Below, piece by piece: positions 1 through 64,000 of a stretch of 64,000 nucleotides of DNA. Origin of the DNA: Temnopleurus reevesii (taxonomy: Eukaryota > Echinodermata > Echinoidea > Temnopleuroida > Temnopleuridae); assembly GCA_036244855.1 (NCBI GenBank), contig BQKZ01000769.1, forward strand, positions 44,298-108,297. Direction: 5' to 3'. The translations under genes were made by a program, and so were the position numbers. Position 1 is the first letter of the stretch; the number at the start of each line of letters is the position of its first letter. The notes beneath the pieces were generated by a model that was not told where the DNA came from, did no database searches, and saw only the letters and a list, made by a program, of their open reading frames with translations.

Positions 1-105
1 GAGTATGACCATGCCTCTTCTCATATAATGTTATACAACACATTTAACTGTACAATAAAAGTTTAATTGTACTTAAATTTATTATGATCATAGACTACCA
101 ACCAG

Positions 106-243
106 GCTTCATCCATCTTGGACTGTGTCATGCGAGGTCTGATCAAAGGAGGAGTAAATGGTCAAGAAGCCAGGAAAATGACCCCTTCTGAAATTGACCT
201 CGGTCAACGGTTACTGGAGTTAGCTTTCCAGCTTGGAGTACAG
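106..243 (+). CDS. PRKDC: PRKDC exon 1 of window
   Basis: Acceptor after accag at 101-105, donor CAG|gtaata. Reads ASSILDCVMRG... with IDLGQRLLELAFQLG near the end, resembling the human segment with LASGLLELAFAFG. Ends in phase 0, which fits the next exon. The acceptor has a poor pyrimidine tract, so the start is less certain than the end. Confidence 0.7.
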
Positions 244-3200
244 GTAATATTATTTATTTGTCTTATAAATGTACGTTCTTACTGCCGTTTTTACATTGTG
301 TACACCATTAGTTTTATCTTTTGTTCCAACAAAATGCATTAAGACACTGAATTCAGTTGCAAAGATTGCGTGATCTGTGGTTTTAATCACACTTCAATGT
401 TTATAGTTCTATAGTTTAGATGTGATATCCAATTAATGTTATGGCGTGATACATGTGTTATGATAACGATAGAAGCCTATTTGTTATTTTGTCCAGATAG
501 GTCCAATATGATAAAACTGCTGTGTCATAAAAGTTGTAATTGTGGAGGCGCCGTGGTGTAGTGGTTCTGACTCTCACCTTTCATCCCGTTGGTTGTAGGT
601 TAGAATCTCACCCATGGCGTTAATCTCCTTCAGCAGAAGAAATTCATCCACATTGTGCTGCACTCAACCCAGGTGAGTTGAATGGGTACCTGCTAGGAAT
701 TTATTCCTTGAAAAAGCTTATGCGTCTAATAGCTGCACTGCTAAAGCCAGGGTAATAATGCTGCAATTGTAGCGCTTAGGAAATTCTCATGAAAAGAATT
801 TTCGTATTAACGATTCATATCAATTTTATAACCCCATGTTTCATCAGACTGACTGCTTGATAGATTGCCTACTTGAGAGCACACCCATCGTCAACTCATC
901 ACGATCTCTGACATCTCGGCCCTCCTCATCAGCCTCGCAGACGACACTTGGTGTTCTGTTCCTGACGACGTACAAGCAAGCTATCATGGACCAGCTAGTG
1001 AAGCATGGACAGGATGCGGTGTATCAACTCAGTGATCGGGTCAGAGAGGATAGAGGCTGTATAGGAATGATCGTCTATGGACTGCTAGAACATGCTGTGG
1101 GGAATAAAGAGATCAGGAAGAGGTACAGTGTATACAAACATTCAAATGGATTTTTTAAAAGGGATAGAGAGAAAAGTAAGATAGAGAAAAGAGATAAGAA
1201 GTTGAGGAAAGATCATCTATTGACTGCTAGAATTTGCTGTAGGGAATAGAGAGATTAGAAAGAGGTGGGAATAAATTCAGAGGTAGGATATCTTCGCAAC
1301 ATCTAACAGGGTGTACTTTTTGTTAAGGAATATTAGGCAAAGTCTGTGTTGATAATGATAGCTCATGGATTGCTAGAACATACTGTAGGGAACAAAGAAA
1401 TCAGGAAGTGGTGTGGAGAGATTAAGTTGTATTATTGATATTTGGTGTTCCACAAGGGTCTATTTTGGGTCCATAATTTTTCTGTACCATTATTTTCATA
1501 TAGACTTTGAATGGGAATAATCATCTATGGCTCCTAGAACATGCTGTAGGGAATAGGGTGATTCAGAAGAGTTATGATGAGAAAGAGTGTCTTAGCAAGG
1601 AGGAGAGACGGGGCAGGAAATGAAAATGAAATGAGTGAAATATGGAGGGGAGAAAAAATTAGGTGTATTGCTGAGATATGACAAAGGATGAATATAAAAT
1701 AATTTTTGATAAAAAGTACCTCTTCTGCTGCTTGAGGAAGCAATTCAATATCTGCCAAATTTGATAAGACATATTTTTTCCCTGCATACTCGTCTAGATA
1801 TGGTATGGCTATATACAGTGCTGTTCTGACCCAATGGGACACCTTGTCAAACCTCGGACAAGAAGATGACTTTGTTCTCATCCTCATCAAGAAGGTTCTT
1901 CAGATTGATTTCAAGGTAAAAGTCTCCATGTGCTATGACATATTTTTTTTTTTACAAAATAGATTGTCTTTTTCTATTTTATTGAGAGTCTGGATTCCCA
2001 AAGATTGGAGGTCCGTTTCTGTGTTTCATATGGAGTGGTGATTCGAAGCAACAGGTTTTACTGTGAGAACATAAAACAATATGAAAATGGCTATAAAACA
2101 TATCTTATTCTGCAAAAGTCAGTACTTCTAAGCAGAGCCAAGTAATTTTAAATTTTGCTCATTCTTATAAAAATAGCTATTTCAATATGCTAATATGCTA
2201 ATATGAAAGGCCATGATGTCCTACATGTATGCCCAGAAGACACGTCAAGCTCTTGATATCCTCTACCACTCTAATTACAACTTTCTTTTGAATCAAGAAT
2301 TCATTTTGATTTCAATGACATTTGATGATTTTTCAAATGCTCAGAGTGAATGCAAGAGTAAAGAGTGAATTTGTTTATTTCCTAATAGTAATAATAATAA
2401 TAATACAATTTACATGGCGCCAAATCCACTTTTTCAAAATGAAAATATGCGAAGATGTAGAGTAAATTATACACGAGACATAGTAGAGAAGAGAGAAGTG
2501 CAAGGAAATAATGAGAGGACGTAATTGCTAATATGCGATGTTGAGGAGGTAGGTTTTTAATTCCTTTTAAATATTTTAGCTGAGCTATCTCATTGTAGTT
2601 TGCAATAGATCCAAACTCATCCAGCGTTTCGTTCAGAGTTAAATCACAATTTGGGTAAGGCTGTAAGAAGACCCTGGCCCTGAAGACTGGAAATATTCCA
2701 AGACTAAGAATTGGACTCGGGGAAATACTTAAATTTAGTTGTTGAACTTAATTTAGTTTTTGGATTTATCCTCTTATAGTTTGCAACGGACCCAACTCAC
2801 CCAGCATTCCGCTCAGTTTTCAACCACTATCTTAGTATGATGAGAGATCCCAAGAAGTCCCTAGCCTGGAAGACACAAGCCCTTGATATCCTTTACTTCT
2901 TCGTCAATGTTCCAGAGAAGGAAGAGAAAGAACTCAAGTAAGAACACCTAAAAAAATAAAAAATGCCTAAATCCTGTCAATTTGATATATATCCGCTACT
3001 TAAAAATTTTGCAATTATTTAAGATTCGTTGTATTGACTTCTTGCTTTTCATGTATTTGTGATAAATCATATTTGTTCTACAAATTGTCCCTATCTCTTA
3101 CAGAGCTAGTAGCTGCTAGTAGCTGACACTGCTGTTGTTGCTATTTTTAATGCTAAGTTATCTCCTGTCATATCTCATAGATTTTTTTAGACTTTTGGAA

Positions 3201-6200
3201 ATCAACAAAAAGAAACTTAACAAGATTTTGAGAAAATGGGGGTTTTGAAATTTAGAAATTTCGTAATTTATTCATTCAAACTTTATCGAAATATGTAGTC
3301 AACATTTTGTTTGTATTTTGTTTGTATTTATTTTGTGATACAGATCTGCTCTGGACCTTCTTGTGGCCAACCATTTTCCTCTTAAATCATCTGATCTCGA
3401 TGAAGGAAGCCCTCGATATAATAATTATATCATGGCACTCAACAAGGTGAGACATCATTATTTCATGTTTCTGGAAGGTTTCATTCATGTGACAATATTG
3501 GGTAAAGGCATCGCAGTAAGGTAATTTTGATGCATCGGAAGCTCTTGAATAAGCCACTTGTTTCTTATTATACTCACTCTTATGTTGAGAATGTGCTTTT
3601 TTAAACAGCAAGAATTTTGGTCCCTTGTTGTGATCACCTACGTTCATGTTCTGATGGAAAATTTGTGGTGTGACTCAATGCATTCTACAGAACATACTCT
3701 TCCTGATTCTATTATCTTAGTTTTGTTAGAGAGATTCTATTTTTCCCATTTGAAAATTTCTTTTCACTTTTTGAAGGATGTAGGTGACTGTAAATTTGGA
3801 CGAGGGAAAGATAACATAGGAACATGGTTATCTCATGTATAGAAAGATGAATTGGTGAAGAGATATATTCTTAAAATATTTGACATTGATTTTCATGGTG
3901 AAGCAATTGTAACAGAAGTATTATGAACGTGGAGACCTATATCACAATATTCATATAATTTTGTGTGTTTAGAAATAAGTGCAACCATTTACTTTCATGA
4001 ATTTGATAGGAGGCAGCATTTCCAAAAATGAAATACTGTATAAACATTGATGTCCTCACATTTTCAATTCCAAGACCTTATGTACTGTACAAATGATTTG
4101 CAATGCAATAAAATATGATATGGTCAATGGCTGCTTTGCCTTTTTTAAATGTTGCAAAACTTTGTGGCTTTACATTAATGTTATTCAGCCATTTTTGCCT
4201 TTTCCAAACTAATAAAGCGATATTACATTGGGCTGTTTTGTTCTAGATCTTGACATCATTGGTGTTTAGTGAAAGTCTGATGCTGCTGGAGTTGGTTATC
4301 AGTGTACTTTGCAGGGATGAGCAACATAGTTATGAGGATAAGATACAACATGCCCTCTCCTCGTTTGCCAAACGGTGAGTTTATCATTTGTTAAGATGTA
4401 TCTGCTAAGGCCCTAGTCACATTGAAGCCCAGAAGCAGTTCAATTTAACATGACTTTTTTGTTCAGTTCACAGTTAGCTGCCTGCGAATGAAAATTTGTG
4501 TTGAATTGTGTTGCTTCTGGGGCCCTACAGTGTGACTGGGCCAGGGCCTAAGTTCTGTGATACTGATCCTTAATTCCACTTATTTATGTTACACATTTAT
4601 GGTTAATGAATTTAAAATCGTTGTCAAATACCGTAAGCTATAGTGCTCCAAGCCCATTCATGTCAAATATGTCAGGGTTTATCATTTGTTTATCATTTTA
4701 GTCCTCTTTCCTGAAGTAATATAGTATCTTGGTAGTATAGTTTCTGCTCAGGTGTAAATAGAACTTTTTACATTTCAATAAATTGATTTCTATGCTTCCC
4801 TTGTCAGTTTTTTGTTTTTGTTTCCTTCTCCCAATTGTTTGTTTGATAAACTGTAGTCTACCCCTACGGGAGCAGGCTGCTTTCATTTGTACCTCTTCCC
4901 TTTGAAATTTTGGAATCTTTTTAATCAAAACAAGCGTATGCACATGTTTCCCATGTTAAATAACCAGACCTTTTATTTCATCATCTAAAATTATATTGTT
5001 TTTTGTTTATTCCTATAATCTGCAGCCTACCCCCTGAGAAGCAGGCTGCAGCTGCCAACATCCCCTTTGAGATCTTCAAACAAGACAAGCGCTACTCCAA
5101 GGAGATCCGTAAAGCAGCTATGCAACGAGTGTGTATCTCACTCCTCAGGCAAGCCTCACATGACGCCATGGTGACCTTCTATAAAGGTCATATTCATGAC
5201 ATTGTCACGTTGCTAGAGGCAAGGCTCACCAAGGTAACCACTCCATATTTAAGTTCAAGTTTATTTTCCACAAATCACAAATCATAGTATAATACATGTG
5301 AAGAAACAAAACAAAACAATACAATGTAAAATAAAAGATATGAAGCAATACAAAGCTAGTTAATATAAGTTGTATAGAATAAAGAAAAAGATAAAAATGT
5401 ATTTAACGTCACATCTTTTTTTAAAGTTATCTTATTATGCACTCTCACCAGTTTATTTGAATATGAATGATAATAATGGCTACTTGCATAGTGCACATGT
5501 ATTACATTCCATGTTACTGGTGCTTAGCCATGCCTTTTAGCTCTTTTTGCTTCAAACTTGTAAAGCTCCTATGTGTATGAATTCTGTCTCACTGTTTCCT
5601 TTTTTTGCTAGAGTAAATTTCTTGCACTTCAACACAATAGATGATTAGACTGTCGGCCAACTGAGATGAGTTTTCTAGGCCTAAATTATTCAGTGCATTC
5701 TACAATTAATATTTTTCAGTGTAAGAAGGGGAACACATCTTAAATATGAGTGGATAGTTTAACATATTGGTAGTATAAGAATGTAGGTTTGTTAGAAGTT
5801 AACTAATTAAGGATCAAAACTTTCTATTAATTGTTCATGTTGTTGCTGTGTAGAATCCCGTGCAAGCCTTTGAGAATCAGCTTGTATCCAAGATCTGTTA
5901 CTTTGAGCTGATTGAAGTGCTTTACTCAAGACTGAGTAAAGATGATCTCAACAGCAAGGAATCTGCTCTCAATAGAGAATATTGCCATGGTAACGTTCAG
6001 AAAGGCAACGAGATGTCGACTGCATTGACCAAGTGAGTAATGGAGTACATCTAATAATTATACTGATCAATTATATTAGTTTTTCTCAGGGTTGTCTTAT
6101 TTTTTCAAGCAATGTGCTTACAAGATAATCCTTCTTCTATTATTTACATGTTACACAGTGTATGTTGACAAATTTTCATCACAGTTTATATTATTTTATT

Positions 6201-9200
6201 TGATATTTGTCTTCATTTTTTGTGATCCTTTGTCAAAATGATACTCATGAATCATGTCAATTATGTTGTGTGCAGAAGAAAAATAATTAAAACTAAACCA
6301 AACTAAATCTATATTTAAAAAAAAATGAAAACGGAGCCAAATTATGATCTTCAGTTTGTTTGATATTTTTTGGAAAATTGTTATCATTTTTGTTTGGCAT
6401 TTGAAAAAATTGCGAATGATACCAATCATGGTTCCTTGAATACTTGCTTGTAAAATAATGACCAATTTTTTTGTTATATCTGAATGGTTTTCATATGCAT
6501 TCATGTAGCTTGGGAGGATCTATTTTCAAACAATGGTTTACCTGTAAGGCTTTGATGAATACATTTCAGACACCTTGAGCAGAAGAGACAACGGATTTGG
6601 ACAAAGTAAACATCTTCATTCAAACGTTCACAATAGCTAGATACACACAAAAGAAATTTGCATCACATTAACTGCAGAGAAATGTCAATCAAGCTTCATA
6701 CAATGAATGGGACTGGATCTTTCTTTTATCCCATGAATCTATTGTGAAGGCTTAAATTGAGTTGTTTACTTTGTCCAAAATCCTTGTACTTTCCACCCAT
6801 AGTCAGACCCACTGCTTACCATGGGATTCATATACTGTATAAGCCAATATTTTAGCGTACAGATATTTTCGCGATTTCTGAGCAGTTTGACACATTGGCG
6901 TGTTCTTATTTTCACGATTTTGACAGTATTTGTACACAAATGAATGTACATCATATAGAGTGGAAATTTTCGTGAGGCCATAATCGCGAAATTAGCGAAA
7001 ATAAAACCACCGCGAAAATTTCAGCTTATACAGTACTCGAATGGCATGTAGCAATTCTCTTTCATTTTGACCAATTAGAGCTGCTCTTGGTGCTCGGAAT
7101 GAGGACTGTCGAGGTGAGACGGTCGCCATGGAGCTGAGACGTCAGTTCCACTGTGCCGCATTCAACTGCTCTGCTGCCATCATCAGCTGCGTCCAAGATA
7201 ACATCAAGTTTTACAACGCATTCCTCTTCAGTGAGAACCCGGCCAAGGTAAATAACGGGTGTTTTTGTATTTATGCTCTCACAATTTTTGCCTGGGATAT
7301 TAGTTTAAAATTTTTTAACAGATTCCAAGCAATATGAAAATTAACTCTGTTTCCAATTTTTTAACAGAGAAATTATTTAATTTTAGCATAAATATGCTTC
7401 AAAATTGTTTTGCAATTGGTTCCATCGAAAAGACAATTAAAAAAAGATTTAATGAACAAAGAAATTCATTAAAACCCCCCCCCCCAAAAAAAAAACAACA
7501 ACAGAAGAAATGAATTGTAATACCAAATGTGTTTCTATGTATTGTCGTTGGGAATTATATAAAGAATATTCATACCAAAACGGTTAGGAGCTTCATTGGG
7601 TGAAATAGAGCAGAAAGTTTGATTTCATACATAAATTTGCATATTTGATTTATATTCAAATATAGAAATTATGAATTTTCTTTAAAAAATTAACTTTACA
7701 GTCTTGTAGTTTTAACGTCCTTGCTCCACTTCCCCATCTTCCCTCCACCCCCCCTCCCTCCCTGGATGAATTTACGGGGTGTTGTTCAAAATTTGCAATT
7801 GATCGGAACGTGCCAATCAAAATCATTATTTCATATGCGTCTTGTTAATTGCGCATACCGTGGATGAATGAAAATGCATGTTACAATTTGCAAAGTTGCA
7901 ATTGATTTGCAGTTGATTTTGAACAACACCCTCTTAGTCTGAAATAGCCCAGTTAAAATAAAAAAACACAACAGCCGTGTATGTTTTTACTCGATTGTAT
8001 ATATCAGGGCCAGTTTCTCCTAGACAATCTGGTGGACCCTCAGAAGGAGTACAAGTTTGATATTGAGATGGATGCACCCATGGAAAGGAAGAAGAGGTTT
8101 GTGGCTATCCGCAGTCAAGCGACGGAGACAAACAGTGCGGACGATTCTGGATATGTGTCAGGTATGGATTTTATACTTATCTTACTACTTGCATTTTTGT
8201 ATTTTCATTATTTGGCTCCATCTTATTTATGTGGTCTTCTCAAGCGATATGTACCAGGTAGAGCTCTTAGATCCAGTAAAAAAGACCTTTTTGTTGTACC
8301 CTCCTCTAAAACAAGAAATTATGACAAACGTAGCTTTTCGTAGGCAGCTCCCGGGCTGTGGAATAATTAACCATCTCCACTTAGAGCTGCTGATTCTGTT
8401 GAATTTTTAAAACACTACTAAAACCCACCTTTTCAAACAACTTTTCTTCTTCTAAACTATATCATGTAAGCGCACTGAGACCTTTTTCAAAGGTATGTTG
8501 CGCTTTATAAGTATTGTTCTATTATTATTATACTTTGGAACTGCACAAGAGATATGTAATGGAATGTAAGTTGCAGTCTATCAGCTCTTAGCCATTCTTG
8601 CTACATGCTCATCTGTAGCACAGACTGTAGACCACTTGGTGAATACTGTATAAGCTAGATATTTTAGCAAACAGATATTTTTGAGATATTGGACCAGGTG
8701 ATGATTGGGTTTATGATTTGTGACTGTTTTGCAAACCCTTTGCAAACTTGTTTGATTTGTCACGCCCAGCTCACTACCTGTCCTCTCAAATCTATAGAAA
8801 GTAGCTGATAGACTCATTTGAATATTGCTAAATTGAAAATTATCATTCCACAAAATTATCAGATTTTAAGTGGGTTTATGATTTGTTATGCTTCAATATA
8901 TCTGTTCCAACTTGTTTCGTTTGTCAGGCCCAGCTCACTATCTGTCGTCTCAGTATCTCTCAGACAGTAGCTTGAGTGAAGACGTCAATCAGTTTGACTT
9001 CTCTAACAGCGTGAGGCATTTCAGTAGCTCCATGGACAGCCAGTCTGCTGGTGGCAGTCAGGGGACGCAGGGTGCTGGAACACTCATCAATAGACACGTG
9101 AGAAAGAAACAATGACAATTATAGAAAGGAGGAAAGAGAGTATGGTGAAGATAAAAAAGAGAGAAGTAGTGTAGTAAAATATTTGGTTTAAAAAAATGCA

Positions 9201-12200
9201 CTGTGGTGTATGTTTTATTATTGAGCATTTCCACAAGTTGTTTTCAGGGTAATATCAATTATAATAACAAAAGGAGTAACAGGTGTACAATTCTAAATCA
9301 AATGAGAAAACGGTGCATTTATTTCATCAATAAGATGGGTTTGCAATGAAATTTGGAACAATTTTTTAATCAATCCTTATTGATGTGCATCAGCAGATAT
9401 CTTGGGTTGCCATATCACTTAAAAAGCACACACTTTTTGCACTATAGTATTTTTGTTGCATTTACCATATGAGGTCAGTTATAAAAGCATGTTCCCTACT
9501 TTATAATAAGTTTAACTCATTTTTCTTTAACTCAGGATTCCAAGACAACATTATCACCAGGGGGTGAATACTTAGAGATGGAGGCAGACGCCTTGAATCA
9601 ACATGAATGTATGGCTGCTATGGCAGGAGTGCTCAAGCATATGACAACTAACAAGATCAACCCAGAGATCACTAAGGTAAGCACTGTTGCCACGTCAGAT
9701 GTCCTTAGGCAATATTCTTACTTAGTCTGAATACCTAGAGATGGTGGTGTAGAGATCCTGACTCACGCCTTTCAATCAGAGGGTCGTAGGTTGGGATCCC
9801 ACACATGGCGTTAATTTTTATGCCTCCGCCACCGTAAGGTGGTGCCGGAGGCATTATGTTTTCGGGTTGTCCGTCCGTCCGTCCGTCCGGACCTTGTTAC
9901 CGCGATAAGTTCAGAATCGCCTGACGGATTTTGACCAAACTTGGATCAAGTATGTATAACCATGTGAGGATGAACTGATTAGATTTTGGGTTTAGTGGGT
10001 CAAAGGTCAAAGGTCACAGGGCCAAAAAACTTGTAAAAAATCACCAAAAATAGCTTGTTACCGCAATAAGTTCAGAACTGCNNNNNNNNNNNNNNNNNNN
10101 NNNNNNNNNNNNNNNNNNNNNNNNNNNNNNNNNNNNNNNNNNNNNNNNNNNNNNNNNNNNNNNNNNNNNNNNNNNNNNNNNNNNNNNNNNNNNNNNNNNN
10201 NNNNNNNNNNNNNNNNNNNNNNNNNNNNNNNNNNNNNNNNNNNNNNNNNNNNNNNNNNNNNNNNNNNNNNNNNNNNNNNNNNNNNNNNNNNNNNNNNNNN
10301 NNNNNNNNNNNNNNNNNNNNNNNNNNNNNNNNNNNNNNNNNNNNNNNNNNNNNNNNNNNNNNNNNNNNNNNNNNNNNNNNNNNNNNNNNNNNNNNNNNNN
10401 NNNNNNNNNNNNNNNNNNNNNNNNNNNNNNNNNNNNNNNNNNNNNNNNNNNNNNNNNNNNNNNNNNNNNNNNNNNNNNNNNNNNNNNNNNNNNNNNNNNN
10501 NNNNNNNNNNNNNNNNNNNNNNNNNNNNNNNNNNNNNNNNNNNNNNNNNNNNNNNNNNNNNNNNNNNNNNNNNNNNNNNNNNNNNNNNNNNNNNNNNNNN
10601 NNNNNNNNNNNNNNNNNNNNNNNNNNNNNNNNNNNNNNNNNNNNNNNNNNNNNNNNNNNNNNNNNNNNNNNNNNNNNNNNNNNNNNNNNNNNNNNNNNNN
10701 NNNNNNNNNNNNNNNNNNNNNNNNNNNNNNNNNNNNNNNNNNNNNNNNNNNNNNNNNNNNNNNNNNNNNNNGCATTGTTGCCATGTCAGCTATCTTTAGG
10801 CGATATTCTCACTTGTTGTGAATACTTAGAGATTGAGGCAGATGCCTCAAATCAGCAGGAATGTATGGCTGCAATGGCAGGAGTCCTCAAGCATATGACA
10901 ACCAACAAGATCAACCCAGAGGTCACTAAGGTAGGCATTGTTGCCACATCAGATGTCCTTAGACAAACCTTGAATCAACATGAATGTATGGCGGCTATGG
11001 CAGGAGTCCTCAAGCATATTACAACCAACAAGATCAACCCAGAGATCACTAAGGTACAGTGTAAGCACTGTTGCCATGTTGGATGTCCTTTAGGCAATAT
11101 TCTCACTTACTCTGAATAACTAGATATGGTGGTATACAGATCCTGACTCGTGCCTTTCAATCAGAGGGTCGTAGGTTGGAATTCCACACATGGCGTTAAT
11201 TTCCTTGTGCTGCATTTGACATACATGTAGGTGAGGTAAATGGGGACAGGAGGAAAAATTCCTCGTAGTAGCTGCCAGGTAAAGCAGGATAATAGTGAGA
11301 GAAAAACTTTCAGCGTTATGAGCACCACGGATAAGGGAAACCTGTGTGCCATACAAGTACATGTAGCTACCATTATTTGTATCCCCCGAACAGTGGTTCG
11401 GAGGATACTAGTGATTTAAGGCCCGCGCACACCAAAAACGGCACGGCATCACGGCACGGTTTTTACGCGCTATCTCCCCTGTGATTGGCCAATTGTTACA
11501 AATTTTGTGCGCGGAGAAGCGCGCTGACCAATAACAACCAAGATAGCGCGTAAATACCGTGCCGTGATGCCGTGCCGTGTCTGGTGTGCCCCGGGCCTTA
11601 GCCTCGTCGCGCCGCCGCGTCCGCATCCGCCGCCGCTGCGTACGCCGCAGAGATTTCCTTGTGAATGCTCTACAGGTCCGAGTTCTTGTCCGATCATTTT
11701 CAAATTTGGTATGAAGGTGTCTGGTGGATAGAGGATGAAGCCTATTGATTTTGGTGTGGGGCGGAGTCCTGGTTGCCATGGTAACCATGATTTAATAGAA
11801 ATAGTTTATATTACCTTGTGAACGCTCTAGAGGTCCGAGTTCTTGTCCAAATATTTTCAAATTTGGTGTGAAGGTGTCTGGTGGATAGAGAATGAAGCCT
11901 AGTGATCTTGGTGTGGGCCAGAGTCCTGGTTGCCATAGTAACCCTGATTTAATAGAAATAGTTAATATTACATTGTGAACACTCTACAGGTCCGAGTACT
12001 TGTCCGATTATTTTTGTATTAGGTGTGAAGGTGTATGAAGGAAAGAGGATGAAGCCTATTGATTTTGGTGTGGGGTGGAAACCTGGTTGCTATGGTAACC
12101 ATGATGTAAAGAAGTGGTGGTACAACAACATACACCACCAACCTGGTTCAGTTGACAGTGTTAAAACCCACAACAGTGCAATGCTGTTGGTTCGGGGGAT

Positions 12201-15200
12201 ACATGTGCTCGGCTGCGCAACTCACCGAGCGCGCAATTTCTAGTTAATATAATGAATTTTTGGTTCTCAGGCCTCGTATAGTTCATACTTTTACTTTTGT
12301 TTTGCTTCTCCCAGGCAACAAAAGCAGAAGACATGCCTCAATGGATGAGTGGTCTACAGAAGAAGCTGTCATCTCCATCTACGGAACACAACATCAGACT
12401 CTTCATCATCAGACTCATCATCAATGCACAAGATGTAAGAACTCAAGTTTATGTGCCTGAATGCATATTTTGCAAATGAATAGACTACTTTTTTAATGTA
12501 TTTATCAAGGATTACCCCAAGACAAAATATGTATTCAATTGTCAAGAAATGAGAGTTTTTCAATTTTTCACATCAGGTGATCATTGTGATTTTAACAAAA
12601 TAGGTTAATCATCGTAATTTTAGCAAAGAAGCGTGCTTATAATTTGAATATGTGACGAAAGTGGTCTATTGGTAAAAGTGTTCTTATTATATTTCAGTCC
12701 CTCCCCCATATACACGCCAAAGTTTGTCAAATTCATGGATTTATATTTACACTGAAGATAGGAACATGGTATTCATCTAAGAATTTTGCTGAAATGTTTT
12801 TAATTAATTTTGCTATGTCTGGAAGATTTTATTTTGTTGTCTAGAGCATCCTTTCTGTTCTTTCCCTAGAAACCAAATAAAAGAGCTGTTAATTTTTTTT
12901 TTTTGTGCAAATCTGTTTTCAATAGAAACTCATCTTTATCAATGAACCTCTACCAAACAACTGTCATTGCACTGACCTATTTTGAATTTGCATTGACTTT
13001 GAAATCGTATATGTTTGTTGAATTACACCCGTACCTACACCTTTCAGCTTTTATCTCTCTTTTCACCCAACAATCAGGTGTTCCAACCATATGCCAAGTT
13101 TTGGCTGTCTCCCTTGATGCAGTTCCTAGCCAGAGGTCATCCATCTTTTCAGGGGATCAATTACATGGTGCTGGATATCATGTTGGTCATGTTGGACTGG
13201 TCAACTGTTGCCATTCCAGAGGTAATCTTTTTTTTTTTTAGATTTTAGATTTCTATTTATGTGATGCTTCCTCTCTCTTTACATTTTACAATGTAAGTCC
13301 GGTTTATTTCTTCATGAGTCTTTCCATTTTTGTGAAGTCAAAAGAGAGCTTGAGCTTTCGATCCTAGCAGAATCTTAATCATTAACAAAATGACGAGGAA
13401 ATGAAGTGAACACACAAGTACATGGAAAATGCTTAATTATATAGAGGTGGAGAGAAAGAAAAGAACAGGACGTGAGGGGCAGTCATTCACAGAACAAGGA
13501 GGGAAGAATAAAGGAACTCCAATACTTGAACATAAGAAAGATGATCAGCTAGAGGAGAAGGTGGGACAAAAGAAAGAAGGGACTTTTTAATGAAAGGTAT
13601 AGCTGTAGTGTAGTGTAATGTTTTCTTTTACTGCAGTCTTAGGCAGCTGCCACCAAAGATAGCGGAGGAACTGCTTTCATTATTTTTGTTGTAAGAATTT
13701 GAAAAGAAATAACCATTTCAAATCGCATGAGGATTTGTCTAGAAGCACATTTTGGCAGTTTGCAAAGTGTTTGCAAAATTCATGAAAAAAGATAAAATTT
13801 GTTGCATCTATGCAGGGCAATTGATAGGACAAGGTTAGATGGTGGAGATAAAGAGACATTGAATATGTAAGATTTTGAATTTTGGACTTTTTTTTTATTC
13901 TTACAGGACAGGCGTCTAGCTAGCGGAGTGTTGGGTTACCTGATGGAGCACAGCTACCACATGACGAAGTCAGTCATGAAGAACAATCTAGAAGTCATCA
14001 AGACACTGGTAGAAGTATGGAAAGATGTCATTGATGTACCCACCAGGTTTGTAACCTCTTGAAGTATTTATTACTTAAATGTAGAACTTTAACACTTCTT
14101 TGCCACCAAGTTTTGATGGTACAGTTTATTTCTTTATGTGTGTTGCTGGTGGAATTCCAGAATGTATTTTAGAGTTATTTTCACTAAACACAAGAGTTTT
14201 GAATGATGGAATCCTTTTTTTTTACAGTGATATTTTAAAAAAAAAAGTGATTGCTGAGTTGTGAAACGCCCAATTTTTTTATGCAATTTTTTGCTCCTTT
14301 TAAGAATTTAAATTGTTACTGGAAGGCTTCAGAGACAAAATAAACAGCCCAAAATTTATAAATTGGCCAATATAGATGATAATTGATAAAAGAGGGAATT
14401 TTTCTGATCAACAGAAAAATGACTGACTGACAGTGATCCCTACACTGAATCCCTAAGATTAATCTTATTTGTTCAACATAGTTCTATTTGTTTGGATTTT
14501 TTTCTTCATCTCTTTCCAGAGTAATCTATGACAGTTTACAAGTCACTGACAGGGATAATGTTGTAGGAATTCATCTCCTTGGAGTGATCCTAGCCAACAA
14601 GCTTCATCCCCTTAGTCCCACATGTGATGTTGATGAGGACAGGTAGGAAATTATGTATCTTTATTATTATTATGATTATTATGATTATTATTATTCATAT
14701 GGAAAATTCAAAACAGTTAGAGTGTAGGTACATGTAAAAGATACAAAGATACAAAAACTTAGGCATGAAAAAAAAAATGATTAAGACCTGCAGTTGGATT
14801 GAGAGGGCTGCCAGAGCATGGAAAAGGAGAACTTAATCTCCATAACCTGCAGGTTTTCCATCCCAACCCCCTCAAACCAAATGCAGGTAAAGACACATAA
14901 ATAAAAAGTATAGGACACATGAAGTGATTTAGGAGAACAATGTGAGCAGAATGTTAGCAGAGCAGAATGTTATCATTATCAAATTACTATCTATAATTAA
15001 TCAAAGTTTTTTTAATCAATTAGTATTAGAGATAATAACTTGCTTCTTTTTGTTTTCATTTGTCATTCACCAAATGTAACATTTTACCTCAAAACGAAAA
15101 ACAATATTTCATGTTTAGATTGGTCTAAACACTCATACTCCTGCTCTCTTCAATCCTGCAATTATATAATACATTATATGATGTACTAAAGCGAGACATA

Positions 15201-18200
15201 GAATTTGTGAAATTTTGAATACTGACACAAGCTATTCAAGACTGACAAATTACTCTTTGAATGATACTCGCCAAGGAGTTTTATCCCCTTAGTCCTATAT
15301 GTGTTGTTAATGAATACAATATAGAAAATTATGGTGTTTTTTTTCTTTTAACTTGTCACTCATCTAATGTAATTGTGTGTATACTAAAAAATATATTAAT
15401 CATTAATCAGAAATGAAGAAAGTCAAATTAAATTTTCTGCATGTACATGTATATAATTATTTAGGCTTGATTTGATCTGATTAGGAGACATGCCAGCATG
15501 AATAGAAATGAATTTTCATATTTCATTTTAATTTTTTGAAATACATGTATTATCATTAGTGGCTTGCACATGTTGCATAAAGTAGGATAATTTATAATGG
15601 TGAACATAAATTTCAATTAAATTTTAAATTTCAAGTGTCATAGTGCGTGGGTACAATGAAAAAAAATTAATGTACTTGTGAGATCTAAACCAGTGACCTC
15701 TTCGAGCAGAGATTTCCCTTTTCCAGTGTGTTATAGACATGCCGTACCTGAGGAATTTTGTTTTCCTTTCTAGATTTTATTCGTCTCTTGCATCCAAAAT
15801 TGATAATCAATACAAGGCAGTGTATGGGGCTGCAGCTGAAGTCATCGGCATGGCAATGAAACAAATGGCAGAGAATGATAAGGTATGTGTTATGAAAGTG
15901 CACTCAAATTTGTTGTCACTTGAGTTGATTGGACATTTATTCCTAACTTTCCACTGCTGCTCTATGTAATGTATTCAATGTATTAGCACTCCCTTGAGCA
16001 TGCCCAGTGTAGCAACAAAGACAGTGAAGAGAAAGAAATGGTCTGTTTTGTGAGGATTAAGGATCACATTTTATCAGAAGCATCCTCTGATCCAGAGATC
16101 TGATTTTTGTGAATATAAGAGGCAAAAAGCTTTCACGGAATTACATGTATGGAATTAAGGAAATAAGGAATTCACGGAATTTACCAGGAATTTGCTGGGA
16201 ATTTGATGAGATACGCAACGAGATTCATTTGTGAAGATGAAACATGTAATCTGAATAAAGCCAGCATATAATTTCAGTCGAGGCGTTTGTCCAATTCATT
16301 TGTCGACCTCACGGCAGACACAGTATGTTTACCCTTAGTAATTTGTTTTGCAAAATTAGTGATTTTGGAGTGCCCTCGCAAGCTCTGAAAAAAGTAGGAT
16401 GATTGAAATGTAAACCAGAGTGATTTGGTTAATGGTTAAGTAAGAAGTTTCTCATGTCGATTGTAGGAGTGGAGGGGATAGTACAGTGGAAACTCGTTAT
16501 AAAGAAATCTGATATAACCAAATATTTGATGTAAAGAGGTTAAAATTCTGGTCCCAGCTCTTCATTATTCATTGTTTTTTAACACTGCTCTAAAGAAATT
16601 ACTGCTATAACAAAATATTTTTGATGGTCCCAAGCACCTCATCATACTGAGTTTCCATTGTCAGTCATATATTATCACGGAATGTATTGAGCTGTTATTT
16701 GGTTATCTTGTCATAGATATTGTGGGGTTGTAAGAAAATGTATGTGATGAAATGTGACTAGTAAAGGTTGTGCTGTAGTGGTTCTGACACTTCTTTTAAC
16801 TAGAGGGCTGCGGTTCAAATCCCGTCCATAGCATTAATTACCTTCAGCAAGCAATATAGCGCTGCGGTTTTGCATTCAATCCAGGTAAATTAATGACACT
16901 TGCAGCAGGATAATGTTATGGTAACTAGTATCAAGTGCAGAAAAGAATATGCAGAAAATTCTTGAACTGCATAGAGAGACGTCTTGTCGTTGTTTCAAGA
17001 GACTTATATAGGAATGCATTTACCGTAAGTTATTCTGCTAAGCAGATGATGGTGATGATGATGATGATGATAGCCTCTTGTATAGCGCCGGTCTCCACCT
17101 CAGTTGAGCGCTCATGGCGCTCGAATTACTCAAAATAATGTCTCACAGATTTCAATGTCCTAATTAGTGCTATAGTTTTTCTTTCAGTCCAAGAACTCCC
17201 AGTGGTGGTATGATTTGTTTATTCTTTTAACAACAAGAGAGTAGGGAACAGATAGGTCTTTAGGTAGGACTCAAAGGTTGATTTCATCTCTGCTCTCCTG
17301 ATATAGAGGGGAAGGCTATTCCACAGTTTTGGTATTCCTTTTTTATGAAAATGTGAGTAAATGGAATAAGTGATAATGTTTATCTTTCTATCCATTAGAT
17401 CACTGATGGTCATCTCCATGCAGTGACATATAAGCAGCTGAGTCTCCTTGATTCAAAGAAGGAGGTTATCTTCATCACGTGTCTTCACAAGATTCATCTC
17501 AACTACCCAGTCTTCACAGATAGGTGAACTTCAAAATCTCACTTGTTTATTTGTATATAAGTATTGTAAAATTGGAAAGGTACTTACTCAGATCCACTGC
17601 TTTTGATATTGTCCCGTGTATGAGAAGCCATGGTCCAACACTTTTTTCCTTCCGCAAATAACAATTGTGGGAAGCATGCAGATTTCATCAATGTCAGTTT
17701 TAAACTTATTTTTGTGCATTTTTAAAAATTTGCTTATTGTTGATTCAGCTTTTTTTCATGCTGCGAAATGAGGCTCCTAATTTAATGTGCAAAGGGTTGT
17801 ACAGTATTAAAGTGGGTACATGTATGTCACTTTGGAACTGAAATCTTTATGTTGTAATTTTATACTTGCTTCCAAAGCCATAATTAGTCAATGAAAATGG
17901 ATTGAGTAGATATTGCGGAGATGCCAAATGTTATGGAATATTCATGAGTTTTATATTCATATGGATTCACAACATTGAAAGTTATTGGCTGAGGGCAGAA
18001 TACAACAGATAAACAATGCTTTCATCGAGATGAAGAACAATAACATCTTCGGATCCATACTCAAATAAGCCATTTTAGATAGAATTAATTGAAGATCAAA
18101 TTTTTTTCAATAGATTCATGAACAAGTTGTTGTTCATGTTGCCGTCCATACACGGCCAGCCCAAGACAGAATGTCTACAGATCATCACAGCTAGAATACA

Positions 18201-21200
18201 ACAGATAGACAATGCTTTCATTGAGATGAAGAACAAGAAGATCCTGGATCTACTCAGGCACAAGTAAGATCTTGGAGAACCATTTCAAGTGTTAATTCTA
18301 GGGACTTTAACATAAATGAGATACAGTTTAAAATTGATTGTATTTCTGTGGTACACAAAATTACGATTAATCTTATTGAAAGGTTAATTGCATCCTTTAT
18401 GTTACAGGCCCCTGGTGTTATTGTTCTTAATTGGATATAAGGATTTAATGATAATAATGATTTTGGTGGCTTTTGATCAGAGTCAGTAACAAATAAATTC
18501 ATAAATTTAATCACAAGACCCTCTTTATCCAATGAAAATATATGTTATTAGATTTCAAATCCTTGAATAAGATATGAGGAAAGTACACTAATTTCATGTA
18601 GCACATATTAGACCATGTCCTAATTAAGAATTATCCTCTAACCAATCCTGAAAGATTATATGTTTCGATTAATCTAGCCATTTATCAAAACAGAAATGCA
18701 TCATCACAACAGTGAATCTTTTGCCCCCACCAAACCAATTATGCTGTGATTCACTCTAAACTGAGCATGGAATGTTGGTCTTTCCCAACATGTATGTCCA
18801 CGTGTTCAGAATTTAATTCCACTTTTATATTAACTAATCAAAATAAATTTCCGTCTTCTTTAGCTGTTAATGTTTCTGAAAATACATTCATAATTCAAAT
18901 ATACCTGTATGAAACATATGGAATTATTTTTGCTGTATTAGGGATGAGGCAGATCAGTTGACGAGTCTCAAGTTGGTCGAAGGGATGCTACCGAAACTCA
19001 AACCAGCCGAGCTCCTCTTCCTTCTCCCTGCTGTCAAAGACTTTGTGTCTCATCCCAGCCCTAGCTGCAGAGATGTTATGTACTCCATTCTAATGTGGAT
19101 CTATGATATCTATAGGTAGGTTATAATTATCATTTATGGTGAAATGATGTAAAGATTGATAGTAGATCCCACTCCTGACACCAGCTTATAGGATTCTTTT
19201 CTTCTTTACAAAGAATCAAAGTTTATTGTTAACGACTGTGTTTCTTACCAGAGTACTCACTGCAGAGATGTTATATATTCCATTCTTATGTGGATCTATA
19301 ATATCGATAGGTAGGATATGTTGAAATGATGTAAAGACTGATAACACTGGTCAACAAAATTTTACTTTTTGAAAGTTGTCTGCAATTTTTAGCTGATTTA
19401 GGGTGAATCTGATGCGCTGAATCCAAAAATCACATCAATTTTGTCCAATCAGGTCAAGTTTTCGAGCTATCCCCACATGTTGTTTTTTACGTTTTTGTTC
19501 ACATGTACACCTTTTGGAAGGTGTTGATGGAATAAAGTGACATGGAAGATGAATATTTTGGTTCGAAATGATTATACTGAGAGGAAGAAATATTAAAATC
19601 ACATAATAATGGGTAATTTTGCTGAAAATGGCTCAGTTTGAAGCCATGAAACCTCAAAATCCTCTAAAAATTCGGATGAAGCCCTCATATGGTTATTTTG
19701 GGAAAATTAGAGGATTAGACCAGCCAAAATATTTATTTTTGAACAGCAGAACAAAAATCTAGTAAAAATTATCCAAAAATTTTAAGGAAAATTTGAGAGG
19801 TAAAGAGAAAATGCAGAATTTTTAATAATATAAAAAAATTGAAAATAATGCCAAAATCACTATACAAATCTTCAGATTTGGTGACACTGGTGATAAGATA
19901 ATGGCTCGTTCACCATTTATCCTTTATCCATGGATGAGAATAAATACCTATGATTTAAAAAAAAACTCAGAATGTTCAGATTTTTAAAGAAATTTAACAA
20001 ACATTTTAATATTTTCATTTTTATGAAACTGAATAATAGCTCATGTACAAAAACAATTGAATTTCATACGATTTTATCATTTTAATTAATAGATTGTCAT
20101 AAATATAAATATATATATTCATAATTTTCTTATATTAACATGATAACATGGTACATCTGGTAATAAAAGGTGTCACAGAGGTTGCCAATTGGTCTATAAT
20201 GGTGTTTATTATTTTCATCATTTTTTAATTATAAATTCATAATTTTTACAAATTCTGTTCGTTTTTCCTCAATTTTTTTTTGTTTTGTTTATCTAATTCA
20301 TATTCTTATGTTGAAAAATAAGTATTTTGGCTGGTCTTCCAGTTCAGTTTTTGTCCAATAACATTATACTTTGCCCAATCCAATTTTTTGAGGATTTTAA
20401 GGTTTCACAGCTTCAAACTGAGGGATTTTCAACATAATTACCAGAAAATATTGGGCCTGAATATTTATTGACATTAGTATAATCATTTCTAACAAAAAAA
20501 AAAAATTTTCCATGACATTTCAGCCCACCAAACCCTTTAAAAGTGCTCAACACATGCATTAAAGTGTAAAAACATAAAAAACAACATGTGGGGATAGCTC
20601 GGAAACTTGACCTGATTGAGCAAAACCAACGTGATTTTTGGATTCAGCACCTCGGATTCACTCTAAAATCAGCAAAGAAATCGCAGACAACTTTTTTGCT
20701 GTTGACCAGTGTAATCAATCTCACTCCTGACACCAGCTTATAGGATTCTTAATTTCCATACAAAGAAGCGCAGTTTGTTGTCAACGGCTCTGTTTCTTAT
20801 CCGAATACTTGCTGCAAGATGTTATGTATTCCATTTTAATGTGGATCTATCACATCTTCAGGTAGGATATGACTCTTATTTATATTAAAATGATGTAAAG
20901 ATTGATAAGTCAATCTCACTCCTGACACCAGTTTATAGCATTCTTAATTTCTATACAAAGAAGCGCAGTTTGTTGTCAAGAGCTCTGTTTCTTATCCAAG
21001 TACTTGCTACAAGATGTAATATATTCCATTCTTGTTTGGATCTATGATATCGATAGGTAGGATGTTGAAATGATGTAAAGTTTGATAGTCGATCCCACTC
21101 CTGACACCAGTTTATAGGATTCTTTTCAATGCAGTTTGTTGTCAACAGCTCTGTTTCTTACATGAGTACTCACTTATGTATCCCATTCTGATATGGATCT

Positions 21201-24200
21201 ATATCATCTATAGGTAGGATATAGTAAGTAATCAAATAAATAATTAAGTATTTATGTTGAAATGATGTCAAGATTGATATTCGATCCCACTGCTGACACC
21301 AGTTTATCGTATTCTTTTCTTTTTTTTTTTACAAAGAAACGCAGTGTGTTGTCTAAGACTCTGTTTCTTGCATGAGCACTCACTGCTTAGATGCAGGGTA
21401 TTCCACTTTTGTTTAGATTGACACATGTTTTGTAGTGCGATTGGCATGATGACCATTTTTGCTATTACATGTTACTTCTCGACCTCTTTATCACAAATGT
21501 CTTTAAAGTTGCATAAAATTTATTGTATAAAGTATTTTTATGTGGATTATCACTTGACCTGACGCTTCTTTTGACCTACAAAGTAATAACACATTAAAGG
21601 GTATCTAAGCACATGAAATTAACCCAAATTAACCTTATCTGATATGATATGGATTACTAGTTAAGGAGTTAGAAGCAAATAAGCGTCTCATTCACAATCA
21701 ACGCGTGAAGCATAATCCCTATTGAGGCTCCATGCATGGCTTCTTGAATGCCTATGCGATCTTTGTTTGCATGTCCCGATATCTTAAAAGTGTGAGCTGG
21801 CATCGTACAAGTCGTTTTTTTTTTCTTTATTAAATGAGAAACGTTTCATTTTTATATAACATTTTTAAAACTAAACATGTTTTTAATGTCATGGCATGTA
21901 TAGGAGGGGGTGGTTTGTGTATACTACCAACTAGCAAATTATCATTTTTTTCAGCCTCAGATACCTTTTAACTACATTTTATCATTTGGCTGATATCCCA
22001 CTGCTGCCACCCATTATAGTCATGTTCAATTTCAATTTTATTTATTTCATTCAATATGAAAGCAAACATATACAGGATAAAGAATGTATACAATGTAAAA
22101 GAATGAGAAAGACATAAGTCTTTTAAGCTGATGCCATCAAATATAATATGCTTGTCAACATCTTGAAATTGATGTTTTTGTTTCTCCATGTTTCTAATAC
22201 CTAAAGTATATTTATGTGTATTAGGGATGAGACAACAAGAGAAGAAGGAGCAGAGGGGGATGAGGCACTGTCCATTGCCAAGGATACTCTACTACAAGGA
22301 CTATCTGACCAGGACAACTATCTCAGGTACCATTCTCTTTCATTCTCATACAGGAGCCAATTGTTTAATCTTGCCATGAGGATTTTTTTCCTTTCACATT
22401 TGGGGTCTTGTGATTCTTCTGTGAACTTTGCCAGTATTTGATTTGTTCCTATTTCTTGACCATTGGTGCTGTTATAGAGCCTTTTGTCATTCCCATATAT
22501 AGTGTAAGAGATTTACTAACAAATTTCCACTGCTTCCATCAAAATGTTGCAAAATGACAAGAGTTGATGGTACATTTTAAAAGTGTCCCTGTGTTGAATG
22601 ATTTCTTTCAAAGTTAAAGGGGAAGTACACCCAGAAAATAATGTACTGTCAGTAAATGAAGAAAAATCAGATGAACAAACTATGAAAATTTGAGCAAAAT
22701 TGGATAATCCGTTCAAAAGTTATGAATTTTCAAAGTCATCATTTCCACCTNGATGAGACAACAAGAGAAGAAGGAGCAGAGGGGGATGAGGCACTGTCCA
22801 TTGCCAAGGATACTCTACTACAAGGACTATCTGACCAGGACAACTATCTCAGGTACCTTCCTCTTTCTTTCTAATATAGGGGCCAATCTTCTCATCTTTT
22901 GTCAAAATCTGTCCAGCATTAGACTTCTGCTGCTAAATCAATTCATGGCCATTAGTATTTTTAAAATGAGATATTCTCTGAATCCTATATCTGGTAAAAG
23001 ACTAAATTGTTGCAGAATGATGAGAGTTAATGATCAATGTTTCAGTGTATCTGTGTGCACCCTGGAATGATTTTATTAAAGTCTTTTACCAACTAAAGGC
23101 GATAACTATTTCTTTTATGCTTAATTTTTCTATCCTTTCTTTTGCTACACTGTAATTGTTTTGAATTGCTGATTAAATAATGATAACAATAATGAATGTA
23201 TACATGTTAAACTACCTTATTTTTTGCACTCATTTCATTTTCTTGTCCCATTGCATATTAGATTACGAGTGAGTAATTTTTGGAGCCATGAAAGTCGTCT
23301 GCCAGTTGCAACCTTGGATCGGCTAGTCTCCATGTTGGGTTGCATGTACACGCCTGCAACTGAGAGTCGATACCTTGGTTATGCAACAAACCTGCTTCTC
23401 GAAATGACATCGAAGAGCCCAGACTTTGGGAGGAAGATCTTTGAGCATCCCTTATCTGCTTGCAAATTTGAGGTATGAATGTTTTGTTGTTGAATTTATA
23501 TCTTCTCATGTGGGACATACAAACTTTAAATTTTATGAAGTCAATTTTCCATTTGTGATATTAAGCTACATTTATTGTCCTCCAACTATTTATACATGGG
23601 CGATGTTTATTCTATTAGTTTAGGCAAGAAAAAATTGTTTTGATGCACTCTACAAAAAATGATGATTTTTTTTTTTTGCTTTTCCACTTAACGCAAAAAT
23701 TCCTGTAAAATGACAGAGAAAACATGTGAAGTACAAGTTGATAACAAATTTCCAGTGATCACTGGCCTCTTTTAACCTTATTTTACACATGAAATGTGTT
23801 CCCAACTATAAAGAAAAAGAAATTAAAGATATATGTATTTCCAACCAACCAACACTAATATAGAAAAATACCATTAAAAGGTGTCCCCCAAAAAGTTTGG
23901 CCTTATTATATCAGTTAACACAGATTTTGTTCTTATTTTATTCTCCAGGATGTGCAAATTGATCACTCATGGCGCCAACGTCATGCTGCAATATCCACCC
24001 CTAAGTTTGTAGAGACTCAGATGGGTCAGTCCCAGGGGGGTAGTAGGGGATCTCCCTCGTCACAGAGCATGACATCATCAGGGATGAGAATGGATGGGCA
24101 GCTGAGAGCCACACAGGATACAAGACAGTTCACTCCAACTCAAGATGTTGGTGAGTTATTTATGATGATGATGAGGAGGAGCATGATGGTGATGATAATG

Positions 24201-24310
24201 ATGATAATGATGAGAATGATAATGATGATGGAATGATGATGATGAGAATGATGAAGATGATGAAGATGATGATGAGAATGATGATGATGTTGATGGGGAT
24301 GGTGATGATT

Positions 24311-24342
<32 letters not shown>

Positions 24343-24520
24343 GGTGATTATAGTGATCATAATGATGATGATGATGATGATAATGATGATGATGAGAATG
24401 GTGAAGATGATGATGAGAAAGAATGATGATGATGTTGATGGGGATGATGATGATTATGATGATGATGATGATAATGATGATGGCGGTGATGGTGGTGATG
24501 ATGACGACGACGATGATGAA

Positions 24521-24557
<37 letters not shown>

Positions 24558-24600
24558 GTGGTGGTGTTAATGATACTGATGAGGATGATGATGATGATGG

Positions 24601-24639
<39 letters not shown>

Positions 24640-25075
24640 GAATGATGTTGAGGAGAATGATGAAGACGATGATGTAACCATTACTGGCACGCTAATCTGC
24701 ACACAAACATACAAATGTTCTTGTGTGATAGCAAAACCACGTATGTGTGGTTATGTGTGGTTATGTGAGTTTATGTGAAGTTTTGCCATCTCTTTGGTTA
24801 CGAGGATGACTGTTGAAAGCGAACGACTCTCAGTTCAATTAAATGCTTAATCCTTCCATCTCTGTCTCATCCGATCCTAGCTGCCGCCAGTCGCAAGAAT
24901 GCTTTCAACTGGCTGACAGGAAGTCAAGATACCTTTGCCGACTACTCATCGTCATCCTCTGCCAGTGATTCATCTCTCCTCTTCACCATGGGCTCGCTCC
25001 CAAAGAGAACTGCTGGGGGCGTAAGGGGAATCAAGCCAGATGCAGGTGGTAGCAAGCATGATGACGCAAAGAAAG
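106..25075 (+). CDS. PRKDC: DNA-dependent protein kinase catalytic subunit (PRKDC), central exons, partial gene
   Basis: DNA-PKcs is the giant PIKK-family kinase that binds Ku-bound DNA ends in the nucleus and drives non-homologous end joining. Twenty-four exons are visible, each with GT-AG borders and matching phases, giving about 1,245 codons. From memory of human DNA-PKcs they match in order from the helical cradle through the NUC194 region to just past the ABCDE autophosphorylation cluster (about human 1,480-2,690). Diagnostic stretches include FHCAAFNCSAAIISCV, VFQPYAKFWLSPLMQFL and NFWSHESRLPVATLDRL. The N-terminal third lies upstream of the window. The FAT, kinase and FATC exons should follow but are not seen; a single N at 25344 lies 269 bases after the last exon. 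Introns hold SINEs, MITEs and decayed exon copies. Identification is very sure; exon 1 start and the exon 12 region are less so. Confidence 0.95.
543..780 (+). mobile_element. tRNA-derived SINE in PRKDC intron 1
   Basis: The head carries a box A-like tggtgtagtggttctga and box B-like ggttgtaggttagaatc, followed by a non-tRNA body with gttaatctccttcagcag. The same head recurs at 9738, 11126 and 16758. It resembles the tRNA-derived SINEs known from sea urchins; family name not assigned. Confidence 0.8.
848..1122 (+). CDS. PRKDC: PRKDC exon 2 of window
   Basis: Acceptor tttcatcag, donor AG|gtacag. Encodes a helical segment ending IVYGLLEHAVGNKEIRKR, which lines up with the human helix ending in GMLDQSFRERANQ. 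It ends in phase 2 and joins cleanly to exon 3. A reading frame runs on past the donor into the intron, but that part has no family similarity. Confidence 0.85.
1219..1575 (+). repeat. Three decayed copies of the 3' end of PRKDC exon 2
   Basis: Segments at about 1219-1270, 1358-1418 and 1514-1575 each repeat the exon 2 end (ctatggactgctagaaca then tgctgt.gggaa.a.agagat) with substitutions. They follow the real exon at intervals of about 140-160 bases and lack good donors. Confidence 0.85.
1798..1915 (+). CDS. PRKDC: PRKDC exon 3 of window
   Basis: Acceptor cgtctag, donor AAG|gtaaaa. Translation ends KKVLQIDFK, equivalent to human AKILQID. Starts with one base that completes the split Arg codon of exon 2 and ends in phase 0. 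Confidence 0.88.
2205..2690 (+). repeat. Two decayed partial copies of PRKDC exon 4
   Basis: About 2205-2275 resembles the exon 4 middle (ccttgatatcctttac becomes cttgatatcctctac). About 2585-2690 resembles its start including the acceptor (tagtttgcaa.gga.cc). Both are broken by stops or length changes. LINE-tail-like TAA repeats lie at 2388-2410. Confidence 0.8.
2780..2937 (+). CDS. PRKDC: PRKDC exon 4 of window
   Basis: Acceptor ctcttatag, donor gtaaga. Encodes ATDPTHPAFRSVF and QALDILYFFVNVPEK, matching the human segment with GQAVTLLPFFTSL. Two decayed partial copies of this exon lie just upstream in the intron. Confidence 0.88.
3344..3446 (+). CDS. PRKDC: PRKDC exon 5 of window
   Basis: Acceptor gatacag, donor AAG|gtgaga. 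LLVANHFPLKS and SPRYNNYIMALNK match human LIVAHFPMQS and TPRFNNYVDCMKK closely. Confidence 0.92.
4247..4374 (+). CDS. PRKDC: PRKDC exon 6 of window
   Basis: Acceptor tgttctag, donor CG|gtgagt. LMLLELVISVLCRDEQH matches human PMLLELMTEVLCREQQH. Phase 2 end joins to exon 7. Confidence 0.93.
4850..4935 (+). repeat. Decayed copy of the start of PRKDC exon 7
   Basis: The segment from gtagtctacccctacgg to acaagcgtatg follows exon 7 from its acceptor (cagcctaccccctgag) to acaagcgctac with many changes and a broken frame. It lies 176 bases upstream of the real exon. Confidence 0.8.
5026..5233 (+). CDS. PRKDC: PRKDC exon 7 of window
   Basis: Acceptor aatctgcag, donor AAG|gtaacc. Contains QDKRYSKEIRKAAMQRV, then a stretch ending DIVTLLEARLTK that corresponds to human DVLKSRFTK. 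This is near the start of the NUC194 region. A decayed copy of the exon start lies about 180 bases upstream. Confidence 0.92.
5255..5400. repeat. AT-rich dispersed element end
   Basis: The segment starting ttcaagtttattttcca followed by tracts of caaaacaatacaatg is similar in style to stretches at 22025-22115, 36080-36215 and 48780-49030. Likely 3' ends of retroelements in reverse orientation. The rest of this intron shows nothing recognisable. Confidence 0.4.
5854..6032 (+). CDS. PRKDC: PRKDC exon 8 of window
   Basis: Acceptor gctgtgtag, donor AA|gtgagt. YFELIEVLYSRLSKDDL matches human YYKILDVMYSRLPKDDV, followed by a stretch with KGNEMSTALTK equivalent to human EGNELTKTLIK. Confidence 0.94.
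6593..6783. mobile_element. Foldback MITE in PRKDC intron 8
   Basis: Inverted arms ggatttggacaaagtaaac and gtttactttgtccaaaatcc, extending imperfectly for about 50 bases each. No coding capacity. Confidence 0.8.
6831..7035. mobile_element. MITE with actgtataagc termini
   Basis: Ends read tactgtataagcc and, inverted, gcttatacagta. The interior repeats the words cgcgaaa/ttttcgcg. It ends just before PRKDC exon 9. A partial relative lies at about 8640-8690. Confidence 0.8.
7079..7247 (+). CDS. PRKDC: PRKDC exon 9 of window
   Basis: Acceptor ccaattag, donor AAG|gtaaat. FHCAAFNCSAAIISCV and FYNAFLFSENPAK are near-identical in pattern to human YHCAAYNCAISVICCV and FYQGFLFSEKPEK. One of the best conserved blocks of the gene. 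Confidence 0.96.
7776..7932. mobile_element. MITE with ggtgttgttcaaaat termini
   Basis: Left gggtgttgttcaaaat and right attttgaacaacaccc form an inverted repeat. A related copy lies at about 25115-25290, right after PRKDC exon 24. Confidence 0.85.
8008..8161 (+). CDS. PRKDC: PRKDC exon 10 of window
   Basis: Acceptor tatatcag, donor G|gtatgg. DNLVDPQKEYKF and DAPMERKKRFVAIR match human ENLIDLKRRYNF and EVPMERKKKYIEIR. Phase 1 end. Confidence 0.95.
8225..8530 (+). mobile_element. LINE 3' end with reverse-transcriptase C-terminus
   Basis: Reads YVPGRALRSS then TRNYDKRSFS, followed after frame breaks by APGLWNN and a phrase like FLKHY. This is the typical RT tail (SFS.AAP.LWN.LP...F...LKT) of CR1/L2-like non-LTR elements. 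It ends with gcgctttataagtattg and ATT repeats. Broken by frameshifts and truncated at the 5' end. Confidence 0.8.
8700..8822 (+). repeat. Decayed copy of PRKDC exon 11 start with its upstream intron
   Basis: tgggtttatgatttgtg and cacgcccagctcactacct repeat the sequence around the exon 11 acceptor at 8870-8975. The copy has changed the acceptor AG and contains stops. Confidence 0.82.
8928..9097 (+). CDS. PRKDC: PRKDC exon 11 of window
   Basis: Acceptor gtttgtcag, donor CAC|gtgaga. YLSDSSLSEDVNQFDFS matches human YLADSTLSEEMSQFDFS. The rest is Ser/Gly/Gln-rich with DSQ, GSQ and GTQ sites, in the place of the loosely conserved human linker. A decayed copy lies upstream at about 8700-8822. Confidence 0.93.
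9536..9676 (+). CDS. PRKDC: PRKDC exon 12, first copy
   Basis: Acceptor aactcag, donor AAG|gtaagc; 141 nt, phase 0 at both ends. EYLEMEADALNQHECMAAMA resembles human ELEMDELNRHECMAPLT. This is the only complete copy with an evident acceptor; two further copies follow the N gap. Confidence 0.9.
9738..9815 (+). mobile_element. SINE head fragment
   Basis: gatggtggtgtagagatc and gagggtcgtaggttggga are the box A and B parts of the SINE at 543, cut off at cacatggcgttaat and joined to another repeat. Confidence 0.7.
9816..10081. repeat. Dispersed repeat starting with a hairpin, cut by the assembly gap
   Basis: Begins with an inverted repeat (tgcctccgccaccgta / ggtggtgccggaggca), then (cgtc)n and a segment with ggtcaaaggtcaaaggtca. 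It directly follows a SINE head and runs into the N gap. Probably a non-autonomous DNA element; its right end is not seen. Confidence 0.6.
10082..10771. other. Assembly gap, 690 N
   Basis: A run of N inside the tandem array of PRKDC exon 12 copies. Any reading frame through it is meaningless. The gap probably reflects the repeats on both sides. Confidence 1.
10828..10930 (+). pseudogene. PRKDC exon 12, second copy (fused to intron-like sequence)
   Basis: Repeats EYLEIEADASNQQECMAAMA and the rest of exon 12 with a donor-like AAG|gtaggc. Upstream it is joined to sequence resembling the intron after copy 1 (gttgcca.gtcag...), and no phase-0 acceptor is evident. It may be a non-functional tandem duplicate or an extra exon; the frame is open. 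Confidence 0.6.
10964..11054 (+). pseudogene. PRKDC exon 12, third copy
   Basis: Encodes TLNQHECMAAMAGVLKHI and continues to the same end as copies 1 and 2, with donor AAG|gtacag. Only about 33 bases separate it from copy 2, and the frame stays open between them. No good acceptor is visible. A further SINE head follows directly. Confidence 0.6.
11126..11330 (+). mobile_element. tRNA-derived SINE
   Basis: Head gatatggtggtatacaga, box B-like gggtcgtaggttggaat, then the body gttaatttccttgtgctgc. Related to the SINE at 543 and inserted right behind PRKDC exon 12 copy 3. Confidence 0.75.
11379..12203. mobile_element. TIR element containing a tandem array of about 157-bp units and a nested MITE
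   Basis: Perfect 14-base inverted ends tgtatcccccgaac and gttcgggggataca. Inside, units beginning ttgtgaa.gctcta.agg start near 11659, 11816 and 11972; each contains a block like ggtgtgg.g.gagtcctgg and ttgccatggtaacc. A second MITE at 11417-11600 sits near the left end. Related units occur at about 60000-60140 and 61520-61790. Confidence 0.85.
11417..11600. mobile_element. GC-rich nested MITE
   Basis: Ends taaggcccgcgcacacca and tggtgtgccccgggcctta are inverted; the next words ggcacggcatcacggcac and gtgccgtgatgccgtgcc extend the arms. It is much more GC-rich than its surroundings and lies inside the 11379 element. Confidence 0.88.
12315..12434 (+). CDS. PRKDC: PRKDC exon 13 of window
   Basis: Acceptor cttctcccag, donor GAT|gtaaga. 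MPQWMSGLQKKL and NIRLFIIRLIINAQD match human LPSWMKFLHGKL and NIRLFLAKLVINTEE. Confidence 0.95.
13078..13221 (+). CDS. PRKDC: PRKDC exon 14 of window
   Basis: Acceptor caacaatcag, donor GAG|gtaatc. VFQPYAKFWLSPLMQFL and GINYMVLDIMLVMLDW match human VFRPYAKHWLSPLLQL and GIHYMVVEIVATILSW. Confidence 0.96.
13222..13906. other. Intron 14 of PRKDC, nothing recognisable
   Basis: Purine-rich around 13440-13590, T-rich near the acceptor. No repeat family or exon copy recognised. Confidence 0.5.
13907..14046 (+). CDS. PRKDC: PRKDC exon 15 of window
   Basis: Acceptor ttcttacag after a T-rich tract, donor AG|gtttgt. NNLEVIKTLVEVWKDVI matches human HNLEIIKTLVECWKDCL. Phase 2 end. Confidence 0.95.
14520..14642 (+). 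CDS. PRKDC: PRKDC exon 16 of window
   Basis: Acceptor tctttccag, donor AG|gtagga. DNVVGIHLLGVILANKL matches human DNSVGIQLLGIVMANDL. A decayed copy of the 3' half lies at about 15238-15340. Confidence 0.95.
15238..15340 (+). repeat. Decayed copy of PRKDC exon 16 3' half
   Basis: actgacaaattactctttg ... gccaaggagttttatcccc ... agtcctatatgtgttgtta follows exon 16 from cactgacagggataatg to cacatgtgatgttgatg, including the donor area, with indels and a lost frame. Confidence 0.82.
15774..15882 (+). CDS. PRKDC: PRKDC exon 17 of window
   Basis: Acceptor cctttctag, donor AAG|gtatgt. YKAVYGAAAEVIGMAM matches human YKEVYAAAAEVLGLIL. Confidence 0.94.
16482..16664. mobile_element. MITE of the 'aactcgttata' type
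   Basis: Starts tacagtggaaactcgttat and ends with inverted tgagtttccattgtca. Interior words ataaagaaat and ctctaaagaaatt are typical of pogo/Tc1-derived MITEs. Related in style to 58562-58740. Confidence 0.7.
16758..16935 (+). mobile_element. tRNA-derived SINE
   Basis: Box A-like ttgtgctgtagtggttct and a near-canonical box B gcggttcaaatcccgtc, then gcattaattaccttcagca. It has the best preserved box B of the SINEs here. Confidence 0.78.
17219..17398 (-). mobile_element. LINE reverse-transcriptase C-terminal fragment
   Basis: On the minus strand it reads GIPKLWNSLPLYIRRAEM then TFESYLKTYLF, the conserved RT tail of CR1/L2/Jockey-like elements. It lies directly against the PRKDC exon 18 acceptor. 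Confidence 0.82.
17399..17523 (+). CDS. PRKDC: PRKDC exon 18 of window
   Basis: Acceptor tccattag, donor AG|gtgaac. VIFITCLHKIHLNYPVF corresponds to human KFIVCLNKVTKSFPPL. A LINE fragment on the other strand abuts this acceptor. Confidence 0.9.
17990..18070 (+). repeat. Decayed copy of PRKDC exon 19 3' part
   Basis: gaatacaacagataaacaat and atcgagatgaagaacaata repeat exon 19 (gaatacaacagatagacaat ...) but the donor is changed and a stop follows. It lies about 195 bases upstream of the matching part of the real exon. Confidence 0.88.
18114..18263 (+). CDS. PRKDC: PRKDC exon 19 of window
   Basis: Acceptor ttttcaatag, donor AA|gtaaga. RFMNKLLFMLPSIHG corresponds to human RFMNAVFFLLPKFHG; the exon ends with KKILDLLRHK, matching human FVQVMRHR. 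A decayed copy of its 3' part lies just upstream. Confidence 0.94.
18298..18412. mobile_element. Short MITE, 'taacataaa' family
   Basis: Ends gactttaacataaatgag and cctttatgttacaggcc are an imperfect inverted repeat, with gatt.tatttctgtggtac inside. The same element recurs at 26159-26286. Confidence 0.8.
18942..19115 (+). CDS. PRKDC: PRKDC exon 20 of window
   Basis: Acceptor ctgtattag, donor AG|gtaggt. KLKPAELLFLLPAVKDFV and DVMYSILMWIYD match human KLKPVELRELLNPVVEFV and EQMYNILMWIHD. At least four decayed copies of its 3' end follow in the intron. Confidence 0.95.
19230..21400 (+). repeat. Array of decayed copies of PRKDC exon 20 3' end and its intron
   Basis: Copies at about 19252-19325, 20800-20875, 20990-21065 and 21165-21225 repeat gttatgtattccattct, atgtggatctat and the donor gtaggat, with the flanking phrase cactcctgacaccag. 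A more degraded one starts near 21280. Spacing of the later copies is about 180-190 bases; the first gap is widened by the foldback element 19344-20712. Confidence 0.88.
19344..20712. mobile_element. Long foldback DNA element, about 1.37 kb
   Basis: Ends acactggtcaacaaaa and, inverted, acactggtcaacagcaa. The arms share gctatccccacatgttg, gctgaatccaaaaatcac and aaacctcaaaatcctc-like words and extend some 400 bases each. No transposase frame. Inserted inside the exon 20 repeat array. Confidence 0.9.
22025..22115 (-). repeat. Retroelement-like AT-rich end
   Basis: caatttcaattttatttatttc followed by short runs around tatacaatgtaaaa is like the ends at 5255, 36080 and 48780. Orientation is a guess. 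Confidence 0.35.
22225..22326 (+). CDS. PRKDC: PRKDC exon 21, copy 1
   Basis: Acceptor gtgtattag, donor AG|gtacca; 102 nt, so it can be skipped or repeated without changing frame. LSIAKDTLLQGLSDQD matches human FKLAKDVLIQGLIDEN. It is repeated at 22752-22852. Confidence 0.92.
22614..22750. mobile_element. MITE of the 'aaggggaagtacaccc' family, truncated by the N join
   Basis: Left end ttaaaggggaagtacaccc, then gaagaaaaatcagatgaac and ggataatccgttcaaaag, the same as the complete element at 45312-45907. It stops at the N at 22751. Confidence 0.88.
22751..22751. other. Single-N contig join inside the PRKDC exon 21 duplication
   Basis: A single N separates a truncated MITE from the second copy of exon 21, which starts without an acceptor. 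This suggests two abutted contigs. Confidence 0.8.
22752..22852 (+). CDS. PRKDC: PRKDC exon 21, copy 2
   Basis: I see no base difference from exon 21 copy 1 over its 101 bases, followed by donor AG|gtacct. The acceptor is missing because the copy begins right after the N. Its downstream intron is recognisably related to that of copy 1 but clearly diverged. It may be a true tandem exon or the other haplotype left in the assembly. Confidence 0.6.
23262..23472 (+). CDS. PRKDC: PRKDC exon 22 of window
   Basis: Acceptor gcatattag, donor GAG|gtatga. NFWSHESRLPVATLDRL and ATNLLLEMTSKSPDF match human NFWSHETRLPSNTLDRL and ATNFLLEMTSMSPDY; FEHPLSACKFE ends the exon as in human FEHPLSECEF. Confidence 0.97.
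23949..24150 (+). CDS. PRKDC: PRKDC exon 23: ABCDE phosphorylation cluster
   Basis: Acceptor ttctccag, donor G|gtgagt. The exon encodes the region of human T2609-T2647, where DNA-PKcs is phosphorylated by itself and ATM to allow DNA-end processing. TPKFVETQ, QLRATQ and TPTQ align with human TPMFVETQ, QIRATQ and TLTQ. Thr codons of TQ sites are at 24015, 24111 and 24138; extra SQ sites have Ser codons at 24030 and 24060. A large GAT-repeat tract begins 11 bases after the exon. Confidence 0.96.
24162..24676. repeat. GAT/ATG trinucleotide microsatellite, about 0.5 kb
   Basis: Imperfect (GAT)n with GAC, GGT and AAT variants, in the PRKDC intron immediately after exon 23. It opens long artificial frames of Met, Asp or Ser runs that are not genes. 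Confidence 0.97.
24881..25075 (+). CDS. PRKDC: PRKDC exon 24, last recognisable exon
   Basis: Acceptor ccgatcctag, donor about aaag|gttaga. NAFNWLTGSQDTFADYS followed by SDSSLLF matches human SSFDWLTGSSTDPLVDH and SDSLLF; then a basic, Gly-rich stretch as in human before VKGAAGRTD. Phase 1 end. No later exon was found. Confidence 0.92.
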
Positions 25076-25343
25076 GTTAGACACATGATGTTAGTCAAAG
25101 ATGTTGGACTAAGGGATTTGCAGTTGTTCAAAATCAAGTGCAAATCAACTGCATCTTTGCAAGTTGTAACACGCTTTTTTCATTCACGCACGGTATATGC
25201 GCATTCAACAAGACGCGCATGAATCAATGATTTCGATTGGCGTGCTCCGATTAACTGCAACTTGCGATCAATTTCAACATTTGATCAACTCCCCTATAGC
25301 CACGGACCCTATGAAAGACCAGCACCCCTTGATTGGCGAGCTG

Positions 25344-25344
25344 N
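25344..25344. other. Single-N contig join after PRKDC exon 24
   Basis: The single N marks the place after which no PRKDC sequence is recognisable. It is a likely misjoin or a join over missing sequence. Confidence 0.75.
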
Positions 25345-26158
25345 AATATATTTCACAAAAGATTATGTGAGAAAACATTGAGTTTTGCTAAAGATACCTG
25401 TATAACCTAAAATGTGTCAAAATCTACACTCTAGGGTTCCCCTACTTTCAACCAGAATTTTATTTGGTGCTGAAGAATACCTTCTCTTGCACATACTTGG
25501 ATGAAAATTGCAGAATTTTATTATTCTTTTGCCCAATAACAGAAATAATCCAACATGTGCCTGATAATAAATAAAATATTGTTATAACCGAGGGTGGGCG
25601 ATAAATTTGATTTTAAAAAAGAATCTGTTCATGAAAAATACTGTTATGGTCTGGTAATGTGTGTGAGATTATGTCATGATAAACATGCCATGTGATTCAC
25701 ATTTTTAGAAATTTTTACCAAAACTATATTTGGGCTTTAAGTGTTTTATAAGAAAATATTTGTTCACCTGATAACAAACAGTTTCATTTCACTAGATACG
25801 ATTGCGTTTTGCTAGGTAGGACAAGCTACAATGTTTGTCCTAGTTAGCAACCAGCATGTATGCAAATTGCATTCCGACTATTGAGAACGAGTTGTTTTCC
25901 AGGTAAATACATAGTTTGTCTTGGAGCAAATATGAATAAATTTGACTGCATTATTCTCCTTACATATGGGTACAAGTTGGAACAAACGCATCAAGCACAA
26001 ATCAGTACAAGGGCCGCGCATTTGTTTTGTAATCATCAGCGAATCCGAAACTATGTAAGAGGATTATTGGCAAATTGCCATTACATTACTTTTAACCAAT
26101 AGAAATAGGAGATATATGCATTGAAGAAGAATTATGTGTCAGTGGATTTGCAAGCCAA

Positions 26159-26286
26159 GGGGCCTGTAACATAAAGAGATACGATTAATTTTGCAATTAA
26201 TTGTATCTCTTTGGTACACATTTTGCCATATACTTGCAATTAATATTTATTGTAAGTTTAATTGCATCTTTTATGTTACAGGTCCA
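26159..26286. mobile_element. Short MITE, 'gcctgtaacataaa' family
   Basis: Left gggcctgtaacataaaga and right tcttttatgttacaggtcc are inverted; interior aattgtatctctttggtac matches 18298-18412. Confidence 0.85.
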
Positions 26287-27523
26287 AGGTGTGTCAGACA
26301 TTGGAAGAATCATCAAAGTGTTCCACACACTAATTTTAACCTTAAAAGGTGGGAATGTTGAATCACATCCTCAACATTTTGTGTGAAATATCTGCAACAC
26401 AAAGAGGCATCACCGCGATGATATACATGTATGACATTCTTATTGAAAGCGTTGCACATCTTTTGACAACAAATTTGTCCTGCCTGCACATACGCTTTTG
26501 AAGCCAATTTTGTGTATAAAGTCTATGTAAATTGTCTTAATGAAACAATAATATTTAATCATATTTATATAGTGCATTTCACAGCAGAAGTTTTTTTTTC
26601 AGTAAACATTCATAAATATATATTGACATTTTCTATTTCATAGGCTGCAATCAATTGAATTTTGCATTTGGCAATTTAAAAAAAATCCATCGAAAAAGAA
26701 TAAATAAAAATAATGAAAAACAGAGAGATATATGAGAAATTAATAAAACAATGAAAAAAACATGAGAAATTTATTGATAAGAAACACAAGAAATTTATTC
26801 TGATAAAATATTCTTTTTGATATTTACTAAATGTTCTTAAACACTAAAAATAGCGTTCAAAGGCTTGTCTCAGTTAAATTAGAGCATAAAAATTGATGGT
26901 ACCCATGAATTAGCTTTATTAATTAAAATTTTCTCTTAAAAACTTGACTATGCAATTTTGTATTTTATATTATACCCTTATACAGTGTATTTTCGATTTG
27001 CCTTTCTTATTGTTAAAATGAATAAATAAGCATAAATAGAACAATGTGTGGATCGAAAAAATGACTACACTGCCATGCAATTTATGTTACATGTTTTGTA
27101 CGTGTCAATTTTTTTGTTTAATTGAGCGAACAACAACCCAGATGAAATGGGGCAAAATAACCCTCCCAACCCAACCCTTTTCTAAAAAAAAAAAATCCTA
27201 ATGGATTAGGGTTAAGATATTCTTAAGGATAGCCTGCATATTTGAACAAGTTTTCTATAATTCCCATTCAGATCATTTTAGTGAAGTAGAATTTGATATA
27301 TCTATGAAATATCTTGAGAATAAATAGCCATGTCTGCACCCAAGTTGGAAAATTCTAGCTTAGGTCATAAGTGTCATTCATGATGTACCTGGAGATTTAC
27401 AAACCCTATCTGAAGTATCCAGACTCAAGGAATAGATTATGACCATGAGAAAACAACTGAGCTCTTGCTTTATAATCTGGCATATAGATGAATTTGATGT
27501 CCAAAAATTGGCCCTAGTAAAAG

Positions 27524-27559
<36 letters not shown>

Positions 27560-28517
27560 CTGGTCACTATTAGCTACAAACCCCTAGATATCTTGGGCTT
27601 GTTCAAATCAAGACTTCCTGTGAAATACACAATGAATGACATATGTACTATAAAGAATAAGCTTAAATTAATCTATCGTCATCAGAATTACTGATTTAAT
27701 TGTTCATATAAAGATTTCCTGTGAAATAGACAATGCCATCTGCACTATGAATAAGCTAAATATAATTTATCTGGATCAAAATAACTGATCTAATTGAAAA
27801 AATTGTGATATTGTAGACGGTCTTTTTATTTCTCCAATCACTTTCTGATATAAATGTCAAGCTTGGTAGTAAGTTCCTACTGCACTGGTCTATTGATCCT
27901 TCTTGCGACATGAACCTAATACAGAGATATAAACAAGTGAATGAAGAAAGTGAATGATTATTATTCATACATTTCGAACATTACAAATTAAACATGCTAA
28001 GCAATTATCACACCATTTTTTATTTTGTCTTATCTTTGCTTAAATGGGGATCTACCCCAGACATATATGCGACAACACTGAACGAAGAATGGAAAAAAAA
28101 AGAAATATCCAAACTTGAACTGTTACCCAAATCAGATACTTGATTCATGCACCACTAATAACAAGTTAATCACAAGATTTACAGATACAGCCCCACATGG
28201 GCATCCATGTGATACAAGCTTACATCCAATCTCGAGTTGTTATTTTCAGAATCTCTTGAAAGATTATTGTGCACAAGTCTAAGGGCATTCTAGTGGCAGA
28301 AATTTCAATGATTATCAATTCTGGAAAATTATGTCCAAATGTAGAATTAAAATTTCAACACGGCTATGATTTTCCAACGTCTACCATATGTTGGTACGGC
28401 TGACTTGAGAGCACTTACATTTGACAATATCCCTGTGAGGAAAAAACCTTTGCAAATTTGATATGAATCCACAAAATATTGTACCTTGAGAAATTTGGAT
28501 TTACATAAATTGCTTTC

Positions 28518-29192
28518 TCATTTACTCACCCTTGGTTCACGAACTTCGTCATCTAATCTTGCTTGTAATCGTGGAGCGATTGCTGGCCCATCTGCTCCCT
28601 GTTCATCTTCTGCCAGGTGCTGAGGATTATAAGGCACAAGTAGTGGGATCACCCAAACAGCTTGCCTTGACATGTACTCCTTTCTTGTATTGCTGTCATC
28701 CAGCACTTGGATAAGGGTGGACAAGTAGGTCTTCCACCATTGCTGACTGCCTTCATCATGAAAGAGCATGCTCCAATCTTCGACTCGATCCTCAAGTTTC
28801 TTGAGGTTAATCTTGTCGAAGCTAGGTACCAAGAGTTTAGGCCTCCTTCGTGGGTAGATAGGACGTCCTGATGCACTTTCTTGCCAAATCCCTCTCTCGA
28901 AGTCTTTCCACTCTTGTGCATCATTTCCTTTGTAGGAAGCGATCACTTTACCACCCTCCTTTAGAGTGAAACGATAGTGAAGCGGCTTGGAGTGGCCAGT
29001 GACATTATTTATGTGTGGTGCCATCCAGGACTTCATGTCATAAAGACTGACAATTTCCTCACTATTCGGGAAGAGAGAAAGCAATTGTGGCAATGTTTCT
29101 GCTGCCTTCTTGTGCAGCATCCGTCTCAATTGAGAAAACAACTGATCCACATCCTCATGAGTATGGCCAACCATAAGAAATGAAAGCTGCAC
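28518..29192 (-). CDS. DUF7869-like gene, last recognised exon
   Basis: Acceptor ttttctcag (minus strand). Starts VQLSFLMVGHTHEDVDQ, the family hallmark, then a basic/aromatic C-terminal part including HYRFTLKEGGKVIASYK. Ends at a TGA at 28518-28520. The codons before the stop read AGG|GTGAGT, a good splice donor, so a further exon downstream is possible. Confidence 0.85.
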   Translation of the reverse strand: MQLSFLMVGHTHEDVDQLFSQLRRMLHKKAAETLPQLLSLFPNSEEIVSLYDMKSWMAPHINNVTGHSKPLHYRFTLKEGGKVIASYKGNDAQEWKDFERGIWQESASGRPIYPRRRPKLLVPSFDKINLKKLEDRVEDWSMLFHDEGSQQWWKTYLSTLIQVLDDSNTRKEYMSRQAVWVIPLLVPYNPQHLAEDEQGADGPAIAPRLQARLDDEVREPRVSK

Positions 29193-32100
29193 CTGAGAAA
29201 AAGAATGAGTCCGACATTTATGGTATTAGCTAAATTCTGAGAAAATGAAACCAATTGCATTTCAGGCCAGCCTTCAAAATGTATGTATACCAGAGAGGCC
29301 AAGACTTGAGCATTGTGATTGAGGTTTGTGCTTTTTTGCATTTTCTCATGGTCAAATTTTTGAAAAATTTTTCTCATGCCTCTGGGAACCCGCACCAGGG
29401 ATGCTTACCAAAAATCACATTATTTGTCTAATTTTGTTGGTTTAAGTATATCAAACTCTATAGATGTTAGCACTCATTCAAAACATGAAAATAGCAATGT
29501 GCATCCACCTATAGAACTAGAAACCTTTTATCATCTAACAATACATCAAATATACCATATAATTCTGGTGAATGAAGGACATGAATAGACAATAACCACT
29601 GGACAATTGAGGTACCTGGACAATTGACTGTTTTCCATGGAGACAGGTGTGACGCATTATGGTATGATGAGGGTTCGGCATTCACAGAAATCAAAACGGG
29701 TTAGACCTCCTTCGTGGGTAGGTACATGTACCCCCTTCAGAAGTGAAAATGGATAATTTTTGGTTGGCTTCTCTTCATCATTTATATAATTGCCCTGTGG
29801 GAATCTACATTCATCTCATGCATTTGGGACCCGCCACTGACCCTTGGCATCTCAGGTATACCATTTATTTCTTTGATAGATTTTGAAGATCTACATGCAA
29901 GACAACAATTTATTAAACTACTGTGCACACAAATTTAGGGGCCAGACGATTCGGCTTTACTCAATTATCTCTTTGCAATCACATGGCATTGAAGGCTAAA
30001 GTTGTCCCAGAACCAAATTAACTACTTCTTTTGTCAACCTTTCGGGGTGTGGTATTTACCAATTACAGCCTTGTTTAGATTTCTGATTCTCTGTTTCTTC
30101 AAAAACAATCAATATTGCAGTCAAATAAATCCTAATATAGTGTTGCCATTGTTTCTTTGAAATTCCAGGATTTTTTGTACCCTGCACACTGTATAGTTTG
30201 AAACACGGATTTTCATGTTTCGAGAAGGATATTGCAAAAACTGTGTAAAAACATGATTCTATGGGAAGTTATCTTCAAAAAAAGACATATTTGAGCACTT
30301 ATAGGCCAATTTTATTTTTTGGGGTTCAGGACCACTTGCTGTGGAATGGCCCATGTACTTAATTCTTTCAACAGCTAATGCTATATAGAAATGTTACAAA
30401 ATGATTATTTTAATGCGTATGTAAAATTTGAGCAAAATCGGATAATCCGTTATGAATTTTCAAGTTGTCATTTCCATCTGTGCTGGGCATCCTTGAATTG
30501 GCAACATATAGCCCATTAGCATATTCTGTGATGTCATACATGGAGAACTCCTCATTCACTTTCAGTTTGAATATAAGTTTATTGAAAATGGATCAATATC
30601 AAATTTCAAATGAGGAATCAACACTGTTCTTTCTGGAATGTTTGCAGAATTGATGTGACAATAACGTATCTAATCGAAAAAAAAAACCCCACTAAATTCT
30701 GTCTTATTTTCTGGAAAAAGAGGACATTGTGAAATTTTGTCTACAAATTGAATGGAGAGTTCTCCATGTTGGCAGCCATTTTGTGGCTGAACGTTTGCCA
30801 ATTTACGGAGCCCATGAGGGGTGTGAATCTAAACTTTGAAAATTCATAGCTTTTGAATGGATTGTCGGATTTTGCTCAAATTTTCACAGTTTGTTCGTTG
30901 GATTTGTCTTAATGTCTGGGTGAAGTTCCCCTTTAAACTGAGTCTAGTTCAAAATGTTACAATAATTATCACATATAAATTATCACATATAAATTACAGG
31001 TTTCTGATGTCTCATAATAACATCCAGTTTCAACTCTCTTTTACAACAGAGCCATTCTTGACCTTTTAGACGGTCCTATTGAATTATTTTCGGTACAAAC
31101 TGTCCAAAGTTTTGAATATAGCTCTTTGTTAAAGGTATACTTATAGACCACTATTGGTCAGTATAAAAAATGAGCATGAAATGAACTCAAGTATTCATAA
31201 CTTCATTTACAGGCATGGGGATAGCTTTGTACAAAATGTGGATATAATTCCTTTACATAAGAGGAATTTTCTATGGAATCATGTACGTGCTTACCGGTAC
31301 ATTGTGTCACGTTTCCGCTGTGTTCCCATGGGCAAATGAAATCCTATTGACTTTGTGTGTGAGATTTTTGTATTGGCAATAATGTTGACACGTAGTGTTT
31401 TCTATCATTTGCAATAACCATTTGCAGGTTGATTTAATCCATATAAAATTTGAGTATACTCTAAATTTGCTATTGGAAAACAATAGGATATGAATAATAT
31501 CACTGTAGCTCATGAAGTAATTAAATATCTGAAGCGCCACCTTTCCCAATACTAGTCTATATGTTTACACTTAAATTTTTCAGTTGTCATCAAGACCAGT
31601 GATTTTCACTATTTCTACCGAATAATTAAATAAATAATTCAATGATTCTTACCTCATGAAATATCTTCTTTCCTACAAGCATCTCACAAAAGGCCATGAC
31701 ATACTTATTTTTATTCTCCCGCCAGCAGTTGTCGGCTTGAAGGTACAAGATTGGTGGAAGAGGTTGGCCCTATATTTCAAGAAAATATATTACGTATTAC
31801 ACATCATTTGCTTTAATGTAAAGGGTTGATAATGCACTGCTTCTGATACCCTATTCATATTGGTTTTCAAATTTATCCCGCTGCTGTCGCGGGAAGGCAA
31901 CATCGCTATAACCCCGCTATAAATGCATTCACAGTGGAAAAGTTATCCCACTTCTGTCGCGGGATAAATATCATGTACCCATTCATAATGCGGCGAGTGA
32001 TTTTTACGACCTTCGTAACAAAACACGTGTTGGCTTGATCCTCGATCAGTATTTCTTTTTTTTTATTATTTGAAAAAATAATAGTTTTTCAAGAAAAAAA

Positions 32101-33292
32101 ACAAAAAAATGTATTCAAAATATTTTATTTCTGTAAAATATATTATCTAAATAATAATAAAATTGATTTAAATCCATAAGTTGCTTTATTTGTATTTCAT
32201 GTATACCCGATTGCGGAGCGAAGTAAACAAACCACAAGTGCTTTATAGCGGAGTTATAGCGGAGTGTGTTCATACTGAAGGCATCTCGCTTCTGTCCCGC
32301 TCCTGTCTCGGTGCTGTTACTAGGGTTTGAGCGAGATAACTTGTTGCGGAGTTATAGCGGAGCGGTGTTATCCCGGGATAGTTTATAGCGGGTCTGGAGC
32401 ATTCATACTGAAGCCAACTCCGCTACAGTCGCGGGACTGTCCCGCGACTGTAGCGGTGTTGGAGCCCAATATGAATGGGGTATGATGAATGTTGCTGTTC
32501 AACCAGGAGATGGCAATTAAAAACCTACACATGTTTTCAGCAAGAAACTGGTCAACATTGTGCTACATTAATTTTCTGATGCATGTGGTACCAGAGACAT
32601 CAAACAAAAGACAATAAGAATAATTAATCTTGTTAACAGGAATATTCAATATAGTGGGTATAAGAGATTAAAATGTTACATTAATTATTGAAATTTTCTC
32701 TCTTTAGGAAAAGATCTTTGCCAGCATGATTTTAAGAGCTTCCTGAAAATGTCAGAACTATTTTTGGTAGTATTTAGCTGGGAAAAGCATATTCATTTTG
32801 TGAAAATACTAATTAGCATTTTCACAAAAATCAAATTTACAAACGCATAATAGAAATCAAAATTAAATTACGACATGATTGGAAAAGTCAGTTTAAAATA
32901 TTGTGGTCATTTGTCTGATAGTCAAAGATACAATGTACTTTGTAGTCTATTTACCGAACAGTGGTTGTATTCCTTAGTGGTAGATGGAACATGTTATATA
33001 GTATATTCATCATCCCTTTATTAATGACAAATTAGTTGAATGATCTGATAAAAATTCAAGGAAATCAGAAGATAAATGATAAAGTTAAGAGTACATGCAT
33101 TCGCAGGGCACTACAATTTAGTCGAGCACTTATGTATATTTTTTTTTCTAAATAGGCAACTTTCAGTCATGTGTAATGATGTATGTTGAACACTTCTCTA
33201 CAATATTGCTGTATTAATTTGGAAACACTCGTGTATTTTGGAAAAAAATCATATTGAACTCTTATTATAAATTTGACAGTACGCCATTAAAA

Positions 33293-33323
<31 letters not shown>

Positions 33324-36300
33324 TATGAATGAGTTGCCCCAAAATATGTCACAGATGCTGCCAATGTTGCCGANATGCACAATAGATCTGCAGCCTTTTG
33401 TTATGCACACAAAATTGTGGTATAGCAGTTTCAAGTTCCGGGCCACTTTTCTGGCCCTTCGCAGTTTATGGGTTAATGTCTGGGTGAAGTTCCCCTTTAA
33501 ACGGAGTCTCGTTCAAAATGTTACAATAATTATCACATATAAATTATCACATATAAATTACAGGTTTCTGATGTCTCATAATAACATCCAGTTTCAACTC
33601 TCTTTTACAACAGAGCCATTCTTGACCTTTTAGACGGTCCTATTGAATTATTTTCGGTACAAACTGTCCAAAGTTTTGAATATAGCTCTTTGTTAAAGGT
33701 ATACTTATAGACCACTATTGGTCAGTATAAAAAATGAGCATGAAATGAACTCAAGTATTCATAACTTCATTTACAGGCATGGGGATAGCTTTGTACAAAA
33801 TGTGGATATAATTCCTTTACATAAGAGGAATTTTCTATGGAATCATGTACGTGCTTACCGGTACATTGTGTCACGTTTCCGCTGTGTTCCCATGGGCAAA
33901 TGAAATCCTATTGACTTTGTGTGTGAGATTTTTGTATTGGCAATAATGTTGACACGTAGTGTTTTCTATCATTTGCAATAACCATTTGCAGGTTGATTTA
34001 ATCCATATAAAATTTGAGTATACTCTAAATTTGCTATTGGAAAACAATAGGATATGAATAATATCACTGTAGCTCATGAAGTAATTAAATATCTGAAGCG
34101 CCACCTTTCCCAATACTAGTCTATATGTTTACACTTAAATTTTTCAGTTGTCATCAAGACCAGTGATTTTCACTATTTCTACCGAATAATTAAATAAATA
34201 ATTCAATGATTCTTACCTCATGAAATATCTTCTTTCCTACAAGCATCTCACAAAAGGCCATGACATACTTATTTTTATTCTCCCGCCAGCAGTTGTCGGC
34301 TTGAAGGTACAAGATTGGTGGAAGAGGTTGGCCCTATATTTCAAGAAAATATATTACGTATTACACATCATTTGCTTTAATGTAAAGGGTTGATAATGCA
34401 CTGCTTCTGATACCCTATTCATATTGGTTTTCAAATTTATCCCGCTGCTGTCGCGGGAAGGCAACATCGCTATAACCCCGCTATAAATGCATTCACAGTG
34501 GAAAAGTTATCCCACTTCTGTCGCGGGATAAATATCATGTACCCATTCATACTGCGGCGAGTGATTTCGCGATCATTTCGCCGCGCGAAAATTTCTGATC
34601 ACGCCGCTTGCTGACATTTTTCTTTCAAGTTTCCCGCAACTTTAAAGACCGTTTCCGCCGAGATCAGACCTACCATTTCGTTGTTACGTAACATTTTATA
34701 CATGCATTTCAGACTCAAAATTGCTCCAAAACGTGATTTTGTCAAAGTCAATGCAAATTGTGTTTTTTCAATTAATTCACATAAAAATTCATATTTGCTT
34801 CCAGTGGCTAAAATCAATTTATTTTAGGACAATTATGCTTCAAAAAAATAATTGCAATAAATTTTGCTAAAAACCATTAGAAAACGAAAGGCCGAAAAAA
34901 CAAAGAAATACATGAGAAATTGAAAAACAATATAAAACATAAGAAATTAAATTTGTCAGTGCAATTTTTTTATGTGGTATTGTTTGATGTGATACCAGGA
35001 ATACATATACCAAAGATTAGCTTTCTATCTTCACCATTTTGTGATTTAGAGCACAAAATGCATTGTTATGCATAAATTAGCATAATTGATTATTCAAAAA
35101 TAAATAGTATACATTTTTTTTAAATCTGAGGATGCAAATTTGTAGATTACATGATACTCTACTCCATGCAAATTTTTGCGGCGATAGCGCGATCGACAGC
35201 CGAGAACAGAAGCCCCCCCCCCCCCCCCCTGGCTATAGAACTCCCTAGCCCGGCCTAGTTAGGGTTATAGGGTTAAAGATATCAAAAGGGTCTTATACAT
35301 TGAAAGCGGTTTTGCAATGATTTCGCACTGTTAATGAATGCCTTTAAACATCACACCTACCTTGGATACATAGGCAAGTGTCTTCATGAGAATATTAATG
35401 GTCATGTTAGAGTCATGGCCGTGTTGACAAATATCAACAAATGTTAGGCTCTCATGTTGTCCATGTAGTAGCACACCAGTAACATGAGTCTTGAGTAGGT
35501 CTGTGTCATTGATTCCCTGCAAGTGAAATTGACCATATGAATATTATGAATATATGATATGGCTATAAACTGTGATAACATCATATACATCACATTATCA
35601 CCTTTCAGAAAATTCTAACCTATTGATTTATGTCTCGAGTCTTTTATTATATGTTTGAATATACACTTAACCTTTCACCCATTTATAAAAAAAAAAATAT
35701 GAATATGCAGAAAACATTATCTTAAAGTATAGACATCAAGATACAAGAATATAGAAAAATGCAAGATATTAATAACACTATCGTACCCTAAAATCAAAAT
35801 TTAGATATCCACTATTTCTCTAATTATCGATGTAAATGTCTAATTATTATATTTGAAAGATTTTTTTTATTTTTTCATTTTATGTTTTGCCCTTTATCCC
35901 ATAGGATTACACCAACACCTTTTTAATTTTAACTTTGAAAACAGTGAAATATTCAAAATGTAATTTTAAGGTATTGAAAAAAAAAGGAAAAGGAAGGGGA
36001 ACAAAATATGAAATGGAATTCAAGTAGGAAAGTGAAATGATAAAAACATTCATTGGAAATGACAGAGAAGTAAGAAAATTGTATTGTATTGTATTGTATT
36101 TTATTTATTTAATCACGGTAAAAGCCTGCTATCAGCTAAAAGCTGCTTTTCAGCAAGGCCGTGAACAAGGTAGAACATACAAAATAGGTAGTACAAACAA
36201 AATTATAACGGAAACTTANNNNNNNNNNNNNNNNNNNNNNNNNNNNNNNNNNNNNNNNNNNNNNNNNNNNNNNNNNNNNNNNNNNNNNNNNNNNNNNNNN

Positions 36301-39300
36301 NNNNNNNNNNNNNNNNNNNNNNNNNNNNNNNNNNNNNNNNNNNNNNNNNNNNNNNNNNNNNNNNNNNNNNNNNNNNNNNNNNNNNNNNNNNNNNNNNNNN
36401 NNNNNNNNNNNNNNNNNNNNNNNNNNNNNNNNNNNNNNNNNNNNNNNNNNNNNNNNNNNNNNNNNNNNNNNNNNNNNNNNNNNNNNNNNNNNNNNNNNNN
36501 NNNNNNNNNNNNNNNNNNNNNNNNNNNNNNNNNNNNNNNNNNNNNNNNNNNNNNNNNNNNNNNNNNNNNNNNNNNNNNNNNNNNNNNNNNNNNNNNNNNN
36601 NNNNNNNNNNNNNNNNNNNNNNNNNNNNNNNNNNNNNNNNNNNNNNNNNNNNNNNNNNNNNNNNNNNNNNNNNNNNNNNNNNNNNNNNNNNNNNNNNNNN
36701 NNNNNNNNNNNNNNNNNNNNNNNNNNNNNNNNNNNNNNNNNNNNNNNNNNNNNNNNNNNNNNNNNNNNNNNNNNNNNNNNNNNNNNNNNNNNNNNNNNNN
36801 NNNNNNNNNNNNNNNNNNNNNNNNNNNNNNNNNNNNNNNNNNNNNNNNNNNNNNNNNNNNNNNNNNNNNNNNNNNNNNNNNNNNNNNNNNNNNNNNNNNN
36901 NNNNNNNNNNNNNNNNNNNNNNNNNNNNNNNNNNNNNNNNNNNNNNNNNNNNNNNNNNNNNNNNNNNNNNNNNNNNNNNNNNNNNNNNNNNNNNNNNNNN
37001 NNNNNNNNNNNNNNNNNNNNNNNNNNNNNNNNNNNNNNNNNNNNNNNNNNNNNNNNNNNNNNNNNNNNNNCTCCCAGGGGATCCCCGCTTCAATTAGTGT
37101 GTGAACACTCACTGAAATCGCATCCCGAGGGATCCCTATCTCCCGGTCTTGGGTTTTGTGACCAAGCATCGTTAATCCCCCCCCCCAAAAAAAAACAAAA
37201 ACAAAAACAGAGTGCTCCACAGTATATGCATATATCCCAAACCCCCAAAACTTGTTTTCCCCCGAGGGAGAGATCCTCACATGTGAACACTCGCTGGTGG
37301 GAGAGATAAGAATATAATGACCACCAGGGTTGCACCAGGGACATGTGTGTACGTGGTATCTATCCACTGCTTGACCATGAGTGGAATTGTGTGGTTAGTT
37401 TATTTGACTGTTGAAATCAAAACAATGACATCACAACTTTGTGAACAGTTGATTTGATACGTTTTAAGAAAGTTAGCCTTTAGTTTCAGGGAGACAATAT
37501 GATACATTGATGTAGGAAATACTAGTACTTTGGTCCTGTATACACAAGGGGGTTTAGTTTGAAGGAGTTTCAACAAATGCCAGGAGAAATAATGAGGACA
37601 GTGTTGTTGGGTAATTACAAACCTTCACAAAATTACTAACATGAGTTTGTTTTAGACTGTGGATTGTGAAGCATTGTGAAGCATTCAATAAGAAAAAATT
37701 TGTTCACCTGATTAAAAACAATTAACGTATTACAATAGATGGTACGCAATGCTGGTTGCTAGCTAGGTCAAGTTAAATAGCTAGTCCTTGTTAGCAAAGC
37801 TAATGTGCGCAGTTCACATCCTGAAATTTGTGAGGTTGTTCTCTGTTGACAGGTGAATACATAGTTTGTCCAAGAAGTTATGGTTAAAGTAACTTCTTGA
37901 TCATATTGTAAAATGAAAAGATTGTCATGTTAGTGACTAACAGTATTAACATATTAATTAAAACATCTGCACTCATACCTTAGCCTTATCCCCGATGAAG
38001 TTAGGAATGTTGGTTTTGTTTTGATCCATCCCATCTATGATCACTGATAGGTATTTTGGAATTATTCCTTCTTGCGCTCTCTCGTTTCCTGTAGTAAACT
38101 TGCCTTTCCATCCTGTATTGTATGTCATTTGAAAAGGTAAATTTAAAAGATGTGTGTAAAGATACATGCACATCATCTGCTTGAGAATGGTTTCATGCCT
38201 CAAGCCTCCTCCCCCACAGATCTAGGCCATATCAAGCGTGATAACAACGAAAATTGGCACAGACTATTGTGCATGGTCCACGTTCCATTTTTTTTTGTTA
38301 TCACTGCTTATAGGGCAGTGCAGACATACCTGTAGGCACTTTGGTCTAAGTTCACAAGTTTATATTAACAAATGATGAAAATAAACTTGCACTGGTCAGC
38401 AAGTACATACAATAATTGTTTTATCAGTAGCTCGTGTCATTACATCAGCTAGCATCAACCTATGTAGTAAATAGTGCACAAAATCAATTATAAATATTAT
38501 ATTTAATCCTCAAATTTAGCAGATTTCTTATTCCATTGATCATTCTTTATACAAAATGTACAGACAAAATATCATTATGGGATCCATTTTTATTTTCACA
38601 TTGTTTTAAAGTAAGTACATGTATTTGTGTGTTAGGGCTATAACTGGTTGCAGACAATATTCAAAGGATAATTGTTCTTTGAAGGGGAAGTTCACCCCAG
38701 AGGTTCTTGTAATTTCATTATAAGGAGTATAATTCGGACAAATAAAAAAAAAATCATCAAAATCGATAAGAAGTAAGGAAAATTACAGTCATTTACATTT
38801 TCATGTAAATCTTCACTTGCTCTGCTGATTGGTCATACTTGATGATGTCATATCCAATCAGCTCTCCGTAATTATTGTACATGGAATTTCACTTTTTTTT
38901 TTCATTTTTCTCAAAAGTTACATTATTCTATCATGTTCCTGTGACAAAATATGTAATGTAGAAAGTAATTGTCCTCAACATTCATTGCCCAAAGGTAAAG
39001 AAAATATTGAAACTATTGAGAAAATAGAGAAAATGTGAAATATAATGTAGGCTATAATATGAATGGAGAGCTGATCGTGCATGATGTCATATGTTGTCAA
39101 TTTGCAGAGCAAATAGAGACATACAATGTCAATGACTATAACTTTCTTATTCCTTAACCAATTTTGATAATTCTTGTTTGCTATGCTGTTCAGAAGTTTC
39201 TCCATTTATTGATTCATATAGGAAATTATCTGGGGTGGGATTTCCCTTTAAGAAAGTAATTTCAGCCATTTCAATGAAAAATATTAATGTCTTCATGATA

Positions 39301-42300
39301 TTTTCCCCCAAACATAATTTGTATACTATTTACTTCTGTACAAAAAAAAAAAATCCATTTTCGGGATAATTATGAGGTTGATCACTATAATATATATTTG
39401 TTCAAATGGCTGCAGCAAAAAATGATATATACACAGGCGCACACAAATTTGGTTTCCATAGTTGCGCCAAAGTGCGGAATACTCCAAAGATAAATTCATA
39501 GAACGTCCTGACGAGAGCATGCTGCATTGCAGAAATATAGTATACATATGTATGTTATCTACACATTCCCTCTGTAACTATCTAAATTTGCAGACTTTTG
39601 AACTAGATTTTCCAAATGAATTGTAATTTGCAATATAATGCAGGTGTATTTAGCCTACTTCAGAGGGAAAGCAAGCCCTGGGATTATCATGCTTTCAATG
39701 AATGAAGACAAATCTGATGAACAAACTTAAAACTTAGCAAAATCTTTTCTTTTCTTCATTTTAGAATAATGAATAAATATGGTTCTTTTTCAAAATTCAC
39801 GCAAAATTGATAAAGGCATGGAAACAAGCAAAAGCAACATTTTGTTGACTTTTCTGTATAAAGGAATTAAAGAAACATGAAATTTTGAGTACTGAGTGAA
39901 TGGGGAGTTGTCCCCGGATACAGATTCTGCCAACGTTGCAGGGCACACCGATCCCATCAGCGACAGGGATCATGATGTTATTGAGAATTACAAAATTCCT
40001 AACTTTTGAACAGATTGTCAAATTTTGCTTGAATTTTCAATTTGTTCATCTGATTTTTCTTCATTTATTGAATGTATGATAATCCCAGGGCTTGCTTCCC
40101 CTATTAACGTCTAGAGTATATAGCTCAAGCAAAGCCTGTTTTAAGAAGAAAGAATTTGAGAAATTTGTCTGTCCAATCATCATTTTTTTTTCGTCTGATG
40201 ATTTATAAGTAAAGAGCAAAAAACAGGGATTTGTGTGTTCTGATTTCGGTTTCTATACTGTAGTTTCGTGATAATTTACCACTCCCCCAAATATGCCTAA
40301 ATATTCTAAAAGAATAACTTCCTAAATTGCATGATGGATCCACAAAGCCATGTGTAACAAGATATTTATGCTAAATATATGTAGACCTACCATGTGTATC
40401 CAAAAAAGGCTTATAAATACAATACAGTATAATTAATGCACACACAAATTCAACTTCTTTGTAACGAACAGAAAGCCCATAATCCTGACGAAAGAATTTT
40501 TTAAAATGATTTATGTTTAGACGAATAATGCTAATTTTTTATAAAATCAGTCAAAATAATGTTGCGCCCAAATTGGGGTAATCATCTGTCAAAGTCTGGT
40601 ACGACGAGACTCGTCAGTGGAGAACAATTGAGGGTCCTGACAATCAATTGTTCTCCACCGTCGAGTGCCAGACTTCGACAGAAGATTACCCCAATATCGG
40701 TGCAACAACATTTTGACTGATTTGACGAAAATGAGCATTATTCAGTCAAACATGAATCATTTAAAAAAAAACTCTTATATCATATGAATGCAGGGATTAT
40801 GGACTTTCTGTTTAAAACAAAGAAGCTGAATATATGTGCATAAAATTGCATATATTAACCATATAAAAAGTGAAAAGTTTTTTGTTATACACACGGTATA
40901 GAGATATGAATGAATTTGACAAGGTACCTAACCCTAAATTGTTTTCAAAATAGAGTTTTCTGTCATGGGCAAACATTTATTACCAGGAAGAAAACACTTT
41001 ATCAATCATATTCAATTTTAATAAGAGGACGCATTAAACATCATCCTAATAGATTAGAATATCCCACCAATAGATTTTGTAGGTATCTTGATAAGATATA
41101 TTTTTATTTTTCACTCCCTCTTCTCACTCATAAATTTTCAATGCATATGTATTCTCTAAATATACATCTTCCTATTCTGTCAACTATAATGTTTTCAGTA
41201 AATCTAATGTTCAGTGTTTGAGGCATATCTCAAGCTCTCTGCTGTCTGAATCATAAGACTATTTAATAAATGCATTTGTGCATGATGTATACTCACATTT
41301 GGTGTTCGTTATGTTGCTTCATTGCAGCTTTGATTTTGCTTCTCTTCCTCTGGTTGAGTTCTTCATCTAATCTTCTCTGAAGCACAACACATTTCTGACA
41401 CTTTGAGAAGTCACCACACTATTGACGAACAGACAAGAAATATAATTAGAATGTTGGCAAAATTAGATTTGTTTTTAGCCTCTCGCTATACAATATTCCA
41501 CAGACTCCAACTAAAAACAAACAACAAGATAATGCATTTCATACCACAACACAATTTGAAAAGGATCATGCACAAACTCATTTGGATCTGAGATGTGACT
41601 CCAATTAATTTTAAAATAAATTCTGAGTTTCATTTCTTTTAAATGATAAACATGTCATAAATACATGTAGTGTTGTAGGACTGCTCTCATAAGTTTAATG
41701 TTAATTACTTTTAATTTCTGTAACACACTCTCCGTTCACAAATATAAAGGTACGAGAGTATAAACCGCAAGATTTGTAATTGACTTTTTACCAGTTTTTT
41801 CATGCGAAATCTTAAAAATGTAATCATTCATTGTAATAAAAATCTTTACAGGTTGATTACCATCAATTATTATTCATTATTCATTATTTTAATAATTGAT
41901 CAATCCATTCAGGCTTGTATCCAATCAAATCCATAGTTTAACAAAGTGACTACAATAGATCAAAACCTGGTTTTGCAGCTTTTGCATCTGTACATGTTAG
42001 TACTTCAAATGGAATTACTGAGCTGTGAAATAACGTCTGGAAACAAATGAGGTGTCATTCTTTAGCTAATAAAACATTGTTTTTAGTGATATAGTTCTTG
42101 TTTGATTAATAGGCTGTTGGACTTGTCAGCTATTGGACTCATGGGATGACCCCCATTTATTTCAGTAATGCAATGATTTAATATCACTCAAATTCATTTT
42201 CAAAGTCATTTGATGCATGCAGCCATCATACTAGCAGGCTAGATATAAAATGTTCACGTACCTTTTTGATTTTCACATGGTCAAAGTGGTTGGTCCAAAG

Positions 42301-43260
42301 GTTGTAAAACATAGAAATTCCAACTGTTGGTTGCCATGACTCTGCCATCTCTTCCTGATATTGCTTATAAATATCATTTTTTGATAGTCCATAAGGTAGG
42401 CGAAATTCATCTTTGTGAGGCATGGTGTCACCTCTTTTTGTTATATATTCCTCAAGCCAATTGATGCAGGCAACGGTAGCTATAGATCTGTTCCTATGCT
42501 TTGCCTGGGGAGAAGCAGAAATGCTTGGAAGACGACACACACGGGATTTCATGTTGAAATACTGGGCTCGACTCAATCCGAGGCATGTATAGAATGCCAC
42601 TGGACAAAGTGCCGCTCCATTAGGAAAACGTAGCTGTTTAGTTCCAACACGAGAGGAGCTAAACAGGTTGTGAAACCACTGTTTCCTCTCCTGAGGAGAT
42701 TTGCCCCAATACATTCTCCTTACAGCTTTGATATCACATCCTGATACTTTTTTCGTGCAAGATTTTGGACACTTACAACGAAAGTTCAAAGTCTTCTTGA
42801 TATCTGACCTTCTGATTTTTTTTAAGTACATTTTATTATTCTTCTTTGACATTTTTGCCCGAGCATGACATACACGTGCAGTAACATTCGTAGAAGGCAT
42901 CATGCTTTCTTCAACGTACTCATCATCACTGGAAATTAATTGATTCAGAGAATCATCACTGCTGTCGAGGCTACTTTCAGACTCACTAAGCAGAATTGGT
43001 GATAACTCACGGGACTGATCTTCATTATCGCTAGCTTGGTCAAAGTCATACACAGAAGATGCGTCTTTTTTAGATTTATTTTTGTTAGGTGTACTCCAAG
43101 CTATAGCTACTGGAGCCTGTGGAGGTACTGTTATTAGTTCTGCATCATCGATGCTGAGTTGTGAAATATCATGTATGAAATCTGCACTAAAGTCCAAATC
43201 AGCATCATCCAACGATAAGTTGCTGATGTCTCCTTCAGCATGGTCTAATATTCCAGCCAT
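28518..43260 (-). CDS. Uncharacterised DUF7869-like protein gene, six exons
   Basis: Order on the minus strand: 43260-42262, 41418-41297, 38112-37979, 35516-35361, 34333-34217 (or its copy 31769-31653), 29192-28518; about 2.2 kb coding. The N-terminus is acidic and Ser-rich, followed by a Cys-rich CRC-like segment (FRCKCPKSCTKKVSGCD), a CxxC pair (KCQKC), then VIIDGMDQNK, HGHDSNMTINIL, LQADNCWRENKN and LMVGHTHEDVDQLFS. These ordered motifs are typical of a large invertebrate family that I believe is called DUF7869; the number should be checked. Function is unknown. The conserved acidic residues suggest an RNase H/DDE-like fold (inference). Exon 2 ends in phase 2 but exon 3 needs phase 1, so a small exon between them is probably missed. 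A donor-like gtgagt overlaps the stop. Confidence 0.8.
30125..30350. repeat. Dispersed repeat, also at 47390-47625
   Basis: Shares aaagacatatttgagcac and ttttggggttcaggacca with the second copy. Origin unknown. Confidence 0.7.
30415..30935. mobile_element. MITE of the 'aaggggaagt' family, left end lost
   Basis: From ttgagcaaaatcggataat to tgaagttcccctttaaa, homologous to 45312-45907. Its right end is the start of the duplicated 1.1 kb block. Confidence 0.85.
30909..32003. repeat. 1.1 kb block, copy 1 of a near-identical pair
   Basis: Matches 33473-34567 at a constant offset of 2,564 bases with only a few differences noticed (for example actgag/acggag, tctagt/tctcgt, cataatg/catactg). It contains a complete exon of the DUF7869-like gene with both splice sites. 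Confidence 0.95.
31653..31769 (-). CDS. DUF7869-like gene, QADN exon, copy nearer the last exon
   Basis: Identical in sequence to the exon at 34217-34333: GQPLPPILYLQADNCW ... ENKNKYVMAF. 117 nt, phase 0 both ends, so using one or both copies keeps the frame. May be a haplotype artefact. Confidence 0.6.
31847..32482. mobile_element. DNA element with taccc.attcatattgg termini
   Basis: Left taccctattcatattgg, right ccaatatgaatggggta. The interior is rich in the word tcgcggga/tcccgcgac and agcggagttatagcgg. The left part recurs at 34411 in the second copy of the 1.1 kb block and then diverges. Confidence 0.82.
33298..33326. repeat. (TA)n microsatellite after an A run
   Basis: Simple AT dinucleotide run, 48 bases before the single N at 33374. 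Confidence 0.95.
33374..33374. other. Single-N contig join before the second 1.1 kb copy
   Basis: The N lies 99 bases before the second copy of the block, which points to joined contigs or haplotypes. Confidence 0.75.
33473..34567. repeat. 1.1 kb block, copy 2
   Basis: Near-identical to 30909-32003. It begins with the right end of the same MITE (gaagttcccctttaaac) without the rest of that MITE, and ends inside the taccctattcat element, after which the two copies differ completely. Confidence 0.95.
34217..34333 (-). CDS. DUF7869-like gene, QADN exon, copy next to exon 4
   Basis: Acceptor gaaatatag, donor GAG|gtaaga on the minus strand. Encodes LQADNCWRENKN followed by KYVMAFCEMLVGKKIF, a core motif of the family. 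117 nt, phase 0. Confidence 0.85.
35361..35516 (-). CDS. DUF7869-like gene, fourth exon
   Basis: Acceptor acttgcag, donor AAG|gtaggt. TDLLKTHVTGVLLHGQ and HGHDSNMTINILMKTL are typical family blocks. 156 nt, phase 0. Confidence 0.85.
36080..36218. repeat. Retroelement-like end at the edge of the gap
   Basis: (TATTG)n, then tttatttatttaatcacgg and words around cagctaaaagctgctttt, as in other element ends of this window. Cut by the gap. Confidence 0.45.
36219..37070. other. Assembly gap, 852 N
   Basis: N run in the intron between the third and fourth recognised exons of the DUF7869-like gene. Frames crossing it are artefacts. Confidence 1.
37979..38112 (-). CDS. DUF7869-like gene, third recognised exon
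   Basis: Acceptor caatacag, donor AAG|gtatga. Contains IIPKYLSVIIDGMDQNKT, the first acidic motif of the family core. Starts in a phase that does not follow from exon 2, so a small exon is probably missing between 38113 and 41296, or another acceptor is used. Confidence 0.8.
38678..39251. mobile_element. MITE with gaaggggaagttcacccca termini
   Basis: Left gaaggggaagttcacccc, right ggggtgggatttcccttt. Interior words tgatgtcat and ttaaccaattttgataatt recur in partial copies near 46330-46500 and 61020-61130. Confidence 0.85.
39664..40102. mobile_element. MITE with gcaagccctgggatta termini
   Basis: Left gggaaagcaagccctgggat, right atcccagggcttgcttccc. Subterminal gaagacaaatctgatgaac and ttcatctgatttttcttc show kinship with the 'aaggggaagt' MITEs. 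Confidence 0.88.
40437..40842. mobile_element. Foldback element with about 200-base arms
   Basis: The two halves are an inverted repeat (attggggtaatc ... gattaccccaat; gtggagaacaattg ... caattgttctccac) around a short loop near 40641. No coding capacity. Confidence 0.9.
41297..41418 (-). CDS. DUF7869-like gene, second exon
   Basis: Acceptor tcaatag, donor AT|gtgagt. CGDFSKCQKCVVLQRR then a basic helix with NQRKRSKIKAAMKQHN: a Cys-pair plus basic segment as usual in this family. 122 nt. Confidence 0.8.
42262..43260 (-). CDS. DUF7869-like gene, first coding exon
   Basis: Starts at an ATG at 43260 reading MAGILDHAEGDISNLSLDDA; donor AAG|gtacgt. Residues about 1-130 are acidic and low-complexity, with many DD/SS pairs. 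Then a Lys-rich stretch, FRCKCPKSCTKKVSGCD, and a helical part with CPVAFYTCLGLSRAQYF and WLEEYITKRGD. 333 codons, phase 0. No core promoter motif could be assigned upstream. Confidence 0.85.
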
Positions 43261-44136
43261 TTAGTCTTTTAATACTAATATCCTGACATGAGAGAATAAG
43301 TTCTATAGAAATGATGAAGGATGATTTTTAAACTTTTATTAGATTTTCACTACAGAGAGTAATAAAGTAAACATCTCACTTATAAAGATGAAACCCAATT
43401 CTTTAAACAACAAATGCACACATCCATATCCATGCAATTAAAGTCTCAAACCAAAAGCTTAGCCACTTCCCGATTCTATGGAACCAAACTATCAACTCAA
43501 CAGAGTTTTATCCCCTTTCTTTCTGTGGCTTTCCGCAGCCTATTACAGATCCCAGCACACGCATACACACACACACAAAATGCAATTGTAAGTTGATATG
43601 AGCTGATAAGGGACAAGCTGGTATGGCTATTGTTTATTGATACTGGAAGAAGAGAAATAAAAGGCATTTTGACATTCCTTTTTCCCAGAATATACATGTA
43701 GGCCTACCATAGGCCGTTTGAGCTCTTTTCAGATGTATTTATCACTTTCAGCAAATATGCTAAGTTATCCACATTGGTTGGTTTACCAGTCTTTATATCG
43801 AGCACACATTTTTTTTAGAAAACAAATAATTCACAAACCTAGGAGAAATGCTGTTTCCTCATATTTTTGTCTTCAATTAAATCACCTAGCCCAATTTTAC
43901 CTCGTTAAAGGAGATTTTTAATGACAAAATATGTTCATGTACCAAGGAGGTGGGATAATAAGAACGTACTGTCAACCAAATTTCGGGACGGGCAAGATAC
44001 GACCATCTCATTTTCACCATTTATGCAGGGGCAAATTTCTAGCTAGGGAAGGGGGCAATGGTGGAGGCACAACATTTCTTGTTTTAATACAACTGAAAGA
44101 TGATGAAGAAATAGGCCTTCTATTGATAACACATTA

Positions 44137-44299
44137 AGTTAAACGTGCTTTAGCGACCACCTGTCAGTAAAGACCACTTTTCTGGACTCCCTAAAATGCA
44201 ACTTACATGTAAATAAACCTGTTTATAGAGACCACCTGCTGTTAAAGACCACTTTTTCTGTCTCCATTATGCAGTCTTTATAAACAGGTTTGACTGTAG
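44137..44299. mobile_element. MITE of the 'taaagaccacctg' type
   Basis: Contains cctgtttatagagaccacc and inverted ctttataaacaggtttgac, plus repeated taaagaccactttt. Typical Tc1/pogo-style non-autonomous element. Confidence 0.75.
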
Positions 44300-44339
44300 T
44301 AGCATTGTGATACAATTCTCTAGACATGTTGCTCCATTG

Positions 44340-44665
44340 TTTTGTCATTCTTTTCTCCTCCTCTTCCTCTAGACTTCTAGTCTTTATCGTCTCTATATCT
44401 TCCTCCCCTCTTCTTCTTAATATTCTAAATATTATTAATATTATTATATTGTTCTCCTTCACTTCTGTTTTATATCATCCTCCTTCTCATCTTCATCCCA
44501 TCAATTTTCATCTTTCCTCTTCCTTCTCCTTTTTCTTTTTCTTCTTTCTCCTCCTCCCCTCTTCTTATTTTTGTTATCACTCTTCTTCTTCTCTCAAAAC
44601 TTTTCTACTCCAACTCCTCCTCGTCTCAAATTGTCACCCGTCTTGTTCCCCCTACTTTACTCTTA

Positions 44666-44717
<52 letters not shown>

Positions 44718-44770
44718 ATGTATTGTTATTATCATTATTATCATTATTATTAGTATTATTATTATCATTC
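44340..44770. repeat. Polypyrimidine tract followed by (ATT)n microsatellite
   Basis: C/T-rich sequence (44340-44660) with cttcttctt and ctcctcc words, then (TTA)n at about 44663-44770 with a few CAT variants. Confidence 0.95.
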
Positions 44771-45311
44771 TCAACGGCCTAAATGTATATTCCACTGATA
44801 TAAATGTATATTATTGTGCTAGTTAGGTACATTCTCCCCAGGAGTTTATCTCTATTAACTCCTTGATTCTTCATATCTCCTTGACCATGGGCACTAATAT
44901 ATGTGACAGGAAATGAGCTGTGATACACTCTCTGTTTGTGAATGCAGGGTGAGATGAGTGTTATGTAACTCAGCTTGCCAGATCAAACAAATTTGATACT
45001 TCTGTTATGATGATGTGTGCATACATGTATATCCCCTCCCGCTCTCTCTCTCTTTCCCCCTCTCTCTCTTGTTACAGTGATGAGTGTGTAAAGGTAGAAA
45101 TAAGATTTGGGAATATGACACATCACTCCATTCATCTTTGATTTTTCAAAAAATGAACCTCCTAAGGACACTTCTGGGGTCATCCCAATTACACCCACCA
45201 AGTTTTGTCAAGTTCTGCCTGGGAGGAGTAGTGGAACAAACATCCAAATAATTACATGGTTATCCTTTCGAATATTAGTGGGATATTTCTTTGTGTGTGT
45301 GAGCTTTTCTA

Positions 45312-45907
45312 TTAAAGGGGAATTACACCCAGACAATAATGTAATGTCAGTAAATGAAGAAAAATCAGATGAACAAACTGTGAAAATTTGAGCAAAATTG
45401 GATAATCCGTTCAAAAGTAATGAATTTTCAAATTCATCATTTCCACCTGTGCTGGGCATCCTTGAATTGGCATGCGTATAGCTAATTAGCATAATCTGTG
45501 ATGTCATACATGGAGAACTCCTCATTCACTTTGTGTATAAATTTATTGAAAATGGATCAATATATTTCAAATGAGGATTCAACCCCGTTCTCTCTTGAAT
45601 GCTTGCAGCATTGATGTGGCTATAATATATTTAACCGAAGAAGCAAAATTTTGTCTACTTTTCTAGAAAAAGAGAAAAATGTGAAATTTTGTGTACAAAG
45701 CGAATGGAGAGTTCTCCATGTTGGCAGCCATTTTGTGCCTGTTCACTTGCCAATTTAAGGAGCCCATGAGGGGTGTAAATCAAAACTTTGAAAATTCATA
45801 ACTTTTGAATGGATTATCCGATTTTGCTGAAATTTTCACAGTTTGTTCATCTTATTTTTCTCCATTTAATTATAGCAATTTAATGTCTGAGTGTAGTTCC
45901 CCTTTAA
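45312..45907. mobile_element. Complete MITE of the 'aaggggaa' family, about 0.6 kb
   Basis: Left ttaaaggggaattacaccc, right gagtgtagttcccctttaa. Long arms include gatgaacaaactgtgaaaat and attttcacagtttgttcatc. It is the best copy in the window; truncated relatives are at 22614, 30415, 33473 and 61380. Confidence 0.93.
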
Positions 45908-47389
45908 AGACTTTAAAGAAATAAGACAAATACAGAGGAATTTAGAAAAAATACTTCAAACCAGCCCTTAGCTATGAACTGGACCAAGAATTGGACAAAT
46001 ATCAGCCTTTTTTATCTTCTTTTGAGCTATCTTGCTTCAGAATTTTTTTCTTCTAAATTTCCTTGACCAAAAGAAGAACTTAGGCATGGTCTGAGGTCAT
46101 GTCACAAACTTGACTTTATTTTAATGAGGACCGAAACCTTTATCTGGGCGAGTAAACGAGCTCAACGAAAGGTTTTATGACCCAAAAGAGAGTGCTCCAA
46201 CAGCTCCGCCCTTGAGCATAGTGTTTATTGTTTACTCAAGTCTCCAACTATTTTTATTTTGTGTTCAAATGATAGAATACTTTAGAGAAATTGATATATC
46301 TTACCATATTTTATTAGGATTGAGAAAAAAAAATAAAGAGCTGATCGCACATGATGTCATCAAGTATTGCCAATTCGAAGGACGAATATAGATTGACACA
46401 AAAAAGTAAATGACTAATTTACTCATTCCCTAACCAATTTTGATGATTACCTTTTAATATGCACTCCAAAAGGGTTGAAATCGACTCATTTATGGGAGTA
46501 GAGGCTTGTCCCACTAGTAACCCCTTTTGAGAGTAAATTTGTTATATGTGACCGGCTCTGGTAAAGCCAGGTGGATGTCGTCCGTCATCAATTTTGAGAT
46601 TTTGTTAGGAAATTTTCTCTTCTTAGTTTTCATACTCAATCCATCTAACATGATCTCCAACATGATCACAAAATGACAAAGTTATCTAATTAAAAGCACT
46701 GTATGGTATGAAAATCTTAAAAGGAGAGTCTACCCGAAAAAAAAATAACTTTTTAACAGAAGCAGGAATAAGTTTGTAAAAAGTAGAAATAAAACTATGG
46801 ATGTTATGTACCCTAAATACAGGGCTTATTTTAACGAGTTAAATAATTGACATGGTTTGGACAAACACTCAGTTTGCCAATGACCCCATAGAATGATGGC
46901 TAATGTTTGTAATAATTATAGTAGTAATGCACTTCATTTAACATATTTTTATTATTTATCTCAATTTTTGGACAGCTTGGTACACTTGCCAGGTCAATAT
47001 GTGATAAATCTTCCCAAGAACACATAGTGTAACTCACGTAACGAAATGCGTAACTTACGTAACATTACGTAATTTACACATTATTAGAATTAATTTTTCC
47101 TATAAAGATGTTACTCATATGTTATGATTTTTCACAATGATATTCTGCATCATATTTACTTGCTTTAGAAATGTAGGCCTACCCTGATTAAATTCTCTTC
47201 AAGTAATTTTTAAGAGATAAAACTTTTTAAAGTTTTTGTGTTCTGTAAGTTTTATCTTGAAATGAAGTCGTTTGTTGATGATTTTTTTCATAAGTTTGCA
47301 TTTCTCCTGTTAAGATTTGGTATATTATTCCAAATGAACTAACCTAATGTTATTAAATTAAAGTGAAAACGAGATATATTGCCAAAAAT

Positions 47390-47625
47390 ATGTCCTAGTA
47401 TGGTGTTGCAATTTTTTATTTCAATTAAGAATTTTTAGAACCCTGCAGACTGTGTTCTTCAAAACACATATACACATTTATACAGTAATGATACTGCGAA
47501 AATAGAGTGAAAACGTGACTTTATAAGAAGTTAACTTGAAAAAAAAGACATATTTGAGCACTTACATGTATATGCCAATTTTATTATTTTGGGGTTCAGG
47601 ACCACTTGCTGGAATAGCCCATTCA
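47390..47625. repeat. Dispersed repeat, second copy of 30125-30350
   Basis: Shares aaaaagacatatttgagcac and the words around ttcaggaccacttgctg with the first copy; about three quarters identical by eye. Confidence 0.7.
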
Positions 47626-48778
47626 TCATCTACTTGACTCAGCTGAGGGAGATCATGACATTGAAACAATATTTTATGGTCTCAGCTGTAGTTGTTGTAT
47701 AATAGTTTCCATCATAAATGAAAGAAATTTAGAACATTAATCAAATCATTTTATCACGGAGTCTTAAAAGAACACTTTTTTTCACATGAAAGATTATTAT
47801 ATATTTATGATGCGTTGCACTCATTTGTTCTTCAACATGTAACCAAAGAGATTTAAAAAGTTGAAACAGGTCGTAACGCAAAGACTATAATGTGACCTCG
47901 TCAAGTTCAGCCCAGTCAATGGCCAATTGTAAAGCTGCCACTGGCCGGTGTTTGAAAAAAGACATTTCAAATGTAATGGCAATGATGAGTGACCATCATA
48001 AAAAAGGAGACACTTTGAAGAAAATTTGGTGTGGGTTAGCCTTGGTCATAGGGCTCTGTGTCATATTTAAGACGTACGGTGGTGCTTAATACGTCTTCAT
48101 CCCTTCTCCTTTTTTTTTTCATTACCTGTTGTTAAGGGAAAGACGATTTTGAGACGCTTTGTCCGAGACTGTTTTGAGAGAAATTTGAGAGATTTTGTGG
48201 AATTCAAGATAATTTCTTTTCCGAAATGAGATCGTTTGTCCAAAAATCTCACAGTGAATCAGGCAGTCAGTTTTTGTGCCAATATAAATTTTGGGGGCCA
48301 TGCACCCAAAATATGTTTTTTTTTAAGGGGCCGAAGCCCAATAAAATTTGCAATTTTTTAAAGTAGATTTTATTTTATAATGGAAGTTAATTTGATTTTC
48401 AATAATGCAATGTCTCTGCTAAGGATTATTCTTCCTAATTAAGCCCTGCACAAGAATTTAGCACTATTTTACCCCAAAAATATTTTTGTGCCAACCCCCC
48501 CCCCCCCCCCTTATATTTGTGCATTATTATTTTTCAAATTTTCCGATCATGATAGTGTCTAAGAAATTACATCAAGAGAGCCTTCTGCTTTCTCTGGTGA
48601 TGGTTTTGATTTACTGTGCTCTCAATAGACAATAGACAATACAATGAATTTTGGAAAGTACACCATATTATCATTTGAGGGGCCATGTTCCCTTCTTGAA
48701 CCAATGAATCGAGTATCATATAATTTTCTTTGTTATCAGGACAATATATTTGGCTTGCTATGAAATGCAAAGTACCCT

Positions 48779-49057
48779 AGTTGAGTTGATTTTATTGACT
48801 CTGTCGACCCCCTTTAGGAGTATGAGAGTACAAACATAATGCAATACAAAATATGTAAATATACACAAGATAATATGACATGAGGTTAATATAAAAGCAT
48901 AAATATTGACGTATTAAACATCAAAGTCATGGTATGTACAAAATAAATATGAAAAGGAAGGGAAATCATACAAGTGTACAGTAATTCCTGCAGTTAAGTT
49001 AATAAATAGGTAGTAAATAGACATAGCATAGAGTGGAAACTGGATGTATATATATTA

Positions 49058-49103
<46 letters not shown>

Positions 49104-49560
49104 AAAGGCAGTTCTATTTTAAATCTAAACTGATGTACTTACAAATCAAGTTTATGTGGGGGCTTAACTATTCTACCACTACGTGAGATTGTTTCTTTAT
49201 ATACATAGGAGCTTTCATTTAAATCATGATCCTTTTGGCATGGTTGAGCAAAATATTGAGTAATTACTCGTATAAATTTGCAGAGCTGCTTTAAATGGCA
49301 AGCGTTGGCAGTTGTAAAATAGAGTTTCCATTTGTAGTACACTTGGGGGCCTATTATCATTAACACTCTTATAATGCCATTTTAAATGGGATTGTCTTTC
49401 TTTAACAAAGAAAGGGCAGGTATAGATGTAATGGAATTCATCACCAATGTCAGTGCCCAAGCAGAGGAGACATTCAATGTCTTCAGCACATTTGCTAAAT
49501 CTAACCTTTGTTTACTGGTAGATTATTTGAACGACACCTAAACCTACATAGAGTGATTGT
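48779..49560 (-). mobile_element. Non-LTR retrotransposon 3' fragment with a zinc-knuckle tail
   Basis: On the minus strand ECLLCLGTDIGDEFHYIYTC forms a C-x2-C-x9-H-x4-C pattern, the C-terminal knuckle of many LINE ORF2 proteins, followed after a frame change by SRSGRIVKPPHKLDL and a stop at 49139. The 3' part has (TA)n at 49050-49097 and an AT-rich tail to about 48780. Frameshifted, not functional. Confidence 0.75.
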
Positions 49561-50034
49561 GTCTTTCTTGTTCAGTGTGGTCAAATAATTTTCAAAAACA
49601 GCTTCATCTTTAAAGACCCTAGTTCTTGCACATACTATTGTTCCATTTATTTTCTCTCCAATTTTGTTTGAAAATATCATTTAGTCGTAATTTTAACGGA
49701 TTAACCCTATTTTAACCCTATTTTAACCCTATATTTATCACATTTTTGCTGAAATCCCCCAAATAATTTTTTTGCCAAAACACCCCAAACTGATATGAGG
49801 CCCTTGTGCCCCCAAAAGGGGCAAAATATAAATTCCTTTTACAATATTAAAGTTCTTAATTATTTCCCATATTTGCCTATATGTTAGCACTGTGCAATTG
49901 GTCGGAGGATAGAAGGCGAGATGGAAAACAAAAAAAGATAATGAGGAAGGTCTGTTAGCTAGAATGAAAATGAAATATTCATGACAAGGGGAAAAGAGGA
50001 GAAGGAAAGAGGTGGGGTGGGTGCTTTCGGGTAC

Positions 50035-50590
50035 AGATCACAAGTTCGACAGTCCACTCGTCCGACAGCCTGCCAGGCCGACTTTTTAAATATATGATCC
50101 AGAAGATACTGGATTATGACAGCTCATTATATTAGGCAAATTTATCAAAACGTCTATGAGTGCAATAAAGTGTAAATTTAACAAACGAGACAGACTTTAG
50201 GTATTATAAATTAGTCTATTAGTCCGACAATTTGTTTTTAATCAATAAGATAAATAGTTTTGCAAATTTTCTTTTAGTCAGACAATTTATTAAATTTTGC
50301 GCATTAGTCCGACAATTTAATAGCACAGTATTGTGTACTTTGTCAGACCAGAATCATAATTTCTCAATTGTCGGACTAGAAGTATAATAATTTCTCTATA
50401 TTGGTCTATTGCAATATTTGCGTATAGTGTCTATTTAAAAGTATATAATTGACCAGTGTCGATATAGTGAGTCTAAAAGTTAGAATATCTAGCTCGAAAC
50501 TCATTTTGAAAATATTTGATTTATTCAGCCTATATAAGTTTTTGTCTGACTAATAGCCTGTCAGACTCTTGGGATAACCCTGATGCTTTC
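50035..50590. repeat. 'agtccgacaatt' dispersed repeat, copy 1
   Basis: The motif agtc.gacaattt occurs several times with different spacing, amid gcaataaagtgtaaattt. A related, shorter copy lies at 52985-53225. Confidence 0.75.
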
Positions 50591-50737
50591 ATGAGATGAA
50601 ATGAATATTCCCTGAAAATGTGTTGCAAATCATATGCATGAGTTATATATTATGCAGCCAAAAGCAATATCCCTTGCCGATTACCAACAAGTTGGTAACA
50701 ATTAATGTAACAATAATCAAACAGTACGGAAAACAAA

Positions 50738-50945
50738 AAATTGTTTGGTTGCCCTCCACCGACCGACCCTCTGAAAATTACCCGACAAATGAAATACAAC
50801 CTGGAAGTAATTTCCTACTAAAATCAGAGCAAAACCAATGAAATATAACATAAAAAGTCATTTTCAGTTCTTTGGTTTTTTACTGCCTTCTAAGTCTTTG
50901 ATTTTTCAAATATTCCATTCTTGGGCAACCAAAAATTGTTTTGAC
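50738..50945. mobile_element. MITE with ttgtttggttgccc termini
   Basis: Left attgtttggttgccctcca, right tgggcaaccaaaaattgt, interior cgaccgaccctctgaaaat. Relatives at 55420-55790 and 59710-59968. Confidence 0.85.
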
Positions 50946-51404
50946 CTAATTTGACTTGCTATTTTTCCACAAGTTTTAATGTCTTAAAAAAATATATATA
51001 AAAAAAATTGTCCATTTCATCCAACATACAATTGCTCTGTTTGTCTGAATTTTCTTCTTTGGCTAGACTCTCATTTTTAAATGCTGATAGGGGATCTGTT
51101 TTTCATTTGAATACTGGACTCCCAAAAGGTTGAGTGTGTAGGTGTGTGTGTGTGTGTGTGTGAGTGTTCAGGGAGCCAATATCGATAAGGTCAGCTGGTT
51201 ACTGCTTGTCCATTGAGGAGATTTGTGGATATCAAAACGCACCCCTGTGGTTTTCCTTACTGATAAGGAAGGTGTAAGGTTTATTTGTTGGCGCAGTAGG
51301 TATTTGAGTGCATAAAAGGTCTCTCTGAGGAGGCGAAGGTGACTGTCTTCCAAAGAACCTCCGCGTGAGCAAACCATACCAACCAGTGCTGGCATCTCCT
51401 TCAG

Positions 51405-51510
51405 AAAGTTGCAACCTGCCTTCACAAATCTCCACTCCTGACATCTCCCTGCTAATTAAGATAATAATATATCTGGAAGACCAGCTGACTTATCAAGAGA
51501 TCATTTATAG
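51405..51510 (+). CDS. ParB-like gene, tentative upstream exon
   Basis: Possible acceptor catctccttcag, donor AG|gtaaga. Reads LLIKIIIYLEDQLTYQEI, in the phase needed by the next exon. The frame is open back to a stop at 51326 but has no ATG, so the true 5' end is unknown. Confidence 0.4.
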
Positions 51511-54500
51511 GTAAGAATACAGGCTTAATGCATACTTACTTTCTTTTCTGCATAATTGTCAGTTTAGATCTACTCAATTCTCATTGTTCAAATTAATCCA
51601 CTTATTTTAGCTCCAGTTTATTGGATATTCGATTTATCATGCTAAATTTGAAAGAATAAATTTATCAAAGGTTTATCTGGTTTATCACATTCACATGCTG
51701 TATATATATAGTTAATGTAACATCATTAGGTTGAGAATTTTATTGGCCAAGTTTGGCAACCCCCACAATAGAACATTAAACGTATTGTACAGATAATGAA
51801 AAATTACAAATATTTTTGCCCTTCAAATATTGTTATTTATTGTGTTGTTCTCATTAGTTTTCACCATTAATCTGGTTTCCCTCCCTGTTTCTCTCTATTT
51901 TATCCACTGTTCCACTTCTTATAAAAACAACAAAATTTACCAATTTTCATGCATGCTATTCTTCTTATGTTATTAATGAGCAGATCCTATCCTTACAATT
52001 AATATGAACATGTTTATGGCCACCTTGCAAAAAAATACATATCATTGACTGAAAATATCCCAATGTGCTAACAAAATAGAAGCTTACCCCAAATTATAAA
52101 TTTAGTCAAAGTTACTTTTCTTGAAAATAATCCCAATCCATTGTGACTTCGGAAAAGTGTTTGTACACTCACACTTAACACAATTTTATTGGATCATGTT
52201 TATTTTATTACACATGTTTGCCAGTGAAGTGATAAACATTACCTGTAAATTTTGTTTAAAAAAATGAAATTATAGGCATATGTTTTCTTACACACATCTA
52301 GATGAAGCTGAATGTTTAGTCTGTCAGTTTAGTCTTTTACAATTAAACTTGAGTTGACTATATATATTTATATTTGCACACATCATATGGTCAACTTCAT
52401 TCACTTTTCATGGTCGGGGTGGTCACATTCCTTCCGCAAAGGTGTTTGGAGTCTACCCTGATCACAAAGTAACGTAACTACACTGTAGAAGAAACCGGAG
52501 AAAGAATTTTAAATAAAAAAAATTACATTACACCTCTTCTTTGTACTGAATTACTCCTGTAGGTATCCAGAGGAAATTGTGGACACCATGACCACGTCCA
52601 TTAAATGGTGGCTTGACGAAGTGAATGGGAAGCGTGTTATACAACGAATAAAGAATGGATCCCACCTGACACTAGAGATTCAAGAACTAAAACCAGGAGT
52701 AACAAGTAGTGATATCAAGGTAAATTAAACATGTCCCATCATTATCCAGAATTTCTGGTTCTTATATTTCAAAGTTTGGCATTCATAATTTTCTTCTCAG
52801 TTGTAGGAGATTCCTCTAACTTTTTTTTCTGTTCATCTAACATGTCTAACAATACATTATTTTGGGGCAGACTCTTCTTTTAAGCCCTTGATTTAATTTA
52901 TCAGTGTAATGAAATGCTGTACTTCATACAACTAATATGAATGGAATTTTGTGCATCATGCGTGATAATAATGTTTTTTTTTTATCGGGTACAGTCTGAC
53001 AAGCTGCCACGCTGACCTTTTAAATAATTTAGTCCGACAGTTCATTATATATATAACAACGCCTATAAGTGCGACAAAACGTAAATTTTGCAAACAAGAA
53101 TGACTTTGGGTGAAACTACTGTATAAATCTGACAATTTGTTTTTAAGTTCACAAGTTAGTTGTCTTTAAGTCAGACAGTTTATTGAATTTGCGCACTACT
53201 CTAACAATTGAATGGCACCGCACAGTGTATATTATGAATGTTTAAATATGTAGATAGCAACTGAAGATGTCATAAATGCACAAATAACCATTTATTGTAT
53301 ATCAATGCTATTAATGATCTTTTCCCCTAAAATTTACACTCCTTAAAACTTTAACTAGAATATCTTCATGGTAGATTGTGTAGTAGATCCCTATTTCTAT
53401 GTTTACATAAATTTATTCAAACTTCAAATCTTTCTGTCGATATTTTGAAAAATAAGAATTTATGATTCAATATTTATAATTGGGTCATAACATGTGTGTA
53501 TGAGATATTATGAAACTCAATCAATTAAGAGCATCATATATAGTTGCTAATAGTAGCCAGAAGTCAAAATTTAAGTCATAGTAAATAAGTTGTAAGAGGT
53601 TATGAAAAGAATATCTTGATTCTTCATTTTTGTGTAGTGTGGTAAATCATTCCAGTGTCTAGCTCCAACAAATGATATTCAGAATTAACTGTGTTATTTT
53701 ACACTAGGGCACACAAAGTTTTCGATTCTCTTTCCCCCTTGTTCCATACTAGTGCTCTATAATTTGACAATAGTCTGTTAAGGAATGAGTTTGAAAATCT
53801 GTAAAGCATGAAAATATGTTAGGACTTGCTAAATCATGTAAGTTATAAATGTTAGGGATTTTCAGTTTTATGATTTTAGGATTGGAATGGGTCATCCATG
53901 AGCTATTTGGTAATTACTCCCAGTATAAAATAAGCAGATCAAAGAGTCCCATGCAAATAAGTTTCTCTTGGCCATTGCTTATTCTTGATTTAATTTTTAA
54001 AGAATTTATTCAAAGTTTTGTTTATCTTATTCATTTCTATGTTGATGATACTATATAATTTCATTAAATAACAATCTCCCTATATGTATTCCCAAAATGA
54101 AAACACATTTTTTCAGACAACTCGGCCAAGATTACCAAAAGAACCATCATCAAATAATTTAACTAATAAATCATTCATTCGATCGATCTTCCTCTGAAAA
54201 TAGTGTGCAACCAACCAATCAATAAACGAAGCAACAAATCAATAAGTAAAATAAAAAAATAATATAACAAATTCAACAATCTCTTGTGTTTTCAATAATC
54301 AGGTTCAATGAACATTTTCAATCAGTTGTTAAGTGGACGAGCAGAAGGTGTGATTAATGATCCCTCATGTAACTTGAAAGGCCTGTCATTAAGTTTCATC
54401 CATGCCTTAACAAATTAGATTACTAAAACTAAATTCATAACTGAGGGACTTTTCTATCAATGGGTTCAATTATAAAGAGGGCTCATTTTGGCACAAGGTT

Positions 54501-57271
54501 TTTTTTATATACCATTGACATAAGCAGTCTGTACGTGAATAAAAATTAATGCTCTAACAGGCACTTGATAGATGGTGCTCTGGAGTGTATCTAAAAAAGG
54601 GAGAAATATTCATTATATTTTGAATTTCATTATGTTTTTATTGATAGTGTTGTTTATTAATACACTCTATATATCATAGGATTGGATAATGCAGTACATG
54701 CACAATATAAACAAAATACCGGTAAATGAATAGTAGTGCACCCATATAATATTGGCAACATGACTGGAAATTTTTAACCATTTTTTATGGACTCATTAAA
54801 AACTCCACAACCTTGTTCATTAGTCGTCTGATTTTCCCCATTTTTTATGTCTATTTTTATTAATTTTTTTAATTAAATTTTTTTTTTTTTGGCTGACCAA
54901 TTTTTTTTATACTTCTGCTTTAAAGAAATATCGTTCTTGGGTAATTCTCTCTTCAGTTTCAAAATAAGTTGTTAAAAATATTCTTATATAAACGGATTTG
55001 AATCAGTGCTTTCCAATATGCAAATGCAAAGTGAGGAGGTATGGCAGTGCAGGAGTAAATCCCCTTCAAAACCCATCACCATAGTATGTTCTCGACTTTG
55101 ATTTATTAGTTTTGATTTTCACACAGTACCCAGACCCATCTGGAACACAGAAAATCCCTTGTTTTTTATCAGAGTGGGTATTTTATTAACAAGGGAGTAA
55201 TTGACTACTTGCTGATAAGTTTATGTTGAGCCACTGCTGCAACTGAATGTTTATTGTGAGGTCCAGTGAAGCATGACCCTGTTCATGATTGAAGTGTCCA
55301 TGACTGTAGTGTATTTTATTATCTTTGCTCTCCACTCTCCCATCTCTAAACCTTTCATTCTACCCCTCTATTTCTCTCTCTATCACAATTCTCTCCATCA
55401 TTAGGCCCCCCCCCAAAAAAAAAGTATGGTTGTCCTCCACCATAGACCCACCTTGCCTCCACTGACTGACCCTCAGAAAATGACCAGACCTAAACTTTTT
55501 TTTTCTTTCTTTTCTTTTCACTGAAATGAAGAAAAAAAAAATCACTGTAAAATGATAGCAAAACAAATGAAAATCAACCTGAAAATAATTTTCATACCAA
55601 AATCATAGCAAAACCAATGAAATAATGCATGAACATTTTTTTAGATGTTCTTTGTGTTTTTTCACTCCCTTCCTAGTCTATTTTCAGATGAAATGTGTTA
55701 AAAAAATGTTTAAAAACTTTTTCCGACGGACCGACCGACCCTATTTAAAAAAAAATCCATTCTTGGGCAACCAAACATTATTTTTGGGGCCTTATTATTC
55801 AACTCCAGTACTTATGTTATTCATGTTAACTTGCCAGTTTGTGGTGTTTTCAGCAGTTTTATTTGTCATTGGTTTATATTGATGTAAGTATGATTTTACT
55901 CACCATTCTGAAGATTTGATAGCTTCCAATGCATTAAAATTGAACAGTGTGAAGCACTCTAGTGTGATAAGCCTTTAAATAAAATTGTTTGGTTCACCCT
56001 TTCAAGTCAAAAGAACAAATTTTATTTCAACCTCTTCTGGTCATACCAAATACCCATAAATAAACAAATCTTGTCAAAATTGCTTATCGATATGTAAGCA
56101 TGTAGGCCTATATGGTAGATTTATTTATATTCCACAAAATATAAGAGTACTAAAATATGAATGAATAAACGCAAGTTATATGTCAAAATATTCATCTGTA
56201 CTGCAGTTGAATTTTCAGAAAATGTTTTTAAAAATCCCAATTTCATGTTCATTGGAGAGTAATGTACCTCAGATCAACTGTCATTATTGAAGAAAAAAAA
56301 GATTTTGCATACATGTCTGACTTTTGAATTGAATTGTTAACGAAACAAAACAACAAAAACAACAACAAAAAAAAACTGCTTGAAATCTGAAAGTGTTACA
56401 TTGAATAAATGAAGATTTTTTGTATTACTTCAACATCCAGGTGAAGACCTTACACCCACACTTTGGTGTGATTGAAAAACCATTCAAACTCAGCGATTTC
56501 CAGTGGAAGGAGAATGAACTTTCGAGCAAGATGTCAAACTTTGTTGGCAATGGCCAACAATTTATTGAGAGATGGCAGCATCTTGCAGTTTCCAGCAAGG
56601 ATGACAGAGCTAAAGGTACATGTAAGTGCATTCTCACTTTTATTAAAATGATGAATATATACATGTAAAGTATGCTGCATAGTAGATTACTTGAATTTTG
56701 TGAGATATTTAATTGTTTTAAAAGAATTTCAGGAAATCAAAAATGTCTTTTGTTGGCTTCTTATATATTATCCAAGTCACTCTCATCTGCAAATCACTTT
56801 ATCATTCTCTTTCTATTATGTCTTTGTTTATTAACTTTGGCGCGTTATACCCCTATTCAACAGTTGGTTGATTCCTCGCTATCTCCTAGTTCCTCTTGTT
56901 CTTCCTTCTCATTCTTGTTTAATTAATATCAAGTACAACATAATGTGCATTCGGCCGGCGCGCGCCGCGGCGGTGTAAACAGGAGCTATATTATTTAGGT
57001 TACACCAAAAAAATTGTAGACCTCGGTCCGGACCTGGGTCGCTTAGAACGAAGGGATCTGGGCAGGTTGTGGTCCGTTCGCTGTTTACACCAAGATTTTG
57101 TGACTCTGAATTGACCCTAAAGCGACCTCGGTCTGCAAATTTTTCGATGTAACAGGGGTCATAGTCTGAATGCAAGCCTGCTTTGTTATTCACGTTTTTA
57201 CTGCAGTAGAGGTTAATCTTTTTATTTATTTGCGCACGCATGTGTATGTGTGTCTGTGTGTGTATGTGCGC

Positions 57272-57316
<45 letters not shown>

Positions 57317-60300
57317 AAGTTTTAAGGTTCAGGGCAAGTAACACCAATATAAGAAAAATGGCCTAATACAAGAACATAACAATTGATTATTTGATTGAAA
57401 ACATACCATGTTTTATGTGAATATCATTTTCTACTTTTACAAAAATATAATTAATTAAATTTGATTTTTGTTACATTTAGTTCCTGATGAACAGTGTTCA
57501 GCTACAGAGGCTGATGACAATCTATTCTCTGATGGATGTAACAAGGATGATATCAAAAGAAAGCAAGTCAAAATAGGTAATATTTCTATTACAATGATAA
57601 TTATGGAATACCAGGGAAAAAAATAAATTCATGGTTGTATATGCGCAGACTTTCATAGCCTTAAATCATGGATCTTTTTAAAATCCATGCTTAAATGGTA
57701 TCTCCACAACAAAAATATCTTGCGTTGATTAAATTTTGCAGAACAGTAGAAAAAAAAATAACAAAGCGGACTATATAAATAAGAAGTTTATGAATGTAAA
57801 GCGCCTTGAGCACTCAGCAATGAGAGTGGATACGTGTGCTATATAAATTGCATATATTATTTTTATATTATCATATTTACAAGACATTTTCCAGCAAAAA
57901 CATTAACAAGACAAATGTTTATTCAAACAGTTATATAATGAAAAAATTAGCAGCTTTGAGTCAGATGTAATGACGTAGGCCTACTGATGACATATTTCCT
58001 ACAATCAGCTTATCAAAGTTAAACCGACCCATGGAATTATCGTGGAATTAGTGAATGAAGAAAAGTCAGATGAACAAACTGTGAAAATTTGATATCAATG
58101 ATATCATGATCCCCGCCACTCATGGGCTATGTGTGCTTGGCACAGTTCGTGGGATTCTGTGACGTCATGTCGGACAATGATTGTCCTGGGGATGTTTTGT
58201 CCTAGGGGGTAGTCGTCCTAGGGAGGATTGTCCAGGGGCTAATTGTCCTAGGGGATTGATTGTATTAGATGATTGTCCCCGGGGGGGGGGGTAGTTGTCC
58301 TTCTGGGTAAGCCCTACGGGGTAGTTGCCCTTGGGGGTAATTGTCCTAGGGGTAGTTGTCCTAGGAGAGTAGTTGTCCAGTTGTCCAGGGGTGATTGTCT
58401 GGGGTGGTTGTCGTGATATGAAAATGTACAATATTTTGTTGGTGACTAACGTACCCATTTCCCTCCATAAAGTAGACTACCATGTTATGGCATGCCTTTT
58501 CATTACGGCAAATATTGTAACGCTCTCTTTGCTGATACAATGATACAGCAAATACCAGTAATACAGTCTAACCTCGTTATAACGAGGTCGTTGGGACCAG
58601 AGGATTTACCTCTTTATATTGAAACCTTGTTATATCAGGGTCAAAATACAATAAAATACAAAGAGATGGGACCAGGAAAATTACCTTGTTATAACGAGAG
58701 CTCGTTATATCAGTGCTCGTTATAATGAGGTTTGACTGTACTATGACAGAGTCTGAAAGAGGAAGAATGATATAAAGAATTGACAAAGTGACGAGGCACA
58801 TAAGTTTGAAAATACAGGTAGCATGCACATGCAATTTTGTAATTTGGAACCAGATGCATCTCCTGCCAATCCTCCCAACCGACAATGGACAATATCAATT
58901 ATGATATCACAATAGCAAGGATATCAAGCTTGGCACTGGAGAAAGTTTTAATTTCCACATGACAAGATAGAAATAAGCATAATGGCAAATATTCAGTGAG
59001 GGAAAATGATTGAACATTGCATCTTTTTATTTGACAGGTGACAGCTACACAGTTGAGGTGCCATTGCGGTTACTCTCCTCTCCAGCTCCTCAGCGTGCAG
59101 TCAGAGCACTGAATGATGCTCATATTAAAGAGCTTATTCAGTCCTACAAAAGGATGGAGGGGAATATGCTCCCTACCATGTGTGTACATATTCCAAACAA
59201 TCTTCCTCAACATATCAATCAGAGGGATATTTTTAATGGAAGGTACACCATGGAAGTTCTGGGGGGAAACCATTCCCGCCAAGCTCTGTTGGAGCTCAGT
59301 TTTGATGACAACGTTCCAGTTGTCATCTACGCTGGGCTCACGAATCTTCAGGCTCACTTCTTGGGATATGAGCACAACAGAAAGCATGAGAACAACCGAA
59401 TTATGACTTTTCATGAGGATGTACAGCTATTTCGGAAACACCTTGTTGGAGATCCAGATCAGGAACTTTCAATAAATCAGAGAACGAAATGGAGGAAGAC
59501 GATGTCTCAAATTCTAGGAATAGATGTGAGTATAATGTATTAAATCATAAATTATCTTGCAAAAAAGTATTTCATATAGTAAAGATTAGGTATCTTTGAG
59601 ATGCATCCGCAAGATAGGTTTCATTGAGAAAGCTCTACAGGGCCCAATTCCTGTCCAATCACTATCAAAATTGGTATCGAATTGTATTATCCCCCCCCCC
59701 CAAAAAAAAAGAAAGAAATTGTTTGGTTGCCCTCCACTTACCGATCCTCTGATAATGGCCCAACGTCACGGTGATCTTTTTCTTAATTAAGATTGAAATT
59801 CACAGTAAAATTAGACATAAACATGTGAAATAAAATCTGGAAAGTCATTTTCATAGATTTTTTTGCAAGTGAATTGTGCGAGTTCTGTTAAAAAAAATTA
59901 ATTACAAAAATTTCCCCCGACCAGTGCTTTTTTTAAATGGTGTTGGAGGGCAATACAACAATTTCTCCTCTTTATTTTTTGCCTTGCGGCGAGGACTAAC
60001 CGTACAAACTTTAGTATGGGCGGAGTCACTCTTGCCATGGTAACCACGGTGTATAAAGAATATAAATATGGAGGTGTATTATGGGGAGAACACTAAGTCA
60101 TTTGATATTGGTGTGGGTGTAATCATTGTTTCCATGGTATTGTAAAATTTTCAATAAATTGCTGTCATTTGATTTTCTGTAAATGTACATGTATGTTTGT
60201 GTCCAAACTAGACCCACATAGTCATAATATAATACAACAAATTCATCATGATGTGGTTATAAGGTCATAGGTAACTCGCGGGATCAAATTCAGATATAAG

Positions 60301-62449
60301 TCCCGAATGCGATGCTCAAACTGAGAAAAATGGGGTTTAAGTCATGAAGGTTAAAAAATATCAAAAAATTTATTTCTACCTAAATAGGTTCTTTACTATC
60401 CATCTATCATATGTGATAAATGTAAGAAAAAAAATTTCACACAAGAAAATTGTTAAAATACGGTTTTTCAAAGACGGTTTTTCTTTGGCCTGAACAGGTT
60501 TTGAGCAATTGAATTTGCCGCGTGCGCTACATTTGAGTGAACGCTGTGAAAGGACACGTATTGAATGAACATAAAAGCGATGTCTAACTTCCGACTCAAT
60601 TTTCTTGTTAATTTATTTTCCTAAAACAGTACAGATGTTCTCATTAAATCAACAATAAATCTGCAATGGCTTAATTATATATATTGTGCTATACATCAAA
60701 TTAAAGCTTGAATTATGGAAAAAAAGGGTAGTATGGATAACTCAATTAAAAAAAATTGCGACTCATGTCTGAATTTGATGTGACGGGTCACATATACAAG
60801 TTAGAATATTGAATAGCTGTATTTACTTCAGTGGCTTAAATATTCTTTTACTTATAATCTTGGGTCAATACTTTTATGCATATTGATGATGTGAAAGGTT
60901 ATTTAGGTATCAACATTTCAATATTGTAGCTTTCATTTGTTTATTTCTGTATGAGTTGTGTCCATCCACATGTAGTACATTTATACATACAGAAAAAATT
61001 GGCGAGCAGAACAAAAAAAAAAGAATTGAGGAAAATCGGACAACTATAACAAATCGGTGAAGATTTTCAGAAATGTTGCCAATTTGATGATGTCATGAGT
61101 GCACAACTAACCACTCATTCTATTTATATTTATAGTGTAAAATTTGCCATTTTTACAGTACAAATTTTGTATTAATGTAAAAATGTATATCGGGGAGCTA
61201 TAGCTCCCCGATTTGCATGCTTGATTTCCTCAAAACTTTAACTATAGAATATCATTATTATTATATCATTAAGTAAGACTCTTCATTTAACCCTCAGTAG
61301 CCCCCGCTCCCTTCCCAGACAAATTTCGCAATTATTTCACTGTGCAAATTTTCAGAGCTTGCGACTCACTAACTTTTTTTAAAAGGAGAATTACATCCAC
61401 ACATTAATGCTTGGTCAGCAAATTCACAAAAATAAGATGAACAAAATGAAAATTTTAGCAACATAGGGAATCCGTTTGAAAGCTATGAATTTTTAAAGCT
61501 ATCGTTTTCATCTGTATGGGCATCGTTGGCATTATAGGTGTATTATGGGAAGATGACGCCACCAATTGATTGATGTGGGTGGAGTCACCATTGCCATGGT
61601 AATCATGACTTAAAGAAATAGTTAATATTCTTGTCTGATCACTTTCAAATTTGGAATGGAGTGTTACTATGAAGAGATGGGAGGCCTGTTGATAAATGGG
61701 TGGAATCACCGTTGCCATGCTAACTTTGATATAAAGAAATAGCAAGAGTTTCACTAAATTGGTGTCATTTCTCTGTTCATGTAGGCATACATGTTTATCA
61801 ATTGTGTATAAACTATGGTCATAAGATAAAATATTTCATACTTTGATGATGAATTTAAAGGCCATCCAGGGGTCAGAAGGTCAAGTACCATAGTGCTTAT
61901 TTCCTTATGTGGTTTGGTTTATATGAAAAACAGTTAAGGTATTTATTTATTTATTTATTTATTAGTGTTAATCTTCAACAGCCGAGAAATGAGGAAGGGA
62001 CCTGCGCTCTGAAAACTCCCGACATTCCCCAGGCCTAGTTAGGGTTAAGAAGGACATCTTCTATTATTTCATTTTTTACAAGTTGTTTTTCTTTCCTTTC
62101 CTTTTCATTTCTGGAAGGGAGAGGTGGGGAGTTGAAAAAGATTATGTTTCAGAGATCTGCCCCATTAGTAAGGTGTTTATTTAATTTTGGTTCATTATTC
62201 CTTTGAATAGGTGAAAGCAGTACGCGACAAATACAGAAGGCATTCTTGGCTGGCAAGCCAGCCTAATAATATATGGAGCCTTCTCAAAAGGGTTATGACA
62301 GCTTATGAGGCAAAGTCCCTAAAAGGACAAAGGGGAGACATCCTGAAAGCGCACCATTTTGCATTTCTCGAGAAGCTGAAAAGTCAACAGGAAATTCAAG
62401 ACATATTGTTGAAACTTCTGAACAAAGAGATGTCTTTTCAAAATCTAAG
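51405..62449 (+). CDS. ParB/Spo0J-like protein gene of an animal, partial, six exons
   Basis: Exons 51405-51510 (tentative), 52563-52719, 56441-56621, 57481-57576, 59038-59525 and 62211-62449 join in phase; the last ends in phase 2, so the gene continues past the window. The N-terminal part (W-rich, WWLDEVNGKRVIQRI) is unfamiliar. Exon 5 looks like a ParB/sulfiredoxin N-domain: VEVPLRLLSSPAPQRA, LNDAHIKELIQSYK, a GGNHSRQAL box in place of GERRxRA, PVVIYAG, and YEHNRKHENNR in place of the ENLQR box. Then MSQILGIDVKAVRDKY resembles the ParB helix-turn-helix, and LLNKEMSFQNLR the 'GLSVRE' segment. In bacteria ParB binds centromere-like DNA and hydrolyses CTP; the role here is unknown. Introns exclude bacterial contamination. 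Confidence 0.75.
52563..52719 (+). CDS. ParB-like gene, exon 2
   Basis: Acceptor actcctgtag, donor AAG|gtaaat. Reads YPEEIVDTMTTSIKWWLDEV and GSHLTLEIQELKPG. No family recognised for this part. Confidence 0.7.
52985..53225. repeat. 'agtccgacagtt' dispersed repeat, copy 2
   Basis: tttagtccgacagttcatt and gtgcgacaaaacgtaaatt match 50035-50400 with many differences. Lies in intron 2 of the ParB-like gene. Confidence 0.7.
53226..55419. other. Intron sequence, nothing recognisable
   Basis: AT-rich sequence with T runs near 54870-54910. No exon, repeat family or RNA gene recognised. Confidence 0.5.
55420..55790. mobile_element. MITE related to 50738-50945
   Basis: Left tatggttgtcctccacca, interior actgaccctcagaaaatga, right ttcttgggcaaccaaac. 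Longer than its relatives because of internal A/T-rich duplication. Confidence 0.75.
56441..56621 (+). CDS. ParB-like gene, exon 3
   Basis: Acceptor caacatccag, donor ACAT|gtaagt. Reads VKTLHPHFGVIEKPFKL then FVGNGQQFIERWQHLAV. The gtaagt donor is chosen over an earlier gtacat because it keeps the frame into exon 4. Confidence 0.75.
57240..57312. repeat. (GT)n(GA)n microsatellite
   Basis: gtgtgt with a few changes, then gagaga; intronic. Confidence 0.95.
57481..57576 (+). CDS. ParB-like gene, exon 4
   Basis: Acceptor ttacatttag, donor G|gtaata. Acidic linker CSATEADDNLFSDGCNKDD then a basic KRKQVKIG. Probably a flexible linker before the ParB-like domain. Confidence 0.7.
   Translation, partial: FLMNSVQLQRLMTIYSLMDVTRMISKESKSK
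57620..57870 (+). mobile_element. LINE 3' end
   Basis: Contains a broken RT tail (SLKSW then LKSMLKWYLHN) and the typical end gcgccttgagcactcag ... gctatataaattg. Intronic. Confidence 0.7.
58180..58412. repeat. Minisatellite of 'ttgtcctaggggtag' units
   Basis: Roughly 15-base G-rich units repeated more than ten times with variations, including a run of ten G at about 58278. Intronic. Confidence 0.9.
58562..58740. mobile_element. MITE with cctcgttataacgag termini
   Basis: Left tacagtctaacctcgttata, right tataatgaggtttgactgta, with internal repeats of gttatatcag. This is a widespread animal pogo/Tigger-type MITE, flanked by TA. Confidence 0.9.
59038..59525 (+). CDS. ParB-like gene, exon 5: ParB/Srx-like domain
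   Basis: Acceptor tttgacag, donor GAT|gtgagt. In order: VEVPLRLLSSPAPQRA, LNDAHIKELIQSYK, a variable stretch, LGGNHSRQALLEL, VPVVIYAG, YEHNRKHENNR, FHEDVQLFRKHLVGD and WRKTMSQILGID. The order and spacing fit ParB N-terminal boxes. The usual GERR of box I is GNHSR here, so nucleotide chemistry may differ. Confidence 0.85.
59710..59968. mobile_element. MITE related to 50738-50945
   Basis: Left attgtttggttgccctcca and right tggagggcaatacaacaat; a C run and A run precede it. Confidence 0.75.
59985..60150. repeat. Fragment of the 'gttgccatggtaacc' repeat family
   Basis: Contains gggcggagtcactcttgc and catggtaaccacggtg, as in the units of 11659-12108. Confidence 0.65.
61520..61790. repeat. Two units of the 'gttgccatggtaacc' repeat family
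   Basis: gtggagtcaccattgccatg and gtggaatcaccgttgccatg mark two tandem units related to 11659-12108. A fragment of the 'aaggggaa' MITE lies just before, at about 61380-61510. Confidence 0.75.
62211..62449 (+). CDS. ParB-like gene, exon 6: HTH-like and C-terminal ParB-like segment
   Basis: Acceptor tttgaatag, donor AG|gtatgt. Starts VKAVRDKYRRHSWLA, completing the helix-turn-helix-like stretch begun in exon 5. Then HHFAFLEKLKSQQEIQ and LLNKEMSFQNLR, which have the pattern of the ParB segment 'ALL.L....Q...A..I...GLSVRE'. Confidence 0.8.
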
Positions 62450-64000
62450 GTATGTGTATCCAAATAGCTGCATGCATTACCATTTAATTTTTTTTCATGA
62501 ATTTATATTTGTTAAAGGAGAATTATCCCTAAAAGAATAATATACACCAGATAGAAAGGTATTATATGTCTCTACCGATTGTACTGAATCCAGCTAGAAA
62601 AAAAATCAGAAAACTGTTTATTTTGCGATATTTTAGCACATGGTACCATCTGCTATCACTTTACAAGGGGTTGCCATTTTGTTCCTAACAGAGATTTCTA
62701 TCCCATCCATTGAAAGCGAAGAACATTTTCGAGAAACTTTATTAGGCTTCAATCTTTAGTAAACAAAATATGCCCTATTGGGGAAAAAAAGTAATAGGCA
62801 TGATAGGTGTCCAATATTTAAGTAAGATTTCTATGAATAAAACGATTTTCAAATCATCTGTTATTGAATTTAAATATTGTATTTGCTGGACTTGCTTGGA
62901 ATAACAGACTCTTCTTTTCTCATCTGTTGTCTTAACCCAAGTGAAAACGTTAACATTCAAGTATTCCTATACAAATACAAATGAATACTTTTAAACAGCC
63001 AACCTGTACTACAGATTCTTCCTTTTTCTAGTTATCTTATGAATGTATTACGCTTTGTAAAGTTGAATCAATGGGTTGAAATAGCCAACCAATAATACAG
63101 ATTCCTAGCTTTTATTTCTTTTGTTACTTTTGTTTATACAAAAAAAAAACTTGATTTATTCCCCATGTCCGACTTCAGTGCACAATCTTATACATCATGT
63201 ATGCCAAGAAAATCGACTTCTAGTGTGTTATGAATAGTAAAGAAATTCATGGATAAATAAGTGATAGGCATATTGATATTTTAACACGCATTCTGATATT
63301 TTTATCCGATAAATTGATATATTTCTTATTCTTCAAATAATACACTGTTGGCACTGTTTCGTCATTTAGGTGATAACACAAGTGTGAGCTGGTCTAGTGT
63401 GTTATAAATTATTACAATAACAAAAGGAGCTGGAAACGCACATGATGTGAATACTGATATTATTGAATTTATAAGATGGGTCAGCAATATGAGTTGTAAA
63501 AATATATATTGTTTATAATTTACTATGTACATGCTATTTCCATACTTTGTTGTAAAGCATAGTCATTGTATTCTCATGCGATTTCCTATTGATATTGTGA
63601 AAAGTTTCTCTACACAAAATGACAATACAATATCCCACACTAATCTGCTGAATGCACTCTTGGCACACACATAAAGAACAACAAGTATATGTAGTTAAGT
63701 AAATTATTAAATAATCAAGCTATATATCAGTGCGTAAATTTCAGAAGCTAATGGAGGATGTTTTATCACTCTTTGCCTTTAGCTGTTTTGCATGGTACAG
63801 GGAACATTTGATACATGCACCAAGAGATGATAGAATTATGTAAATAATGGATCTCACGTACCAATTGCATGAAACTTGCTTTTATGCCAATCTTTAGACT
63901 CCTACTCATCTAACCATTACATTTTATTCTTGCTCATGAATGGGCATACATGTAGTTGATAAAATTGCTTTGTTCACTGGTTTTATTGGCTAAGCTGCAT
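62450..64000. other. Intron of the ParB-like gene, nothing recognised
   Basis: AT-rich sequence to the window end without recognised exons or repeat families. Confidence 0.5.

Follow-up and report, generated by a model that had tools for sequence, protein, structure and literature searches.

The window, a 64,000 bp stretch of DNA (C769:44298–108297 of a 558-Mb assembly, on a contig that ends 7.2 kb past the window), carries a spliced gene that we read as a member of an animal, probably echinoderm, gene family. The family would combine (i) a divergent ParB/Srx N-domain, (ii) an HTH-like segment in the position that it occupies in ParB, and (iii) extra exons, and its product is predicted to act on DNA in the nucleus; we give this reading as a whole a probability of roughly 0.5. 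Its observed elements are the coding exons, the support for an exon junction, the fold of the family, the paralogs and the conservation of a set of altered motifs. As far as sequence and structure models allow, an animal gene family carries the ParB fold, diverged so far that standard family searches miss it.

Four exons were found on the forward strand; the motifs discussed below lie in the last two:

52563–52719, + strand: exon A (157 nt); AG acceptor, GT donor, frame fits exon B; no known domain
56441–56615, + strand: exon B (175 nt); AG/GT ends, frame joins; no known domain
59038–59525, + strand: exon C (488 nt); ParB/Srx-like N-domain and first half of the HTH-like segment
59121–59174, + strand: Box I/C-motif-like helix and loop (HIKELIQSYKRMEGNMLP), aligned with the ParB helix and G..QP loop in the profile comparisons
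59262–59279, + strand: altered P motif (Box II), GGNHSR instead of GERR; G76, N77 and H78 invariant in alignment A5
59370–59381, + strand: altered Box III, EHNR instead of ENxxR; Asn invariant in alignments A4 and A5
59499–59525, + strand: first half of the HTH-like segment, TMSQILGID; register from the profile comparisons
62211–62449, + strand: exon D (239 nt); second half of the HTH-like segment and the stretch that follows it
62211–62237, + strand: second half of the HTH-like segment, VKAVRDKYR, in exon D

Joined, exons A–D give 352 codons open in one frame, with many stops in the other two. Exon C lies within the longest stop-to-stop frame listed for 51–64 kb (177 aa), and that it is coding is evident from relatives at E 1.1e-37 and 2.2e-34 in a single-sequence search of a large protein collection. 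The junction between exons C and D is crossed by P0008, a Lytechinus variegatus protein that aligns from mid-exon C into exon D without a gap at the junction (96 of 160 residues identical over exons C–D; two single-residue gaps, both away from the junction). Since P0008 is an independently annotated urchin gene model, the splice is supported. Together with the DNA-PKcs exons (see below), this match points to an animal, probably an echinoderm, as the source of the window. The blocks listed in the earlier note (VEVPLRLLSS, IKELIQSYK, LGGNHSRQALLEL, PVVIYAG and YEHNRKHENNR) are all present, in that order, in 59038–59525; the HTH-like block SQILGID|VKAVRDKY spans the 59525/62211 junction, and the block LLNKEMSFQNLR lies at the 3' end of 62211–62449. 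The proposal of a spliced animal gene is thus borne out by the AG/GT junctions, the open joined frame, the junction-spanning L. variegatus protein and an intron position shared with paralogs (see below). The implied exon count is not: six exons were expected in 52563–62449, where four were found, and if exons C and D are the "exons 5-6" of that note, two earlier ones are missing.

The gene probably runs on downstream of the window into L002 (C769:108298 on), where candidate exons and a stop can be placed along two routes:

L002:1183–1462: candidate coiled-coil-like exon; continues the frame
L002:1558–1623: candidate short terminal exon (route 1), after a 95-base intron; phase fits
L002:3110–3277: candidate acidic exon (route 2); phase fits
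L002:3966–4280: candidate last exon with stop (route 2); phase fits

Counted from the start of exon A, the protein would have 467 residues by route 1 (short exon) or 606 by route 2. The candidate last exon of route 2, in which no Pfam family was matched, reads like an SH3/Tudor-type segment. None of the candidate exons in L002 has a confirming relative, and the 5' end of the gene was not found. At sequence level, the family core appears to be preceded by N-terminal exons in which no known domain is recognised, and to be followed, beyond the window, by candidate exons of coiled-coil, acidic and C-terminal type.

A profile search with a three-row alignment of exon C returned 12 matches, 10 of them new (E 3.6e-51 to 1.6e-10). 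The only named relative among the 12 is P0008 (uncharacterized protein LOC121431894); with the joined exon A–D protein as query, no homolog was found. Two pairs of relatives share a longest-contig value (P0002/P0004, 6583; P0009/P0011, 28404), which hints at local duplication in another genome. The alignments used below are A2 (10 members; without P0004, P0009 and P0011), A3 (all 12 profile-matched proteins plus exon C), A4 (as A2, additionally without P0001 and P0002) and A5 (10 rows; without P0002, P0004, P0008, P0009, P0011 and L010).

In Pfam, exons C and D have no match, and the joined protein has a single unrelated match in exons C–D, below cut-off. PF02195 (ParB_N), which matches in 11 of 14 control genomes, gave no match in exon C or in an exon-by-exon search of the gene's own genome, a search in which sulfiredoxin also failed to appear; nor is it one of the five Pfam families reported across the 10 A2 members. 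NCBIfam yielded unrelated weak matches only. PDB sequences gave no match to the joined protein or to A2; A5 drew two weak matches, both unrelated. At E values up to 10, members of A2 match four PHROGs of ParB-like partition proteins: phrog_723 (5/10 members; best E 0.0061), phrog_620 (3/10; 0.019), phrog_1033 (2/10; 0.0045) and phrog_930 (1/10; 0.34). The same list holds other weak matches that are not ParB-named (DNA methyltransferase, nuclease, virion protein and unnamed families), and the paralogs L009, L010 and L011 have no ParB-named Pfam or PHROG match.

Against an alignment of four ParB/Spo0J, one Noc and one RepB sequences, the first profile comparison gave a weak, colinear match (P 0.022; with other column settings P 0.079 and 0.055, reached by 7 and 8 of 200 shuffles). 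When the comparison was repeated with two own-genome paralogs added and P0008 put back into the rows, P fell to 0.00048 over 135 columns; the score, 31.0, exceeded that of every one of 300 column shuffles (highest, 22.2), and hhalign itself assigns a probability of 32%. In both comparisons, tails judged to be intron read-through had been trimmed beforehand. The match does not stop at the minimal sulfiredoxin domain but also takes in the positions of Box III and the HTH. Structure prediction gave a poor model from a 3-row alignment and a good one from A3. The predicted structure of the relative P0007 has as its top-ranked solved structures ParB with a CTP analogue or CDP, and Noc on DNA; Srx, serine-kinase and SbnI structures also match, and the ranking drops sharply after the ParB/Srx rows. 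The N-domain thus has the alpha/beta fold of the ParB/Srx superfamily, and we hold membership of this fold and family to be very probable. On both tests, HMM-HMM comparison and comparison with nucleotide-bound ParB, the fold proposed in the earlier note stands.

The HTH is less secure. By profile alignment, TMSQILGID|VKAVRDKYR occupies the expected place and register of the ParB HTH. When scored for HTH likeness, this segment comes top by far in the L. variegatus protein (8.7 versus −1.3 for the next), and ranks 6 of 423 in the window protein, whose best score is reached by 69% of 2000 shuffles. Structure alignments with KorB and the archaeal pNOB8-like ParB N-domain (8qa9 and 5k5d) reach the last residue of the model, but identity is 11–13%, the rmsd is 4.3 and 4.7, and the model ends within the HTH-like segment. 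Because it covers only the first half of the segment, and that with low confidence, we lowered our estimate that the HTH is real to somewhat better than even, and that for the overall reading from 0.55 to 0.5. The N-domain plus HTH layout claimed earlier is therefore upheld in part: the match does run past the Srx domain, while the HTH itself is the less certain half.

The nucleotide pocket is altered in a consistent way. The loop of Box I is still ParB-like in the window (GNMLP versus GVLQP). At the GERR position, all 10 rows of A5 have GNHS or GNHT, with an Arg one place later in nine (the exception is L011); the arginine of the canonical GxxR motif has become Ser/Thr. The EN of Box III aligns with His-Asn, of which His112 is nearly invariant and Asn113 invariant. 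Since the changed residues are themselves conserved, the pocket looks remodelled rather than simply eroded. The earlier note had described GNHSR as a changed Box I; in current usage, the GERRxRA-type motif is the P motif, or Box II, given as GxxR in the available text of PMC12704722. The urchin gene thus resembles canonical ParB/Spo0J/Noc in its N-domain fold and in the order of Boxes I, II and III followed by an HTH-like segment, but differs in having GNHS/T for GERR and HN for EN, a longer stretch from the Box I loop to the P motif, introns, a different C-terminal part and, in exons A–E, no ParA-binding motif.

On our preferred reading, that of a divergent animal family, the product would be a nuclear protein in which the HTH contacts DNA, and the N-domain and coiled coil pair two subunits. 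The remodelled pocket (Gly-Asn-His-Ser/Thr-Arg plus His-Asn) might bind nucleotide in a non-canonical manner, or serve as an interaction surface only. Whether the protein binds DNA in the nucleus is, by our estimate, an even bet. With a ParB N-domain that runs into the HTH position, the existence of nucleotide-switched DNA clamps in animals becomes directly testable, and the changed yet conserved P motif offers a natural experiment on the nucleotide specificity of the fold.

To what extent has such a family been seen before? The 2025 survey of ParB folds (PMC12704722), in its available text, names sulfiredoxin as the commonest eukaryotic representative and describes a search of EukProt proteomes with PF02195 and TIGR00180 at gathering cut-offs. 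Since PF02195 does not match the sequences tested here, the method, as there described, probably missed the urchin family. Among the matches listed from the open-licence PMC literature there is no animal ParB protein besides sulfiredoxin, and the available portions of PMC12704722, PMC4619093, PMC11662687, PMC10853773, PMC3710099 and PMC9925728 describe no other animal ParB-type protein.

A rather unlikely alternative is that the gene encodes an enzyme of the superfamily (a sulfiredoxin, a serine kinase, or a DndB/GmrS-like NTPase or nuclease), possibly one that defends against foreign DNA. The Srx, serine-kinase and SbnI structural matches fit such a role, and catalysis could fall to Asn77-His78, which are invariant, and to His112-Asn113, which are nearly so. 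P0007 also matches DndB (PF14072) at 3.7e-4, and the G-N-H of the family resembles the G-Q-H of the DGQHR motif (as given in the accessible text of PMC4619093). However, the DndB scores (20.1 bits for P0007, 14.4 bits for P0005) fall below the Pfam gathering score of 29.1, the DGQHR Arg is Ser/Thr in the family, and no Pfam nuclease domain occurs in the exons scanned (the DndB/DGQHR/GmrS comparison includes DUF262). A sulfiredoxin is disfavoured by its own motif, F[GS]GCHR (accessible text of PMC4619093 and PMC9925728): the Cys of FGGCHR is replaced by Asn77 in 10 of 10 rows of A5, and the urchin protein continues into the Box III and HTH positions. An HTH-like segment with a candidate coiled coil suits DNA binding, not a small enzyme.

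A true ParB-type clamp, gated by nucleotide and sliding on DNA in animal nuclei, is distinctly improbable. Here the GNHS/T-R plus HN pocket would bind a nucleotide, perhaps not CTP, in a novel manner; the HTH would load the dimer at specific chromosomal sites, from which it would spread on chromatin. The colinear profile match from N-domain into HTH position, the retained Box I loop and Box III Asn, and the ranking of ParB with CTP analogue or CDP and of Noc on DNA as best structures all speak for it. Against it, the GxxR arginine, whose Arg-to-Ala mutant is a negative control for NTP binding in the available text of PMC12704722, is Ser/Thr, and the Glu of Box III is His. The analysis identified no C-terminal dimerisation domain of the ParB type, and the ParA-binding motif [LFI]G[KR]G[LFI] is absent from exons A–E (the 5' end of the gene lying outside this scope). 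The partition-type clamp suggested in the earlier note finds no support here: the arginine is replaced, and exons A–E hold no ParA-binding motif.

Equally poor odds attach to a mobile-element reading, in which the gene would encode the element's DNA-binding subunit or be what is left of such an element after domestication. Prokaryotic ParB-fold orphans are often linked to mobile elements, according to the available text of PMC12704722; P0002 and P0004, with their shared value of 6583, suggest local copies; and the window holds a DUF7869 frame and another intronless frame. Yet a DNA search of the own genome finds a single copy, and exon C and P0010, used as protein queries, lead to an identical set of four places: C769 (the gene itself) and the diverged C2901, C8238 and C4035 (25–44% identical). 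C4035 reaches E values of only 0.23 and 0.10 in these searches, and its membership rests on the alignment. The altered motif recurs as GGNHT at C2901 and DGNHS at C4035, and what appears to be an intron donor after the ParB-like domain has the identical position in C2901 and is no more than one codon away in C4035. That this multi-exon gene has diverged paralogs, with an intron position in common, suggests an old animal gene family, rather than a recent insertion or contamination.

No sequence relative emerged from the viral, phage, plasmid and prokaryote-genome searches. Phage DNA searched with exon C and prokaryote genome contigs gave no sequence relative; tblastn of phage and plasmid sequences with P0007 gave 20 and 9 records at E 0.8 to 7, which we take as chance (features named nuclease, exonuclease, Mre11, repair protein, metallophosphatase, glycosyltransferase and hypothetical). 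Pattern matches were present in viral contigs, of which tblastn confirmed 0; the frames of one, L007, were judged unrelated by eye. An origin by transfer or from a mobile element, as raised earlier, thus finds no viral, phage, plasmid or prokaryote-genome relative, although an ancient transfer is possible.

Two of the paralog regions deserve description. At L011:1075–1875, the IIDGNHSVLA domain shares a frame with an upstream QFVQKWN that resembles, by eye, the end of exon B (QQFIERWQ). At L010:1366–1701 (− strand), a third paralog frame lacks the GGNHT motif where it begins; the copy may have decayed, or the exon may be split.

Chance resemblance or artefactual joining of exons, to which the lack of any family match by the window sequence alone (one sub-threshold) might point, is close to negligible: new relatives start at E 3.6e-51, a protein of another urchin spans the junction, and the structure ranking drops sharply after the ParB/Srx rows.

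The remainder of the window contains four further features. Firstly, six frames in 773–24233 (+ strand) match DNA-PKcs Pfam families (DNAPKcs_CC1-2, CC3 and CC5), five of them over the cut-off; a motif search of the window and L002 found no DNA-PKcs kinase motif. Possibly the DNA-PKcs gene is split in the assembly, or its span takes in the ParB-like gene. Secondly, a 235-aa frame at 28518–29225 (− strand) matches DUF7869 at 8.6e-30 and is presumably a mobile-element-type gene. Thirdly, an intronless 344-aa frame from Met at 42226–43260 (− strand), with an acidic N-terminus, a Cys-containing middle and no Pfam match, looks like a transposon-type gene. Finally, a long simple-repeat stretch at 24140–24778 produces low-complexity long frames on both strands.
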